Positions 1 to 53,965 of a stretch of DNA of 53,965 nt are shown here, piece by piece. Source of the stretch: Synergistaceae bacterium (GTDB lineage: Bacteria; Synergistota; Synergistia; Synergistales; Thermovirgaceae). The position numbers and the translations under genes were made by a program. The stretch spans positions 1 to 53,965 of the forward strand of contig JAAYDT010000084.1 of NCBI GenBank assembly GCA_012729145.1, given 5' to 3'. Each line of letters opens with the position of its first letter. The first letter of the stretch is position 1. The notes beneath the pieces were generated by a model. The model saw nothing but the letters and a program-made list of their open reading frames with translations, did no database searches and was not told where the DNA came from.

Positions 1-570
1 GTAGTATCCAATGCCTCATGTACCACCAACTGCCTTGCACCAGTGGTAAAGGTGATCCATGAGGCTTTCGTGATAGAGAAAGGTCTCATGACCACTACCC
101 ATGCCTATACCAACGACCAGAAGACCCTCGATGCCTCCCACAAGAACCTTCACAGGGGCCGCGCAGCTGCCCTGTCCATGATCCCAACCACGACCGGTGC
201 CGCATCGGCGATCGGGAAGGTATATCCCGAGGTGGCCGGAAAAATGAACGGACTGGCCGTCAGGGTCCCGACCCCGGACGTCTCCCTTGTCGACCTTGTA
301 ACGGTTCTATCCAGGGAAGTGACCTCAGAGGAGGTCAACGGAGCTCTCCTTAAAGCAGCAGAGGGACCCATGAAGCGATACCTGGCTTACGAGGAGGATG
401 ATATCGTCTCCGTTGATGTTACAGGGGACAGCAGGTCCTCCGTGTTTGCCGCAAGGCATACCATGACCCTGGGCAACCTGGTGAAGACCCTTTCCTGGTA
501 TGACAACGAGTGGGGGTACGCCTGTCGGGTCGTAGATCTTGCCAACTACATGCTTTCCAGGGAAGCCTGA
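1..570 (+). CDS. gap: Glyceraldehyde-3-phosphate dehydrogenase, C-terminal part
   Basis: Partial gene: the reading frame is open from base 1 and lacks about 145 N-terminal residues, which hold most of the NAD-binding Rossmann fold. The visible part opens with the catalytic motif NASCTTNC (the active-site cysteine is the first Cys) and continues with THAYTNDQ, the substrate-binding GRAAALSMIPTTTGAA, and the C-terminal WYDNEWGYACR motif of the family. The enzyme oxidises glyceraldehyde 3-phosphate to 1,3-bisphosphoglycerate in the cytoplasm. The next gene, pgk, begins 5 bases after the TGA, so gap, pgk and tpiA form a classic triose-phosphate operon. The start and promoter lie outside the window. 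Family assignment is certain; cofactor preference cannot be judged because the N-terminus is missing. Confidence 0.97.
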   Translation, partial: VVSNASCTTNCLAPVVKVIHEAFVIEKGLMTTTHAYTNDQKTLDASHKNLHRGRAAALSMIPTTTGAASAIGKVYPEVAGKMNGLAVRVPTPDVSLVDLVTVLSREVTSEEVNGALLKAAEGPMKRYLAYEEDDIVSVDVTGDSRSSVFAARHTMTLGNLVKTLSWYDNEWGYACRVVDLANYMLSREA

Positions 571-575
571 TCGAC

Positions 576-1796
576 ATGGAACTTAGGACCATCGAAAGCA
601 ATAAACTCAAGGGAAAGAAGGTTCTTGTCCGGGTGGACTTCAACGTCCCCATGGACGAAGGCAGGGTTGCTGATGACACGCGCATAAGGGCCCACCTGGA
701 GACGCTGGAACTGCTCAGGAGGAGCGGCGCAAGGATCGCCCTTGTTTCCCACCTTGGCAGGCCCGGGGGAAAGGTTTCCCCGGGCCTCTCCCTCTTTCCC
801 GTTGCCCGGTCGCTTGAAGATCTGACAGGCTGGAGGATCTTCTTCTGCGAAGAGTGTGTGGGTGACAAGATCTCTGCCACTATAGGATCGATGGGGGAGG
901 GGCAGATCTGTCTTCTGGAGAATGTCAGGTTCCATCCTGAGGAGGAGGCCAACGATCCGGTTTTCGCCAGAAAACTGGGAAAGCCCTTTGATGTCTTTGT
1001 AATGGACGCCTTCAGCGCTGCCCACAGGGGCCACGCCTCCACCGAGGGAGTTACCAGATTCCTGCCATCCTTTGCCGGAAAGCTCATGGAAAAGGAGGTT
1101 AGCGTCCTATCGGCTGTCAAGGAGAACCCGAAACGGCCGATGGTCCTGATCCTGGGGGGTGCCAAGGTCTCAGACAAGATCGGTTTTATCCGGAACATGC
1201 TCGAAAAGGCGGACGTAATGCTCATCGGGGGAGCCATGGCTTTTCCTTTTCTGAAGGCTTCGGGAGTGAACGTTGGAAAGTCCTTCTGCGAGAAGGGGAC
1301 AGAGACCGTTGCATTGGAGATCATGAAAACAGCCAATATGACAGGAGTAAGAATCTTGCTCCCTCTGGACCTTGTAGCCTCGACCTCACTCGAGAATGAC
1401 CCCAAAAAGATGTTGGTGAGATCTGATGCCATCCCCGAAGACATGATGGGACTTGATATAGGACCTGAGACGGCCGGACTGTTTTCCGCCGAGGTCCTTA
1501 AAGGTGAAACGATCCTGTGGAATGGTCCTTTGGGGCTCTTTGAAAGGGAACCCTTTGGGGAAGGTACCCAAATGGTCGGCCTCTCCGTTGTTGAAAGGAC
1601 ATCGGAAGGTGCCCTTTCGGTACTTGGTGGGGGTGACACGGCTGCAGCTGCGAATCTTCTTGGTTTTGCCAAAGGGATCTATCACATCTCCACAGGTGGG
1701 GGAGCCACCCTCGAGTTCTTTGAAGGAAAGGGACTTCCGGGTATCACCCCTCTTCTTGCATGCCTGAAGTCCGGGAGAGGAGTGGAGCCCCTGTGA
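576..1796 (+). CDS. pgk: Phosphoglycerate kinase
   Basis: A 406-residue phosphoglycerate kinase, transferring phosphate between 1,3-bisphosphoglycerate and ADP in glycolysis. The start is the ATG at 576, giving the usual N-terminus with KGKKVLVRVDFNVPMD within the first 30 residues. Other family marks are SHLGRPGG, LENVRFHPEEEANDP, the hinge and nucleotide-binding segment LGGAKVSDKIGF, WNGPLGLFE and the glycine-rich GGGDTAAAA and STGGGATLEF near the C-terminus. Length is normal for bacterial Pgk (about 395-410). It follows gap by 5 bases, and its TGA overlaps the proposed GTG start of tpiA, so translation is probably coupled. Nothing unusual was seen. Confidence 0.98.
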   Translation: MELRTIESNKLKGKKVLVRVDFNVPMDEGRVADDTRIRAHLETLELLRRSGARIALVSHLGRPGGKVSPGLSLFPVARSLEDLTGWRIFFCEECVGDKISATIGSMGEGQICLLENVRFHPEEEANDPVFARKLGKPFDVFVMDAFSAAHRGHASTEGVTRFLPSFAGKLMEKEVSVLSAVKENPKRPMVLILGGAKVSDKIGFIRNMLEKADVMLIGGAMAFPFLKASGVNVGKSFCEKGTETVALEIMKTANMTGVRILLPLDLVASTSLENDPKKMLVRSDAIPEDMMGLDIGPETAGLFSAEVLKGETILWNGPLGLFEREPFGEGTQMVGLSVVERTSEGALSVLGGGDTAAAANLLGFAKGIYHISTGGGATLEFFEGKGLPGITPLLACLKSGRGVEPL

Positions 1797-2575
1797 GGAG
1801 AGAGAGGTTCATTGCCGGTAACTGGAAGATGAACAAGGGTGCCTCGGAGTCGCTGGAATTCCTTAGAAAACTGTCGGTTCTGCTGGAACAGGGGGAAGAT
1901 ATTCCAGATAATGTCAATATGGCCCTTTTCCCACAGGCCGTCAATATAATTCCCATGGCTGATCACATAAGGTCCAGTGGGGTTAATGTCCTGCTTGGTA
2001 TACAAAACATTCATTGCAAGCCCTCGGGAGCCTTTACCGGCGAGAATTCCATCCCATGCGCCATCGAGGCTGGAGCGAAGCTTGCCCTGGTCGGCCACAG
2101 CGAGAGAAGACATATCTTCAGGGAAGATGACCTTTTGGTCTCAAACAAGTATCTTGCCTGCCTTGAGCAAGGTATAGAGCCGTTGTTGTGTGTCGGCGAG
2201 ACCGAAGAGGAGAGAAACCGGGGGCTCACCAAAGATGTGATCGAAAGACAGGTCAGTTCGGTCTTTTCCAGTGACCGTGTGATCATGGCGGAACAGGAAA
2301 GGATTTTGATAGCCTACGAACCGGTCTGGGCCATAGGAACCGGGATGAACGCCACCGCCGGGGATGCCCGGGAGTGCTGTGCCTTAATAAGAGATCTTCT
2401 TTCAGGTCTGGGAGGGCCCTCTCTGGCGGCCCGTTCCCTGATCTCATACGGAGGAAGCGTCAAGAGCTCCAACTCGGAGGATTACCTTGAACAGGAGGAA
2501 ATTGACGGCCTTCTGATCGGTGGTGCATCCCTTGACCCCGATGAATTCTATAGAATAATCTGCAATGCTTTCTGA
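1793..2575 (+). CDS. tpiA: Triose-phosphate isomerase
   Basis: Interconverts dihydroxyacetone phosphate and glyceraldehyde 3-phosphate. I chose the GTG at 1793 over an in-frame ATG at 1760. It is preceded by GGGAGAGGAG about 9 bases upstream, it overlaps the pgk stop as GTGA, and it puts Asn10 and Lys12 of the motif AGNWKMN where the family has them. The product is 260 residues. Catalytic signatures seen are VGHSERR (electrophilic His), AYEPVWAIGTG (catalytic Glu), and the phosphate-gripping SYGGSVKSSN and DGLLIGGASL. It is the last gene of the gap-pgk-tpiA operon, and a strong hairpin terminator follows 70 bases later. Confidence 0.97.
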   Translation: MRRERFIAGNWKMNKGASESLEFLRKLSVLLEQGEDIPDNVNMALFPQAVNIIPMADHIRSSGVNVLLGIQNIHCKPSGAFTGENSIPCAIEAGAKLALVGHSERRHIFREDDLLVSNKYLACLEQGIEPLLCVGETEEERNRGLTKDVIERQVSSVFSSDRVIMAEQERILIAYEPVWAIGTGMNATAGDARECCALIRDLLSGLGGPSLAARSLISYGGSVKSSNSEDYLEQEEIDGLLIGGASLDPDEFYRIICNAF

Positions 2576-2645
2576 TAGTCCTGAAGGGTGGATCTGATGT
2601 TTAATGCAACATAAGATATATTATAAGACATCCTTTTTGCATTTA

Positions 2646-2670
2646 AAGGCCCCTGCGAGGGGCCTTGTTT
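2646..2670. terminator. Bidirectional intrinsic terminator between tpiA and rsfS
   Basis: Perfect 8-bp stem AAGGCCCC / GGGGCCTT with a 5-base loop (2654-2658). The + strand continues with the T-rich TTGTTTATTTC; on the - strand the bases after the stem are TTTAAATGC. It sits between the convergent ends of tpiA (+) and rsfS (-), so it probably ends both transcripts. The rest of the 2576-2731 gap is A/T-rich, and I see no gene in it. Confidence 0.88.
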
Positions 2671-2731
2671 ATTTCATTCAATATTTTTTCCGATGCGGTC
2701 TTAAAGAAACCTCTGCTTCCCGACCCTCAGA

Positions 2732-3073
2732 TCAGTCCTCAATACGGGTAGTTTCAGCATTCGCCCATATACTCTCTAGCCTGTAAAAGTTCCTTCCCTC
2801 ACGGCTGAAGATGTTGATCACCATGTTCCCGGCATCAAGCAGGATCCACTTTGGACTTTTCTCCCCTTCGATCCTGTAGTTTAAACCCATTCGGTCAAGA
2901 GTTTGGGAAACGTTGTCAAGGAGAGTTCTCATGTGGATCTCCGAGTTCCCAGTTGCAAGAATAAAGGTATCGGCAAAGGAAGACTCCTTTGAAAGATCGA
3001 TCAGGGTGATCTCCTCGGCAAGCTTGTCCTGCAGGGCTTTTATAAATGGATTCAGGTTTTCGTCTCCAGGCAA
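2732..3073 (-). CDS. rsfS: Ribosome silencing factor RsfS
   Basis: A 113-residue member of the RsfS/YbeB/Iojap family, which binds ribosomal protein L14 and blocks subunit joining when nutrients are short. Recognisable segments are IDLSKESSFADTFILATG near the N-terminus, RTLLDNV, and EGEKSPKWILLDAGNMVINIF, typical of the family core. The start is a TTG at 3073 behind a strong GGGGAGGAG ribosome-binding site (complement of about 3082-3090). It is the last gene of the run obg-nadD-LCP-rsfS, an order common in Firmicutes and relatives. Confidence 0.93.
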   Translation of the reverse strand: MPGDENLNPFIKALQDKLAEEITLIDLSKESSFADTFILATGNSEIHMRTLLDNVSQTLDRMGLNYRIEGEKSPKWILLDAGNMVINIFSREGRNFYRLESIWANAETTRIED

Positions 3074-3108
3074 AGATACAACTCCTCCCCTACTAAAAAA
3101 TAATTAAA

Positions 3109-4377
3109 CTAACGGTTCCTTGCAAGCTCGATCCTCTTTAGAACATTCAGGTAGTCGTGGCCCATGATTATTGTAACATGGCGGGTCGAAGTGTCTGTTC
3201 GGACAAGGTTCTCAGGTATCCCTGCCAACCGGCCAAGTGTTCTGGCAGCCTTTTCCATCTCCTCCCCTGCCGGGTAAAGGATGTTCGTGAACTTGTAATC
3301 GTAGTGCTTTGCGTTCCCTATATGGACCACATCGATACCTATCGACTGGAGCCTGGTGGCCGATTCTTTACCCACACCGGAAGCGCCTGAACCGTTGAGG
3401 ACCGACAGAGGGACCTTTATGGAGGCCACAAGCTCCTTCAGGTCCACCTCGACAGCAGTATCGGCCTCCACGGCCTGCTCCTCCATCTCTTCTGTTTCGA
3501 CGGTCTCCAGGGGTTTCTCCGAAAGGATCTCCGAGATGGAGCTCAGTTCGCCAAGCCAGTAACTGATACCGGAAATGTAGGCTGATTTGCCCGGCAGAGT
3601 GCGGAAAACGGTCCTGGACGGGTCAAGGTCCTTGAGGTATGAAGCCAGCTGGACTGCCTGCGAGAGTGTCAGGTTGGTCTTGACAAGGCGTAACGATTGA
3701 CGGATCAGTTCAGGGACCTTTGTTATCATTGACGGGTCCTTCATCTTCCGGAAAACAGCCATCATGAAGACCTGCTGTCTTTCTACCCTTCCGATATCTC
3801 CGAGGGCATCATGGCGGAACCTGACATAGCCCAGGGCGGTCTTTCCGTCCATGTGCTGTTCGCCTGCCGGAATATCGATGTGGACACCGCCCGCCTTGTC
3901 AGTGTACCGGAGCCTCTTGGGGACGTTGATGGTCACCCCCCCGATGAGGTCCACAAGCTCCGGGAAGCTGTCCAGGTTGACTATGACATGGTAGGGAATG
4001 GGGACACCAAGGTAATTTACCAGGGTCGTCTTGAGAAGGTCCACTCCCCCATAGGCATAGGCATGGTTCAGTTTCTGCCACCCTCGATCCGGTATCTGTA
4101 CCCTTGTATCCCTTGGGAGGGAGAGCATCCGAACGACCTTGTCGTCGATGTCGATCGATACGAAGGCTATTGAATCAGAACGGTTAAAATCCTCGCCGGG
4201 GACTTCGTCAAGCCCTACCAGGAGAAGGTTGATCCTCCCCGTCTCCTCGTCGTGCTCGATCCTCTCCCTGATGGTCTCGGGCTCCGGGTTGAAGAAAAAA
4301 TATGCCTTCAGACCGATTCCCGCCGTCAGAGACAGTATCGCGGCAAGGGCCAGTAGGATGATACTCTTCCTGGACAC
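3109..4377 (-). CDS. LytR-CpsA-Psr family cell-envelope glycopolymer transferase
   Basis: A 422-residue membrane protein of the LCP family. An N-terminal signal-anchor helix (about residues 6-29) is followed by the LCP catalytic domain (about 45-200). That domain contains NLLLVGLDEV, RSDSIAFVSID, the arginine-bearing MLSLPRDTRVQIPD and KLNHAYAYGG. After a linker rich in Glu and Val (about 290-310) comes a C-terminal LytR_C domain (about 315-410, beginning VPLSVLNGSGASG). LCP enzymes move glycopolymers from undecaprenyl pyrophosphate onto peptidoglycan or other acceptors. The GTG start at 4377 lies just past the nadD stop, with a GGTGA site. WecA-like, WecB and UppS genes elsewhere in the window could make a lipid-linked substrate; the polymer itself is unknown. 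Confidence 0.9.
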   Translation of the reverse strand: MSRKSIILLALAAILSLTAGIGLKAYFFFNPEPETIRERIEHDEETGRINLLLVGLDEVPGEDFNRSDSIAFVSIDIDDKVVRMLSLPRDTRVQIPDRGWQKLNHAYAYGGVDLLKTTLVNYLGVPIPYHVIVNLDSFPELVDLIGGVTINVPKRLRYTDKAGGVHIDIPAGEQHMDGKTALGYVRFRHDALGDIGRVERQQVFMMAVFRKMKDPSMITKVPELIRQSLRLVKTNLTLSQAVQLASYLKDLDPSRTVFRTLPGKSAYISGISYWLGELSSISEILSEKPLETVETEEMEEQAVEADTAVEVDLKELVASIKVPLSVLNGSGASGVGKESATRLQSIGIDVVHIGNAKHYDYKFTNILYPAGEEMEKAARTLGRLAGIPENLVRTDTSTRHVTIIMGHDYLNVLKRIELARNR

Positions 4378-4384
4378 GTATCTT

Positions 4385-5023
4385 TCACCATCCGTTCCTG
4401 AAATACATGGCGTTCTTGTATATGTATTGCTCCACCAGCCATGGGGCGAGATACCTTATACTCTGTCCGTTGGAGACCCTCTGCCTGATCTCGGTGCTGG
4501 ATATTGCCAGGAGGGGTATCTCCAGGTGGACAAGGTTCTCCCTGATGGTCTCGGGAAGATCGTCGAGCCCCTTGGGATTGAAGCCCGGTCGGCTGACGGC
4601 CACGATCCTGCAGAGTTCCGGTATCTCCAGGGGCTCCTTCCAGGCCATGATATCAAGTACCGCATCAAGGCCTGTTATGAAATAGAACTCAACGCTCCCC
4701 GGAGGGTACCAGTGCCGCATCTCCCTCAGGGTATCCACGGTGTGGCTGGGCGTCTCCCTGTCGATCTCGACCCTGGAGATACGGAAGTGCGGGTTGTCAA
4801 GGGTGGCAAGCATGGTCATGGTGTAACGGTGTTCAGCGGAAGATATGGTCCTCCCCGCCTTGTGGAAGGGGTCTCCCGTCGGCACGAAGACCACCTCTGT
4901 CAAACCCAGCGAAAAACAGGCCTCCTCGCCGGCAACAAGGTGTCCGAAGTGGATGGGGTCGAAAGTACCCCCCATAACCCCTATCTTGCGCTTGCGGAGA
5001 CCCTCGGAGGACCTCAGGGGCAT
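4385..5023 (-). CDS. nadD: Nicotinate-nucleotide adenylyltransferase
   Basis: A 212-residue adenylyltransferase that makes nicotinic acid adenine dinucleotide from NaMN and ATP. It shows the nucleotidyltransferase signature GGTFDPIHFGHL near residue 18, VPTGDPFHK, the SHTVDTLREM segment of NadD, and ISSTEIRQR, which binds the ATP phosphates. The ATG at 5023 is 6 bases from the obg stop; the ribosome-binding site (GGTGA) is weak. About 12 residues precede the usual start of the fold, so a later start is possible but no better-placed codon was seen. Together with nadE and nadK in the window it covers the last steps to NAD(P). Confidence 0.95.
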   Translation of the reverse strand: MPLRSSEGLRKRKIGVMGGTFDPIHFGHLVAGEEACFSLGLTEVVFVPTGDPFHKAGRTISSAEHRYTMTMLATLDNPHFRISRVEIDRETPSHTVDTLREMRHWYPPGSVEFYFITGLDAVLDIMAWKEPLEIPELCRIVAVSRPGFNPKGLDDLPETIRENLVHLEIPLLAISSTEIRQRVSNGQSIRYLAPWLVEQYIYKNAMYFRNGW

Positions 5024-5029
5024 TCCCGG

Positions 5030-6370
5030 TCACCGCCCTTCATCTTTTGTCCTGTCTTTCAATGTCGACGACACCTCCGGATAGAACTCGAATTCGGTCT
5101 CCCCTATCCTTACAGTATCACCTTCACGAGCCCCGCTCTCAAGGAGCAGGTCTTCTACACGGTAGTATCTCAGGATCGCGGAGAACCTTCCCAGGGCCTC
5201 TTCCTGGTCGAAGTTGAACTTCCGGAGAAGCCTTTCGACCTCGTAATGTCGGACAATAAAGATGCTCTCGCCCTTTTCGAGGAATTTCTCTATCCTGGGC
5301 TTCTCCGCCCTGTGCCCGGTCCTGTCCTCCTTATCCTCTATCACAATGAAGTGGCTCTCTCTCCTTGATGCGGCCTGTTCAGAGACCCTCGATGCTATGT
5401 GGTCCCTCAATCCGTCGACTCCCTCCCGGGACAGGGCACTTATGGGGAAAAACGGCACTCCCTCCGCCTTCAGCACCTTCTGAAGGTCCCGGGTCTGCGT
5501 GGTCCGGTAAGGGAGATCTGTCTTGTTGCCGGCAACGACGGAAGGAAGGCTGAGCAGTTCCGGGTTGAAGGCCTGGAACTCTGATCTTAGCGTATTCCAC
5601 TGGTCAATTGGAAAGACAGGAGCTTCCTCTGAAAGATCGATGACGTAGACAAGGAGCCGGGTCCTCTCCACATGCTTGAGGAAGGCATGACCCAGCCCCC
5701 TGTTCATGTGGGCCCCCTCGATCAGTCCCGGGACATCGGCCACGACCATTCTCCTGTTATCAAAGTCCATCATGCCCAGATTAGGGGAGAGTGTTGTGAA
5801 GGGGTAAGGGGCTATCTGGGGCCTTGAGCCTGAAATGGCCGAAAGGAGCGTCGATTTTCCGGCGTTCGGAAGACCGACGAGTCCCACGTCGGCCAGCACC
5901 TTCAGGTCAAGGACCAGGTCCCTGGCTTCTCCCTCCCCTCCCATTTCCGAGAAACGGGGGCTTCTTCTTTTCGAAGAGGTGAACCTTGCGTTCCCTCTGC
6001 CTCCCCTGCCGCCTCTTGCGGCAAGAAGTGTATCACCGGCAACGGTAAGGTCGGCCAAAAACCTGCCTGTCCCCCTTTCGTTCACGATGGTACCGCAGGG
6101 GACCTTCACCAGTACATCCTCACCGGAGGGACCTGTCTGGTTACGTCCCCTTCCGTTGCCTCCGTTCCCGGCAATAAAACGTCTTCTGTATTCGTAGTCG
6201 GCGAGGGTCTGGATATGATCATCGGCCACGATCAGTACGTGTCCTCCCCGCCCTCCATCACCGCCGTCGGGTCCTCCCCTGGGGACGTACTTCTCCCTCC
6301 GGAAGCTCAGGGCACCATTCCCGCCCTTGCCTGCCCTGACGGAGATCTCTGCTGAATCAAGGAATCTCAA
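5030..6370 (-). CDS. obg: GTPase Obg/CgtA, large-subunit ribosome assembly
   Basis: A 446-residue Obg GTPase with three domains: the glycine-rich Obg fold (about 1-158, with GRGGHV and repeated GGRGG), the G domain (about 160-330, with the P-loop GLPNAGKSTLL, the DVPGLIEGA switch and NKTD), and a C-terminal OCT domain (about 360-435). I start it at the TTG at 6370. It sits 8 bases from GAGGGG, whereas an upstream GTG at 6379 abuts that site. The TTG also gives MRFLDSAEISV, matching the usual Obg N-terminus. It follows rpmA, from which a hairpin terminator (6393-6421) separates it, suggesting partial readthrough. Confidence 0.95.
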   Translation of the reverse strand: MRFLDSAEISVRAGKGGNGALSFRREKYVPRGGPDGGDGGRGGHVLIVADDHIQTLADYEYRRRFIAGNGGNGRGRNQTGPSGEDVLVKVPCGTIVNERGTGRFLADLTVAGDTLLAARGGRGGRGNARFTSSKRRSPRFSEMGGEGEARDLVLDLKVLADVGLVGLPNAGKSTLLSAISGSRPQIAPYPFTTLSPNLGMMDFDNRRMVVADVPGLIEGAHMNRGLGHAFLKHVERTRLLVYVIDLSEEAPVFPIDQWNTLRSEFQAFNPELLSLPSVVAGNKTDLPYRTTQTRDLQKVLKAEGVPFFPISALSREGVDGLRDHIASRVSEQAASRRESHFIVIEDKEDRTGHRAEKPRIEKFLEKGESIFIVRHYEVERLLRKFNFDQEEALGRFSAILRYYRVEDLLLESGAREGDTVRIGETEFEFYPEVSSTLKDRTKDEGR

Positions 6371-6392
6371 TACCTGCACCCCTCAAATACGG

Positions 6393-6421
6393 AAAAAGGG
6401 CCCAAGATCAACTCAGGCCCT
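6393..6421 (-). terminator. Intrinsic terminator/attenuator between rpmA and obg
   Basis: On the - strand AGGGCC (6416-6421) pairs with GGCCCT (6397-6402) around a 13-base loop, followed at once by a run of five T (complement of the A run 6393-6397). Its place between rpmA and obg would let the ribosomal genes be transcribed more than obg and the downstream genes. Confidence 0.65.
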
Positions 6422-6446
6422 GCGGCGTTCCTATCGGACAGAAGCA

Positions 6447-6728
6447 TCAGGCGGTCACTGGTTCTATGACAACGTATTTTCTCCCTGCCCTGGTATGGAA
6501 GCGCACCGTGCCTTCTGAAAGGGCGAAAAGGGTATCGTCCCTCCCTCTCCCTACATTTTCTCCTGGGTGGTACTTGGTCCCCCTCTGGCGGACGATAATG
6601 CTCCCGGCAGTGACTACCTGCCCGTCATTCCTCTTGATCCCGAGCCTTTTGCCGATGCTGTCCCTTCCGTTGGTACTGCTGCCCTGTCCTTTTTTATGAG
6701 CGAACAGTTGAAGATTGATCGTTCTCAT
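6447..6728 (-). CDS. rpmA: Ribosomal protein L27 with cleavable N-terminal extension
   Basis: A 93-residue L27. After the first ten residues ([10 protein letters not shown]) comes the family N-terminus [14 protein letters not shown], then [25 protein letters not shown] and [12 protein letters not shown]. The leading segment matches the NLQ-F-A motif of Firmicutes-type L27 precursors, in which protease Prp cuts just before the HKKG/SKKG end. Ribosome function depends on that cut because the mature N-terminus reaches the peptidyl-transferase centre. The start at 6728 has a strong GGAGGT site 8 bases away. The gene overlaps the end of prp by 35 bases. Confidence 0.97.
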
Positions 6729-7053
6729 CGACTTCCACCTCCATAAACTTAACGTAAGAAGGATAACTCTTTTCTACAGATTTTAGAACCTCTATTACCG
6801 TGTCGACCAGGGTTCTGACCCTTGAATCTTCCGATCCATGCCAAAAGAGGCTCATGGACCCCCGGTCCTCGTCAATGCTTGACTTGACTCCCTCTATTCT
6901 GATGATCTCCGTAAGGCCCGTTTCGAGGGTCTGCACCAGGGTAGATATGGCCGAACAGACTATGTCGGCACCATGTTCGGCATATCCCGTATGACCTGAA
7001 ACATCAAGCCCGAAGATGTTCCCCTTTCTTCGGAATGACCTTATCTCGGTCAT
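6694..7053 (-). CDS. prp: Ribosomal-processing cysteine protease Prp
   Basis: A 119-residue protein of the Prp (YsxB) family. The core [17 protein letters not shown] carries the catalytic pair, His21 and Cys33, at the positions known from Staphylococcus Prp (His22, Cys34). The following helix region [13 protein letters not shown] is also typical. The protease removes the N-terminal extension of L27, encoded by the next gene, which here carries that extension. It lies between rplU (8-base gap) and rpmA (35-base overlap), the standard location. The ribosome-binding site is poor, so translation may be coupled to rplU. Confidence 0.93.
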
Positions 7054-7061
7054 CTTTCGCT

Positions 7062-7382
7062 CTAGCAGATGATCGAATCGATCCTGACAGAAGAAAAGGC
7101 CTGCCTGTGTCCGATCGTCCTTCTTGACTGCCTTGACTTGTTCTTGTACTTGAAGACGGTGATCTTTTTCGATCTCCCATGTTCCAGCACGTGGCCCTTT
7201 ACAAGAGCTCCTGAAATGGTCGGTTCGCCAAGAGAGACCCCGCTGTCGGTGGCTACGAGCAGGACCTTGGAGAATTCTACCTCTTCACCTTCTGCGGCAC
7301 TGACCTTCTCGATCCTGATTGTGTCTCCAGGGGACACCCTGTACTGCTTTCCCCCTGTTTCAATAACTGCGTACATTGACAT
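7062..7382 (-). CDS. rplU: Ribosomal protein L21
   Basis: A 106-residue L21 of the large ribosomal subunit. It begins MYAVIETGGKQYRVSPGD, continues with the conserved VLLVATDSGVSLGEP and HGRSKKITVFKYKNKSRQ, and ends with the usual basic RRTIGHRQ segment. Two in-frame ATGs (7382 and 7376) follow AGGAGGG; the first has the tighter spacing and is used here. It is the first gene of the rplU-prp-rpmA unit, behind an extended -10 promoter and a leader of about 125 bases. Confidence 0.97.
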   Translation of the reverse strand: MSMYAVIETGGKQYRVSPGDTIRIEKVSAAEGEEVEFSKVLLVATDSGVSLGEPTISGALVKGHVLEHGRSKKITVFKYKNKSRQSRRTIGHRQAFSSVRIDSIIC

Positions 7383-7508
7383 TTTCCCTCCTAACGCCGG
7401 CGATCCAGGTGGCCCAAAGGCTCTTGTTGTTACCCGTCCCGAGCGAAGCTCAAAAGGGAACGGCCGGAAGCCTCCGCCGTAACCCCTTTCGTCGACCAGG
7501 TCGACCGA
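7383..7508 (-). promoter_or_regulatory. Structured 5' leader of rplU operon
   Basis: The untranslated leader between the predicted start of transcription (about 7508) and rplU can fold. The main element is a nested hairpin at 7453-7489, with outer arms AAAGGG/CCCTTT and inner arms ACGGC/GCCGT. Two small hairpins follow (GAGC-TTC-GCTC; GCC-TTTG-GGC), as does the palindrome CGCCGGCG next to the ribosome-binding site. L21 leaders that bind ribosomal protein are known in Bacillus. Whether this one is related is a guess. Confidence 0.4.
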
Positions 7509-7514
7509 ATGGAG

Positions 7515-7545
7515 ATTATAGCATAAAAATCCCTTGATCGGTCAA
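7515..7545 (-). promoter_or_regulatory. Promoter of rplU-prp-rpmA
   Basis: On the - strand: -35 TTGACC (7540-7545), 19-base spacer, then TGC-TATAAT, a consensus -10 (7515-7520) with the extended TGn element. It overlaps the recN stop codon. Confidence 0.8.
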
Positions 7546-9203
7546 CCGGTCTCCCTCCGGTTCCCTTCAAGCAGCGATCTGGCCAGGTCTGTTGCCTCCG
7601 GGTCATCGGGATCGCCTGCCAGCATCCTTGCGAGCTCCCTTACACGCTGTTTTCCGTCGACCTCAAGGACCTGGCTATTGTCACCCTCTCTTTCGACCCG
7701 GAAGTGCTGGTCGGCAAGGGAGGCGATAGATGCTTCATGGGTTATAAGTACCACCTGGCAACGCCTGGAAAGTTCCCTCAGTGCCTGACCCGCAAGGAAA
7801 GCCGAACGGCCTCCAAGACCGGCCTCCACCTCGTCGAAGACCAGAGTCCGGGGGAGCATGTCGTCCGAGGCTGCTATCTGGAGGGCCAGAAGGATCCGGC
7901 TGAGCTCGCCCCCTGAAGCGATCCGTGACACCGGACCCTGGAGGTGCTTGCCATCGGAAAGAAAGAATGATATGTCGTCGGCTCCGCTCTGGCGGACCTT
8001 CTCCAGAGGCTTTAATGTTATCCCGAAGCGGAGCCCCTCCATTGCAAGGGAACCGAGGGATGCATTGACGGACTCCTCGAGCCTCCTGGCGGCATTCTTT
8101 CGGGCCTCTCTGAGGGAAAGGGCAAGGTTTGATACCTCTTTCTTGAGACATGCAGAGTTCTCCTGCATCAGGGCAAGCTTCTCGCGGCTCTCTCTGAGCC
8201 ACTGAAGATCCAGATCCAGTCTGTCCGCAAAATCCACGAGATCTTCCGCACTGTCGACCTTTGCGTACCTCATGAGTTTTCTGAGGGTCCCGATCTTCTT
8301 CTCGATCTTTTCGAATTCTTCCTGGAGGGACTGTTCTCTCTCGATGGAGACGAAAGCTTTCAGGGCCTTCTCGATCTCCTGGGAAGCGGTTAAAAGTCTT
8401 TCGATGTTCACTTCAAGTTCAGGGGCTCCGTCCACGCTCTGCCGGATATCCTGGCCGAACTGTTCGATCGCGGCGGAAAGACCCTCTCCGGAGCTACCAC
8501 CTGTCATCCTGTCATGAAGAAGCCTTAATCCGGCCTGTCTTTTCAGGAGGCCAGAGACACGGTTAAGATCGGTCTCCCATTCAGATTCACAACCCGGCCT
8601 TATCTCCATCCTCCTGTACTTTTCTAGAAAAGCTTCTCCGTCCTGGTACCTTGCTTCTATTTCCCTTCTCTTCCTGGACACCTCCAGAAGCTTCCTTTCG
8701 TTCTCAATGGCAGACGAAACAGCCATGGAAAGGTTCGACCTGATCTCCCTGAGGATCTCTCCACCACTGTGATCGAGCAGTTCGACCTGTTGTTCCGGCT
8801 CAAGAAGCTCAAGTTGAGCGAACTGGCTCTGAATCGCGACCACCTTGGAGAGAGCTCCCGCCAGTGTATTGAGGGGTACGGGTTTCTCCTGGAGGTAGCT
8901 CTTGGCCCTCCCTGTCGATGAGACCACTCTTTTGACAAGGATAAAGCCCTCCTGGGGCTGGAATTCTTCCGGGAGGGACGAAAGGGGGGCATCCATCTCC
9001 AGGGCCGCCCTGACCTCGGCTTCCTCCACACCTGCCCTGATGATCGAAGACTGCGCCCTCTTCCCGCTTACCAGTTCCAGCGCCCTGACCAGGCTACTCT
9101 TTCCTGCACCGCTCTCCCCTGTTATTACGATGAACCTTCCCCTGAAGTGGAGGGAGGCTTCTCTAACCCCGCCTACATTGGTCACCATCAGTTCAGAAAG
9201 CAT
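7542..9203 (-). CDS. recN: DNA repair protein RecN
   Basis: A 553-residue SMC-like ATPase of recombinational repair. The Walker A motif TGESGAGKSSLV lies at about residues 28-39, close to the N-terminus as in all RecN. A long helical, coiled-coil middle follows (about 150-400, rich in Glu, Arg and Leu). The C-terminal ATPase half has GPVSRIASGGELSRILLAL (ABC signature), LVFDEVEAGLGG (Walker B) and VVLITHEASIAS. The start is the ATG at 9203, giving MLSELMVTNVGGV; longer upstream extensions lack family similarity. It is the last gene of xseB-ispA-dxs-tlyA-nadK-recN, 4 bases after nadK. Confidence 0.96.
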   Translation of the reverse strand: MLSELMVTNVGGVREASLHFRGRFIVITGESGAGKSSLVRALELVSGKRAQSSIIRAGVEEAEVRAALEMDAPLSSLPEEFQPQEGFILVKRVVSSTGRAKSYLQEKPVPLNTLAGALSKVVAIQSQFAQLELLEPEQQVELLDHSGGEILREIRSNLSMAVSSAIENERKLLEVSRKRREIEARYQDGEAFLEKYRRMEIRPGCESEWETDLNRVSGLLKRQAGLRLLHDRMTGGSSGEGLSAAIEQFGQDIRQSVDGAPELEVNIERLLTASQEIEKALKAFVSIEREQSLQEEFEKIEKKIGTLRKLMRYAKVDSAEDLVDFADRLDLDLQWLRESREKLALMQENSACLKKEVSNLALSLREARKNAARRLEESVNASLGSLAMEGLRFGITLKPLEKVRQSGADDISFFLSDGKHLQGPVSRIASGGELSRILLALQIAASDDMLPRTLVFDEVEAGLGGRSAFLAGQALRELSRRCQVVLITHEASIASLADQHFRVEREGDNSQVLEVDGKQRVRELARMLAGDPDDPEATDLARSLLEGNRRETG

Positions 9204-9207
9204 GTGA

Positions 9208-10086
9208 TCACGCTCCGGAACCGTTCGGGGTCCTGTGACCCCACTGGAATTTCTCCTGTAGAAGGGAGAAGAATTCGTTCTCTGGCAGGGTGATGATCCC
9301 GATATTACGGTCCTTGTCAAGGGATATGGAGATAGTGTCGCCGGGGAGAAGCTCGTACCCTAACTGTCCGTCCTGGGTAAGCATGATCTCTCTATGCTGT
9401 CCCTCGGGCGTTATGGTCACCGTATCGGATTCACTCAGCACGATGGGTCTGGAGTATAGAGTGTGGGCACAGATCGGTGTAAGGATCATGCAGGACATGT
9501 GAGGAGGCACTATGGGGCCCCCTGCCGAGAGAGAGTAGGCCGTCGATCCCGTTGGAGTAGCTATGATTATCCCGTCGGCATGCAGAAGGCTCAGTGGGCG
9601 TCCGCTGACGGCTATGTTTAGAGCTATCAGTCTCGCAAAAGGCCCCTTGGTCACGACAAGGTCGTTCAGGGCGTAGACCTCGTGCTTGTGCCTCTTCCCC
9701 CTGCTGACGATACCGTGAAGCAGGGGTCTGTGGTTTACAGTTAACTTCCCCGTCACGATCTTCTCAAGGTCCTTCTCGGCATTCTCTATCTTTCCGCAGG
9801 AGAGGAAACCCAGTCTTCCGACGTTGATGCCGTAAAGAGGGATGTCATGCCCTATCACGTAACGCGCGGCCCTCAGGAAGGTTCCGTCCCCTCCAAGGAC
9901 AACAGCGGCGTCGACCTTCTCCTTCCAGTCATGGTCCGACGTCTCCTGTTCCCCGAGAACATGGGCTTCGTGGGGGGGGAGTACGAACTTGATACTACGT
10001 TCCCTCCCCCACCTGAGAATTTTCTCGGCCAGTGCCAGGGCCGAACGTTTCTGGGTGTTGACCAGCAGTCCCAGGGTTTCGATCAT
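9208..10086 (-). CDS. nadK: NAD kinase
   Basis: A 292-residue kinase that makes NADP from NAD. The catalytic GGDGT motif is at residues 65-69, followed by GINVGRLGFL, the LNDLVV segment and TPTGSTAYSLSAGGPI, the conserved NAD-binding loop. The ATG at 10086 overlaps the tlyA stop as TGATG; an in-frame TTG one codon upstream is less likely. An eight-base C run (G run at 9972-9979 on the + strand) lies in the N-terminal third. The tlyA-nadK-recN order is widely conserved. Confidence 0.96.
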   Translation of the reverse strand: MIETLGLLVNTQKRSALALAEKILRWGRERSIKFVLPPHEAHVLGEQETSDHDWKEKVDAAVVLGGDGTFLRAARYVIGHDIPLYGINVGRLGFLSCGKIENAEKDLEKIVTGKLTVNHRPLLHGIVSRGKRHKHEVYALNDLVVTKGPFARLIALNIAVSGRPLSLLHADGIIIATPTGSTAYSLSAGGPIVPPHMSCMILTPICAHTLYSRPIVLSESDTVTITPEGQHREIMLTQDGQLGYELLPGDTISISLDKDRNIGIITLPENEFFSLLQEKFQWGHRTPNGSGA

Positions 10087-10946
10087 CAAAGGGCCCCCTC
10101 TGTTCTATCAGTCTTTTCAAGAAAAACTCCCAGAAGTTCCCTGTGAGCTCTTTCAACGAGATCCCCGAAGGAGCCTTTGTCCATGACTACCCGAGGGATC
10201 CCTCCCTTTCTGATATGGAACAGGAATTCCATATTACCGCTTGGTCCCAGTATGGGAGAAAAGTCAGCCCCCATCAAGGTCATTTCCTCCATCGAGGAGA
10301 TAAATGCCCCGAGGGTATTGAGGACACCCAGGTGAACGGAACTTTCCCTTACGACACCTTTCTTGCCAACGCATCCTTTGCCCGCCTCGAACTGCGGCTT
10401 GATCAGGGCTATACAATCCCCGCCGGGGGCAAGCAACCCCTCAAGGGCGGGCAGGATCCTGGTGACGGATATGAAGGATACATCCATAACGGCTACTCCC
10501 GGAGCATCCTCCAGATCCCGGGACCTCAGGTCTCTGGCATTGGTCCTCTCCATGACCACTACCCTTTCATCGTTCCTCAGCCGCCAGGCAAGTTGTCCGT
10601 AGCCGACGTCGACGGAGTAGACCTTCACCGCTCCGCGCTCCAGAAGCACATCGGTGAATCCTCCCGTGGAAGCACCTATGTCTATGCAAACTTTCCCGGA
10701 AGGTTCGACACAAAAGGAATCCAGCGCCTTCAAAAGCTTGAATGCCCCTCTGCTCGCCCATCCTGGTCCCTTATCGGCTTCTATCACTGAATCTCTCAGG
10801 ACCTTCTTCCCTGGCTTCAGAACCTTTTCCCCGTCCACCCGTACGGATCCTGCCAGTATCAACGACTGGGCCCGGCTCCTGCTCTCTGTGATGCCCCTTA
10901 CGACCATTTCCTGATCCAGTCTTTCCTCTTTTCCTGAAGATCTCAT
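10086..10946 (-). CDS. tlyA: TlyA family rRNA 2'-O-methyltransferase
   Basis: A 286-residue protein with an N-terminal S4 RNA-binding domain (about 9-70, RLDQEMVVRGITESRSRAQ) and an FtsJ-like SAM-dependent methyltransferase domain. The latter shows IDIGASTGGFTDVLL as SAM motif I, MDVSFISV and LIKPQFEAGKG. Characterised members 2'-O-methylate 16S and 23S rRNA; some were first called hemolysins. The S4 domain needs the ATG at 10946, so the gene begins 176 bases inside the 3' end of the dxs frame (see dxs). A GAGGTG site lies about 11 bases upstream of the ATG. Confidence 0.93.
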   Translation of the reverse strand: MRSSGKEERLDQEMVVRGITESRSRAQSLILAGSVRVDGEKVLKPGKKVLRDSVIEADKGPGWASRGAFKLLKALDSFCVEPSGKVCIDIGASTGGFTDVLLERGAVKVYSVDVGYGQLAWRLRNDERVVVMERTNARDLRSRDLEDAPGVAVMDVSFISVTRILPALEGLLAPGGDCIALIKPQFEAGKGCVGKKGVVRESSVHLGVLNTLGAFISSMEEMTLMGADFSPILGPSGNMEFLFHIRKGGIPRVVMDKGSFGDLVERAHRELLGVFLEKTDRTEGAL

Positions 10947-12792
10947 AGAGTCCTATCACCTCGCCGGGAACAAGTCCGCAATACTCCCACTGTTCCCTTA
11001 CCGTTCCGTGAGGGACGAACCGGTCCGGGACTCCCAGGGATTCCACCCTGACTGTCAGTCCTTTCCTGTTTGCAAGGGAAGAGATCTTCTCCCCGATACC
11101 CCCTTCTACGTTACTGTCCTCTATGACCACCGCAAAGAGGTGTGAAGAGAGGGCGGACATTATTGTATCGGTGTCAAGGGGTTTCAGAAAACGCAGGTCA
11201 TAGACCGAGGGAGGCTCAACGCCGGTTCTCCACGTCTCTTCGTAGGTCCGGACCGCAAGGGGGACCGTCGCTCCATAGGAAAAAATACACCATCCCGTCC
11301 CGTCAAGGATCTTTTCGGATCTCCCCCACTCCCGGGGAAAATCCTGACCCTCACGGCACATAGATACCGGGACCTGTCCCCGAGGAAGCCTTATAGCCGA
11401 CGGGGACCTTGTTTTCAGCGCTTCCTGATACATCCACCTCAGGTCATCCCTGTCACGGGGTGCCATTACTGCAAGGTTGGGGATTGTCCTCGTCCAGGGA
11501 AGGTCCAGGACCCCGTGATGGGTCTCCCCGTCTTCTCCTACCAGACCAGCCCGGTCTATGGCCAGGATCACGTGAAGGTCCTGCATGCAGATATCATGTA
11601 CCAACTGGTCCATAGCCCTTTGCAGGAAGGTGGAGTATACGGAGACCACCGGAACCATCCCCGCCGCTGCGATCCCTGCGGCAAATGTCAGAAGATGCCC
11701 CTCCGCTATCCCGACATCGAAGAATCTCTCGGGATACTTCTCGCAGAAGCGGTTCAGTCTGCTCCCTTCCTTCATTGCGGCAGTCATCAGGACCACTCTC
11801 GGGTCCCTGTCGGCCAGCTCTTCTACGCACGCCGCAGAAGCTTCGCTCCAGCTCTCTTCGGGTGTGGATGAGGGCATCATGTCGAGCATGCCTGGCGACA
11901 CACCGTGGAACCTCTCAGGATCTTCCTCTGCGGGCCTGAAGCCCTTGCCCTTGACCGTAAGAAGGTGGATCAGGAGCGGGGACTCGTAGCTCTTGGCCAT
12001 ATCGAATATCTTCTCCATCTCCTGGATATTGTGGCCGTCAAAAGGTCCCCAGTAGCTTATGCCAAGATCCTCGAACATGTTGGGGGGGAGAAGAAGGCCC
12101 TTGACGGTCTGCTTGGACCTCTCAAGGAAGGATTCAAGCCTTCTTCCGTCGGGGACTTTCCGGCAAAAGAACTTGAGAAGCTTCTTGAACTGCCTGTACA
12201 TGGGGTTCACGCTCAGTGCGGCAAGATGGTTGGCCAGGCCCCCCACTCTTCTGTTAATTGACATCTGGTTGTCATTAAGAATGAACAGGACGGGAGTTTT
12301 CAGTTCATGGGCATGGTTGAGCGCCTCCAGGGCAAGACCGTTAATGAGAGATCCGTCACCGATAACTGCCGCCACAGTGTGTCTTCGCCCCAAGAGATCC
12401 CTCGCTTTGGCCAGGCCCAGCGCGGCCGACAGGGATTTGCTGCTGTGCCCTGCATTGAAGTGATCAAAGGGGCTCTCCCTCGGGTCCGGAAAGCCCGATA
12501 CGCCCCCCCATCTCCTGAGTGTATGGAACTGGTCCTTTCTGCCGGTGAGGATCTTGTACGCGTAGGCCTGGTGTCCGACGTCAAAGACTATCCTGTCTCT
12601 CGAGGGGTCAAAGGCCCTCAACAGGGCTATATTCAGCTCAACGGCGCCCAGGGAAGAGGCAAGATGCCCCCCGTTAGCCTGGACCGTTCCTACTATCGTC
12701 TCCCTGATCTCTTCGGCCAGGCTATCCAGTTGCCGATAGTCAAGTTCTTTCAGGTCCCTGTGATCCACGATCCTGTCAAGCAATTCTCTCAT
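10771..12792 (-). CDS. dxs: 1-deoxy-D-xylulose-5-phosphate synthase with overlapping C-terminal tail
   Basis: The first MEP-pathway enzyme, joining pyruvate and glyceraldehyde 3-phosphate with thiamine diphosphate. Family marks are RWGGVSGFPDPRESPFDHF, the TPP motif IGDGSLINGLALEALN, DNQMSINRRVGG, WGPFDGHNI and HHGVLDLPW. I start at ATG 12792 (MRELLDRIVDH); a TTG at 12813 is also possible. At 673 residues it is longer than the usual 615-640. The normal fold ends near GLVPGEVIGLYEIF, but no stop follows, and about 50 Gly/Arg-rich residues run 176 bases into tlyA. That tail looks like out-of-frame translation of tlyA rather than a folded domain. Confidence 0.94.
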   Translation of the reverse strand: MRELLDRIVDHRDLKELDYRQLDSLAEEIRETIVGTVQANGGHLASSLGAVELNIALLRAFDPSRDRIVFDVGHQAYAYKILTGRKDQFHTLRRWGGVSGFPDPRESPFDHFNAGHSSKSLSAALGLAKARDLLGRRHTVAAVIGDGSLINGLALEALNHAHELKTPVLFILNDNQMSINRRVGGLANHLAALSVNPMYRQFKKLLKFFCRKVPDGRRLESFLERSKQTVKGLLLPPNMFEDLGISYWGPFDGHNIQEMEKIFDMAKSYESPLLIHLLTVKGKGFRPAEEDPERFHGVSPGMLDMMPSSTPEESWSEASAACVEELADRDPRVVLMTAAMKEGSRLNRFCEKYPERFFDVGIAEGHLLTFAAGIAAAGMVPVVSVYSTFLQRAMDQLVHDICMQDLHVILAIDRAGLVGEDGETHHGVLDLPWTRTIPNLAVMAPRDRDDLRWMYQEALKTRSPSAIRLPRGQVPVSMCREGQDFPREWGRSEKILDGTGWCIFSYGATVPLAVRTYEETWRTGVEPPSVYDLRFLKPLDTDTIMSALSSHLFAVVIEDSNVEGGIGEKISSLANRKGLTVRVESLGVPDRFVPHGTVREQWEYCGLVPGEVIGLYEIFRKRGKTGSGNGRKGHHREQEPGPVVDTGRIRTGGRGKGSEAREEGPERFSDRSR

Positions 12793-12820
12793 CTCCCCGG
12801 TCTCTGTCTCCAAAACCCGA

Positions 12821-13744
12821 TCAACTGTCCCTTTCTGCCAGGATCCGGGGGAACCTCTCCAGGTCGGCCACGTCCTTTTTAATGGTCGACAGGGACTCCA
12901 GTGCCATGAATGTCTCCTGTCTGGCCATCCTTCTAGCTTTTTCAAGACCGAAAACGCTTACGAAGGTGACCTTTCCCAGGATCCTGTCCTTTCCGGGCGT
13001 CTTCCCGATCCTTGCAGCCTCCCCTGTCACATCGATAATGTCATCCACTATCTGGAATGCCGTTCCGAGATGGTCTCCGAATTCCGCAAAGGCTTCCCTC
13101 TCACGGGGTTCGGCTCCTCCGAGTATCGCCCCTGCCTGGATCGATGCGCTTATAAGCACCGCAGTCTTGGACCGCGCTACGGTCCATGGATGTTCCAACT
13201 CGGGTCCTGCGCTGACAGGGTCCGTATCAAGGACCTGTCCCCCGCATATACCTGCGGGTCCCGACGCATCGAGCAGGACTCCAAGGGCCTCCAGGATGGA
13301 TATATGGGGGAAGGCATTCCCTGCAAGGAGTCCCTTGCGGGCATATTCGAAGGCCCAAAGGAAGAGAGAGTCACCCGCCAGAAGTGCCAAAGGCTCTCCG
13401 AAGATCACGTGATTGGTAGGCTTGCCCCTTCTCATGCTGTCGTTGTCCATTGCAGGAAGATCATCGTGGATAAGGGATGCCGTATGGACCATTTCGCAGG
13501 CCAGGGCCATCGGGATGAGATCCTCTCTTGAGGCGCCGAAGGCCTCTCCTGCCAGAATGCACAGGACGGGTCTGACCCTCTTGCCTCCTGCTGTGAGCGA
13601 GTAGGTCATCGACTCCCAAAGTCTTTCCGGTATCCTTTCAGGCCGCTCTTTACAGAGGTCTGCTATTGCCTTGTCAACGAAAAATCTGCACCCCGAGATC
13701 CTGTCGTGGGGGTTTTCCTTCACAGGAGGAAAGTTAATTTCCAT
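12821..13744 (-). CDS. ispA: Polyprenyl (farnesyl/geranylgeranyl) diphosphate synthase
   Basis: A 307-residue trans-prenyltransferase that condenses isopentenyl diphosphate with an allylic diphosphate. The two Asp-rich metal sites are present: HDDLPAMDND (first) and FQIVDDIIDV (second). So are GGKRVRPVLC at the N-terminus and AGDSLFLWAFE. Start codon ATG 13744 gives MEINFPPV and overlaps the xseB stop by 11 bases; an ATG at 13756 is the alternative. By length and operon position it most resembles bacterial farnesyl or geranylgeranyl synthases. Chain length cannot be fixed by eye. Confidence 0.94.
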   Translation of the reverse strand: MEINFPPVKENPHDRISGCRFFVDKAIADLCKERPERIPERLWESMTYSLTAGGKRVRPVLCILAGEAFGASREDLIPMALACEMVHTASLIHDDLPAMDNDSMRRGKPTNHVIFGEPLALLAGDSLFLWAFEYARKGLLAGNAFPHISILEALGVLLDASGPAGICGGQVLDTDPVSAGPELEHPWTVARSKTAVLISASIQAGAILGGAEPREREAFAEFGDHLGTAFQIVDDIIDVTGEAARIGKTPGKDRILGKVTFVSVFGLEKARRMARQETFMALESLSTIKKDVADLERFPRILAERDS

Positions 13745-13973
13745 CGATCGGGCCATCTCCCGAAAGGGGATCCCACTCCCTGCCCTCATGGTCCCCGTTG
13801 TCGTCGGTGAGGAGGGTGATCTTCTGTTGGGCCTCTTCAAGGTACTTCCTGCATGAATTGACAAGTCCGATCCCCCTCTCGAAGAGCTCGAGAGATTCCT
13901 CAAGGGGGATCTTTCCGGAGTCCAGCCTGGAGACAATCTCCTGAAGATCGGTCATGTCTTTGGTGAAGGACAT
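13734..13973 (-). CDS. xseB: Exodeoxyribonuclease VII small subunit
   Basis: A 79-residue XseB. The helical core DLQEIVSRLDSGKIPLEESLELFERG followed by a second helix is the family pattern, here in residues about 8-60. The start is ATG 13973 (MSFTK) behind AGGGAG. It leads the xseB-ispA-dxs-tlyA-nadK-recN run. The large-subunit gene xseA, its usual upstream neighbour, is missing here; divergent rpmB takes its place. I found no convincing - strand promoter in the 139-base intergenic region. Confidence 0.9.
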   Translation of the reverse strand: MSFTKDMTDLQEIVSRLDSGKIPLEESLELFERGIGLVNSCRKYLEEAQQKITLLTDDNGDHEGREWDPLSGDGPIDGN

Positions 13974-14051
13974 AAATGGATCACTCCCTGTTGAAATAGA
14001 TTCACCATGGACAGGATAATGATACAACGAAGGGGGTTATCTTGCGCACCC

Positions 14052-14081
14052 TTGTCCACCCGTGGTACAATGTTCGCCGTT
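14052..14081 (+). promoter_or_regulatory. Promoter of rpmB
   Basis: -35 TTGTCC (14052-14057), 18-base spacer, TGG-TACAAT with an extended -10 element (-10 at 14076-14081). The rpmB ribosome-binding site starts 20 bases downstream. Confidence 0.65.
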
Positions 14082-14112
14082 TGCCCGATGTTCAGGAACA
14101 GGAGGGATGGAA

Positions 14113-14307
14113 ATGGCCAATGTCTGCGATTGCTGCGGAAGAGGCCGGGTTACCGGCAACAGTGTCAGCCACTCCAACCGTCATACAAGAAGGACCTGGG
14201 GCATCAACCTTCAGAACGTCAAGGTTGATGTGGGCTGCAACGAATCACGGAGGATGAAGATATGTACGAAGTGCCTCCGCTCGGGAAGGGTCAGAAGGGC
14301 CGTCTAG
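14113..14307 (+). CDS. rpmB: Ribosomal protein L28 (zinc-ribbon form)
   Basis: A 64-residue L28 of the large ribosomal subunit. The start is the second of two ATGs, because GGAGG (14101-14105) touches the first (14107) but is 7 bases from ATG 14113. The protein begins MANVCDCCGRGRVTGN, continues SHSNRHTRRTWGINLQNV and ends with MKICTKCLRSG. Two Cys-X2-Cys pairs (CDCC and CTKC) mark the zinc-binding form. It stands alone on the + strand, convergent with thiN; thiN-rpmB neighbourhood is also known from Bacillus. Confidence 0.96.
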   Translation: MANVCDCCGRGRVTGNSVSHSNRHTRRTWGINLQNVKVDVGCNESRRMKICTKCLRSGRVRRAV

Positions 14308-14320
14308 AAGCGGCCTTTCT
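14293..14320. terminator. Hairpin shared by the ends of rpmB and thiN
   Basis: Ten-bp stem AGAAGGGCCG (14293-14302) with CGGCCTTTCT (14311-14320), one G-T pair, and an 8-base loop holding the rpmB TAG. It lies across the convergent rpmB and thiN ends, whose frames overlap by 4 bases. The T-tract after it is weak. Confidence 0.65.
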
Positions 14321-15065
14321 GGTCTTGTTCTGCTGAAAGGCTGGTCATAAAGTATACTCCCAGCCACCCGGAAGAAAGACTTACCCTTAAAGGGGTCCTG
14401 TCGAACAGGGCCCCTTCTGCATCACCGGATAAGATATTGCTTATGGCAAAGGGTTCCCTGAGTAAGAGTCTTCCACCCTTTACCTGCCATTTCGCGCCTT
14501 TCATGTCTATTCCACTGCACTCCTCGGAGAGCGCCAGAGTAGAAAAGACAGTCCCTCTTTCAAGTCCCGACAGGGAAAGAGATTCGCCCCCCCTTATCAG
14601 AAAGAACACCTCCTTCTCGTCTGCCATGCAGCGCACTCTCGGGCCCCACTCCTCTTCTGCCCATATGAGAGAGTAGACGTTGGCAAAGAGATGGTCGAAC
14701 CGCCCTCCGAATGCCCCTGTTATGATGGCAGAGGAACCCTTACCGCCTGCTTCCTTGAGAGCCAGCTGAAGGTCGGTAAGGTTCTTTTCAGGGGGGAAGA
14801 GTATGGAGGTAACCCGTTTCAACTGCGACCATCGCATGGCCTTTCTGGACACGCTGTCCCCGTCGCCGATGAAAAGAGAGGGCACAATGTCCGCCGACAT
14901 GCAGCTGTCAAGGCCACGATCCACCGCCCAGACATCCCTGGAGCAGCAGACCTCTCTCAGCCAGGAGATACCCGGCGCCCTTCCGCCCGCAACGATCACC
15001 GTTGAAGGCGGTTCTATTGCGGGTTCGAAATGTGCATTGATCTGGGGCAGGACCATTGCTTCCAT
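14304..15065 (-). CDS. thiN: Thiamine diphosphokinase
   Basis: A 253-residue protein of the thiamine pyrophosphokinase family, which makes thiamine diphosphate from thiamine. Motifs are GGRAPG near the N-terminus, VDRGLD, PSLFIGDGDSVS (the phosphate- and metal-binding loop), PPEKNLTDLQLAL, and GAFGGRFDHLFANV. The product is the cofactor of Dxs, encoded in the neighbouring operon. The ATG at 15065 has GAGGAA 11 bases upstream. It is the last gene of the twelve-gene run starting at 28567 and converges on rpmB. Confidence 0.9.
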   Translation of the reverse strand: MEAMVLPQINAHFEPAIEPPSTVIVAGGRAPGISWLREVCCSRDVWAVDRGLDSCMSADIVPSLFIGDGDSVSRKAMRWSQLKRVTSILFPPEKNLTDLQLALKEAGGKGSSAIITGAFGGRFDHLFANVYSLIWAEEEWGPRVRCMADEKEVFFLIRGGESLSLSGLERGTVFSTLALSEECSGIDMKGAKWQVKGGRLLLREPFAISNILSGDAEGALFDRTPLRVSLSSGWLGVYFMTSLSAEQDQKGRF

Positions 15066-15079
15066 GGGGGTCAGGTTCC

Positions 15080-17296
15080 TCAGGGGGTGTTAAGGCTGGC
15101 TCCGAGGATCTGTCTTGCCTCTTCCTCGTCCACCAGGATATCCCTCGGTCTCGATCCTTCCTGGGGGCCCAGGATGCCCACCTGTTCAAGGGTGTCGATG
15201 AGCCGTGCCGCTCTCGTGAAACCTATCCGGAGCTGTCGCTGAAGCCTGCTTGCCGAGGCTATCCCGCTTTGAAGGATAAGCCCCATGGCCTCCTCCAGGA
15301 GGGGGTCATCCAGATGGACCCGGCCTCCGTCCTGTTCATCATCCTCCTGCATGTCGATGTCAAGGAAAACAGGGTCTCCAAAAAGGGCCGAAAGGTATTC
15401 CATGAAACGCTGTATCACCGGCTCGTCCATCCAGGGAGACTGTATCCTTAGCGGCTTGGGAAGCCTGGGGGTCAGAAAGAGCATGTCCCCGCTTCCAAGA
15501 AGTCTCTCGGCTCCAGAGACATCTATTATGGTCCTCGAGTCGGTCTGGGAAGGAAGTGTGAAGGCCACCCTTGCGGGGATATTGGCCTTTATCAGCCCCG
15601 TTACGACATTGACCGAAGGTCTCTGGGTGGCTATCACCAGGTGAATTCCGGTGGCCCTTGCCATCTGCGCAAGTCTGCAGATATAGTCCTCCACCTCCCG
15701 GGGTGATGTGAACATCAGGTCAGCAAGTTCGTCGATCACGATAATTATGTAGGGAAGTCGGTCCAGGGGCAGGGCCCTGGCGTTGAAAGCCTTTATGTTC
15801 CTTACCCTGGCCTGGGCGAACATCTCGTAACGCTTCTCCATCTCCCTTATGGCCCACCCCAGGGCGTGAACAGCCTGTCTCGATTCCACGACGGGCGGGG
15901 TGATATTGTGGGGCAACCGTTCGAAGACCTTCATCTCCACCCTCTTTGGGTCGATGAGAAGGAAACGGAGCTCTTCAGGTCTCATGCGGCATGCAAGGGC
16001 TGCAATACAGCATGAGACAAAAACGCTCTTGCCCGATCCGGTCGTTCCGGCCACCAGGAGGTGGGGCATTTTCTCCAGCCCGATGGTAAGATGACGGCCG
16101 TCGACACCGACCCCTACAGGAATGGCAAGGTCACTGTCCGAATCCTGGAAAGAGGAGTGCTCGAGAACGGTCCTTATATTCACCGGTTTCCTGTCAGGGT
16201 TCGGGATCTCGATCCCGATATAGGTCTTCCCGGGGATCGGGGCTTCGACCCTGAGACTGGGGACTGCCAGGGATACGGCCAGGTCGTTGGCCAGGCTTGA
16301 CACCCTGCTGACCTTGATGCCCGGGGCAAGCTGTATCCTGTACTGGATCACCGTGGGGCCGACCACCGTCTCCGCCAGTTCGGCGCTGATCCCGAACTCC
16401 TCGAGAGTATCAACGATGTTCTCCCCCTGCCGGGAAAGAAGGCCCTTGTCGACCTCGAAGGAGAAATCGTCGGGTTCGCCGAAGACATCCAGCGGGATTG
16501 GGAAAGAGAGCGTCTTGCCAGGGATCGTGTCAGAAAGGTTCTGGACCTTATCGACTGCGGTTTCATCCACTATCGTATCGGGAATATCTATCTTGCCGGG
16601 GGTCGCGGAACCGGATGTCCTGCCAGTTTTTGTCACGGTCTCCGGGGCGGTCTTGCCCGGGGTCTTTTTCGTTCCTTCCTGTGAAGGAGCGGTCCCGGCT
16701 GGATGTCCTCCAGAAAGGGGCGAAAGAAGTGCGCAAAAGGATCTCAAGACACCTGAGAGAAGGGAAGCGGCCGCTGCCACGTTCCTCCTGTTGATGATCC
16801 CGTAAAGCACCATGGCCGATGCCATGCCTCCGAAACCCGCCAGAACGGCACCGAAGGGACCGATGTGTCTTAAGAGAACCCCGGCCAGCAGGTAGCCCGG
16901 CCGGCCGGGACGAAGAATACCGACAACGGGTTCGATACCGCTCAGGGTGGAGAGTCCAAGAAGAAGGGCACAGCACAGATACATTATCAACGAAGCGAGA
17001 GCCTGCCTCCAGGGGGAGGGGACCTGGTATCCCATCAGCCATGAGATCGAGGAGTAGGCACCAAAGAGCAGGAGTACGATGACCCCGCCCCCGAAGATCT
17101 CCAGGGTCCAGAAATGGACTATCCGTCCGAGATCACCAGTCCTGAAGAGAAACAGCGTTGCCAGGAGGTAAAGGTCGACCAGAAGAAGGACAAGAACGAT
17201 CATGGTGAACCATGGCGGTCTCCTCCCTTCGGCCCTGACCGGTTCTCGGGCCCCGGTCTTTTCCTTGTTCCGGGGTTTACTCCTGGTCACCTTCAT
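15080..17296 (-). CDS. ftsK: FtsK/SpoIIIE DNA translocase
   Basis: A 738-residue membrane-anchored DNA pump of chromosome segregation. Four hydrophobic helices span about residues 28-165; a Pro/Thr/Gly-rich linker (about 190-245) follows. The motor domain has Walker A VAGTTGSGKSVFV (about 412-422), Walker B YIIIVIDELADLM (about 515-527) and ATQRPSVNVVTG. The C-terminal gamma winged helix (about 660-735, SRLQRQLRIGFTRAARLID) would read orienting sequences on DNA. It starts one base after the tldD stop. This short-linker form resembles SpoIIIE rather than E. coli FtsK. Confidence 0.96.
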   Translation of the reverse strand: MKVTRSKPRNKEKTGAREPVRAEGRRPPWFTMIVLVLLLVDLYLLATLFLFRTGDLGRIVHFWTLEIFGGGVIVLLLFGAYSSISWLMGYQVPSPWRQALASLIMYLCCALLLGLSTLSGIEPVVGILRPGRPGYLLAGVLLRHIGPFGAVLAGFGGMASAMVLYGIINRRNVAAAASLLSGVLRSFCALLSPLSGGHPAGTAPSQEGTKKTPGKTAPETVTKTGRTSGSATPGKIDIPDTIVDETAVDKVQNLSDTIPGKTLSFPIPLDVFGEPDDFSFEVDKGLLSRQGENIVDTLEEFGISAELAETVVGPTVIQYRIQLAPGIKVSRVSSLANDLAVSLAVPSLRVEAPIPGKTYIGIEIPNPDRKPVNIRTVLEHSSFQDSDSDLAIPVGVGVDGRHLTIGLEKMPHLLVAGTTGSGKSVFVSCCIAALACRMRPEELRFLLIDPKRVEMKVFERLPHNITPPVVESRQAVHALGWAIREMEKRYEMFAQARVRNIKAFNARALPLDRLPYIIIVIDELADLMFTSPREVEDYICRLAQMARATGIHLVIATQRPSVNVVTGLIKANIPARVAFTLPSQTDSRTIIDVSGAERLLGSGDMLFLTPRLPKPLRIQSPWMDEPVIQRFMEYLSALFGDPVFLDIDMQEDDEQDGGRVHLDDPLLEEAMGLILQSGIASASRLQRQLRIGFTRAARLIDTLEQVGILGPQEGSRPRDILVDEEEARQILGASLNTP

Positions 17297-17297
17297 A

Positions 17298-18653
17298 TCA
17301 CGTTCTGCTTCCTCCCACTACAAGCTGCCTTATCCGTATCGTAGGCTGGCCGTCGGTCACGGGGACCTGCTGGCCCGACTTGCCGCATACGCCAGGGTCA
17401 AAATGAAGATCGTTGCCTACGGCATCGATATCCATCAGCACCCTGGGGCCGTTCCCGGTCAGCATGGCGTTCCTGACAGGGTATGACCTTTTGCCTTTGG
17501 AAACAAGGTAGCCTTCGGTAACTTGAAAGACAAAATCCCCTGATGTGGAGTTTACCTCACCCCCGCCCATTTTCAGGACAAGAAGACCCCTATCCACACC
17601 GGAGATGATCTCTTCGGGATCCCCGTCACCGTTCATTATAAAGGTATTGGACATCCTTGGAACCGGAGGATGCCTGAAGGATGACCTTCTTCCGTTCCCT
17701 GTGACCGGGAACCCTCCCTGTCTTGAAGAGAGGAGGTCAGTAAGGAAAGATTTGAGAAACCCATCCCTGATGAGGACTGTTCTCCGGGAAAGGGTCCCTT
17801 CACCGTCAAAGGGGTAGCTCCCGTAAAGTCCCGGAAGAGTCGGATCGTCAACAAGCGAGACAAGAGGGGATGCCACCTGTTTCTCCAGGCAGTCCCTGAA
17901 GGACGAATAATCGTTCAGAACAATATCGGCTTCCAGGCTGTGACCGCAGGCTTCATGGATCATGGTCCCACCGGCTGCGCCCGCCAGCACCACGGGCATT
18001 ACACCCGCAGGGCAGGGTTTTGCCTCCGAGAGAAGCACTGCCCTTCTGAAAGCTTCCCGGGCCACATCCTCAAGATCGTTTGATCGGAGGAATTCTTCCT
18101 GGGGCAGGCTGAATGCCCTGACATCCCTTCCGGAGTGAAGGGATCCTCCGGACTCAACGACCACTGTGGCGGAGAATCTTGTGGAAAAGACCGATAGCCG
18201 GCACAAGGGGTTAAGGCTGCCGGCTATGGCTGTCTCTCTGGCTCCGCTGCTCCACGCGAAGGATACCTGTCGCACCTTGGGAGAGAGCTTTCTGATCATC
18301 TTGTCCAGTTCGCGCATCCTCTCGAAGGGAGCTTCCTCTTCTATCTCTGGAAGAGGCAGGAGCGATTTGTCACCCTTCGGGAGTGGGCTCCCTGCCGAAA
18401 GGCCGGCACGCTTCTTTCCGTCGGAGATGGTAAAGGCTGCCGAGGAAAGGTCCGACCCTGAAGAATGGGTAAAATAGGTCCTGTCACCCACTACTATCCT
18501 TGTCCCAGTCCCCTCCGTCAGAGAAGAGGAGACCTCTTCGAATTTCCCGTCATCCAGGAGGCAGTGGCGCGCGAAACTTCTCTGGATGAACACCTCTCCG
18601 AAGGAGGTGCCGGGAATTGAAATGGCATCGGTAACATCAAAAAGTCTGTCCAT
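17298..18653 (-). CDS. tldD: TldD-family metalloprotease subunit
   Basis: A 451-residue TldD homologue. The metal-binding motif HEACGHSLEAD lies near residue 233, and GVCGKSGQQVPV with its conserved Cys near the end. In E. coli TldD pairs with TldE (PmbA) to degrade unfolded peptides, mature microcin B17 and act on the CcdA antitoxin. The start is ATG 18653 with AGGGAGG ten bases upstream; a longer frame from GTG 18689 overlaps the mltG stop. No tldE/pmbA partner lies nearby in the window. Confidence 0.9.
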   Translation of the reverse strand: MDRLFDVTDAISIPGTSFGEVFIQRSFARHCLLDDGKFEEVSSSLTEGTGTRIVVGDRTYFTHSSGSDLSSAAFTISDGKKRAGLSAGSPLPKGDKSLLPLPEIEEEAPFERMRELDKMIRKLSPKVRQVSFAWSSGARETAIAGSLNPLCRLSVFSTRFSATVVVESGGSLHSGRDVRAFSLPQEEFLRSNDLEDVAREAFRRAVLLSEAKPCPAGVMPVVLAGAAGGTMIHEACGHSLEADIVLNDYSSFRDCLEKQVASPLVSLVDDPTLPGLYGSYPFDGEGTLSRRTVLIRDGFLKSFLTDLLSSRQGGFPVTGNGRRSSFRHPPVPRMSNTFIMNGDGDPEEIISGVDRGLLVLKMGGGEVNSTSGDFVFQVTEGYLVSKGKRSYPVRNAMLTGNGPRVLMDIDAVGNDLHFDPGVCGKSGQQVPVTDGQPTIRIRQLVVGGSRT

Positions 18654-18685
18654 ACCTTCAGAGACCTCCCTTTTCCGTAGGCAGC

Positions 18686-19738
18686 TCACTGGTGGACCGC
18701 CCCGAAGGCATTCCTCGACCGCCTGACGGCCTCGGAGTGCTCTGAGAAGGTCCTGCTGAAAAGGTGTGTACCGTCAGGCATTGCCACGTAGTAGAGGAAG
18801 GGAACATCCTCGGGTTCGATGGAAGCCAGCCATGATCCCTCCGAAGGTGTACAGATAGGGGCAGGAGGCAGGCCGGCATAACGGTAGGTATTGAAAGGGG
18901 AATCGATCTCCAGGTCCCGGTAGAGGACCCTCTTCAGTTCAACTCCCCTCAGAGACCATGCATAGACCACGGTGGCATCTATCTGAAGTTTCATCCCTGC
19001 TTCAGAGCGGTTGCGGATCACTCCGGAGATTATTGGCCTCTCGTGGTCATGCCTTGCCTCCCTTTCCACAAGAGAGGCTACGATAGCCCTTTCAAGGAGC
19101 GCGTCGGCATCGACCCCCGGGCCAAGAACTCTCTCACCTACCCTCTTCATCCAGAGCGCCGAGGCTGCCCTGACCAGTTCGTTGACGGCTCCATCGGAAG
19201 GAGTAACACTGTAGGTCTCGGGGATGAGAAAGGCGATCCTCGAACCTGGCCCTGATGGAAGGAGGGGGCGCAACGTATCCGGGAAGAGGTCATCCCTTGC
19301 AAGGGAGCCCTCGAAAGTCTCACCGAGCCTGGCAAGAAGAACTTCGTAAGTCTCCCCGGGGTAAAGGGTGATCCCCGAGACCTCCGGCTCCGCTACTGCC
19401 ATCTGCCGGGCTATCTCCCAGGGCGACCCCTTGCGAATACGGTAGAGTCCGGGCCGAATCGACCTGTCGATACCTTCTCTTGCGAACCACCTTGAAAGTT
19501 CGTTGGGACGGTCAGTCAACCCTGACGATCCGAAGACCCTGGAGATCTCCCTGGCGTTCATTCCTGGAAGAACGAGAACATCCATAGGATCGCCTCTGCC
19601 CATCTGAATGGTCCCGGCCAGTTTCAGGGGCAGATACTGGGCAAGAGCAATAAAGGAGGCAAAAGTAACAAGAAGTAGAATAAGATGAACTACCCTGCCT
19701 GCCCAGGAAACGGTGGCTGGTCCGGTATCCTTTGTCAT
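18686..19738 (-). CDS. mltG: Endolytic murein transglycosylase MltG
   Basis: A 350-residue membrane-anchored lytic transglycosylase of the MltG/YceG family, which cuts nascent glycan strands and so terminates chain growth. One transmembrane helix (about 15-38) precedes a LysM-like region (about 50-110) and the catalytic domain. Catalytic signatures are IVASLVEREA, with the key Glu near residue 222, and SPFNTYRYAGLPPAPI. The ATG overlaps the fchA stop as TAATG, so the envelope gene is translationally tied to the folate gene before it. Confidence 0.94.
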   Translation of the reverse strand: MTKDTGPATVSWAGRVVHLILLLVTFASFIALAQYLPLKLAGTIQMGRGDPMDVLVLPGMNAREISRVFGSSGLTDRPNELSRWFAREGIDRSIRPGLYRIRKGSPWEIARQMAVAEPEVSGITLYPGETYEVLLARLGETFEGSLARDDLFPDTLRPLLPSGPGSRIAFLIPETYSVTPSDGAVNELVRAASALWMKRVGERVLGPGVDADALLERAIVASLVEREARHDHERPIISGVIRNRSEAGMKLQIDATVVYAWSLRGVELKRVLYRDLEIDSPFNTYRYAGLPPAPICTPSEGSWLASIEPEDVPFLYYVAMPDGTHLFSRTFSEHSEAVRRSRNAFGAVHQ

Positions 19739-20373
19739 TACCGGGGAAGTTCCGAAGATACCGCTGCCAGGACCTTGTCGGCGGCTGTTCCGGTCCTTTC
19801 AAGGTCCGCCTCGAGACGGCGGAGATTCTCTTCGACAAAAGATCCGTCCTCGATGGACGACAGGTTGATCCTGGCGTTCATTGCCGCTCCACGAGAGGCC
19901 GCTTTTATCAGCAAAGCTGACACTCCTGCGTCTGTTATGGCGTTCCGGTTGCCCATGGAGGCGACGGCAAGACAGTTCTCGGCCACATCACCGGCGAGTT
20001 CGACCATCCTCATGGGGACAAGGGTCGATCCTTTGAGGGCCTCCTGCATGGATATCCTCCTGGTCTCTCTCTCCTGCTCTGAGTCTTTGGGGAGGGCCAG
20101 GGCTTTCATGAAACGGTCAAAAGCGTCGCAATCCTTCATGGCAAGATCGAGGAACTCCCGCGATAAGGCCTTGCCCCTTTCTGCGGCCTGGACCATCTCT
20201 TCCTGGACCCCGGAGAAACGGGAGCGTCCAACGGTCAGGTTTGCCACCATTGCCGTCAGGCTGGCAGCGATGGAAGCGCACAGGGCCGAAGCGGAGCCCC
20301 CTCCGGGAGTGGCACTGGATGAACCCAGCTCTTCAATAAGATCCCCTACAGGCAGGGAAGCGATATCTTTCAT
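19738..20373 (-). CDS. fchA: Formiminotetrahydrofolate cyclodeaminase
   Basis: A 211-residue all-helical cyclodeaminase that turns 5-formimino-THF into 5,10-methenyl-THF and ammonia, the last one-carbon step of histidine degradation. The conserved N-terminal SATPGGGSASALCASIAASL, the DCDAFDRFMKALALP segment and GNRNAITDAGVSALL match the C-terminal domain of mammalian FTCD. Here it is a separate protein, as in many anaerobes. Its ATG overlaps the hutI stop (TGATG). Confidence 0.93.
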   Translation of the reverse strand: MKDIASLPVGDLIEELGSSSATPGGGSASALCASIAASLTAMVANLTVGRSRFSGVQEEMVQAAERGKALSREFLDLAMKDCDAFDRFMKALALPKDSEQERETRRISMQEALKGSTLVPMRMVELAGDVAENCLAVASMGNRNAITDAGVSALLIKAASRGAAMNARINLSSIEDGSFVEENLRRLEADLERTGTAADKVLAAVSSELPR

Positions 20374-21620
20374 CAGTTGATCCTCCTATCGTCGGTTCTT
20401 TGTACGACACACTCACCCCTCTTGTAGACGGAGAGGACCGGAGCAACTCCGCAATTATAAGCCAGAATGGCAGGTGTGTCTCCGTCCAGCACAACCAGGT
20501 CAGCAAGCTTGTTCCTTTCGAGGCTTCCACAGGATCCGTCGACCCCGATAGCCTTTGCGGCATTGAGAGTGCATCCGTAAAGGGCTTCGTCAACGGTCAT
20601 GCCCATGTTCATGACAGCGAGGCCGAATACGAAAGGAACCGACTGGGTAAAGGAGGAACCGGGGTTGCAGTCCGTGGCCAGAGCCACAGTAAGTCCCAGG
20701 TCAAGCATCTTCCTTGCGTCGGCATATGGTTTGCGGAGACTGTAGGCCGTGGCGGGAAGCAGGACCGCAATGACCCCCGCCGAGGCCATCTTCGCAAGGT
20801 TCTCCTCTCTTGCCGCAAGGAGGTGCTCTGCCGAGACAGCACCCATCTCCGCTGCCAGTGCCGCACCGCCCGTGTCAGTAACCTCGTCGGCGTGGACCTT
20901 GAGTTTCATTCCGTGCTCTCTGGCAGTATCCAGGATCCTTCTGGTCTGTGGAACGGAGAAGACACTTTCCTCGCAGAAAACATCGCAGAAGGGGGGGGTG
21001 CATTCGGCGGATACGGCGGGGATCATCTCTTTGACCAGAAGATCGACGTACCCTTCGGGATCGTCAGTGAATTCGGAGGGTACCGCATGGGCCCCCATGA
21101 AGGTCGGTACGACCGTGACGGGGGTCTGTCTCCCCACCCTTTCGATCAGCCTTAGCAGGCGTATCTCAGAAGCGGTATCCAGCCCGTAGCCGCTCTTGAT
21201 CTCGACCGTAGTGGTCCCGTGAGAGAGAGATATATGTATGTTCTTCAGGGTTCTCCCAAGGATAGTCTCGTCGCAAGCGCTCCTCACCGACCGGACCGAC
21301 GAAAGGATCCCCCCCCCTGACCTGAGGATCTCCAGGTATGGTACCCCCGAGAGCCGCGTGGCGAACTCTTTCTCTCTCAGCTCTGAAAAGCACATATGGG
21401 TATGAGGGTCTACGAAGCCGGGGACGACACATCTGCCTCCGAGACCGATCTCCTGGTCTATCTGCGACGGGTCCAGGCCCTGGACGACGTCATCTTCTCT
21501 CCCGACCCTTTCTATGAGACCATCCCTGACGAGTAGGGCTCCCCTCTCCCACGATACGCACCCGCCTCCATCGGAGACAGGGGTATGGATCCTGGCGTCC
21601 CTGAAAAGTTTTGTTGTCAT
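20373..21620 (-). CDS. hutI: Imidazolonepropionase
   Basis: A 415-residue amidohydrolase that opens imidazolone-5-propionate to N-formimino-glutamate, the third step of histidine breakdown. Metal and substrate motifs include VVPGFVDPHTHMCF, TTTVEIKSGYGLD, KVHADEVTDTGG and ALATDCNPGSS, in the usual order. The ATG overlaps the ftcD stop as ATGA. The frame contains a run of nine G (complement of C 21309-21317) and one of eight C (complement of G 20991-20998). Both encode conserved residues (SGGG and TPPF), but both are places where slippage or sequencing error could occur. Confidence 0.96.
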   Translation of the reverse strand: MTTKLFRDARIHTPVSDGGGCVSWERGALLVRDGLIERVGREDDVVQGLDPSQIDQEIGLGGRCVVPGFVDPHTHMCFSELREKEFATRLSGVPYLEILRSGGGILSSVRSVRSACDETILGRTLKNIHISLSHGTTTVEIKSGYGLDTASEIRLLRLIERVGRQTPVTVVPTFMGAHAVPSEFTDDPEGYVDLLVKEMIPAVSAECTPPFCDVFCEESVFSVPQTRRILDTAREHGMKLKVHADEVTDTGGAALAAEMGAVSAEHLLAAREENLAKMASAGVIAVLLPATAYSLRKPYADARKMLDLGLTVALATDCNPGSSFTQSVPFVFGLAVMNMGMTVDEALYGCTLNAAKAIGVDGSCGSLERNKLADLVVLDGDTPAILAYNCGVAPVLSVYKRGECVVQRTDDRRIN

Positions 21621-22528
21621 GACTGTTCACCTGACATATCGAGGAGCTTGAGCTCGATGATCTGTTCAGGTTCGAGGCCGGCCGCCTGCAGGTAATGAGC
21701 AGCGCTCTGGAATATCGCCGAGGCCGGGACCATCCCGTAGATCTCGGTCTCGACCACGGGGACACCCCACCTCGAGGCTTCCATCCTTACCAGTTCGAGG
21801 ACCCTGTACAGGGGGTTCTTCTCGTGATCCACTATGTTTACACTTACCTGGACCATCCCCTTCTCCTCGAGGGCAAGGCCGATGGCCTTGACGTGAGCAA
21901 GACCTCCCCCGGAGAACCTTATGGACCTTGCGATCTCTTTTGCGATTTCAATACGGCAGGTGCCCAGATTGACGTTGAAGGCAACCAGGAATTTTCTAGC
22001 CCCAACGACAGTCGCCCCTGCCGTAGGGTGCATTTTGGCCTCTCCGACATCGGGATGTCTTTCGGGATCACCGATCGCCTTCTTCAACCCCTCAAACTGG
22101 CCTTTCCGAATGTTCTCAAGGTTCTTCCTGTCCGGCCTTGTGGCTGCCTCCTCGTAATAATAGACTGGCACCTTGAACTGTTCGTTAAGGCGTCTTCCGA
22201 ATTCCCGGGCTATCTGGACGCACTCCTCCATGGACAAACCTTTCAGCGGCGTAAAGGGTACAACATCAAGGGCGCCTATCCTTGGGTGGGCACCGGAATG
22301 AACGTTCATGTCGATAAGCGAGAAGGCCGCTTCCGCCGACCTTATCAGGGAATCCATTATCGCCTCGGGGTCGCCGGCCAGGCTTACCACCAGCCTGTTA
22401 TGGTTCTCGTCGGACCTGTGATCGAGCAGTTGACAACCTTTTCTGTCGCGAAGAGGTGCCACGATACTCTCTATTACATCCTTTCTTCTTCCCTCGCTGA
22501 AATTTGGGACACACTCAACGATCCTCAT
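21617..22528 (-). CDS. ftcD: Glutamate formimidoyltransferase
   Basis: A 303-residue formiminotransferase, moving the formimino group from N-formimino-glutamate to THF and releasing glutamate. The N-terminal IVECVPNFSEGRR, HSGAHPRIGALDVVPF with its catalytic His, the segment GARKFLVAFNVNLG and MVQVSVNIVDHEKNPL are typical. I start at ATG 22528, 6-7 bases after GGAGG; an in-frame ATG at 22534 abuts that site. Unlike the mammalian fused enzyme, the cyclodeaminase is a separate gene two positions downstream. Confidence 0.95.
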   Translation of the reverse strand: MRIVECVPNFSEGRRKDVIESIVAPLRDRKGCQLLDHRSDENHNRLVVSLAGDPEAIMDSLIRSAEAAFSLIDMNVHSGAHPRIGALDVVPFTPLKGLSMEECVQIAREFGRRLNEQFKVPVYYYEEAATRPDRKNLENIRKGQFEGLKKAIGDPERHPDVGEAKMHPTAGATVVGARKFLVAFNVNLGTCRIEIAKEIARSIRFSGGGLAHVKAIGLALEEKGMVQVSVNIVDHEKNPLYRVLELVRMEASRWGVPVVETEIYGMVPASAIFQSAAHYLQAAGLEPEQIIELKLLDMSGEQS

Positions 22529-22567
22529 GATCATCCTCCGTCCCAGGGATCCTTCACTGGACCCCGG

Positions 22568-24574
22568 CTATTCTTCTATCAGTGACAGAAGGAACCTGTC
22601 ATCGGCAAGGAAGGGAAGGGTGACATGATCACCGGAGGATGCGTTGTGTCCGATAATGGTCTCAATGGAGTTGGGATTCCTTGCCCAGGAACGACGGGCG
22701 ACCCCTCCGATAACGTCCCAGGAGAGGGATCGTCTGATCACCTCATCCACCCTTTCGCTGCCATCAAGGACAAGCCCGAACCCTCCATTTACGGCTTTCC
22801 CGATCCCGACACCGCCACCATTGTGAAGAGCGACGAGGCTCATCCCTCTAGCCGCGTTTCCGGCAAAACACTGGATGGCCATGTCGGCCATGACGTTACT
22901 GCCATCCTTGATGTTGGCCGTCTCCCTGAAAGGCGAATCTGTGCCGCCAGTGTCGTGGTGATCCCTACCGAGCATTACTGGCCCGATCTCGCCATGGCGG
23001 ACCATTTCGTTGAACCTGAGGGCTATCCTTACCCGTCCTTCAGCATCCTGGTAAAGTATCCTTGCCTGGGTTCCTACCACCAGGCGGTTCCTCCCGGCAT
23101 CCCGGACCCAGAGGTAGTTATCCCGATCCTGGGGTCTCCTCTCGGGATCTATGCACTCCATGGCCGCCTGGTCTGTCTTTTCGAGGTCTTCCGGCCTTCC
23201 GCTCAGGCAGACCCACCTGAAGGGGCCATAGCCGAAATCGAAAAGTTCGGGTCCCATGATATCCTCAACGTAGGAGGGGAAGATAAATCCCTCCCTGGTA
23301 TCCTTGCCGTTCTTGGCAATATCCAGCCTTCCGGCGTCAAAGACGGCTTTCATGAAGGAGTTTCCGTAGTCAAAGAAGTAGGTCCCCCTTTCATGAATGG
23401 TGCGGATAAGGTCGAAATGCCTGCTAAGGCTTTCGTCTACCATCTGGCGGAATATCTTTCTGTCCTTCCTGAGCATCTTCGTCCTCTCGTCGAAGGATAG
23501 CTGGAAGGGACAGTAACCACCGTCATAAGGAGCGTGGCACGAGGTCTGGTCCGAAAGAAGGTCGATCTTGACGTTTCTGTCCACAGCATATTGCAGAAGC
23601 TCAACTATGTTCCCGTGATAGGCGATGGAGATTCCCTTCCGGGATGACAGGTTCTCTCCCGCGATCCGGAAGACCTCATCAAGATCGCTTGAGACCACCG
23701 AGACCCAGCCCTGCTTGTGCCGGGTCTCGATCCTGGAGATGTCCACTTCTGCAATTATCCCCACGCACCCGGCGATCTCAGCCGATTTCGGTTGGGCTCC
23801 ACTCATCCCGCCGAGGCCGGAAGAGACAAAAAGTACTCCCTCAAGCCCCTTGCCTGTGGAGAGACCAAGTTTCCTGCCGGCGTTGAGGATAGTGTTGAAG
23901 GTCCCGTGGACTATCCCCTGGGGGCCTATGTACATCCAGCCACCGGCGGTCATCTGGCCGTAATTGGCAACCCCCATCTGGGCCGCGATCTCCCAATCGT
24001 CCTGGTTGTCGAACATTCCTACCATCATGGAGTTTGTGATAATGACCCTTGGGGCATCGGGTCCCGACCGGAAGAGCCCAAGAGGGTGCCCCGATTCGAC
24101 AACGAGGGTCATATCCTCTGTCAGTTCCTCGAGGTACTTCCTGATCAGGCGGTACTGCATCCAGTTCTGGCAGACACTTCCCGTCTCTCCATAAGTGACC
24201 AGCTCGTATGGGTAAAGAGCCACGTCCGGATCGAGGTTGTTGTCGATCATCACCTGGAAGGCCTTTCCCTCCAGACATTTGCCTTTGTAGCTGTCAATGG
24301 GCAGACCCTTGGGGGGGGTTGATGGACGGTACCGGTAACCGTAAATTCTCCCCCGGCTCCTGAGTTCATCAAGGAATTCCGGTGCAAGGACCTGGTGCAG
24401 CTTCTCGGGAATGTACCTGAGGGCATTCTTAAGAGACGTAAGGGTCTGTCTTTTGTCCAGCCGGTAACCCCTGTCGGGTGCCCGTCTGATCTGTGGATCG
24501 AAGGGAGGCGGAGACGGGAGCTCATCTCCGAGGGATATTCTCATAGCTGCTTCAATTCTTCTGTTGTCAGGCAT
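22568..24574 (-). CDS. hutU: Urocanate hydratase, long form
   Basis: A 668-residue urocanase, adding water to urocanate to give imidazolone propionate, with tightly bound NAD. Core motifs include NYGQMTAGGWMYIGPQGIVH, SSGLGGMSGAQPKS, SDQTSCHAPYDGGYCPFQLS, the GLGGMSGAQ dinucleotide loop and ALHNGGGVGIG. At 668 residues it belongs to the long urocanases (about 660-680, as in vertebrates and various anaerobes) rather than the 550-residue Pseudomonas/Bacillus type. Extra segments lie at the N-terminus and in the middle. It begins 36 bases after hutH. A run of eight C (complement of G 24311-24318) occurs early in the frame. Confidence 0.96.
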   Translation of the reverse strand: MPDNRRIEAAMRISLGDELPSPPPFDPQIRRAPDRGYRLDKRQTLTSLKNALRYIPEKLHQVLAPEFLDELRSRGRIYGYRYRPSTPPKGLPIDSYKGKCLEGKAFQVMIDNNLDPDVALYPYELVTYGETGSVCQNWMQYRLIRKYLEELTEDMTLVVESGHPLGLFRSGPDAPRVIITNSMMVGMFDNQDDWEIAAQMGVANYGQMTAGGWMYIGPQGIVHGTFNTILNAGRKLGLSTGKGLEGVLFVSSGLGGMSGAQPKSAEIAGCVGIIAEVDISRIETRHKQGWVSVVSSDLDEVFRIAGENLSSRKGISIAYHGNIVELLQYAVDRNVKIDLLSDQTSCHAPYDGGYCPFQLSFDERTKMLRKDRKIFRQMVDESLSRHFDLIRTIHERGTYFFDYGNSFMKAVFDAGRLDIAKNGKDTREGFIFPSYVEDIMGPELFDFGYGPFRWVCLSGRPEDLEKTDQAAMECIDPERRPQDRDNYLWVRDAGRNRLVVGTQARILYQDAEGRVRIALRFNEMVRHGEIGPVMLGRDHHDTGGTDSPFRETANIKDGSNVMADMAIQCFAGNAARGMSLVALHNGGGVGIGKAVNGGFGLVLDGSERVDEVIRRSLSWDVIGGVARRSWARNPNSIETIIGHNASSGDHVTLPFLADDRFLLSLIEE

Positions 24575-24610
24575 ACTTGTCCTCCTCTCTGTTCCTTTGC
24601 TCTTGAAAAA

Positions 24611-26143
24611 TCATTCCAGTTCCCCCGTTGCCTCTTCCACGGCCTTGAGGTAGCTTCGGTCCTCCACCCCTTTGATTATCCTGTCTATCATGGGGTGAAG
24701 GAAAACATCCTTTTCTAGGTAGGGGATCTCCTCCCTGAGCTTTCTGTAGGCAGCCCCTGTACCTGCTCCAGGTTCAAGAGGGCTGGAAAAATCCAGCCCC
24801 TGGGCAGCAAGAAGAAGTTCGATGGCGAGGATCTTCTTGACATTGTCCAGGATCTCCTTTCCTTTCCTGGCTGAGTACATCCCCATGGAAACGTGGTCCT
24901 CCTGGTTTGCCGATGTGGGGATAGAATCCACGGAGGATGGGTGGGCAAGTACCTTGTTCTCCGAGACAAGGGCGGCCGCAACATACTGGGGGATCATAAA
25001 GCCGCTGTTGATACCGCTGTTCTCGACCAGGAAGGGGGGAAGGCCAGAAAGCTTTCCGTCCACCAGCCTGGCAGTCCTTCTCTCTGAAATGTTGCCTATC
25101 TCGGCCATTGCCATTCCGAAAAAGTCCATAGCAAGGGCTACGGGCTGACCGTGGAAGTTCCCGCCGCTGATGGCCTCACCCTCGGCGGGGAAGATAAGCG
25201 GGTTGTCTGTGACGGAGTTTATCTCGATCTGGATCACGTTCTTGACGTACTGGATACCGTCTCGGCTTGCTCCGTGGACCTGGGGGATACAGCGGAGCGA
25301 ATAGGCATCCTGGACCCTTTCGTTACCGAATTTTTCAAGGATCCGGCTGCCACTGACAAGACCCCGGATGTTCTTGGCCACCTTTATCTGACCCTGGTGG
25401 GGCCTGAGTTCGTGAGTCCTGTGGTCGAAAGCGAAGGGAACACCGTGAAGGGCTTCCAGCGACATGGCTCCCACGATGTCGGCCGTCTTCAGCACGGCCA
25501 TCGCTTCCCATACGGCCATGACGGCTACGCCGGTCATCGCCGCCGTTCCGTTGTTCAGGGCCAGACCTTCCTTGGGGCCCAGGGCTATGGGTTCAAGTCC
25601 CGCGGACCTGAGGGCCTCTGAAGCCTTCATCCTCTTTCCCTGGAAAAAGACCTCTCCAAGGCCAAGAAGCGAAATGGCAAGATGGGAGAGGGGGCAAAGG
25701 TCTCCGCTGGCGCCCACGGACCCCTTGCAGGGGATCACTGGGTGTAACCCGATGTTAAGGAAGTCAACAAGACGGGAAAGGGTCTCCATGCTAATGCCTG
25801 AGAAACCTCTTATCAGTGAGTTGATCCTTAATAGCATTATCGCCCTGACGATCTCTTCCGGGAAGGGCTCCCCTACCCCGCAGGCGTGGCTTGTAAGGAG
25901 GTTTTCCTGGAGTTTCTCGCTCTTGTCAGGGGGTATGACCTGGCTTGCAAGGTCTCCGAATCCAGTGGTGATGCCGTAGATTATCCTTCCATCCTCCACC
26001 CAGGAACGGACCATCCTTGAACCTCTCTCCACAAAGGCGACAGCAGACCTGTCAAGGGCTATCTTCCTCCCTTCACGGGCAACATCGACTACATCTTCAA
26101 GCCTTAGCGAGTGACCGTTCAGTTCGAGTACCGAAGATCCCAT
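24611..26143 (-). CDS. hutH: Histidine ammonia-lyase
   Basis: A 510-residue histidase, eliminating ammonia from histidine to give urocanate. The Ala145-Ser146-Gly147 triad inside GSVGASGDLCPLSH forms the MIO electrophile. Other marks are YGITTGFGDLA, LLRINSLIRGFSG, QDAYSLRCIPQVHG and ITDNPL-type VTDNPLIFP. The start is ATG 26143 (MGSSVLELNGHS), preceded by a G-rich stretch. The 58-base gap to the radical SAM gene holds a promoter-like element and a short dyad, the likely start of a hut transcript. Confidence 0.96.
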   Translation of the reverse strand: MGSSVLELNGHSLRLEDVVDVAREGRKIALDRSAVAFVERGSRMVRSWVEDGRIIYGITTGFGDLASQVIPPDKSEKLQENLLTSHACGVGEPFPEEIVRAIMLLRINSLIRGFSGISMETLSRLVDFLNIGLHPVIPCKGSVGASGDLCPLSHLAISLLGLGEVFFQGKRMKASEALRSAGLEPIALGPKEGLALNNGTAAMTGVAVMAVWEAMAVLKTADIVGAMSLEALHGVPFAFDHRTHELRPHQGQIKVAKNIRGLVSGSRILEKFGNERVQDAYSLRCIPQVHGASRDGIQYVKNVIQIEINSVTDNPLIFPAEGEAISGGNFHGQPVALAMDFFGMAMAEIGNISERRTARLVDGKLSGLPPFLVENSGINSGFMIPQYVAAALVSENKVLAHPSSVDSIPTSANQEDHVSMGMYSARKGKEILDNVKKILAIELLLAAQGLDFSSPLEPGAGTGAAYRKLREEIPYLEKDVFLHPMIDRIIKGVEDRSYLKAVEEATGELE

Positions 26144-26175
26144 AAAGGATCGCCCCCCGTTGGTCGATTGAAACC

Positions 26176-26188
26176 CTCTTGAAAAGAG
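26176..26188. repeat. Small dyad at the presumed hutH transcription start
   Basis: Inverted repeat CTCTT-gaa-AAGAG directly downstream of the -10 element on the - strand, centred near the predicted first transcribed base. It could be an operator half-site pair or a 5' RNA hairpin. It is short, and chance cannot be excluded. Confidence 0.4.
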
Positions 26189-26215
26189 ATTATATGGAAA
26201 ATCACGACATGACAA
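26189..26215 (-). promoter_or_regulatory. Putative internal promoter for hutH-hutU-ftcD-hutI-fchA
   Basis: On the - strand: -35 TTGTCA (26210-26215), then a consensus -10 TATAAT (26189-26194). The 15-base spacer is short. The -35 lies at the end of the radical SAM frame (stop at 26202-26204). Confidence 0.5.
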
Positions 26216-27188
26216 TACCCCGAGGGGTTCTGCAGCGTGGACACGTCCCATCCTCCAAGAGGTGCACACTGGCCCTGTAGAGGTCATCCCTTTCCACCAG
26301 GACCTCACCGCAGACCGGGCAGAGAGTGTTATTCCTGCTCTGTAGATTTCCGGAATAGACATTTTCAAGAAATTCCGAAGCGATCTCCTCCCTGACCCTG
26401 ATAGAGGGTATCGGAGTGGGGGGAAGGGCCCAGCGGTAATCGGGGAAATACCTGGAGATATGAAGAGGGATACTCTCCGAAATACCAGCGATCCATCGGA
26501 CCAGATGCCGGAATTCCTCGATGGAATCATTGATCCCGGGCACGACCAGGTGGGTGATCTCTACATGTACCGATCTCTCGAAGGCGATCCGGACCGTGTC
26601 TAGAACAGGAGCAAGAGTGCCTCCGAGCATGGAGTAGGTGCTGTCGGAAAAGCCTTTAAGGTCAATATTCATTGCATCTACAAGATGGATAAGGTCCTCC
26701 AGGGGCTTTCGGGATATGTAGCCGTTGGTCACCAGAACGACCCCCTTCTTTTCTCTTTTCAGCAGGAGCGATGTATCCCTGACGAATTCGTACCAGACGG
26801 TGGGCTCATTGTATGTGAAGGCCACAGAGGGAGCGTCGTGATGCTGCAAGAGTCTAAGTACATCGGAGGGGTTCGTCCAGGAGAGGCCCTTATGGTTTTT
26901 TGAACGTGACAGATGGTGGTTCTGGCAGTAGGGACAGAAAAGATTGCACCCAAAAGTCCCCAGGGAGAGGATCCGCGTGCCGGGTCTCCAGTGGTAGAGA
27001 GGTTTTTTCTCGACAGGGTCCACGGCGACACACGCCCAACCATAGTTCAGGGAGACAAGCCTTCCGCCGGAGTTCTCCCTGACCCCGCAAGCTCCCGTGA
27101 GCCCCTGGCTTATGATACACTCCCTGGGGCAGAGATGGCAGTTGATATCATCTCCCCTTGCGATCCAGTAAAGTGCCGTCCTGTCCAT
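26202..27188 (-). CDS. Radical SAM enzyme of the AmmeMemoRadiSam set (AmrS-like)
   Basis: A 328-residue radical SAM protein related to pyruvate formate-lyase activating enzymes. The cluster motif C-X3-C-X2-C is at Cys81, Cys85 and Cys88 (GTFGCNLFCPYCQNHHLS). An N-terminal Cys group (Cys17, 20, 24 and 34) precedes it, and two Cys pairs (CPVC, CPRC) at the C-terminus look like a zinc ribbon. SVAFTYNEPT and VTNGYIS are typical of the family. It follows genes for an AMMECR1-domain and a LigB-fold protein, the combination known as the AmmeMemoRadiSam system. Its substrate is not established; a base or cofactor modification has been proposed from comparative genomics. Confidence 0.9.
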   Translation of the reverse strand: MDRTALYWIARGDDINCHLCPRECIISQGLTGACGVRENSGGRLVSLNYGWACVAVDPVEKKPLYHWRPGTRILSLGTFGCNLFCPYCQNHHLSRSKNHKGLSWTNPSDVLRLLQHHDAPSVAFTYNEPTVWYEFVRDTSLLLKREKKGVVLVTNGYISRKPLEDLIHLVDAMNIDLKGFSDSTYSMLGGTLAPVLDTVRIAFERSVHVEITHLVVPGINDSIEEFRHLVRWIAGISESIPLHISRYFPDYRWALPPTPIPSIRVREEIASEFLENVYSGNLQSRNNTLCPVCGEVLVERDDLYRASVHLLEDGTCPRCRTPRGIVMS

Positions 27189-27212
27189 TGATCAACAACC
27201 CTTCTCCTGTCT

Positions 27213-27773
27213 TTACTCGGAGAATCGACGGACTGTGAAGCGAAATATCCTTACGCCATCGGACGATCCGATCCCGGCCTTCCTCATGGCGATCGACAGC
27301 TGCTGTTCAACAGTGTCCACCCCATCAAGATCAGGGAGAAGGACCCCTTTTCTCCCCTCCTTCTCAACGATCACCCCGAAAAGTAAGGGGTCCAGTTCAG
27401 AAAGGTCCCCGACAGGACAGGGCTCGTCAAGTACATCCACTGAAACCCGGCACTCCTCCGCCTCGTCCGGTCCAAGGGGAAAGAACCTGGGGTCCTCCGA
27501 CGCCGCGGCGGCTGCATTGGCAACGATCTCTTCCCAGAGACTCTTTCGGACCGGTCTTATCGTGCCTATGCACCCTCTCAGTTCTCCCGTTGAAGCCATC
27601 CTGATCGAGACGAAACACCCCCGCTCTATTAACATCTCCGTCGTTGCATTGTATTCACGGGGATCAAGATGCCTGAAAGGGTCCTGCCCGAGAGCGGTGA
27701 GCCTGACAGCTCTCCTTGCAAGGTCCAGATAGGGGTGTGCCTCGCCTTTCACCGATCTCGCGAGCCCGTCCAT
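27213..27773 (-). CDS. AMMECR1-domain protein (AmmeMemoRadiSam protein A)
   Basis: A 186-residue protein consisting of a single AMMECR1 domain. The hallmark LRGCIGT is at residues 65-71, with Cys68 the invariant cysteine. FVSIRMASTGELRGC before it and the DPRFFPLGPDE segment after it are also conserved, as is SVDVLDEP. The biochemical role is unknown; the domain is found in all kingdoms. The ATG at 27773 overlaps the stop of the LigB-like gene (TAATG). In many clostridia the two are one fused protein, so here the same pair is encoded by two coupled genes. The radical SAM gene begins 24 bases downstream. Confidence 0.9.
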   Translation of the reverse strand: MDGLARSVKGEAHPYLDLARRAVRLTALGQDPFRHLDPREYNATTEMLIERGCFVSIRMASTGELRGCIGTIRPVRKSLWEEIVANAAAAASEDPRFFPLGPDEAEECRVSVDVLDEPCPVGDLSELDPLLFGVIVEKEGRKGVLLPDLDGVDTVEQQLSIAMRKAGIGSSDGVRIFRFTVRRFSE

Positions 27774-28567
27774 TATTCTCCCTCCCCGGACAGGTCCAGA
27801 AGAGCCGTGGCATAACCTACCCCGAAGGGAGACTCGTAGGAAAGGACCTCGATCGGGCTGCTCATTGAAAGTCCGATGAGCGCAAGTACTGATCGGAGTC
27901 CGCACTCACCGGCATTTCTAATGACCTGGCCGGGGAGATCGAGGACCGGGTCCGGAGAGGATCTCTTCAAAGATTCAACAATAGCTTCGTCGAGGACCCT
28001 GCCGTCGGGGTGGAAACCTGATGGAGCATCCCTGGTCAAACGGTGCGAGAGATCGCCGCTTGCCAGAAGTCCCCACTTTTTCCCCGAAACGAACTCCCTG
28101 AGGTGTCTGCCTAGTTCGTATGCCTGACAGTGATCTATTGTTACCGGATTGGCCAGGATCATTGAGGGGGTCTTCCAAAGGGCTGGACCAAGCAGGTGAA
28201 GGGATACGACAGCGGCATAATCCAGGTCGATCTCGGAGGGTCTGCAGGCTGAAGAAGGGATAAAAGAGGATATGTATTCAATTAGCCTTTCTCCCTCCTC
28301 CGCCGCTCCCTTGAGCGAGATCGATACCGAAGGGGCCCCGAAATTACCCAGGTCTCCCACGAACCTCCCGGGGTTTATCAAGGTAAAGGTCCTGTCTGAA
28401 ACAGCGTGAGGATCCAGGACAAGAAGATGGTCGGGGGCAAGTTCCTTCAGTCTTCCGCCGAGGGATCGAAGCCCCTCCAGGGTCTTTCCGGTCCCTGATC
28501 CGGATCTTGCTGCTACCTCAGGGACCAGTATTGGGGCATGAGGAAGCAAAAAACCCATCGTCCACAT
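27773..28567 (-). CDS. LigB/Memo-fold protein of the AmmeMemoRadiSam set
   Basis: A 264-residue protein of the class III extradiol dioxygenase (LigB) fold. Likely metal-ligand histidines are His10 in LLPHAPILVPEVA and His54 in LVLDPHAVSDR. YAAVVSLHLLGPALW and LLASGDLSHRLT are further histidine-bearing segments of this branch. Members associate with AMMECR1 and radical SAM genes and are related to Memo. The reaction is not known. Start: ATG 28567 behind GGAGGG (8 bases). It heads a twelve-gene run, with a promoter at 28610-28638 and a divergent helix-turn-helix gene beyond. Confidence 0.85.
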   Translation of the reverse strand: MWTMGFLLPHAPILVPEVAARSGSGTGKTLEGLRSLGGRLKELAPDHLLVLDPHAVSDRTFTLINPGRFVGDLGNFGAPSVSISLKGAAEEGERLIEYISSFIPSSACRPSEIDLDYAAVVSLHLLGPALWKTPSMILANPVTIDHCQAYELGRHLREFVSGKKWGLLASGDLSHRLTRDAPSGFHPDGRVLDEAIVESLKRSSPDPVLDLPGQVIRNAGECGLRSVLALIGLSMSSPIEVLSYESPFGVGYATALLDLSGEGE

Positions 28568-28609
28568 GACAATCCCTCCCCGAGATTCTGTAAAAGTCCC
28601 TTTTCATGT

Positions 28610-28638
28610 ATTATGACAGTCAGAGAATGTTTTTCCAA
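28610..28638 (-). promoter_or_regulatory. Promoter of the LigB-AMMECR1-radical SAM-hut run
   Basis: On the - strand: -35 TTGGAA (28633-28638), 17-base spacer, TGT-CATAAT, an extended -10 (28610-28615). The opposite strand reads TATTAT at almost the same place, so a divergent + promoter for the next gene could overlap. Confidence 0.6.
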
Positions 28639-28715
28639 CAGGGGCCCCGATCCTCTTCAGAAGGGGTCCAGAAGGGAAAGAACCGGGTTCATCCCTGCGA
28701 AGACTGGAGGGACAG

Positions 28716-29159
28716 GTGCAAAAGAATGACCGACCGGAGGATGGGACCTCCTCCATACTGGAAATGCTCTCCGAGATCGAGAGGATGGTCGATGGTGAAC
28801 TGTTTTTGCCGACCCTGCAGGAGGACTGGGATCGGGATCCCCCGAAGGAAGTCTCCTGGGCCGTCGCCAATGTGCTCTCCCTTCCACTATCACAGGCGGC
28901 GAGGATCCTCCTGATATCTTCCCTTCTGGGGAGTAACGGCCGCGATCTGACATGTCGCTTTAACGAGCTTGCCTTGCTCTCTGGACTCTCAGAGAGAACA
29001 GCATACCGGGCGCTGAAGGAAATAAAGCAGTCAGGGCTGTTTAAGATCCAGGCTACTCCGGGTAGTGGCGTGAGGATATCGGCAGAGTGGATCTGGGATG
29101 AACCTCGTGACAGGGCCAGGGAATTCTTCCAGGAAAGGATGCCTGGAAAGGCTCCCTGA
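28716..29159 (+). CDS. Putative winged helix-turn-helix protein
   Basis: I do not recognise this 147-residue protein as a named family. The N-terminal third is acidic and helical. Residues about 78-130 look like a winged helix: RFNELALLSGLSERTAYRAL reads as the helix-turn-helix, followed by KEIKQSGLFKI and a beta wing (GSGVRISAEW). No signal peptide or membrane helix is seen. The start is GTG 28716, 5 bases after GGAGG. It is divergent from the LigB-AMMECR1-radical SAM-hut run, so a role as its regulator is an inference from position and fold. It could also be a replication-initiator-like or structural DNA-binding protein. Confidence 0.6.
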   Translation: MQKNDRPEDGTSSILEMLSEIERMVDGELFLPTLQEDWDRDPPKEVSWAVANVLSLPLSQAARILLISSLLGSNGRDLTCRFNELALLSGLSERTAYRALKEIKQSGLFKIQATPGSGVRISAEWIWDEPRDRAREFFQERMPGKAP

Positions 29160-29164
29160 AAGAT

Positions 29165-29183
29165 ATGTTCACTGAATGAACAT
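29165..29183. repeat. Hairpin at convergent ends of the helix-turn-helix gene and queA
   Basis: Perfect 7-bp inverted repeat ATGTTCA-ctgaa-TGAACAT that includes the queA stop codon, flanked by GGATGCC/GGCATCC arms further out. There is no T-run, so it may be a weak bidirectional terminator or an mRNA end stabiliser. Confidence 0.5.
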
Positions 29184-30203
29184 GGCATCCCCAAAGGAGA
29201 AGAAACGGTATCCCGTTTCGATGGCCTCCCTGTAGGCTTTCATCGTCAGTTCGTTCCCGGCAAAGGCGCAGACCAGCATGAGAAGGGTGCTACGGGGAAG
29301 ATGGAAGTTGGTGATCATGGCATCGATGGTCCGGAAATGATACCCGGGGTAGAAGAAGGCCTCTGTCGAGAACGAACCTGGGTAAACGGTGCCATCTTCT
29401 GCAGCCCTGCTCTCCAGTGCCCTTACCACGGTGGTTCCCACAGCGACCACCCTTCCTCCGGACGCTTTGGTCTCTCTCACGGCCACGGCCGTCGCTTCAG
29501 GGATGGTGCACTCTTCGGGGTGCATACTGTGCATCCGGATATCATCTTCCTTCACAGGCCTGAAGGTCCCCAGACCGACGTTCAGGGTTATCCGTGACGT
29601 TCTGATACCCGCTGCCTCAATCTCCCGAAGCAGCCCGGGTGTAAAGTGAAGGCCCGCCGTTGGGGCAGCCACGGAGCCCCTGTTCACTCCGTAGACCGTC
29701 TGGTATCTCTCGGGATCTATGGATCGGTTATGTACATAGGGGGGGAAGGGGATCTCCCCGGTCTCCTCCATCAGCCTCCAGACATCGGTCCCCTCTGGGA
29801 AGAAGCAGCTCCTGGACCCCTGGCTGGTCCTCTCCCCGATCACTACCTCGATCCCTCCATCCAGGACAAGAAGCTGGCCGGGTCTGACCCGTCTGCCCGG
29901 CCGCACCAGTACCTCCCAGAGGACGCATCTCTTCCCGCCAAGGGGCCTCAGCAGAAAAACCTCGATGCTGGCCCCTTCTCCAGCCTTGACACCCCGGAGG
30001 CGGGCCCTGACCACTCGGGTGTCGTTGATCACCAGGAGGTCCTTTTCTCGCAGAAGTGACATGATCTCATTGAAAACCCTGTGGCGGATCGTCCCCGAGA
30101 AGCGGTCCATGACCAGCAGCTTCGATGAGTCCCTGGGTTCGACCGGTTCCTGGGCGATCCTCGACTCCGGCAGATAGTAATCGTAGCTGTTAATATCGAA
30201 CAT
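29169..30203 (-). CDS. queA: S-adenosylmethionine:tRNA ribosyltransferase-isomerase
   Basis: A 344-residue QueA, which moves the ribosyl group of SAM to preQ1 in tRNA to form epoxyqueuosine. The N-terminal DYYLPESRIAQEPVEPRDSS, LLVINDTRVVRARL, PPYV, the GSVAAPTAGLHFT loop and ITNFHLPRSTLLMLV are characteristic. The start is ATG 30203 (MFDINSYD). The frame is open up to 30266, but that part has no family similarity. It is the last gene of the nadE-yebC-ruvCAB-spoIID-queA run; ruv-queA linkage is common. No other queuosine genes were seen. Confidence 0.95.
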   Translation of the reverse strand: MFDINSYDYYLPESRIAQEPVEPRDSSKLLVMDRFSGTIRHRVFNEIMSLLREKDLLVINDTRVVRARLRGVKAGEGASIEVFLLRPLGGKRCVLWEVLVRPGRRVRPGQLLVLDGGIEVVIGERTSQGSRSCFFPEGTDVWRLMEETGEIPFPPYVHNRSIDPERYQTVYGVNRGSVAAPTAGLHFTPGLLREIEAAGIRTSRITLNVGLGTFRPVKEDDIRMHSMHPEECTIPEATAVAVRETKASGGRVVAVGTTVVRALESRAAEDGTVYPGSFSTEAFFYPGYHFRTIDAMITNFHLPRSTLLMLVCAFAGNELTMKAYREAIETGYRFFSFGDAMFIQ

Positions 30204-30267
30204 CGATCCCGATCCTTCCAGAGCGCCTTCGCTCCCTGGGAGATACGTTCTGAAAGGTCCTTCCATG

Positions 30268-31653
30268 TCAGTTGGAGATCCTGGATATCTCCGTACCCGG
30301 GAAGTAGTGTTCCAGTATCCTTATGTGATCCCATCCGGCTTCGGCAAGACTTTTGGCGCCCCATTGCGAAAGCCCCACTCCGTGACCCCAGCCCCGGCCT
30401 GAAAAAGTGACAGTATCGCCCGTGACGGGGGCGTCAAAGGAGGGAGGCGTCTGAAGAGAACCTGCTCCGCTCTGTCTCTCAAGAGCTTTTCTCAGGTAAA
30501 ACCCCCTCTTTTCGGGCTTAACGAGCATGTCCATCAGTTCCTCGGTCTTGAAAACACCCTGCTGGGTGAAGGCTATGAGCATCTGTTCGTCTTTTGGGGT
30601 GAGAGGGAAGACCTTATCCTCTCCGGAACCCGGAGAGGTGGTGTCATTGGGGATAAATGGAGCAGCAGCAACTGGACCTCCCCCCATGGTGAAGAAGGTG
30701 CTCCTTATCCTGTCGGGGCCAACAATGGTCCTGAACTGGCTTGCCCTTATCGTGGTCCTGCCCGCTGTTCCCGTCAGGGTAACGTCCACGGCCCTGCCTC
30801 CGCTGTCAGTTGATGAGACAGAGATACCCGTGAGCCTTCCGACGTAGATCCCCTTCGAGGAAAGGACCCTCTGTATCTCCGAAAGCCTCAACGTCGTCTG
30901 CCAGCTTGAGTAGGGGGATTGATATTTCAGGGGTTCGGGGCTCCCTTTCAGATAGGGTACGCTAGACCCCCAGACGGAGGAGACTTCGGCAGTGTGTCCT
31001 CCGCTGTCGGCGTGATAGAAGGTGGCGGCGAGACCACCCTGGAATTTCAGGACCTGTCCCCTGGTCTGATCGACTGCTTTCGTAAGGACCTGGTCCTCAG
31101 CGTTAACTCCCCTGTAAACCTGGCAGTGACTGAGGGCGCAGAGGTCGAAACCGCTGCTTCCGTGTCTGCCCCGGTTCCTGAGTGCGTAGGTCCTTGCGAT
31201 GATAGCCTGGGCTTTCAGGGATTCCATGGGCCAGGCGGGGTTCACCTCCATCTTCAGGACACCCTTGAGATAGTCCTCGATGCCCACCACGTTGACAACG
31301 TTAAAACCTGATCCCTGCTGGACCAGCCTGTAATGACCGCGGTAGGGCCTGTTGTTCCACCTTAAAATTACGTTGCTCCTTACCGTAACGGGAAGCTTGA
31401 GGTTCACGGAACCAGCCTTGATGACCCCCGGGGAAATGGCGACCACGTTGACGGTGGACCTGAAGGAGGCCTTTCCGCCGGAGAAACTGGCCAGGTTTAT
31501 CTGGCTGTTCGGGGCTGAAAAGACGGCTCTGTCGTCACCGGTAGAGAGGCCGATCGAAAGCGCGGAATTGGCCTCTCCGGGAAGAGATGTAACTTGAAGT
31601 AACACTGCAGCGAATACCAACGAGATTAATGTCCTTTGAAAAAATAATTTCAT
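30268..31653 (-). CDS. SpoIID/LytB-domain secreted protein with an insertion
   Basis: A 461-residue exported protein with a signal peptide (about 1-28, hydrophobic LISLVFAAVLLQ) and a SpoIID domain. Domain marks are VGIEDYLKGVLKMEVNPAWP (catalytic Glu), LKAQAIIARTYAL, CQVYRGV, DSGGHTAEVSSVWG, and GRGWGHGVGLSQWGA near the end. SpoIID is a glycan-cutting transglycosylase that acts on amidase-stripped peptidoglycan; such proteins also occur in non-sporulating bacteria. About 85 residues (about 322-408), Pro/Ser-rich then charged, separate the IRSTFF strand from the final GWGHGVG block, which normally follows within some 20 residues. The start could also be a GTG two codons upstream. Confidence 0.88.
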   Translation of the reverse strand: MKLFFQRTLISLVFAAVLLQVTSLPGEANSALSIGLSTGDDRAVFSAPNSQINLASFSGGKASFRSTVNVVAISPGVIKAGSVNLKLPVTVRSNVILRWNNRPYRGHYRLVQQGSGFNVVNVVGIEDYLKGVLKMEVNPAWPMESLKAQAIIARTYALRNRGRHGSSGFDLCALSHCQVYRGVNAEDQVLTKAVDQTRGQVLKFQGGLAATFYHADSGGHTAEVSSVWGSSVPYLKGSPEPLKYQSPYSSWQTTLRLSEIQRVLSSKGIYVGRLTGISVSSTDSGGRAVDVTLTGTAGRTTIRASQFRTIVGPDRIRSTFFTMGGGPVAAAPFIPNDTTSPGSGEDKVFPLTPKDEQMLIAFTQQGVFKTEELMDMLVKPEKRGFYLRKALERQSGAGSLQTPPSFDAPVTGDTVTFSGRGWGHGVGLSQWGAKSLAEAGWDHIRILEHYFPGTEISRISN

Positions 31654-31686
31654 GATCACACACCCGTTCTCCAAGGATCTTTCGTA

Positions 31687-32754
31687 TCAGTCGGTCTCTC
31701 CGTTCTCCTCTTCCAGAAGGGTAAAAAGGCCCTGTTCGGACAGCCGGTCCCTTGGAGGGATCCTTCCCAGGCAGGAGTAGCCGTTGACAGTGGCCCTCCT
31801 CCCCCTCGGCGTTCTCTCAATGAAGCCCTTCTGGATAAGAAAGGGTTCGTAAATATCCTCAATTGTCTGGCTCTCTTCGTTCAGGGCGGCGGAGAGGGTG
31901 GACAGACCTACGGGGCCACCTCCGAAGAGGTCGACCAAGGCCCTGAGGTATCTCCTGTCCCGCTCGTCCATCCCCTCGGAATCGACTCCCAGCATCTCCA
32001 GGGCGGTCCTGGCCAGCTCTTTATCGATGCCGGAAGCGCATCTGACCTCGGCCACGTCCCGTACCCTTCTCAAAAGTCTCAGGGCGACCCTGGGTGTCCC
32101 CCTGGCGCTTCTGGCTATCGTCATGGCCGCCTCAGAGGTAATATCCACCGAAAGGAGTCTCGAGCCGCGGGTCACGATCTGCGAAATATCCACCGGGGAG
32201 TAGAGTTCAAGCTGCTCCACGATCCCGAACCTTGCACGCAGGGGCGAGGTTAGGAGGCCCAGACGGGTCGTTGCCCCTATAAGGGTGAAAGGTGGTATCT
32301 GCAATCTTATGTTCCTTGCGAGAGGTCCCTTCCCTACGATGATGTCCAGGGAAAAGTCCTCCATCCCTGGGTAGAGGACCTCCTCCACTGCAGGGGACAG
32401 GCGGTGGATCTCATCGATGAAGAGGACGTCCCTGGGTTGGAGGTTCGAAAGAATGGCAGCGAGGTCACCAGCCCTCTCAAGAGCTGGTCCCGAGGTGACG
32501 CGAAGCTGCCCCTGCATCTCGTTGGCGATAATGCCTGCAAGGGTAGTCTTCCCCAGCCCGGGAGGTCCGTAAAACAGGGAGTGATCCAGAGGTTCCCCCC
32601 GTTTCCGGGCGGCCTGGATGTATATCCCAAGCTTGCTCTTGAGCTCGCTCTGTCCTATGAACTCCTCTAGTCTTGACGGCCGGAACCCGGAGAGCTCCTC
32701 CTCCGGTCCTTCGCTGGTGGGAACGGGGTCGAGACCATGGTCAGGATCCTTCAA
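31687..32754 (-). CDS. ruvB: Holliday junction branch migration helicase RuvB
   Basis: A 355-residue AAA+ motor that drives branch migration with RuvA. Walker [14 protein letters not shown] (about 63-75), Walker [11 protein letters not shown], sensor [17 protein letters not shown] and the C-terminal winged helix ([22 protein letters not shown]) are all present. The start is TTG 32754; the GAGGTG site 7 bases before it overlaps the ruvA stop. The gene is part of ruvC-ruvA-ruvB in the standard order. Confidence 0.97.
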
Positions 32755-32763
32755 GAGAACACC

Positions 32764-33366
32764 TCAACTTTTCCTCAATTCGGCCAAAGCGTCACGAAGC
32801 AGCTGTTCGGGGCTTTCCGTCTCTTTCAAGGCCAGGATCCTGGCCAGAGCCGGTCTGGCTTCGCTCCGCGTGAAGCCCAGCGTCCCCAGGGCTTCGTAAA
32901 CGAACTGAACCGTGTCTGCAGTCTCGGGAGAGACCATGGTTGCAAGGCTTTTGAAACCAGAGCTTTCGATCTGCTGCCTGAGCTCGAAACATAACCTCTC
33001 TGAAGTCTTCTTTCCCACCCCGGGTACCTGGCAGAGGAGATGACTGTTCCCGGAGGCGATGGCATTGATGATGTCACTGAAATCAAGGGTCCTCAGGATC
33101 GTTGCAGCCAATCTCGAACCGATGCCCCTCACCTTGAGCAGAAGCTGGAACAGGACTCTCTCCTCTTCGTCGCTGAACCCGAAAAGGGACGGACCTGCCT
33201 CGCTTATCTGAAGAGAGGTCAGGATCTTCATGGACCTCCCATGGACGGCGTCTTTCAGGACGCTCTTCGAGCAGAGCAGGAAAAAACCTATACCACCTAC
33301 ATCGAGCCCGATCCCCTCGGTCTCAACTGCCGAAACCCTGCCTTCCAGGCTGTGGAGCAAGATCAA
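32764..33366 (-). CDS. ruvA: Holliday junction-binding protein RuvA
   Basis: A 200-residue RuvA. The N-terminal OB-fold (about 1-62) includes LDVGGIGFFL. Two helix-hairpin-helix motifs follow, LLLKVRGIGSRLAATIL and LLCQVPGVGKKTSERL, and a C-terminal domain III (about 145-200) that contacts RuvB. The tetramer holds the four-way junction open. The start is TTG 33366, which overlaps the ruvC stop as TTGA. Confidence 0.96.
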   Translation of the reverse strand: MILLHSLEGRVSAVETEGIGLDVGGIGFFLLCSKSVLKDAVHGRSMKILTSLQISEAGPSLFGFSDEEERVLFQLLLKVRGIGSRLAATILRTLDFSDIINAIASGNSHLLCQVPGVGKKTSERLCFELRQQIESSGFKSLATMVSPETADTVQFVYEALGTLGFTRSEARPALARILALKETESPEQLLRDALAELRKS

Positions 33367-33866
33367 TCACCGCTTTTCGTCTTGATCTGGAAATCCGACA
33401 TTGCCAGGCCTGTCGCAGCTATTGCCAGTGCGTCGGCCGCATCATCCTGGCTGGGGAAACTCGCCAGGTTAAGGATCCGGAAGACCATCATCTGGACCTG
33501 TCTCTTCTCAGCCCTGCCATTTCCACAGATGGCCAGCTTTACCTCCGACGGCTTCGGCTGGACCACCTGGATCCCGTAACTTGCAGCCAGGAGAAGGACC
33601 ACTCCCCTGACCTGGAAGACGTTCTCGGCGGTTGTGGTGTTCTTGCCGAAGAACAACCGCTCAACGGATACTATCTCGGGGTTGAACTTCCCGATAATCG
33701 ATCCCAGCCGTTCATGGATCTGCAGTATCCTCTTTTCAACCGAGATCTTCGGTTCTGTGCATATGCAACCGAACTCCCCCGCCCTTAGCAGGGACCCTTC
33801 CTGAACGACTATCCCGTATCCCAGTCTACCCAGACCAGGATCTATTCCAAGGCAGACGCGCGGCAT
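33363..33866 (-). CDS. ruvC: Holliday junction resolvase RuvC
   Basis: A 167-residue RuvC endonuclease that cuts Holliday junctions symmetrically. The four acidic catalytic positions can be assigned: Asp in LGIDPGLGRLGYG near the start, Glu in IVSVERLFFGKN (about residue 70), and the Asp pair in SQDDAADALAIA near the end. QPKPSEVKLAICGNGRAEK is typical. Start ATG 33866 is 5 bases from the yebC stop. It leads the ruvCAB block. Confidence 0.96.
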   Translation of the reverse strand: MPRVCLGIDPGLGRLGYGIVVQEGSLLRAGEFGCICTEPKISVEKRILQIHERLGSIIGKFNPEIVSVERLFFGKNTTTAENVFQVRGVVLLLAASYGIQVVQPKPSEVKLAICGNGRAEKRQVQMMVFRILNLASFPSQDDAADALAIAATGLAMSDFQIKTKSGD

Positions 33867-33871
33867 CCCGT

Positions 33872-34624
33872 TCAGCCGGCTAACTCTTCCATGATGTCGT
33901 CAGGGATATCGAAGTTGGCGTAGACGTTCTGCACATCATCGTGCTCCTCCAGGGTTTCAAGAAAGCGGAGAAACTTTTCAGCCTCCTGTTTTCCCTTGAT
34001 CTGGACCGTGGTCTTCGGGAGTTTCTCTATCTCCGAGCCCTCGATTACGTACCCCGCCTCCGCCAGGGTCTCCCTGACCTCTGACATGACCGCCGGGTCA
34101 CAGTAGACAGAGAACCCTTCGCCGTTGTTCTCTAGGTCGTCGGCACCTGCTTCCAGACAGACCATCAGAAGCTGTTCCTCGTCGAGGTCCTTGCCGGATA
34201 GCCTGACTACGCCCTTTCGCTGGAAGATCCATGATACGCATCCTGATTCCCCCAGGGAACCGCCGGATCTGCTGAAGATCAGCCGCATCTCCGAAGCTGT
34301 CCTGTTCTTGTTGTCGGTGAGCACATCGACCAGGACCGCCACACCCCCTGAGCCGTACCCTTCGTAGGTGATCTCGTCGTAGGTAACACCCTCCATGTCC
34401 CCTGCGCCCTTTTTGACCGCCTTTTCTATGGTATCCACGGGCACGTTCGCAACCCTGGCGCGTTCAATTGCGGACTTGAGCCTGATGTTCATGGAGGCGT
34501 CGGAGCCTCCCTCTCTGGAAGCCACCATCACGGCCCTGATGTATTTCTGGAAGGTCTTGCCCCTCTTTGCATCCTGTGCTGACTTCCTGTGCTTTATATT
34601 CGCCCATTTGGAATGTCCTGACAT
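33872..34624 (-). CDS. yebC: YebC/PmpR family transcription or translation factor
   Basis: A 250-residue YebC protein. The N-terminal MSGHSKWANIKHRKSAQDAK is nearly invariant in the family, and EGYGSGGVAVLVDVLTDNKN and LGESGCVSWIFQRKG follow. Members were annotated as transcription regulators (PmpR); recent work links some to rescue of ribosomes stalled at proline stretches. It sits between nadE and ruvC with gaps of 7 and 5 bases, a widespread location. I see nothing unusual. Confidence 0.96.
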   Translation of the reverse strand: MSGHSKWANIKHRKSAQDAKRGKTFQKYIRAVMVASREGGSDASMNIRLKSAIERARVANVPVDTIEKAVKKGAGDMEGVTYDEITYEGYGSGGVAVLVDVLTDNKNRTASEMRLIFSRSGGSLGESGCVSWIFQRKGVVRLSGKDLDEEQLLMVCLEAGADDLENNGEGFSVYCDPAVMSEVRETLAEAGYVIEGSEIEKLPKTTVQIKGKQEAEKFLRFLETLEEHDDVQNVYANFDIPDDIMEELAG

Positions 34625-34631
34625 GTGGTAT

Positions 34632-35393
34632 TCACCCCTGCTTTTTCCTGTTTTCCTCTCCGATCAGGCAGATCGGCGGAGTTATCCTCTTGTGTTCGGA
34701 GCGCACGAGAGCTCTTTCTATGATCCCGATGCTTCTGGGCGAGCCCTTGCCGGTAGCTATGTACCTGTCGATCTCGGAATAGGTTACCCCCATCTCGTCC
34801 TCATCGGTCTGGCCGACCCAGAGCCCCGCTGATGGAGGTTTCTTGATTATCCCCGAAGGCACCCCAAGCTCCCTGGCGATCAGGTTGACCTCTCCCTTGA
34901 GAAGGTCCCCGAGAGGGAGGATGTCCACGCCGGAATCACCATGCTTGGTGAAATACCCCATGGTCAACTCTGCCTTGTTGCCCGTTCCACAGACGAGGAG
35001 ACCCATCTTCTGCCCCAGGCAGTAAAGGGTGGTCATCCTGAGTCTTGGCTTTACATTGGACAGATGGATCCCGTTCCCGTAGGAGACATCGCCGGGGAGT
35101 GAATCAAGGAGAGCGTCGTATGCTCCGTCAAGATCCACCTTGGCCCAGGGAAGATCAAAGGCTTCCACGACCTTCATGGCATCCCTGTGATCCTCATCCA
35201 TGCTGTGGCAAGGCATCATGACGGCTAGCATTCTGTCACCGCACACCTTTTTCAGAAGAGCGGCCACAACGGCGGAATCGACACCTCCGCTCAGTCCGAC
35301 GATCCCTCCTGACCTGCCCGATAAGCCTATCATTTCCTTGATCCAGGAGGAGATCTTTTCAATGAGGGATGCTGGGTCACGGTAATAATTCAT
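34632..35393 (-). CDS. nadE: NAD synthetase, ammonia-dependent type
   Basis: A 253-residue NadE that amidates nicotinic acid adenine dinucleotide. The PP-loop SGGVDS is at residues 35-40 of GIVGLSGGVDSAVVAAL. SNVKPRLRMTTLYCL, VCGTGNKAELTMGYFTKHGD, DILPLGDLLKGEV and LWVGQTDEDEMG are the usual substrate-binding segments. There is no glutaminase domain, so ammonia must be supplied, but a CN-hydrolase gene lies 63 bases upstream on the same strand. The ATG at 35393 has GGAG 9 bases before it. A -10 element and a dyad lie just upstream. Confidence 0.96.
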   Translation of the reverse strand: MNYYRDPASLIEKISSWIKEMIGLSGRSGGIVGLSGGVDSAVVAALLKKVCGDRMLAVMMPCHSMDEDHRDAMKVVEAFDLPWAKVDLDGAYDALLDSLPGDVSYGNGIHLSNVKPRLRMTTLYCLGQKMGLLVCGTGNKAELTMGYFTKHGDSGVDILPLGDLLKGEVNLIARELGVPSGIIKKPPSAGLWVGQTDEDEMGVTYSEIDRYIATGKGSPRSIGIIERALVRSEHKRITPPICLIGEENRKKQG

Positions 35394-35412
35394 AGGGCCA
35401 CTCTCCGTAATG

Positions 35413-35444
35413 TCCTGTAGTCGGATGTTACAGGAGTTATTCTA
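35413..35444 (-). promoter_or_regulatory. nadE promoter element with an operator-like dyad
   Basis: Extended -10 TGC-TAGAAT on the - strand (TAGAAT at 35439-35444). Right after it comes a 7-bp inverted repeat TCCTGTA-N9-TACAGGA (35413-35419 and 35429-35435), placed over the predicted transcription start. I found no good -35. The dyad could be a repressor site or a leader hairpin. Confidence 0.5.
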
Positions 35445-35456
35445 GCACAGACACCT

Positions 35457-36278
35457 TCAGGCCTTGCGGTCAAAGGAAGTTACCGGGTGATAGAGAAGGG
35501 GGTTCCTTCCAGCGGTGAAAGGGTGTTCTTTTCTGGTCTTCCTCACAAGTGAGGGATTGATCGGCACCATGGCCGTCATCTCCCTGTCACCGGGACAGAG
35601 TACGATACGGGTGCCGTCGGGGCCGAAGGCCAGCGATCTCCCGCCGTAGACCTGCCCTCCTCCCTCTCCACACCGGTTACATCCCACAATGAAGATCTGG
35701 TTCTCGATCGCTCTTGCCCTTAGAAGGGTCTCCCAGTGATCGATTCTCGCCAAAGGCCATTGGGCCGGGACAAGGACAAGTTCGGCTCCCGAGAGGGCCA
35801 GGGAACGTATGAATTCGGGGAATCTGATGTCGAAACAGATGGCGATCGCCGAGGGGATGCCCATGAACTCGAAAAGGAAGGGGGTCTTCCCGGCCCGGAA
35901 GAACAGCGGTTCGTCCAAAAGAGGGAACAGATGGGCCTTGTCGTAGTGGCCGACCAACTCACCTGAATCAGCCAGGAAAAAGGAGCGGTTGAGTAGATCT
36001 CCCTCCGGAGCCGTCCAGGGGATGCTCCCTCCTACCATGGAAAAACCTTTTTTCCTGCAGGAACTGGACATCATTTCCAGTGCGGCGGGGCTTTGCCCGG
36101 CGTGGTTCCTCATCCTGGGGTTGTCGTAGGAGCAGGTCCAAAGCTCGGGGAGGATGACAAGCGATGGCCCATCGGGGATTCTCCTCAGCCGTTCCTCCAT
36201 CCTTTGGATATTTTCGGAAGGGTTGCCCCACAGGACATCAGACTGGATAATATGAACGGTTAGTTCTTTCAAGATCAT
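35457..36278 (-). CDS. Carbon-nitrogen hydrolase (omega-amidase/nitrilase superfamily)
   Basis: A 273-residue nitrilase-fold hydrolase. The catalytic triad is Glu45 (VILPELWTCSYD), Lys114 (HYDKAHLFPL) and Cys148 (AIAICFDIRFPEF). The CFDIRFPE signature points to the omega-amidase/YafV-Nit2 branch, which hydrolyses alpha-ketoglutaramate and similar amides. The substrate cannot be fixed by eye. It lies 63 bases upstream of nadE on the same strand and is divergent from nikR with just 30 bases between start codons. AGGGGG is only 2 bases from the ATG, so the TTG two codons later is an alternative start. Confidence 0.85.
   Translation of the reverse strand: MILKELTVHIIQSDVLWGNPSENIQRMEERLRRIPDGPSLVILPELWTCSYDNPRMRNHAGQSPAALEMMSSSCRKKGFSMVGGSIPWTAPEGDLLNRSFFLADSGELVGHYDKAHLFPLLDEPLFFRAGKTPFLFEFMGIPSAIAICFDIRFPEFIRSLALSGAELVLVPAQWPLARIDHWETLLRARAIENQIFIVGCNRCGEGGGQVYGGRSLAFGPDGTRIVLCPGDREMTAMVPINPSLVRKTRKEHPFTAGRNPLLYHPVTSFDRKA
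36223..36251 (+). promoter_or_regulatory. Putative nikR promoter inside the CN-hydrolase gene
   Basis: -35 TTGCCC (36223-36228), 17-base spacer, -10 GATAAT (36246-36251), with nikR starting 57 bases further on. The space between the divergent genes is too short for promoters, so one within the neighbour's frame is expected. Confidence 0.45.
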
Positions 36279-36308
36279 TCCCCCTTAAATCAGTCGGGAG
36301 GTAATGCT

Positions 36309-36716
36309 TTGGACAAGCTGGCGAGGTTCAGTGTATCTTTACCGGCACCCCTGCTGGACAGGTTCGATTCCTGGATCGAGGCCCGTGGCTACCGGACCAG
36401 GTCCGATGCATTGAGACAGCTGATCCGGCGCTTTATCTCCGAGTCATACTGGGAGGACGGTGAGAAGATCGTTTTCGGGACCGTTACCCTCACCTACGAC
36501 CACCATTCCCACGATTCCGCCAGCGAGATAACCAACCTTCAGCACGAATTCGGGGACCTGATAATCTGTTCCACCCATATTCACGCCGATTACCACCACT
36601 GTTTCGAGAGCGTCGTCTTCAAGGGCAAGGCTTCAAGGGTCAAGGAGTTCGTCAGGCAGTTGAGCGGGCTAAAGGATGTATCAAGTTCAGACCCGGTCAT
36701 CTCCTCCATTCCCTGA
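36309..36716 (+). CDS. nikR: Nickel-responsive regulator NikR
   Basis: A 135-residue NikR. A ribbon-helix-helix DNA-binding domain (about 4-45, RFSVSLPAPLLDRFDSWIEA and RSDALRQLIRRF) is followed by an ACT-like nickel-binding domain. The square-planar ligands are all present: His79 (LQHEFGD), His90 and His92 (THIHADYHH) and Cys98. NikR represses nickel uptake genes when nickel is plentiful. The start is TTG 36309, 7 bases after GGGAGG. No nickel transporter, hydrogenase or urease gene is in the window. The only neighbours are a divergent CN-hydrolase and a small convergent zinc-ribbon gene. Confidence 0.93.
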   Translation: MDKLARFSVSLPAPLLDRFDSWIEARGYRTRSDALRQLIRRFISESYWEDGEKIVFGTVTLTYDHHSHDSASEITNLQHEFGDLIICSTHIHADYHHCFESVVFKGKASRVKEFVRQLSGLKDVSSSDPVISSIP

Positions 36717-36741
36717 AAGGGGGAGCGATCCTCGACTGGCG

Positions 36742-36786
36742 GGGCTGATGTCGGTGACGACCGTCACCGGTCAGAGGCCTCAGCCC
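36742..36786. terminator. Two-tier hairpin between nikR and the zinc-ribbon gene
   Basis: Outer arms GGGCTGA (36742-36748) and TCAGCCC (36780-36786) enclose an inner perfect stem CGGTGAC-gacc-GTCACCG (36752-36769). It spans the convergent gene ends, with the zinc-ribbon stop inside the outer arm. It has no T-run. Probably a bidirectional terminator or an mRNA 3' end structure. Confidence 0.5.
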
Positions 36787-36941
36787 GAAGGGGCACACTT
36801 CCCCTTCTTCTTCCTTGCCGTTCCCCTTACAAGTATCAGCGTCCGCCCGCGACACTCGGGACACCGCGGTTCCTGCTCCTCTTCGGACAGGTCGAACAAT
36901 TTACCGCATGAGGCGCATTTGTAGCTCGTCTTTCCCGCCAT
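36780..36941 (-). CDS. Small zinc-ribbon protein (53 residues)
   Basis: A 53-residue open frame with good gene features: ATG 36941, a GAGG site just upstream, and a zinc-ribbon fold with two Cys pairs, YKCASCGKLF (about residues 8-14) and RCPECRGRTL (about 27-36). A basic RKKKGK tail follows, ending in KCAPSG with a fifth Cys. Small ribbons of this type are common in anaerobes, but I cannot name the family or a function. It converges on nikR and lies downstream of argF, past a terminator-like hairpin. It could bind zinc, nickel or nucleic acid. Confidence 0.7.
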   Translation of the reverse strand: MAGKTSYKCASCGKLFDLSEEEQEPRCPECRGRTLILVRGTARKKKGKCAPSG

Positions 36942-36960
36942 TTACCTCACTTCCTTCAGA

Positions 36961-36996
36961 AAATTCGGACCCTGCCCGGGGGGCGGGGCCTGAATT
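36961..36996 (-). terminator. Putative terminator after argF
   Basis: On the - strand GAATTC and a GC-rich arm (GGCCCCGCCC) pair imperfectly with GGGCAGGGTCC and GAATTT, followed by TTTTCTG. The stem has one bulge and two G-T pairs. It lies between argF and the small zinc-ribbon gene. Confidence 0.5.
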
Positions 36997-37005
36997 CATG
37001 GTCAA

Positions 37006-37953
37006 TTAAAGGTTGCCGGCCGTTGATACCATGACAGCCTTGATGGTGTGGAGCCTGTTCTCCGATTCATCGAACACCTTGGAGTTCCTGGATTCAAAGA
37101 CCTCCTCGGTTACTTCGTTGCCCTTCACTGCCGGGAGACAGTGCAGGAATATGCAATCGGGATTTCCCGTGGCCTTCATCAGCTCCCTGTTGACCTGGTA
37201 GGGTTTGAGGAGGGTTCTCCTCTCAGCGAGTTTGTCCTCTTCTCCCATCGATGCCCAGACATCGGTATAGATGGCATCCGCGCCGCTGACCGCTTTTTGA
37301 GGTTCCTCGAAGAACTCGATGGTGGATCCTGTTCCGACCGCAACGGCCCGACATTCCTCCACCAGAGCCTTTTCAGGGAAGAGATCGGCAGGGGCGGCTA
37401 TCCTGAAGTGAATCCCCGTCTTCGCGGAACCGATCATAAGCGAGTTGGCCATGTTGTTCCTTCCATCACCGACATAGACCAGCCTTAGCCCCCTGAGCTT
37501 GCCGAAGTTCTCCTGAAGCGTCAGGAAATCGGCCAGGATCTGGGTCGGGTGATACATATCAGTGAGGCCGTTCCATACCGGCACACCGGAGTAAAGCGCA
37601 AGCTCCTCCACTACGGTCTGTTTGAAACCGCGGAACTGGATCCCGTCGAACATCCTTCCCAGGACCCTTGCGGTGTCCTTGACGGATTCCTTGTGTCCCA
37701 GCTGGATGTCGTTCTTGCCGAGATACTCGGGATGGCCTCCCTCGTCTATGCAGGCCACAGTGAATGCACAGCGTGTCCTGGTGGAGGGTTTTTCGAAGAT
37801 AAGGGCTATGTTTTTGCCGGCCAGGGCGCTCCCCCTGGTCCCGGCCCGCTTCTTACCCTTGAGAGAGGCAGAAAGGTCGAGCAGGTACTGGATCTCTTCG
37901 GTGGTGAAATCCTTCAGGGTCAGAAAACTTCTTCCTTTGAGATTAATGGGCAT
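37006..37953 (-). CDS. argF: Ornithine carbamoyltransferase
   Basis: A 315-residue ornithine carbamoyltransferase. The carbamoyl-phosphate motif STRTR is at residues 57-61 ([11 protein letters not shown]). [19 protein letters not shown] and HCLPA (271-275), which binds ornithine, follow. The enzyme joins carbamoyl phosphate and ornithine to citrulline or runs in reverse. Lying 56 bases downstream of arginine deiminase, it probably acts catabolically (ArcB role), splitting citrulline to ornithine and carbamoyl phosphate, but the sequence does not exclude a biosynthetic role. AGGAGGAG lies 7 bases before the ATG. No carbamate kinase follows. Confidence 0.94.
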
Positions 37954-38009
37954 TCTCTACTCCTCCTGTTGATAGTGATCTGGTATGTTTTACCGGGTAC
38001 CAGTTGACT

Positions 38010-39242
38010 TCAATCCCGCATCATGGGCATGCTCATGCACCGGGGGCCGCCCCGGCCTCTCCCAAGCTCCGCCCCCTTGATCTCGAAGACCTTGATCCCG
38101 TTCTCCTGTAGGACCCTGTTGGAAACAACATTCCTCCTGTAAGTTACCACTACTCCTGGAGCGATAGCCAGGGTGTTCGTTCCGTCGTTCCACTGATCCC
38201 TGGCGGCTGCGACCGGGTCACCTCCTCCTGTCTCGATGAGGCGGACCGTATCTAGTCCAAGGACTTTCCGAAGACACTCCCCCAGGTTCTGATGCTCTAT
38301 AACGGAGGTTATCTCCCCTTCAGAAGAGTACTCGAGCTGCCATATCCGGATGAAGTCCTTCACTTCCGGGTAGATAGTGAAGGCGTCATGGTCCACCATG
38401 GTGAAGACCGTGTCAAGATGCATCGCCGCACGGGTCTTGGGAATATCGACGGCCAGTAAGGTCTTGACGCCAGCCCTTTCCGCTATCCTCTTGCCGACTA
38501 TCTGGATGGTCCCCGCTGCGGTCCTCTGGCTGATGCCGACGGCCGCCACTGAATCGGAGAGTATCAGGATGTCCCCGCCCTCTATGTTGTAGGGATAGGT
38601 ATCCCGGGGGTGATCCCCGAAGAGGAACTCGATGCCCTTGAAATAGGGGTGGTTCTTGAAGATGTAACGGGCGTAGAGAGGCTCCTTCCGGCGGGCCTCA
38701 AAGGTCATGACGCTCAATATTACACCGTTCTTTATGAAGGTGAAGGGATCTCTCTGGAAATACAGGTTGGGAAGGGGGCGTATGAGGAAATCGCGGTCCC
38801 CCATTGCCCTCAGTACCAGGCTCCTGCAGGGCGGAAGGATCTCCATGGCTTCCATTTTGGTAAGCCCGGCGATCAGCATCTCAGCCAGGTCGCTGGGGCT
38901 AATCTCCATCATCACCGCCTTCAGGGCGGAGACAAGAGGTATATCGATCGCCTCAAGGGCGAGGACCTCGTCAAGTAGTGGATCCCTTACGCTTTCTTCC
39001 CTGAGAACATGGGAGAGACAATTCCTGAAGTAGACCACTTCCACACCGTTGTCCCTGAGAAGGTCCGCGAAGGCGTCGTGCTCCTTCTGGGCTTCTTCCA
39101 CCCAGAGGATATCGTCGAAGAGGAGTTCATCCTTGTTGTCTATGGTGAGACGTTCCAGTTCCTTTCCGGGCCTGTGAAGCATGACCCTTTTCAGTTTACC
39201 GACTTCCGACGATATGCTGAAAGATCTGTCCTCGTTGGCCAC
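38010..39242 (-). CDS. arcA: Arginine deiminase
   Basis: A 410-residue arginine deiminase that converts arginine to citrulline and ammonia. The catalytic Cys402 is in GGPRCMSMPM at the C-terminus. YFQRDPFTFI, NIEGGDILILS, the His-bearing AAMHLDTVFTMVD and GGGDPVAAARDQWNDGTN are the family's substrate-binding blocks. The start is GTG 39242 with AGGGGGT 7 bases upstream. It is followed by ornithine carbamoyltransferase and preceded by the polyamine operon, which consumes the same amino acid. A -10-like TATACT (39283-39288) lies upstream with no clear -35. Confidence 0.95.
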   Translation of the reverse strand: MANEDRSFSISSEVGKLKRVMLHRPGKELERLTIDNKDELLFDDILWVEEAQKEHDAFADLLRDNGVEVVYFRNCLSHVLREESVRDPLLDEVLALEAIDIPLVSALKAVMMEISPSDLAEMLIAGLTKMEAMEILPPCRSLVLRAMGDRDFLIRPLPNLYFQRDPFTFIKNGVILSVMTFEARRKEPLYARYIFKNHPYFKGIEFLFGDHPRDTYPYNIEGGDILILSDSVAAVGISQRTAAGTIQIVGKRIAERAGVKTLLAVDIPKTRAAMHLDTVFTMVDHDAFTIYPEVKDFIRIWQLEYSSEGEITSVIEHQNLGECLRKVLGLDTVRLIETGGGDPVAAARDQWNDGTNTLAIAPGVVVTYRRNVVSNRVLQENGIKVFEIKGAELGRGRGGPRCMSMPMMRD

Positions 39243-39332
39243 CAGAATTACCCCCTGTTTCGGATTATTTGCCCCAATGAGAAGTATAATCCATCGGCGG
39301 CAAAAAGCTAAAAGGCGGCCTGATCCCTTACC

Positions 39333-39704
39333 CTAGGCGTCCACTCCGGAAATGTGGCCCCGCAGGATCTCTATGGAGGTCGTGCGGGAGGAGCCGAGAT
39401 ATGAGGAAAGGCGTTCAAACGCCTTCCAGGGGTCGGCATTGCATCCGCAGGTAAACAGGTCGATGGCGGCGTAGCCGAATTCCGGCCAGGTATGGATCGT
39501 GAGGTGGGATTCGGATATGACCAGTACGCCGCTTACTCCGTGAGGTTCGAATTTCCGGAAGGCTGACTCCACCACTGTCGCACCGGCGGCTTCGGCTGCC
39601 TCCTTCATTGACCGTTCCAGCCCGAGGATATCGTCCAGAGCTGAGGGATCACAATCATAAGCTTCAACAAGGATATGTCTTCCAAGAGCGCCGTTCTGTT
39701 TCAA
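39333..39704 (-). CDS. speH: S-adenosylmethionine decarboxylase proenzyme
   Basis: A 123-residue bacterial class 1B AdoMet decarboxylase, self-cleaving to create a pyruvoyl group. The cleavage site is Glu65-Ser66 in [14 protein letters not shown], and the later Cys in [13 protein letters not shown] is the conserved proton donor region. It yields decarboxylated SAM, the aminopropyl donor for SpeE. I start at TTG 39704, which overlaps the speB stop as TTGA and is 9 bases from GGGAGG. A longer frame from GTG 39734 adds 10 residues without similarity. It is the last gene of pdaD-speE-speB-speH. Confidence 0.93.
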
Positions 39705-40555
39705 CGATTCCCACCTCCCCACATGATCAGGCACTCTCTGGCCAGCTTGGCAGCCAGAATGGACGTAATGCCGTTCACATCGTTGGGAGGGCTTACCTCT
39801 ACGATGTCAAAGCCGACAACATCCAGGCCCTTCATTGAATAGAGAGCATCAAGGACTTCCCGGGAGGAAAGGCCACATGGTTCGGGTGTACCGGTCCCGG
39901 GAGCCTCTCCTGGGTCAATGATATCTATGTCCAGCGAAAGATAGACAGGTCTCTGCTGCAGCTCGGGGATAACCTTCAGAAGGGGGACCGTCAGTTCAAG
40001 GGGATAAAAGGAGGTATTCTTTAACCCCCAACGATATTCCTCGGTCGTGCCGGACCTGATCCCGAACTGATACAGAAGAGAGGGGCATTCAAGACACTCC
40101 TCAGCTACACGCCGCATGACCGTGGCATGGTTCTCTCTCATGCCGTGGTACTGGTCCCTCAGGTCTGCATGGGCGTCAAGATGAACAACCGCGATGTCGG
40201 GATAGACTTCAGATGCGGCCTTCATGATCGGGAGAGTGACAAGGTGCTCCCCTCCCAGGGAGGCAACCCTGAAGCCTCTACGGAAGAGACCGACCGAAAC
40301 GTACCTGACAGTCTCAAGGGATCTCCCGAGGTCACCCGGTACCATTCCAAGATCGCCGATGTCCGCAAAAGTCAAGGTTTCAAGATCACTCATGAGGTTG
40401 AAACTGAAGGACTCAAGACCCCTGGACTCCTTCCTGATTGAGGAAGGGGCAAGGGATGTTCCGTGAAGACGTGACACGGTCATATCCAGGGGAATGCCCT
40501 GAAGGACCCAGGAAGCATCTTTTAGGGACCGGCGTCCGCATATGAACCTTTCCAA
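39701..40555 (-). CDS. speB: Agmatinase-family ureohydrolase
   Basis: A 284-residue manganese ureohydrolase. Metal motifs are [26 protein letters not shown] and [20 protein letters not shown], with [10 protein letters not shown] near the end. It removes urea from agmatine to give putrescine, or possibly from N1-aminopropylagmatine to give spermidine, as in Thermus. Gene order (pdaD, speE, speB, speH) does not decide between them. The only in-frame start is TTG 40555, 2 bases after the speE stop, with a weak ribosome-binding site, so coupling is likely. Confidence 0.92.
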
Positions 40556-40557
40556 CT

Positions 40558-41406
40558 CTATCGGTCCCGTCCCTGCAGGATCTCTTCCAGAAAAGGCGGG
40601 AGAACGAAGGCCGCCCTGTGGATCTCTTCAGAATAGTACCTGGTCTCGGGCGGTATCTGCCCCCTGGGTTCCCCGGGTTCATGGACCTTGGAGCCTATCG
40701 TATAGGTCCACATACCTGTCGGATAGGTAGGCATGGCGCCCCAGAAGACTTTGACGATGGGGAAGACCTTCTCCATTTCAGAGACGGCACCTGTCAGTAT
40801 GTCAGGGTCAGAGAAGGGGGATTCCGTCTGGGCTACAAGTGATCCACCTTCGTTAAGAGCCCTGAAAACGTCCCTGTAAAAGGGTTCCCTGAAAAGCCCC
40901 TCGGCAAAATCGACCGGATCGGTGCTGTCAACGATGACCACGTCAAACTTTCCACTCTTTCCCCTGATATACTCCAGGGCGTCCATGACGAGTACGTTGA
41001 CCTTCGGGTCCTCCAGTCCTGAGCTTAGGGAGGGGAAGAACTGTTTCGATGCGTTAATAACCTCCTGGTCGATGTCTACCAGGACCACTTCCTCGACTGT
41101 TTCATGCTTTACCGCTTCCCTCGCAGTCCCTCCGTCACCGCCGCCCACGATCAGTATGCGGCGGGGGGCCGGGTGGGACGTCAGGGCCACATGGGCGAGC
41201 ATCTCGTGATAGGTGAACTCGTCACTCTCGGTGAGCTGGATCGCCCCGTCGAGTGCCATCAGCCTACCGTACTGGTCGGTATCGACCACGAGAAGATGCT
41301 GGTAAGGGGTCTGGATATTTGCAAGGACGCTTTTAATGCTCAGCCCGAGCCTGAGATGTTTTGTCTGATATTCGGTGAACCATATGTCTGTGTTTCTTCT
41401 TTCCAT
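40558..41406 (-). CDS. speE: Spermidine synthase (aminopropyltransferase)
   Basis: A 282-residue SpeE that moves an aminopropyl group from decarboxylated SAM to a diamine acceptor. YQHLLVVDTDQYGRLMALDG, SDEFTYHEMLAHVAL, the SAM-binding VGGGDGGTAREAVKH and IVDSTDPVDFAEGLF (catalytic Asp) are present, as is the C-terminal MPTYPTGMWTYTIGSK. Start ATG 41406 lies 5 bases after the pdaD stop. The acceptor could be putrescine or agmatine. Confidence 0.95.
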   Translation of the reverse strand: MERRNTDIWFTEYQTKHLRLGLSIKSVLANIQTPYQHLLVVDTDQYGRLMALDGAIQLTESDEFTYHEMLAHVALTSHPAPRRILIVGGGDGGTAREAVKHETVEEVVLVDIDQEVINASKQFFPSLSSGLEDPKVNVLVMDALEYIRGKSGKFDVVIVDSTDPVDFAEGLFREPFYRDVFRALNEGGSLVAQTESPFSDPDILTGAVSEMEKVFPIVKVFWGAMPTYPTGMWTYTIGSKVHEPGEPRGQIPPETRYYSEEIHRAAFVLPPFLEEILQGRDR

Positions 41407-41411
41407 TCCCG

Positions 41412-41897
41412 TCAGACCTTTCCGCTCTGGTAAGAGAAGAAGAGAGGACAGCCTGCGAATACCGTCCCGCATTCCTTTACAACATGATCGATCGCCTTGA
41501 CCTTGACCTCCTTGAGGTCCAGGGAACGCATTTCAAAGGCTTCCCTGACCATCTCCTCGACTTTGATGGCAGCCTCTGATCCGGCGCAGAACCCTGAGAA
41601 CTCGAATATCATACCGAACGATGCGGGATCCTCCGGTATGCCTACACCGATCGACGCAGAGATGGTCTCCCCGGGAACATCGCTGGTGATCGAACCGTAG
41701 GCGATGGGAAGGAGAGACCCGAAGGGCATCTTCAGGGCGTGTCTGAAACCGCAGCTCGGCGGGAGAACGCTGCTTACGCGAAGAAGGTTCATATTACCTA
41801 CTCCCGCGTCAAGAAGAGCAGAATCAAAGGCCGTAAGCTTCTTCTTCCCCTCTCCTCGGCCTACTACCAGTGTGAAAAGTTCGGGCACGGGCAACAT
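41412..41897 (-). CDS. pdaD: Pyruvoyl-dependent arginine decarboxylase
   Basis: A 161-residue PdaD of the Methanocaldococcus type. Self-cleavage is expected between Ser42 and Ser43 in LRVSSVLPPSC, turning Ser43 into the pyruvoyl cofactor. GVGNMNLLRVSS before it and IGVGIPEDPASFGMIFE after it match the family. It decarboxylates arginine to agmatine, the first step of the polyamine route, without pyridoxal phosphate. It is the first gene of pdaD-speE-speB-speH, with GGAGG 10 bases upstream of the ATG and a near-consensus promoter. Confidence 0.94.
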   Translation of the reverse strand: MLPVPELFTLVVGRGEGKKKLTAFDSALLDAGVGNMNLLRVSSVLPPSCGFRHALKMPFGSLLPIAYGSITSDVPGETISASIGVGIPEDPASFGMIFEFSGFCAGSEAAIKVEEMVREAFEMRSLDLKEVKVKAIDHVVKECGTVFAGCPLFFSYQSGKV

Positions 41898-41946
41898 GTC
41901 AAGGCAAGCCTCCTATCAGGTGGTCATTCCCGAAAAAGCGCATATC

Positions 41947-41974
41947 ATTATATCGCCAGAAGGGGGGGTGTCAA
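41947..41974 (-). promoter_or_regulatory. Consensus promoter of the polyamine operon
   Basis: On the - strand: perfect -35 TTGACA (41969-41974), 16-base spacer starting with seven C, perfect -10 TATAAT (41947-41952). The -35 overlaps the ispG stop. The predicted 5' UTR is about 43 bases. Confidence 0.88.
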
Positions 41975-43035
41975 TCTTGGGATCCTCGGCAAAGACCGCT
42001 CTCCCTGCAGACCTTCAGGAACTGCGTTGAAAGCTCCTCCAGGCTGCAGTGCCCTATAGGCTTGCCTCCCAGGAAAAGGACTATACCAGAAGGAGTGCCG
42101 GCAATACCGATATCGGAATCTGCAGCCTCTCCTGGACCATTCACCTCGCAACCCATGACCGCGACCTTCAGGTCCTTCCTGAGGTTTTTCATCAGCGGCT
42201 CGATGATCCTGACCAGGGAACCAACGTCCGCTCTTCTCCGGCCACAGGCCGGGCATGAAACCAGCTCCGCTTCGAAACGCCTTATCCCAAGGGACTGAAG
42301 GACCCTCTTGGCCACTACTACCTCCTCCAGGGAGGTGCCCGTGAGACTGATCCTCACCGTATCGCCTATCCCGCTCCCCAGCAGCGAACCGATCGCGACA
42401 GAGCTCTTGATGATCCCTCTCTGGCCGGGTCCTGCCTCGGTCAATCCGATATGGATAGGGTGACAGGAGCTGGAAGCGATCAGTGAATTGGCTCTCAGGG
42501 TCTCATCAAGGGATGAAGATTTGGCAGAGACGATGATGTCCTCTACCCCGCAGCAATGAAGGGCATCTTCCTGTTCCTGGACGGCATCGAAGAGCGCCCT
42601 TCCTGCATCACCTTTGGCCTGTTCCAGCCGGGACCTGGAAAGGGATCCGGAGTTGGCGCCTATCCGTACCACTACTCCCGAATCCTTAACCGCCGAGCTC
42701 AACTCCCTGATCCTCCCGGGTCCTCCCATGTTGCCGGGGTTGATCCTGACAGACCGGCAACCGGATCTGATCGCCTCGATGGCCAGCCGGTGGTCGAAAT
42801 GGATATCAGCCATGATCTCTGTCGGTGATCCCTCGACCAGCCTCGAAAGGTTTCCGGAGAGAACCATTTCCGGGAAGGCAACCCTGACCAGTTCGCAACC
42901 TTCGTCAGCCAGGGAGAGAACCTCTTCAAGACACCCCTGCAGATCATGGAGAGGGGTCCTGAGCATGCTTTCAACCCTGACAGGAAAACCGTTGCCGATA
43001 CCGAGCTGTCCCACCTTTACATTTCTGGTCTGCAT
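41971..43035 (-). CDS. ispG: 4-hydroxy-3-methylbut-2-enyl diphosphate synthase
   Basis: A 354-residue IspG (GcpE), the iron-sulfur enzyme that makes HMBPP from MEcPP in the MEP pathway. VRVAFPEM, MADIHFDHRLA, VRINPGNMG and HIGLTEAGPG lie in the barrel domain. The [4Fe-4S] ligands are two Cys in VSCPACGRR and one in VMGCEVNGPGEA. The start is taken as ATG 43035 (MQTRNVKVGQLGIG); a TTG at 43089, inside the end of rseP, is less likely. It closes the rpiB-upp to ispG run and, with dxr and rseP, forms the common dxr-rseP-ispG group. Confidence 0.95.
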   Translation of the reverse strand: MQTRNVKVGQLGIGNGFPVRVESMLRTPLHDLQGCLEEVLSLADEGCELVRVAFPEMVLSGNLSRLVEGSPTEIMADIHFDHRLAIEAIRSGCRSVRINPGNMGGPGRIRELSSAVKDSGVVVRIGANSGSLSRSRLEQAKGDAGRALFDAVQEQEDALHCCGVEDIIVSAKSSSLDETLRANSLIASSSCHPIHIGLTEAGPGQRGIIKSSVAIGSLLGSGIGDTVRISLTGTSLEEVVVAKRVLQSLGIRRFEAELVSCPACGRRRADVGSLVRIIEPLMKNLRKDLKVAVMGCEVNGPGEAADSDIGIAGTPSGIVLFLGGKPIGHCSLEELSTQFLKVCRESGLCRGSQD

Positions 43036-43060
43036 CTGGTTCAATGCCTCCGTATCGGGT

Positions 43061-44104
43061 CTACCTGCCTGGGAAAAGGAGCCTTGCAAGGTCCTTCCAT
43101 GTGACGAATATCAGCAGAAGGATCAGAAGGATGAAACCAGCCATGTGGACCAGATTCTCCAGCCTGGGCGGGAGTTTCTTTCCTGTTACTATCTCGCCTG
43201 TGACAAGCAGGATCCTCCCTCCGTCGAGGGCCGGGAAGGGAAGCAGGTTAAGGATGCCCAAATGTAGGTTGATCATAGAGAGAAAGGCAAGGAAGGTCCA
43301 GAACCCGTCCCTTGCAGCCTCCCCTGCCATCGAGGCTATCCCGACCGGCCCGGTGATATCTACCTGACCGCGGCCCGTCGCCCAGATCCAGATACCTTTG
43401 ACTATCTCTATGCTGAAATCCCATATATAGCCCAGAGACCCCGCTACGGCTCTTGGGAAGGGGTACTTCGTCATGGAAGGTCTTATACCGAGAAGTGGGA
43501 CCTTTTGCCCGGGATCAAGGGGTATGTTGACCTCGAGAACATGTACCACTCCGTTACGTTCAAAAGTCAGCATGATGGGCCCTTCCGGAGCTATCTCCCT
43601 TATGGTCGATGAAAGCAAACCCCAGTTCTCTACGCGGATCCCTGATATTTCTTTAATGGTATCCCCCGGGAGAAGTCCGATCTTCTCGGCAGGGTATCCC
43701 TCCATGATCTCGCCGATACGGGTACTGCCAAGGTCCAGAACTCCATGCCCCCACAGGAGGATCGCTGTGAAGAGGATCGCCAGTGCTATATTGGAGACCG
43801 ATCCTCCGGCCAGGATCATCAGGCGTTCCCAGGGGGATCTCTCCTGAAAGGACCTGCCGGGAAGGACCTTCTCCTCGTCCTGCTCCTCTCCCATCCCGGC
43901 CAGACGTACGAAACCGCCTATCGGTACAGTCCGTATGGACCACACCATACCGTCTTTCCTGCTGCTGAAGAGGACCGGTCCCATTCCGAAAGAGAACTCG
44001 TGGACCTGGACGCCCGACATCCTGGCGGCCAGCAGGTGTCCAAATTCGTGGGAGACCACGCAGATCGCTATAACCAGAAGGAAAGCCAGCACACTCAGAC
44101 CCAT
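43061..44104 (-). CDS. rseP: Site-2 zinc protease RseP/RasP family
   Basis: A 347-residue intramembrane protease. The zinc motif HEFGH is at about residues 19-23, within the first membrane helix. A PDZ domain (about 115-205, with GIRVENWGLLSS) follows, and NLLPFPALDGGRI near residue 285 supplies the third zinc ligand. Four membrane helices are predicted (about 3-25, 95-117, 270-290 and 318-340). Relatives cut membrane-bound anti-sigma factors and leftover signal peptides. The substrate here is unknown. It sits between dxr and ispG, as in many bacteria. Confidence 0.94.
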   Translation of the reverse strand: MGLSVLAFLLVIAICVVSHEFGHLLAARMSGVQVHEFSFGMGPVLFSSRKDGMVWSIRTVPIGGFVRLAGMGEEQDEEKVLPGRSFQERSPWERLMILAGGSVSNIALAILFTAILLWGHGVLDLGSTRIGEIMEGYPAEKIGLLPGDTIKEISGIRVENWGLLSSTIREIAPEGPIMLTFERNGVVHVLEVNIPLDPGQKVPLLGIRPSMTKYPFPRAVAGSLGYIWDFSIEIVKGIWIWATGRGQVDITGPVGIASMAGEAARDGFWTFLAFLSMINLHLGILNLLPFPALDGGRILLVTGEIVTGKKLPPRLENLVHMAGFILLILLLIFVTWKDLARLLFPGR

Positions 44105-44146
44105 CTCTTCATCCCTTTCAGTCCGTGGTCCTGAAATACCCGGCGC

Positions 44147-45289
44147 CTACCCGTGGAGAACCCTTTCCCTTGCCCATACGACAAGCTCCAGTGCGTCTTC
44201 CCAGGATCGGGGTTCGCTTCCGGAATAGGAGGATAACACACTTTCTATCTTCGAGGCTATGCCTGTAAAGGGGATACGGCCTTCCATAAACATTTCCACC
44301 GCCCCCTCGTCAGCCCCCACAAGAAGCGGGGGGTAAGGACCTCCAAGCAGACAGGCCTGTCTTGCCAGGGCAAGGCAGGGGAACTTCTTTTCATCGGGTT
44401 CGATGAACTCAAGGGAAATACCCGGCAGTTTCGGAGGCGAGAGGTTCGGATCGAGGTTTTCCAGGCGATCCTCCACTCCGAGGGCCGCCAGGACAGCAAG
44501 TCTCATATCAGCCCTTGAGTAGAGCATCTTGACAGAACCGTCAACGAATTCTACCATGCCGTGGACAAGAGCCTGGGGGTGGATCACGGCTCCGATCTTC
44601 CCGACGGGCTGTCCGAAAAGGTGGTGTGCCTCTATCATCTCAATTCCCTTGTTCATAAGGGTGGCGCTGTCGATCGATATCTTCTTCCCCATCGGCCATA
44701 CAGGGTGTCTCCCTGCCATCTCGAAAGTAACTTCCCGGAGTTCTTCTTCCGGGGTATGGAGGAAAGGCCCGCCCGATGCTGTAAGAAGGATCTTTCGTAC
44801 TGCTGAAGGTTCTTCCCCCCTGAGGCATTGCCATATCGCGTTATGCTCACTGTCCAGTGGGATGATCCGGTTCCGGGCCAGAGGCATTATCCACTCCCCT
44901 GCCGCTACTATGATCTCCTTGTTGGCCAGGTAGATCCTCTTGCCCTTCTGGATTGCCATAACAAGAGCTGGAAGAGCACCGGTTCCGGATGAGGCAAAAA
45001 CCACCTCCTCACAGCGCGGGTCTTCTATCATGGCCAGAAGCGCTTCTTCCCCAACCAGGAAGGAGAACTCCCTTCCCGGTACCCGGTGAAGCCCTTCCGA
45101 TGGATCAGGGTCGGCAAGTACAAGAAGATCGCTTCCAAACCTCTTGCCCAGCTCCAGCAGATCGTCCACATTTCTCTTCGCGGCAAGGGCCCAGACCCGG
45201 AAAGTACCCGGGAACATGGAGCAGACATCAAGTACCGATCCTCCAACGCTTCCGGTGGCACCGATAACGGCAATATTCCTTGTCTTCAT
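44147..45289 (-). CDS. dxr: 1-deoxy-D-xylulose-5-phosphate reductoisomerase
   Basis: A 380-residue Dxr, which rearranges and reduces DXP to MEP using NADPH. The N-terminal NADPH fold starts IAVIGATGSVGGSVLDV, and LANKEIIVAAGEWI, PLDSEHNAIWQCL, the catalytic loop LTASGGPF, WPMGKKISIDSATLMNKG and HPQALVHGMVEF follow. The start is ATG 45289, 2 bases after the cdsA stop. Dxs is encoded elsewhere in this window. Confidence 0.97.
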   Translation of the reverse strand: MKTRNIAVIGATGSVGGSVLDVCSMFPGTFRVWALAAKRNVDDLLELGKRFGSDLLVLADPDPSEGLHRVPGREFSFLVGEEALLAMIEDPRCEEVVFASSGTGALPALVMAIQKGKRIYLANKEIIVAAGEWIMPLARNRIIPLDSEHNAIWQCLRGEEPSAVRKILLTASGGPFLHTPEEELREVTFEMAGRHPVWPMGKKISIDSATLMNKGIEMIEAHHLFGQPVGKIGAVIHPQALVHGMVEFVDGSVKMLYSRADMRLAVLAALGVEDRLENLDPNLSPPKLPGISLEFIEPDEKKFPCLALARQACLLGGPYPPLLVGADEGAVEMFMEGRIPFTGIASKIESVLSSYSGSEPRSWEDALELVVWARERVLHG

Positions 45290-45291
45290 GG

Positions 45292-46113
45292 CTACCAGAG
45301 CACTCCGAAGACGAAAAAAACCAGAACGGAATTGACGAGGATGCTGTCAAACCTGTCAAGCATTCCCCCGTGGCCAGGGATAAGGTCACCGGAATCCTTG
45401 ATATCTGCCTCTCTCTTGAGAAGGGATTCGGCCAGGTCCCCTATCTGGCCGAAGGTTCCGCAAAAGAGGGCGATCATGATGATCGGAAGAGGAGCCATAC
45501 CCCAGTAAAAAGCCAGTGCCCCTCCGCAGAGAAGGCTTCCCGTCAGACCGCCCAGAAAACCCTCAACGGTCTTCCTGGGACTAACGGCCGGACAGAGTAG
45601 CGTGTTACCCCACCTGGAGCCCACGAGGTAGGCGAAAACATCGCACGACCAGGTACATGCAAAAAGGGCTACCAGAAGGTAGCTCCCCCACATGTGGTCC
45701 CGGAGTACTACCATAAAGGACCAGGGAAGAACGATATAAAGGATCCCGGCAGCGGTACCCCCGGAGCTGGTTATTCCGTGGCTCTCGCCAAGAATGTGCT
45801 TCCTGGCCACCTCTACAAAGAGGACCAGTATAGGGGCTGCAGCCAGGAGGGGGAGCAGTACTGCAGGATCATTGGAGTAGACCGCGGCAAAGAGGGAGAA
45901 GATACCGGCACCGAAGCCGACGACCCTCGAAACATGTCCCTTTCTGCTTATCATTCTGTAGAACTCACCCAGAGAGACCATGCAGATGACCAGGCACAGG
46001 GCGAACCAGTAGGGGTTCCCAAGATAGATGCCTCCCAGTATGGCCAGCCCGAGGGCGAGGCCACTTGCGGATCGTACGGCAAGATCCCTGGCTGGGGGTC
46101 TAGACCGCTCCAT
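45292..46113 (-). CDS. cdsA: Phosphatidate cytidylyltransferase
   Basis: A 273-residue polytopic membrane enzyme that makes CDP-diacylglycerol for phospholipid synthesis. About eight hydrophobic helices are visible. The C-terminal signature is clear: CDVFAYLVGSRWG, SPRKTVEGFLGG, and GDLAESLLKREADIKDSG followed by HGGMLDRFDS. The start at ATG 46113 has GGAG 8 bases upstream and overlaps the uppS end by 14 bases. The uppS-cdsA-dxr-rseP order is widely conserved. Confidence 0.96.
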   Translation of the reverse strand: MERSRPPARDLAVRSASGLALGLAILGGIYLGNPYWFALCLVICMVSLGEFYRMISRKGHVSRVVGFGAGIFSLFAAVYSNDPAVLLPLLAAAPILVLFVEVARKHILGESHGITSSGGTAAGILYIVLPWSFMVVLRDHMWGSYLLVALFACTWSCDVFAYLVGSRWGNTLLCPAVSPRKTVEGFLGGLTGSLLCGGALAFYWGMAPLPIIMIALFCGTFGQIGDLAESLLKREADIKDSGDLIPGHGGMLDRFDSILVNSVLVFFVFGVLW

Positions 46114-46810
46114 ATCTTCTCTCCCTGCCGGAGTATTGATCGATGGCTTTCTGCAGCTCCTCACCGCCGAAATCGGGCCAGAGAGTGTCAGTAAAATACA
46201 ACTCGGCGTAGGCCGACCCCCATAGCAGGAAATTACTTATCCTCAACTCCCCGCTGGTCCTTATTAGCAGATCGGGATCGGGGATCTCGGGCCTGTAAAG
46301 GTTGGCGGTTATCAGGTCCTCTGTGATCTCCCCGTTGAAACCTCTCTTGAGCAGGCCGTTCACGGCGTCGACGATCTCCTGCCTGCCGCCGTAGTTCAGG
46401 CAGACCGCTACGGTCAGCAGGTCTCCCGGGGCAGTGGCTCTCTCGAAAAGGTCGATCTCCTGTCTGAGGTCTTGGGGGAGCTGTTCGATCCTTCCCGAGA
46501 AGACCATCCTTATCCTGTTCTTGACGAGTTCTTCCTTTTTGGATCTGAGGTAGGAGCCGAGCAGTGACATGAGACCTTCTATCTCGGCCTTCGGACGCCT
46601 CCAGTTCTCCGTGGAGAAAGCGAAAAGGGAAAGGTATTCTATACCCGAGGCTGCCGCAGCCCTTATCACCCTCTCCACGGCCTTGGCACCCTCACGATGT
46701 CCTGCCAGGCGGGGGAGGCCTCTTTGAAGGGCCCATCTTCCGTTCCCATCCATTATTACCGCCACGTGGGACGGCACCTTCTTCCCGGTCTCTACCTGCA
46801 TTCCAGCCAA
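46100..46810 (-). CDS. uppS: Undecaprenyl diphosphate synthase
   Basis: A 236-residue cis-prenyltransferase that makes the C55 lipid carrier for cell-wall precursors. The substrate-binding HVAVIMDGNGRWALQRG comes near the N-terminus, with HREGAKAVERVI, LFAFSTENWRRP, and RTSGELRISNFLLWGSAYAE near the C-terminus. The start is uncertain. TTG 46810 is 10 bases from AGGAGG (complement of 46821-46826) and is chosen; ATG 46801 and ATG 46840 are in the same frame. The gene overlaps the end of udg. Confidence 0.95.
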   Translation of the reverse strand: MAGMQVETGKKVPSHVAVIMDGNGRWALQRGLPRLAGHREGAKAVERVIRAAAASGIEYLSLFAFSTENWRRPKAEIEGLMSLLGSYLRSKKEELVKNRIRMVFSGRIEQLPQDLRQEIDLFERATAPGDLLTVAVCLNYGGRQEIVDAVNGLLKRGFNGEITEDLITANLYRPEIPDPDLLIRTSGELRISNFLLWGSAYAELYFTDTLWPDFGGEELQKAIDQYSGRERRYGAV

Positions 46811-47403
46811 CGGTCCCGAACCTCCTGGATATCTATCCATGTCAGCTCCCTGGGGCTTCCCTTCTTCTTCGACTGGTTTCTCAGAAGAAAACTGGGATGG
46901 AACATGGGCATTACCCTGATGCCCTTCCAGTCGAACCACTTTCCCCTGATCTTGGAGATGCTTTCTCCCGGCCCCGTCTTGAGGATCCACTTCGTCGGTG
47001 TTGCCCCGAGACAGACGATGATCGACGGGTTGATAAGTGCCACCTGGCTCTTCAGAATATCCTCGCAGGAGTGCATCTCCTCAATGGAGGGGACCCGGTT
47101 CCCCGGGGGTCTGCATTTTACCACGTTGGTGATGTAGATATCCTTCCTGTCGATTCCCGCCGCCTCGAGGATCCTTGTCAGGAGCTGACCGGCCTTTCCA
47201 ACAAAGGGGATACCCTGTTCATCCTCCTCTGCACCGGGCGCCTCGCCAATGAAGAGAAGGCGCGTGGACCGGTCCCCGTCGCCGAAGACCACGTTCTTCC
47301 GTCCCGGGGCAAGGGGACACTTCCCGCACCTCTGCGCTGCAAGAACAAGTCTCTCCCAAGCTTCATCCCTTCTACCGAGGGGGATACCGCTCTTCGAAGT
47401 CAT
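46792..47403 (-). CDS. udg: Uracil-DNA glycosylase, family 4
   Basis: A 203-residue iron-sulfur uracil-DNA glycosylase of the type known from thermophiles and many anaerobes. It excises uracil from DNA. Four Cys ligands are visible: two in CGKCPLA (Cys26 and Cys29), one in VVKCRPPGNR and one in MHSCEDIL. FIGEAPGAEEDEQGIPFVG is the active-site motif, and MFHPSFLLRN the second. The ATG at 47403 overlaps the stop of the P-loop gene (TAATG). Confidence 0.94.
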   Translation of the reverse strand: MTSKSGIPLGRRDEAWERLVLAAQRCGKCPLAPGRKNVVFGDGDRSTRLLFIGEAPGAEEDEQGIPFVGKAGQLLTRILEAAGIDRKDIYITNVVKCRPPGNRVPSIEEMHSCEDILKSQVALINPSIIVCLGATPTKWILKTGPGESISKIRGKWFDWKGIRVMPMFHPSFLLRNQSKKKGSPRELTWIDIQEVRDRWLECR

Positions 47404-48245
47404 TAGATCTCAACCCCCACAAAAGATATATCGACACGATGAACGTCCAGTCCGGTGATCCCCGCCACAGCCAGGGAGGTCCTCTCGCGCAGGCTGTCCC
47501 CGAGGAGGACCATCGATCTCTGCCCTGGCCTGTATCCCAGTTCCATCTGTATCCCTATCCCTCCGTTGGCGGGTCTGGTCTGGACCGAAACAACCGAGGA
47601 TACCTGGGAGGTCCTCTCGGCGATGAAACGTGCCATCTGGTTTATAGCCTCAGGATCGATGCTGACCTCTCCGAAGAACTTGAAGGGGGGCCGGACGATG
47701 GTCTTCTCTCCCTCCATGCTGTCGGAGTTGTCGAAAAGGACCTTCAGCCTCCCGACCAGTTTTCCGGCAAAGTGCTTTCTGACCTGGATATGAGAGACAG
47801 GTATGACGTGCTGACCTTTAAAGGACCTCTCCTTCTTGGCCCGGGATATCTCCTCTGGCGAGGAGACTTCCTCTATGTGGATTATCTTCTCGGGTTCCGG
47901 AAGGCCCAGGTTTGCCAGGATACGGGTCACCATTCCCGATGAGGTGGCGATCAACATCACCGAACAGGGCTGCGACAAGGAGAGGTATTCCACAACGGCC
48001 CTTCGGTGATCGTGATACTCGAAAAGGGCTCTCCTTATCGCCCTGACCTGGTTCTTTTCGGTCTTTGCGCTCTTTCCCCTGACGATCTGTCCCTTCCTTA
48101 TGAGAAGTCCGTCGTCGATAATGAGATCCACGCCAAGTTCCAGCGCCACCAGCTGCGCTCTCTGGCTCTTTCCTGTCCCTGCGGGCCCGACAAAGGCAAA
48201 GACCCTGACGTCATCGAGAAGGGGGCTATCCTTCTTCTCAGCCAA
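47403..48245 (-). CDS. P-loop NTPase with an Asp23-like C-terminal domain, function unknown
   Basis: A 280-residue cytoplasmic protein I cannot name with confidence. A Walker A motif FVGPAGTGKSQRAQL lies at residues 18-32, and the segment DLIIDDGLLIRKGQIV follows. No classic Walker B was pinned down; the middle (about 60-185) is charged. Residues about 195-280 (RPPFKFFGEVSIDPE onward) alternate in the V-x-V pattern of Asp23/Gls24-type domains, ending VHRVDISFVGVEI. The start is TTG 48245, inside the hisC end (8-base overlap). It lies between hisC and udg. It might be a regulatory or envelope-linked NTPase, but that is a guess. Confidence 0.55.
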   Translation of the reverse strand: MAEKKDSPLLDDVRVFAFVGPAGTGKSQRAQLVALELGVDLIIDDGLLIRKGQIVRGKSAKTEKNQVRAIRRALFEYHDHRRAVVEYLSLSQPCSVMLIATSSGMVTRILANLGLPEPEKIIHIEEVSSPEEISRAKKERSFKGQHVIPVSHIQVRKHFAGKLVGRLKVLFDNSDSMEGEKTIVRPPFKFFGEVSIDPEAINQMARFIAERTSQVSSVVSVQTRPANGGIGIQMELGYRPGQRSMVLLGDSLRERTSLAVAGITGLDVHRVDISFVGVEI

Positions 48246-49347
48246 GCTGCACCAGCACCTTTTTCAGTGATGAGACGAAGAATTCGTTCTCCTCAGGCAA
48301 TCCGACGGTGACCCTGAGGTATCCCTTCAGCCCGAGGTCGCTGGCCTTTCTGACTATCACCCCTTCATGAAGGAGACGTTCATAGATCTCGTCGCTCTGC
48401 CGATGTTTCAGGAGGATGAAGTTCGTCCGGGTGGGTTCTGTCCGGATCCCTGTCTCCGAAAGGGACCTTACAAGCCTGGTCCTCTCCGAAACTGTCTTCA
48501 GCCTTATATTCCTGATGAAATCGGTCTCAAGAAGGGCGGCATGGGCTGCATACTGCCCCACCCTGCTCACCTCGAAAACAGGGTGGAGCTTGTCGTAGGC
48601 TTCCACCACGGTCTTAGGTGCGATCGCATACCCTACACGCAGAGATGCAAGCCCGTAGATCTTGGAGAAGGTCCGGGTAATTACTATCCTTCCGATATCC
48701 CTGAACAGGTCTATTCCCGAGAGGTACCCAGGGTCCTCCACGTACTCGGCATAGGCCTCGTCAACGATCAGCAGGACCTGCCTGGAATCCAGCTCATGAG
48801 CCAGGTTGAGCATTCTCTCCCTCTCCATTATCGTTCCGAGGGGGTTGCAGGGGTTGGACAGTATTACTGCCTTGGTCCTTTCCGTACAGGCCCTGATTAT
48901 ATTCCCGATCTCCCAGGTCCCGCCTTCGCAGGCAGGTACCTCGATGAACCGTGCTCCTGAGGCGACGGCCGCCACTCTGTAGAGGGGATAGGTCGGCACA
49001 GGGCAGACGATCTCATCGCCGAACTCTATTATCGAATGGAAGAGGGAGTGCAGGATCCCTTCAGTTCCGGCCCCGATTATGACCTCCCCCGTCGAAACTC
49101 CCCACTTCTGGGCAAGAAGCTTCCTGAGTCTGTGGGATTGGGGGTCGGGATAACGGTTCAAGTTCTCCAGACTGGTCTGGATCGCATTTAATACCGATCC
49201 CGGGAGGGGCCAGGGGTTCTCGTTGGAGCTCAGGCGAACCACTCTCTCCAGTCCCAGCTCTCTCTGAAGCTCACTCACGGGTTTCCCGTACCGGTATTTA
49301 TCCACACCTGCCAGATCGTTCCTGATAACATTTCTTAGCCACACCAA
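48238..49347 (-). CDS. hisC: Histidinol-phosphate/aromatic aminotransferase-like enzyme
   Basis: A 369-residue fold-type I PLP aminotransferase. The PLP-binding lysine is in TRTFSKIYGLASLRVG. SSNENPWPLPGSVL at the N-terminus, GAGTEGILHSL, VPTYPLYRVA, LSNPCNPLGT and LIVDEAYAEY match the HisC family. No other histidine-biosynthesis gene is in the window, which instead contains histidine breakdown genes. Such isolated HisC-like enzymes often act on tyrosine or phenylalanine, so the substrate is open. The start is TTG 49347, with GTG 49344 the alternative. Confidence 0.88.
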   Translation of the reverse strand: MVWLRNVIRNDLAGVDKYRYGKPVSELQRELGLERVVRLSSNENPWPLPGSVLNAIQTSLENLNRYPDPQSHRLRKLLAQKWGVSTGEVIIGAGTEGILHSLFHSIIEFGDEIVCPVPTYPLYRVAAVASGARFIEVPACEGGTWEIGNIIRACTERTKAVILSNPCNPLGTIMERERMLNLAHELDSRQVLLIVDEAYAEYVEDPGYLSGIDLFRDIGRIVITRTFSKIYGLASLRVGYAIAPKTVVEAYDKLHPVFEVSRVGQYAAHAALLETDFIRNIRLKTVSERTRLVRSLSETGIRTEPTRTNFILLKHRQSDEIYERLLHEGVIVRKASDLGLKGYLRVTVGLPEENEFFVSSLKKVLVQLG

Positions 49348-49374
49348 TTCTCATTCCCCGTCTCTATTATTTGA

Positions 49375-50658
49375 TCACCACTTATGGTCTCCGTTCTCCT
49401 CGGATACGACGATCTTGACCTGACCCCCAAGGGACCTGATCTTCTCGTCCATAGCCTCATAACCCCGCCAGATATGACCAAGGCCGAAGAGGGAGGTCTC
49501 ATCTGAAGAAGATAGCCCGGCGATCACAAGGGCAGCACCAGCCCTCAGGTCCGTGGCCCTCACATCGGCTCCGTTAAGGCAGGGGACACCGGTGACAACT
49601 GCCGTGTTCCCCTGGAGTTCAACATTGGCACCCATCCTCTTGAGTTCGCTCACGTGGAGGAAACGGGATTCAAAGACACTCTCCTGAATGATGCTGGTAC
49701 CCTCGGTGGTGGCCATGAAGGCTGTGAACTGGGGCTGGACGTCGGTAGGGAAACCCGGGTATGGAAGGGTCTTCAGGGAGACACTCTTCATGGGGGCCCT
49801 GTTGAAAACCCTGACGCTGTCCTCTCCCGTCTCTATCCCGACTCCAGCTTCCTCGAGCTTCGCCGTAATGGCATCGAGATGCTCCGGGATGACACGGGTG
49901 ACCGTTACGTCACCTCTTGTGGCGGCCCCGGCGATTAGATAGGTGCTGGCCTCGATCCTGTCGGGTATTATCTCGATCCCGGTTCCGTCAAGGTCACCGG
50001 TGCCTCTTACGTGAAGAGTGCCTGTCCCGGCTCCTTCTATGGAACAACCCATGAGGTTAAGCGTTTCTATCAGGTTCCTTATCTCAGGCTCACGAGCGGC
50101 ATTCTCGATGACGGTCTCCCCTTCCGCAAAGACCGCGGCCATGAGAAGGTTCTCCGTGGCTCCGACGGAGGGGAAGTCCAGGTAGATCTTCGCACCTTTC
50201 AAGCCGTCGGCACTGGCATGGACCGCACCGTGTACGAGGTCGATGTTCGCCCCGAGCTTGACAAGCCCCTTTAGGTGAAGATCGATAGGCCTGCTTCCTA
50301 TGGCGCAACCTCCGGGAAGGGGAAGGATCGCCCTCCCGGTCCTGGCCAGAAGCGGACCCAATACCAGGGAAGATGCACGCATCTTCCTTACCAGCGATTT
50401 CGGGGTCTCCCAGTTAAGTTCATCGGGGACAAAAATGCTCATCTCGTTATCCTTGAAATGGATACTCGCACCAAGGTGTCTCAAAAGATCGGCCATGGTG
50501 AAAATGTCCTGAAGTTTGGGAACCCTTTTCAGGCGCAGCGTTCTGTCCCTCAGGAGCAGGGATGACGCGATCACCGGCAGGGCCGCGTTTTTGGCTCCCT
50601 GTACTATTATGGACCCTTCAAGGGGTTTGCCCCCGTGGATCAGCATCTTGTAGTTCAA
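49375..50658 (-). CDS. murA: UDP-N-acetylglucosamine 1-carboxyvinyltransferase
   Basis: A 427-residue MurA, the first committed step of peptidoglycan synthesis (enolpyruvyl transfer from PEP to UDP-GlcNAc). The catalytic Cys118 lies in PLPGGCAIGSRPID, so the fosfomycin-sensitive form is expected. GGKPLEGSIIVQGAKNAALP, SVGATENLLMAA, PDRIEASTYLIAGAA, PGFPTDVQPQF and DLRAGAALVIAGL are present. I start at TTG 50658, 5 bases after GGGGTG; ATG 50646 has no visible ribosome-binding site. It is preceded by wecB with a 51-base gap. Confidence 0.96.
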   Translation of the reverse strand: MNYKMLIHGGKPLEGSIIVQGAKNAALPVIASSLLLRDRTLRLKRVPKLQDIFTMADLLRHLGASIHFKDNEMSIFVPDELNWETPKSLVRKMRASSLVLGPLLARTGRAILPLPGGCAIGSRPIDLHLKGLVKLGANIDLVHGAVHASADGLKGAKIYLDFPSVGATENLLMAAVFAEGETVIENAAREPEIRNLIETLNLMGCSIEGAGTGTLHVRGTGDLDGTGIEIIPDRIEASTYLIAGAATRGDVTVTRVIPEHLDAITAKLEEAGVGIETGEDSVRVFNRAPMKSVSLKTLPYPGFPTDVQPQFTAFMATTEGTSIIQESVFESRFLHVSELKRMGANVELQGNTAVVTGVPCLNGADVRATDLRAGAALVIAGLSSSDETSLFGLGHIWRGYEAMDEKIRSLGGQVKIVVSEENGDHKW

Positions 50659-50678
50659 ATGATCACCCCACAAGGAAA

Positions 50679-50684
50679 ATTCTA
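50679..50684 (-). promoter_or_regulatory. Possible -10 element upstream of murA
   Basis: TGA-TAGAAT (extended -10) on the - strand in the wecB-murA gap, with no recognisable -35. A weak internal promoter is possible. Confidence 0.3.
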
Positions 50685-50709
50685 TCAGCCTGACGGTCGT
50701 TTCTTTTCA

Positions 50710-51867
50710 TTATCTCATCTCTTTCAGGAACAGGCTCTCGATAGTCTCTACGATCCTGTCAGACGCCCTCCCTGATCCGAAAGGTGGGGTCTCCCCGGGC
50801 TGCCCTTCGGATAGGCCTTCCAGACCATATTCCAGTGCCCTCCTTGCCGCTTTCAGGATCCTCTCAGGGTCGGTCCCGACGAGAAGAGAGGTCCCGTAAT
50901 CCACAGCCTCGGGCCTTTCTGTCAGCTCTCTCATGACCAGGGTGGGAACTTTCAGGATGGTGGTCTCCTCCTGGATCCCTCCGCTGTCGGTAAGGATCAG
51001 ATCGCTCCTCTTCATAGCCCAGATAAAATCAGGGTAATCCAGAGGGTCGCAGAGGATAACCCTTGACTCATCGGAAAGGATGTCACGAAAGACCTTCCTG
51101 ACCTCCGGGTTTCGATGCATCGGGACTATCGCCCAGAGGCCGGGGTTCTCTTTCATGATAGTGCTTACGGCATTACAGATCCTTCTGAGCGGCTCACCCC
51201 AGGACTCCCTTCTGTGAGCTGTCAGAAGCATGACCGGCGCCTTTGCCGGAATCGACAAGAGGTCACCGCAGCATGGGCTGGCTACCTTCGAGGTAGCCAG
51301 GAGCAGGGCATCTATGACAGTGTTACCTGTCCTGATGACCCTGGAGGGGTCACAACCTTCCTTTATCAGGTTCTGTTCTGCACCCTCGGTGGGCGGGAAC
51401 CACCAGCCTGCTACCCGGTCGGAGATCATCCTGTTCAGCTCCTCGGGGAAGGGACGGACGATATCTCCGCTCCTTAGACCAGCCTCAACATGCCCGAGCC
51501 TTGATCGTCTGTAGAAAGCCGCCAGGGAGGAAGCCATGGTAGTGGTGGTGTCGCCGTGGACCAGTACAAAAAAGGGCCGCAGTTCATCGAGAACCCTTCC
51601 GACCTCCTCCAGCACCTTTGAGGTGATGTAGTCGAGGCTCTGGCTCTCTTTCATGAGAGCCAGGTCCACATCGGGCTCGATCCCGAAAAAGTCGAGGGAC
51701 TGCCTCATCATCCTGGTATGCTGCCCCGTGGCCAGGACAAAGGGGGCAAGAGAGGCGCTCTCCCTGAGCTTCAGTATGACCGGGGCCATCTTGATCGCCT
51801 CAGGTCTGGTGCCGATCACACAACAGACGGTCCCCCTGGTTTGTTCCGTCCGGGAAGACTTTCTCAT
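50710..51867 (-). CDS. wecB: UDP-N-acetylglucosamine 2-epimerase (non-hydrolysing)
   Basis: A 385-residue WecB, which interconverts UDP-GlcNAc and UDP-ManNAc. Family marks are VIGTRPEAIKMAPVI at the N-terminus, LATGQHTRMM, LVHGDTTTTMASSLAAF, HVEAGLRSGD, PEELNRMISD, TAHRRESWG and LILTDSGGIQEE. UDP-ManNAc is used for enterobacterial-type antigens and wall polymers. The ATG overlaps the stop of the WecA-like gene (ATGA). Together they suggest a lipid-linked GlcNAc-ManNAc polymer that the LCP enzyme might transfer. Confidence 0.95.
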   Translation of the reverse strand: MRKSSRTEQTRGTVCCVIGTRPEAIKMAPVILKLRESASLAPFVLATGQHTRMMRQSLDFFGIEPDVDLALMKESQSLDYITSKVLEEVGRVLDELRPFFVLVHGDTTTTMASSLAAFYRRSRLGHVEAGLRSGDIVRPFPEELNRMISDRVAGWWFPPTEGAEQNLIKEGCDPSRVIRTGNTVIDALLLATSKVASPCCGDLLSIPAKAPVMLLTAHRRESWGEPLRRICNAVSTIMKENPGLWAIVPMHRNPEVRKVFRDILSDESRVILCDPLDYPDFIWAMKRSDLILTDSGGIQEETTILKVPTLVMRELTERPEAVDYGTSLLVGTDPERILKAARRALEYGLEGLSEGQPGETPPFGSGRASDRIVETIESLFLKEMR

Positions 51868-52745
51868 GTCCCATGCCTCCCCAGAAGAAGGATAGCCATC
51901 CAGAGGGAGAGGGCATGGATCGAGACCAGGATGGCAAGCACTCCAGAAAGGGGCAATCCCCTGTCAGATAAAAGATGATGGAAGTGACCGCGGTCGGGCC
52001 GGAAGGGGGAAGATCCCTTTATCACCCTTCTGGCAAAGGAGAAAAGAGTGTCGATAACCGGGACTCCTCCGATAAGGAGCATGGAAGCAAGCCAGATCAC
52101 AATACCCTTCCCTTCAAGAAGGAACGGGAGTTCCCTGGTGAACTGGGAAACACAGAGGAAACCCAGCAAAGTGCTGCCTCCGTCCCCCAGGAAGGTTTTC
52201 GCAACAGGATAGTTCCAGGGGAGCACCCCAAGAGAGAGACCCAAAGCCACAGCCCACCACTGCCCACCCGAAAGGATGAGGCCCATCAGGGCGGTAAGGG
52301 AGAATATGGTCAGAGAAAGTCCGTTGATGCCATCCACAAGGTTGTAGGCGCTGGTCGTTCCGGCAACCCAGAGCACAACGGCCGCCTTTACGGCCGGAGG
52401 AGCAGGAACGCCCCAGGCTATGACCAGAGCGACCGTAAGGTGGACCGCCAGTTTCCACAATGCGGGAAGGGGGTGCATGTCATCCATGTAGCCGAACAGG
52501 AAGATCGCTGTAGCTCCAGTGGCAATGATCCTGACACCATTACCAGGATCGGGAAAGAGGACAGCGTAAAGCAGATAGCCAGCCCAGATGACAACCCCGG
52601 CTCCCCTTGGGGTCACCATAGAGTGCTTCTTTCTTCCGCCCGGTTCATCGATGATCCTGTACTGCCGTGAAAGGTAGATGGATAAAGGCGTCACGGTCAG
52701 GGACCAGACCAGGAACACCAGGAAAAAAACCGTTCTTTCCACCAA
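51864..52745 (-). CDS. MraY/WecA-family undecaprenyl-phosphate sugar-phosphate transferase
   Basis: A 293-residue polytopic membrane protein (about eight to ten helices). It has the acidic motif LFGYMDDMHPLPALWK, the catalytic NLVDGINGLS, FLGDGGSTLLGF, and the cytoplasmic PDRGHFHHLL with its His cluster, which marks the WecA/TagO rather than MraY branch. It probably attaches GlcNAc-1-phosphate to undecaprenyl phosphate to begin a polysaccharide. The start is TTG 52745 behind GGGGTGAT. WecB follows directly, with a 4-base overlap. Confidence 0.88.
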   Translation of the reverse strand: MVERTVFFLVFLVWSLTVTPLSIYLSRQYRIIDEPGGRKKHSMVTPRGAGVVIWAGYLLYAVLFPDPGNGVRIIATGATAIFLFGYMDDMHPLPALWKLAVHLTVALVIAWGVPAPPAVKAAVVLWVAGTTSAYNLVDGINGLSLTIFSLTALMGLILSGGQWWAVALGLSLGVLPWNYPVAKTFLGDGGSTLLGFLCVSQFTRELPFLLEGKGIVIWLASMLLIGGVPVIDTLFSFARRVIKGSSPFRPDRGHFHHLLSDRGLPLSGVLAILVSIHALSLWMAILLLGRHGT

Positions 52746-52776
52746 CCCTGATCACCCCCTTAACAGTTGGGGTCTG

Positions 52777-53965
<1,189 letters not shown>

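Follow-up and report, generated by a model that had tools for sequence, protein, structure and literature searches.

The window, the whole stretch of 53,965 nucleotides analysed here, is an entire contig of a 1.78 Mb draft genome from the phylum Synergistota. The genes for a LigB-type protein, AMMECR1 and a radical SAM enzyme (rSAM), referred to below as the trio, lie directly in front of the histidine-degradation genes hutH, hutU, ftcD, hutI and fchA (Table 1). LigB and AMMECR1 are unfused, the TAA stop codon of the former and the ATG start codon of the latter (27773) sharing one base in a TAATG overlap; rSAM follows after 24 bases and hutH (ATG at 26143) after another 58. The first-pass annotation of this DNA had described the same arrangement, exact to the base. 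It had not listed fchA, which we add at the end of the hut run; the protein at the orthologous position in locus L037 reaches 208 bits with the FchA model NF045657, under the cut-off of that model (275). The folate neighbours named in that annotation correspond to ftcD and fchA, and the envelope neighbours to mltG and spoIID. The genes mltG, tldD and ftsK are located 3' of fchA, and queA, spoIID, ruvB, ruvA, ruvC, yebC and nadE 5' of the trio, named from their sequences and, for queA and spoIID, also by profile. Upstream of this block, nikR-like, argF/arcA-type and arginase-family genes form an arginine-related run (36309-40555); argF and nikR recur next to the nadE-queA block in many families. 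HutU comprises 668 residues, the first 98 of which lie beyond the urocanate hydratase model as an N-terminal extension of about 98 residues.

Table 1. Coordinates of the genes and predicted regulatory elements at the trio-hut locus of the window.
Feature	Position	Strand	Evidence
LigB-type component B, 264 aa; putative metal-site residues H10, H54 and E221/C222, with H175	27773..28567	-	PF02900 76 bits (cut-off 26)
AMMECR1, component A, 186 aa, LRGCIG motif	27213..27773	-	PF01871 131 bits; TIGR04335 115 bits (cut-off 99)
AmmeMemoRadiSam radical SAM enzyme (rSAM), 328 aa	26202..27188	-	TIGR04337 273 bits (cut-off 220)
hutH, histidine ammonia-lyase	24611..26143	-	TIGR01225 674 bits (cut-off 539)
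hutU, urocanate hydratase	22568..24574	-	TIGR01228 439 bits (cut-off 375), match from residue 99
ftcD, glutamate formimidoyltransferase	21617..22534	-	TIGR02024 406 bits (cut-off 221)
hutI, imidazolonepropionase	20373..21620	-	TIGR01224 431 bits (cut-off 298)
fchA, formimino/methenyl-THF cyclohydrolase-type	19738..20373	-	PF04961 193 bits, E 5e-57
Sigma-70-type promoter, TTGGAA-17-CATAAT, TG before -10	28610..28638	-	promoter scan; -10 conserved in relatives, -35 not
TGTCATAATACATGA box over the extended -10 of the LigB promoter, predicted operator	28604..28618	-	conserved in relatives
Divergent winged-helix regulator gene	28716..29159	+	HTH_11 25.2 bits (cut-off 25); 25-27 bits in window and relatives
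queA, last gene of the nadE-yebC-ruvCAB-spoIID-queA block	29169..30266	-	profile match
spoIID, SpoIID-family gene within the ruvB-queA block	30268-31674		profile match

Judged by profile matches and gene adjacency, the trio is an AmmeMemoRadiSam system with a LigB-type component B. The rSAM and AMMECR1 proteins score above the cut-offs of TIGR04337 and TIGR04335, respectively, and all three genes are adjacent, as in most relatives. The rSAM protein carries a CNxxCxxCQN motif and an N-terminal four-Cys motif, the cysteines of which are invariant in the rSAM alignment, and the closest solved sequence is the pyruvate formate-lyase (PFL)-activating enzyme (3c8f). The relatives of the AMMECR1 protein in the PDB are 1zq7 and 1vaj. 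Component B of the window did not match the MEMO type (PF01875 or the NCBIfam component B model); Pfam gives PF02900 LigB only, and the sole NCBIfam match, HpaD_Fe, falls below threshold. Because it lacks a match to the MEMO models, we filed it as a LigB-type variant and not as the canonical MEMO form. For the histidine pathway, HutH, HutU, HutI and FtcD all exceed the curated NCBIfam cut-offs. AMMECR1 has been listed among the top-priority uncharacterised proteins for experiment (PMC6393860), and the primary molecular function of MEMO1 is unknown (PMC11081632).

We searched 151 Synergistota genomes for the rSAM family, AMMECR1 and hutH, and inspected the gene surroundings of 61 loci with the trio and of 40 hutH loci not linked to it (family labels are f1, f2 and so on, genus labels g1 and so on; L denotes loci and G genomes). 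By coordinates, rSAM adjoins hutH in 31 of the 151 sampled genomes, distributed over two orders, so the hut link does recur among relatives, which the first-pass annotation had left to a comparison of neighbourhoods. The order nadE-yebC-ruvC-ruvA-ruvB-(spoIID)-queA-LigB-AMMECR1-rSAM-hutH was found in the distant family f11, which belongs to another order, in f1, f4, f6, f8, f9 and f10, and in two genera of f2. Gaps at the linked loci are mostly below 90 bases. In several f3 genera, the block proceeds directly from rSAM to mltG without hut genes (gaps of about 0-25 bases), and the trio stands alone in other genera of the phylum. In most of the families that keep the block, queA is located directly 5' of the trio, often within 30 bases. 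The description of the trio as the head of a hut run therefore holds for the window's own family, where the regulator gene separates queA from the trio, but not for most other linked families, where the trio closely follows queA. The unfused state of LigB and AMMECR1, which had been singled out as notable, is not distinctive; the two are fused in many Synergistota genera and split in others, and both forms occur within one f4 genus. Most of the phylum has spoIID between ruvB and queA, but f11 lacks it at this place. Downstream of hutH, we found hutU, ftcD, hutI and fchA in members of the window's genus. Other groups (L032-L034, L042, L043, L052, L054-L056 and L061) have an ABC transporter of the branched-chain (liv) type there, accompanied in f11 by an EamA-type transporter. 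The transporter behind the trio-linked hutH is a candidate histidine uptake system.

The divergent regulator-like gene and the extended -10 promoter proposed in the first-pass annotation are both present upstream of LigB. The winged-helix gene, just above the HTH_11 cut-off, is conserved in the window's family (the window and L043-L047) and was not seen in the other families examined. The promoter scan taken alone is near chance (6 sites against 4.3 expected), and it is the -10 element that relatives conserve. The window and four aligned relatives share the TGTCATAATACATGA box without a mismatch, although they have diverged on either side of it and in the -35 region. The box is also exact in six of the ten genomes of the window's family, and the reversed control pattern occurs in none. 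The box is probably an operator for the local winged-helix regulator. Since each genome contains one such site, G074 alone having a second one with a single mismatch, we dropped a wider regulon as a clue to function. No convincing terminator was found between rSAM and hutH in the window.

In a tree of 67 HutH proteins, the topology follows the family assignments, and the label "linked to the trio" needs five changes compared with a mean of 21 after shuffling. The linked forms occur in f11 and across other early-branching groups. On a simple reading, the tree fits one ancestral linkage of hut and trio followed by several break-ups. A deep clade (100/100 support) that is never linked to the trio contains the hutH of L180, L185, L186, L189, L190, L191 and L209, and some genomes carry such a copy in addition to a linked hutH. 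Among the 151 genomes, 79 possess both AMMECR1 and hutH, 22 only AMMECR1, 14 only hutH and 36 neither, which corresponds to an odds ratio of 9.2, a value confounded by relatedness; some of the 14 hutH-only genomes are contig-edge cases. Nine genomes, each at least 93% complete, carry hutH without the trio, and several near-complete ones carry the trio without hutH. In 12 f2 genomes, hutH still lies 2.3-14.1 kb from queA while the trio is elsewhere or absent, and this is the strongest evidence that trio and hut genes are independent passengers. As a control for synteny, we compared 400 kb of the distant genome G005, where eight of eight adjacent pairs among the window's gap-pgk-tpi and obg-rpmA genes with orthologues there were kept, albeit in a small sample. 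Genomes this far apart thus generally retain gene order at the operon scale, and the persistence of the rSAM-hutH pair is nothing unusual.

Outside Synergistota, we examined 80 rSAM loci from many bacterial and archaeal phyla, with flanks of 10 kb as far as the contigs reach. Neither hut genes nor queA were found within 10 kb of rSAM at any of these 80 loci. Of 50 genomes behind such loci, 18 encode a HutH above cut-off somewhere. Among 200 genomes of a Bacillota-type phylum (that of Anaerosolibacter), rSAM exceeds the cut-off in 147, of which 44 also carry hutH above its cut-off, and none of these 44 has the two genes adjacent. The neighbours of rSAM elsewhere (L092-L167) are scattered, with NusG_II (6), glycosyltransferase family 9 (5), AIRS (5) and ApbE (4) followed by the rarer BacA (3), polyprenyl synthase (2), RtcB (2) and archease (2). 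They possibly have a faint isoprenoid/envelope and RNA flavour.

The metal site of component B was compared among 57 Synergistota LigB proteins (numbering of the window). H10, H54, D172, H175 and C222 are invariant, and residue 221 is Glu in 52 proteins, Gln in three and His in two. The replacements, AGQCG or AGHCG before the invariant Cys, are seen at L049, L050, L058, L059 and L060. A profile of 17 LigB domains matched extradiol dioxygenases in the PDB, with Glu221 aligned with the iron-ligand Glu of the aminophenol dioxygenase 3vsg, and the same profile gave no detectable match to MEMO1 by sequence. The iron ligands of MEMO1 are H49, H81 and C244, the last of which takes the position of the dioxygenase Glu (PMC11081632). 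The corresponding His-His-Cys set is invariant in the LigB proteins (H10, H54 and C222), yet the adjacent Glu221 fits the ligand position too, and the His-His-Glu residues of the dioxygenase type are also present in the window protein. An AlphaFold2 model of a fused clostridial LigB-AMMECR1 protein (L110; pLDDT 90, pTM 0.76) matched dioxygenases best in Foldseek (target TM-scores of about 0.7-0.85) and MEMO1 next (about 0.55); AMMECR1 structures were matched as well. The MEMO-like fold (7kq8 and 3bcz, E about 1e-10) was thus recognised in the model of this fused relative.

The neighbourhood of the trio might be read as a sign of a role in the metabolism of histidine or formimino-folates, with HutH, HutU or an intermediate as possible targets of modification. 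The position of hutH directly behind rSAM across two orders, the folate steps of ftcD and fchA within the same run and the positive co-occurrence of trio and hutH would all agree with such a role. We nevertheless rejected this functional link and regard it as very improbable, because it is absent from the 80 loci of other phyla and from all 44 Bacillota-type genomes with both genes, hut genes remain near queA once the trio is gone, and some near-complete genomes have only the one or only the other. Moreover, the MIO cofactor of HutH forms autocatalytically. A role in tRNA modification together with the upstream QueA is also improbable, if marginally less so. The close spacing behind queA in most block-keeping families and the RtcB and archease genes that neighbour rSAM at a few loci outside Synergistota speak for it, but queA is nearly universal in the phylum (138 of 151 genomes), including genomes without the trio, and is not linked to rSAM at any of the 80 loci from other phyla, on which grounds we discarded a functional queA link.

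Alternatively, trio and hut genes could be co-expressed on purpose, the trio being needed during amino acid fermentation. The missing terminator, the short gaps, and the conserved box and divergent regulator of the window's family are consistent with this idea, and some selection for co-expression could explain why so many families have kept hutH immediately after the trio. The regulator and the box are, however, limited to one family, and elsewhere the trio follows queA, stands alone or directly precedes mltG without hut genes; we consider a regulatory link of this kind rather unlikely. For LigB itself, the PF02900 match, the extradiol dioxygenases as best structural matches and the alignment of E221 with their iron ligand would suit a true aromatic-ring dioxygenase, with the trio degrading an aromatic compound. 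Against this, the described members of Synergistota are strict anaerobes (e.g., PMC3035294), the Glu is replaced in five of the 57 proteins and Cys222 in none, and nearly every locus examined has LigB together with AMMECR1 and rSAM. Such an activity appears extremely unlikely.

The hut link is real, old within Synergistota and most likely positional, and in the window's family the two sets of genes may share their expression. The combination of AmmeMemoRadiSam membership with this positional reading is, in our estimation, likely to be correct. Inherited position is favoured by the lack of a hut link at the loci sampled from other phyla, the repeated separation of trio and hut genes, the persistence of hut near queA after loss of the trio, and the occurrence of each without the other. 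The first-pass annotation had left a choice between a clue to function and mere co-transcription; the link does repeat within Synergistota, and the evidence favours inherited position over a functional clue. An ancestor of the phylum would have had the trio placed between the yebC-ruvCAB-queA housekeeping block and a histidine-degradation cluster. In the window's family, we infer the insertion of the winged-helix regulator, in divergent orientation, behind queA. The trio and the downstream hut genes would thereby have gained a promoter of their own, with a conserved operator-like box over the -10, and would then be read together. The substrate of the trio is probably not an intermediate of histidine breakdown. 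As gene-neighbour clues are valuable for AMMECR1 and MEMO1, recognising a striking phylum-wide neighbour as probably positional saves effort on histidine.

The most likely role of the trio is a radical-initiated modification of some general cellular substrate, in which AMMECR1 and LigB would be partner proteins. As to the reaction itself, fold and motif permit a tentative sketch, which may well prove wrong. The rSAM enzyme, related to the activases of glycyl radical enzymes, would make a 5'-deoxyadenosyl radical, which could attack this substrate while AMMECR1 and LigB hold it. The LigB iron site (His10, His54 and the pair Glu221-Cys222) would then complete the reaction without O2. The invariance of Cys222 beside a replaceable Glu221 suggests that the LigB site may act like MEMO1 and not as an oxygenase. 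It is conceivable, although on balance doubtful, that, in the AmmeMemoRadiSam systems of anaerobes, the LigB-type component B is a MEMO-like, non-oxygenase iron protein, with the invariant Cys as the working ligand beside the old dioxygenase Glu in a GECG motif. If this were true, it would stand between extradiol dioxygenases and MEMO1 as a living intermediate, and its natural fusion to AMMECR1 would make it a tractable model for the roles of human MEMO1 and AMMECR1. The invariant Cys and the replaceable Glu are a concrete pair of residues to mutate.

Compared with known systems, the window shares with the Memo-AMMECR1-radical SAM form of AmmeMemoRadiSam (TIGR04335/TIGR04337) the adjacent AMMECR1 and rSAM genes above curated cut-offs, but differs in its LigB (PF02900) component B, its three separate genes and the hut genes behind them. 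The clostridial-type loci, in which a fused LigB-AMMECR1 accompanies the radical SAM enzyme (11 fused cases in the wider sample), have the same LigB type and gene order, whereas they are not beside hut or queA and the genes of the window are split. Like the hutHUGI histidine-degradation clusters, the locus has a complete set of hutH, hutU, ftcD, hutI and fchA, but an unrelated trio stands at its head. The LigB-type protein resembles MEMO1 (7kq8, 3bcz) in its fold and in the similar positions of two His and one Cys, yet it goes undetected by sequence profile and keeps a Glu beside the Cys. With the class III extradiol dioxygenases (LigAB and 2-aminophenol 1,6-dioxygenase), it has in common the fold and the His-His-Glu positions, from which the invariant extra Cys, the other genomic context and the anaerobic phylum set it apart.
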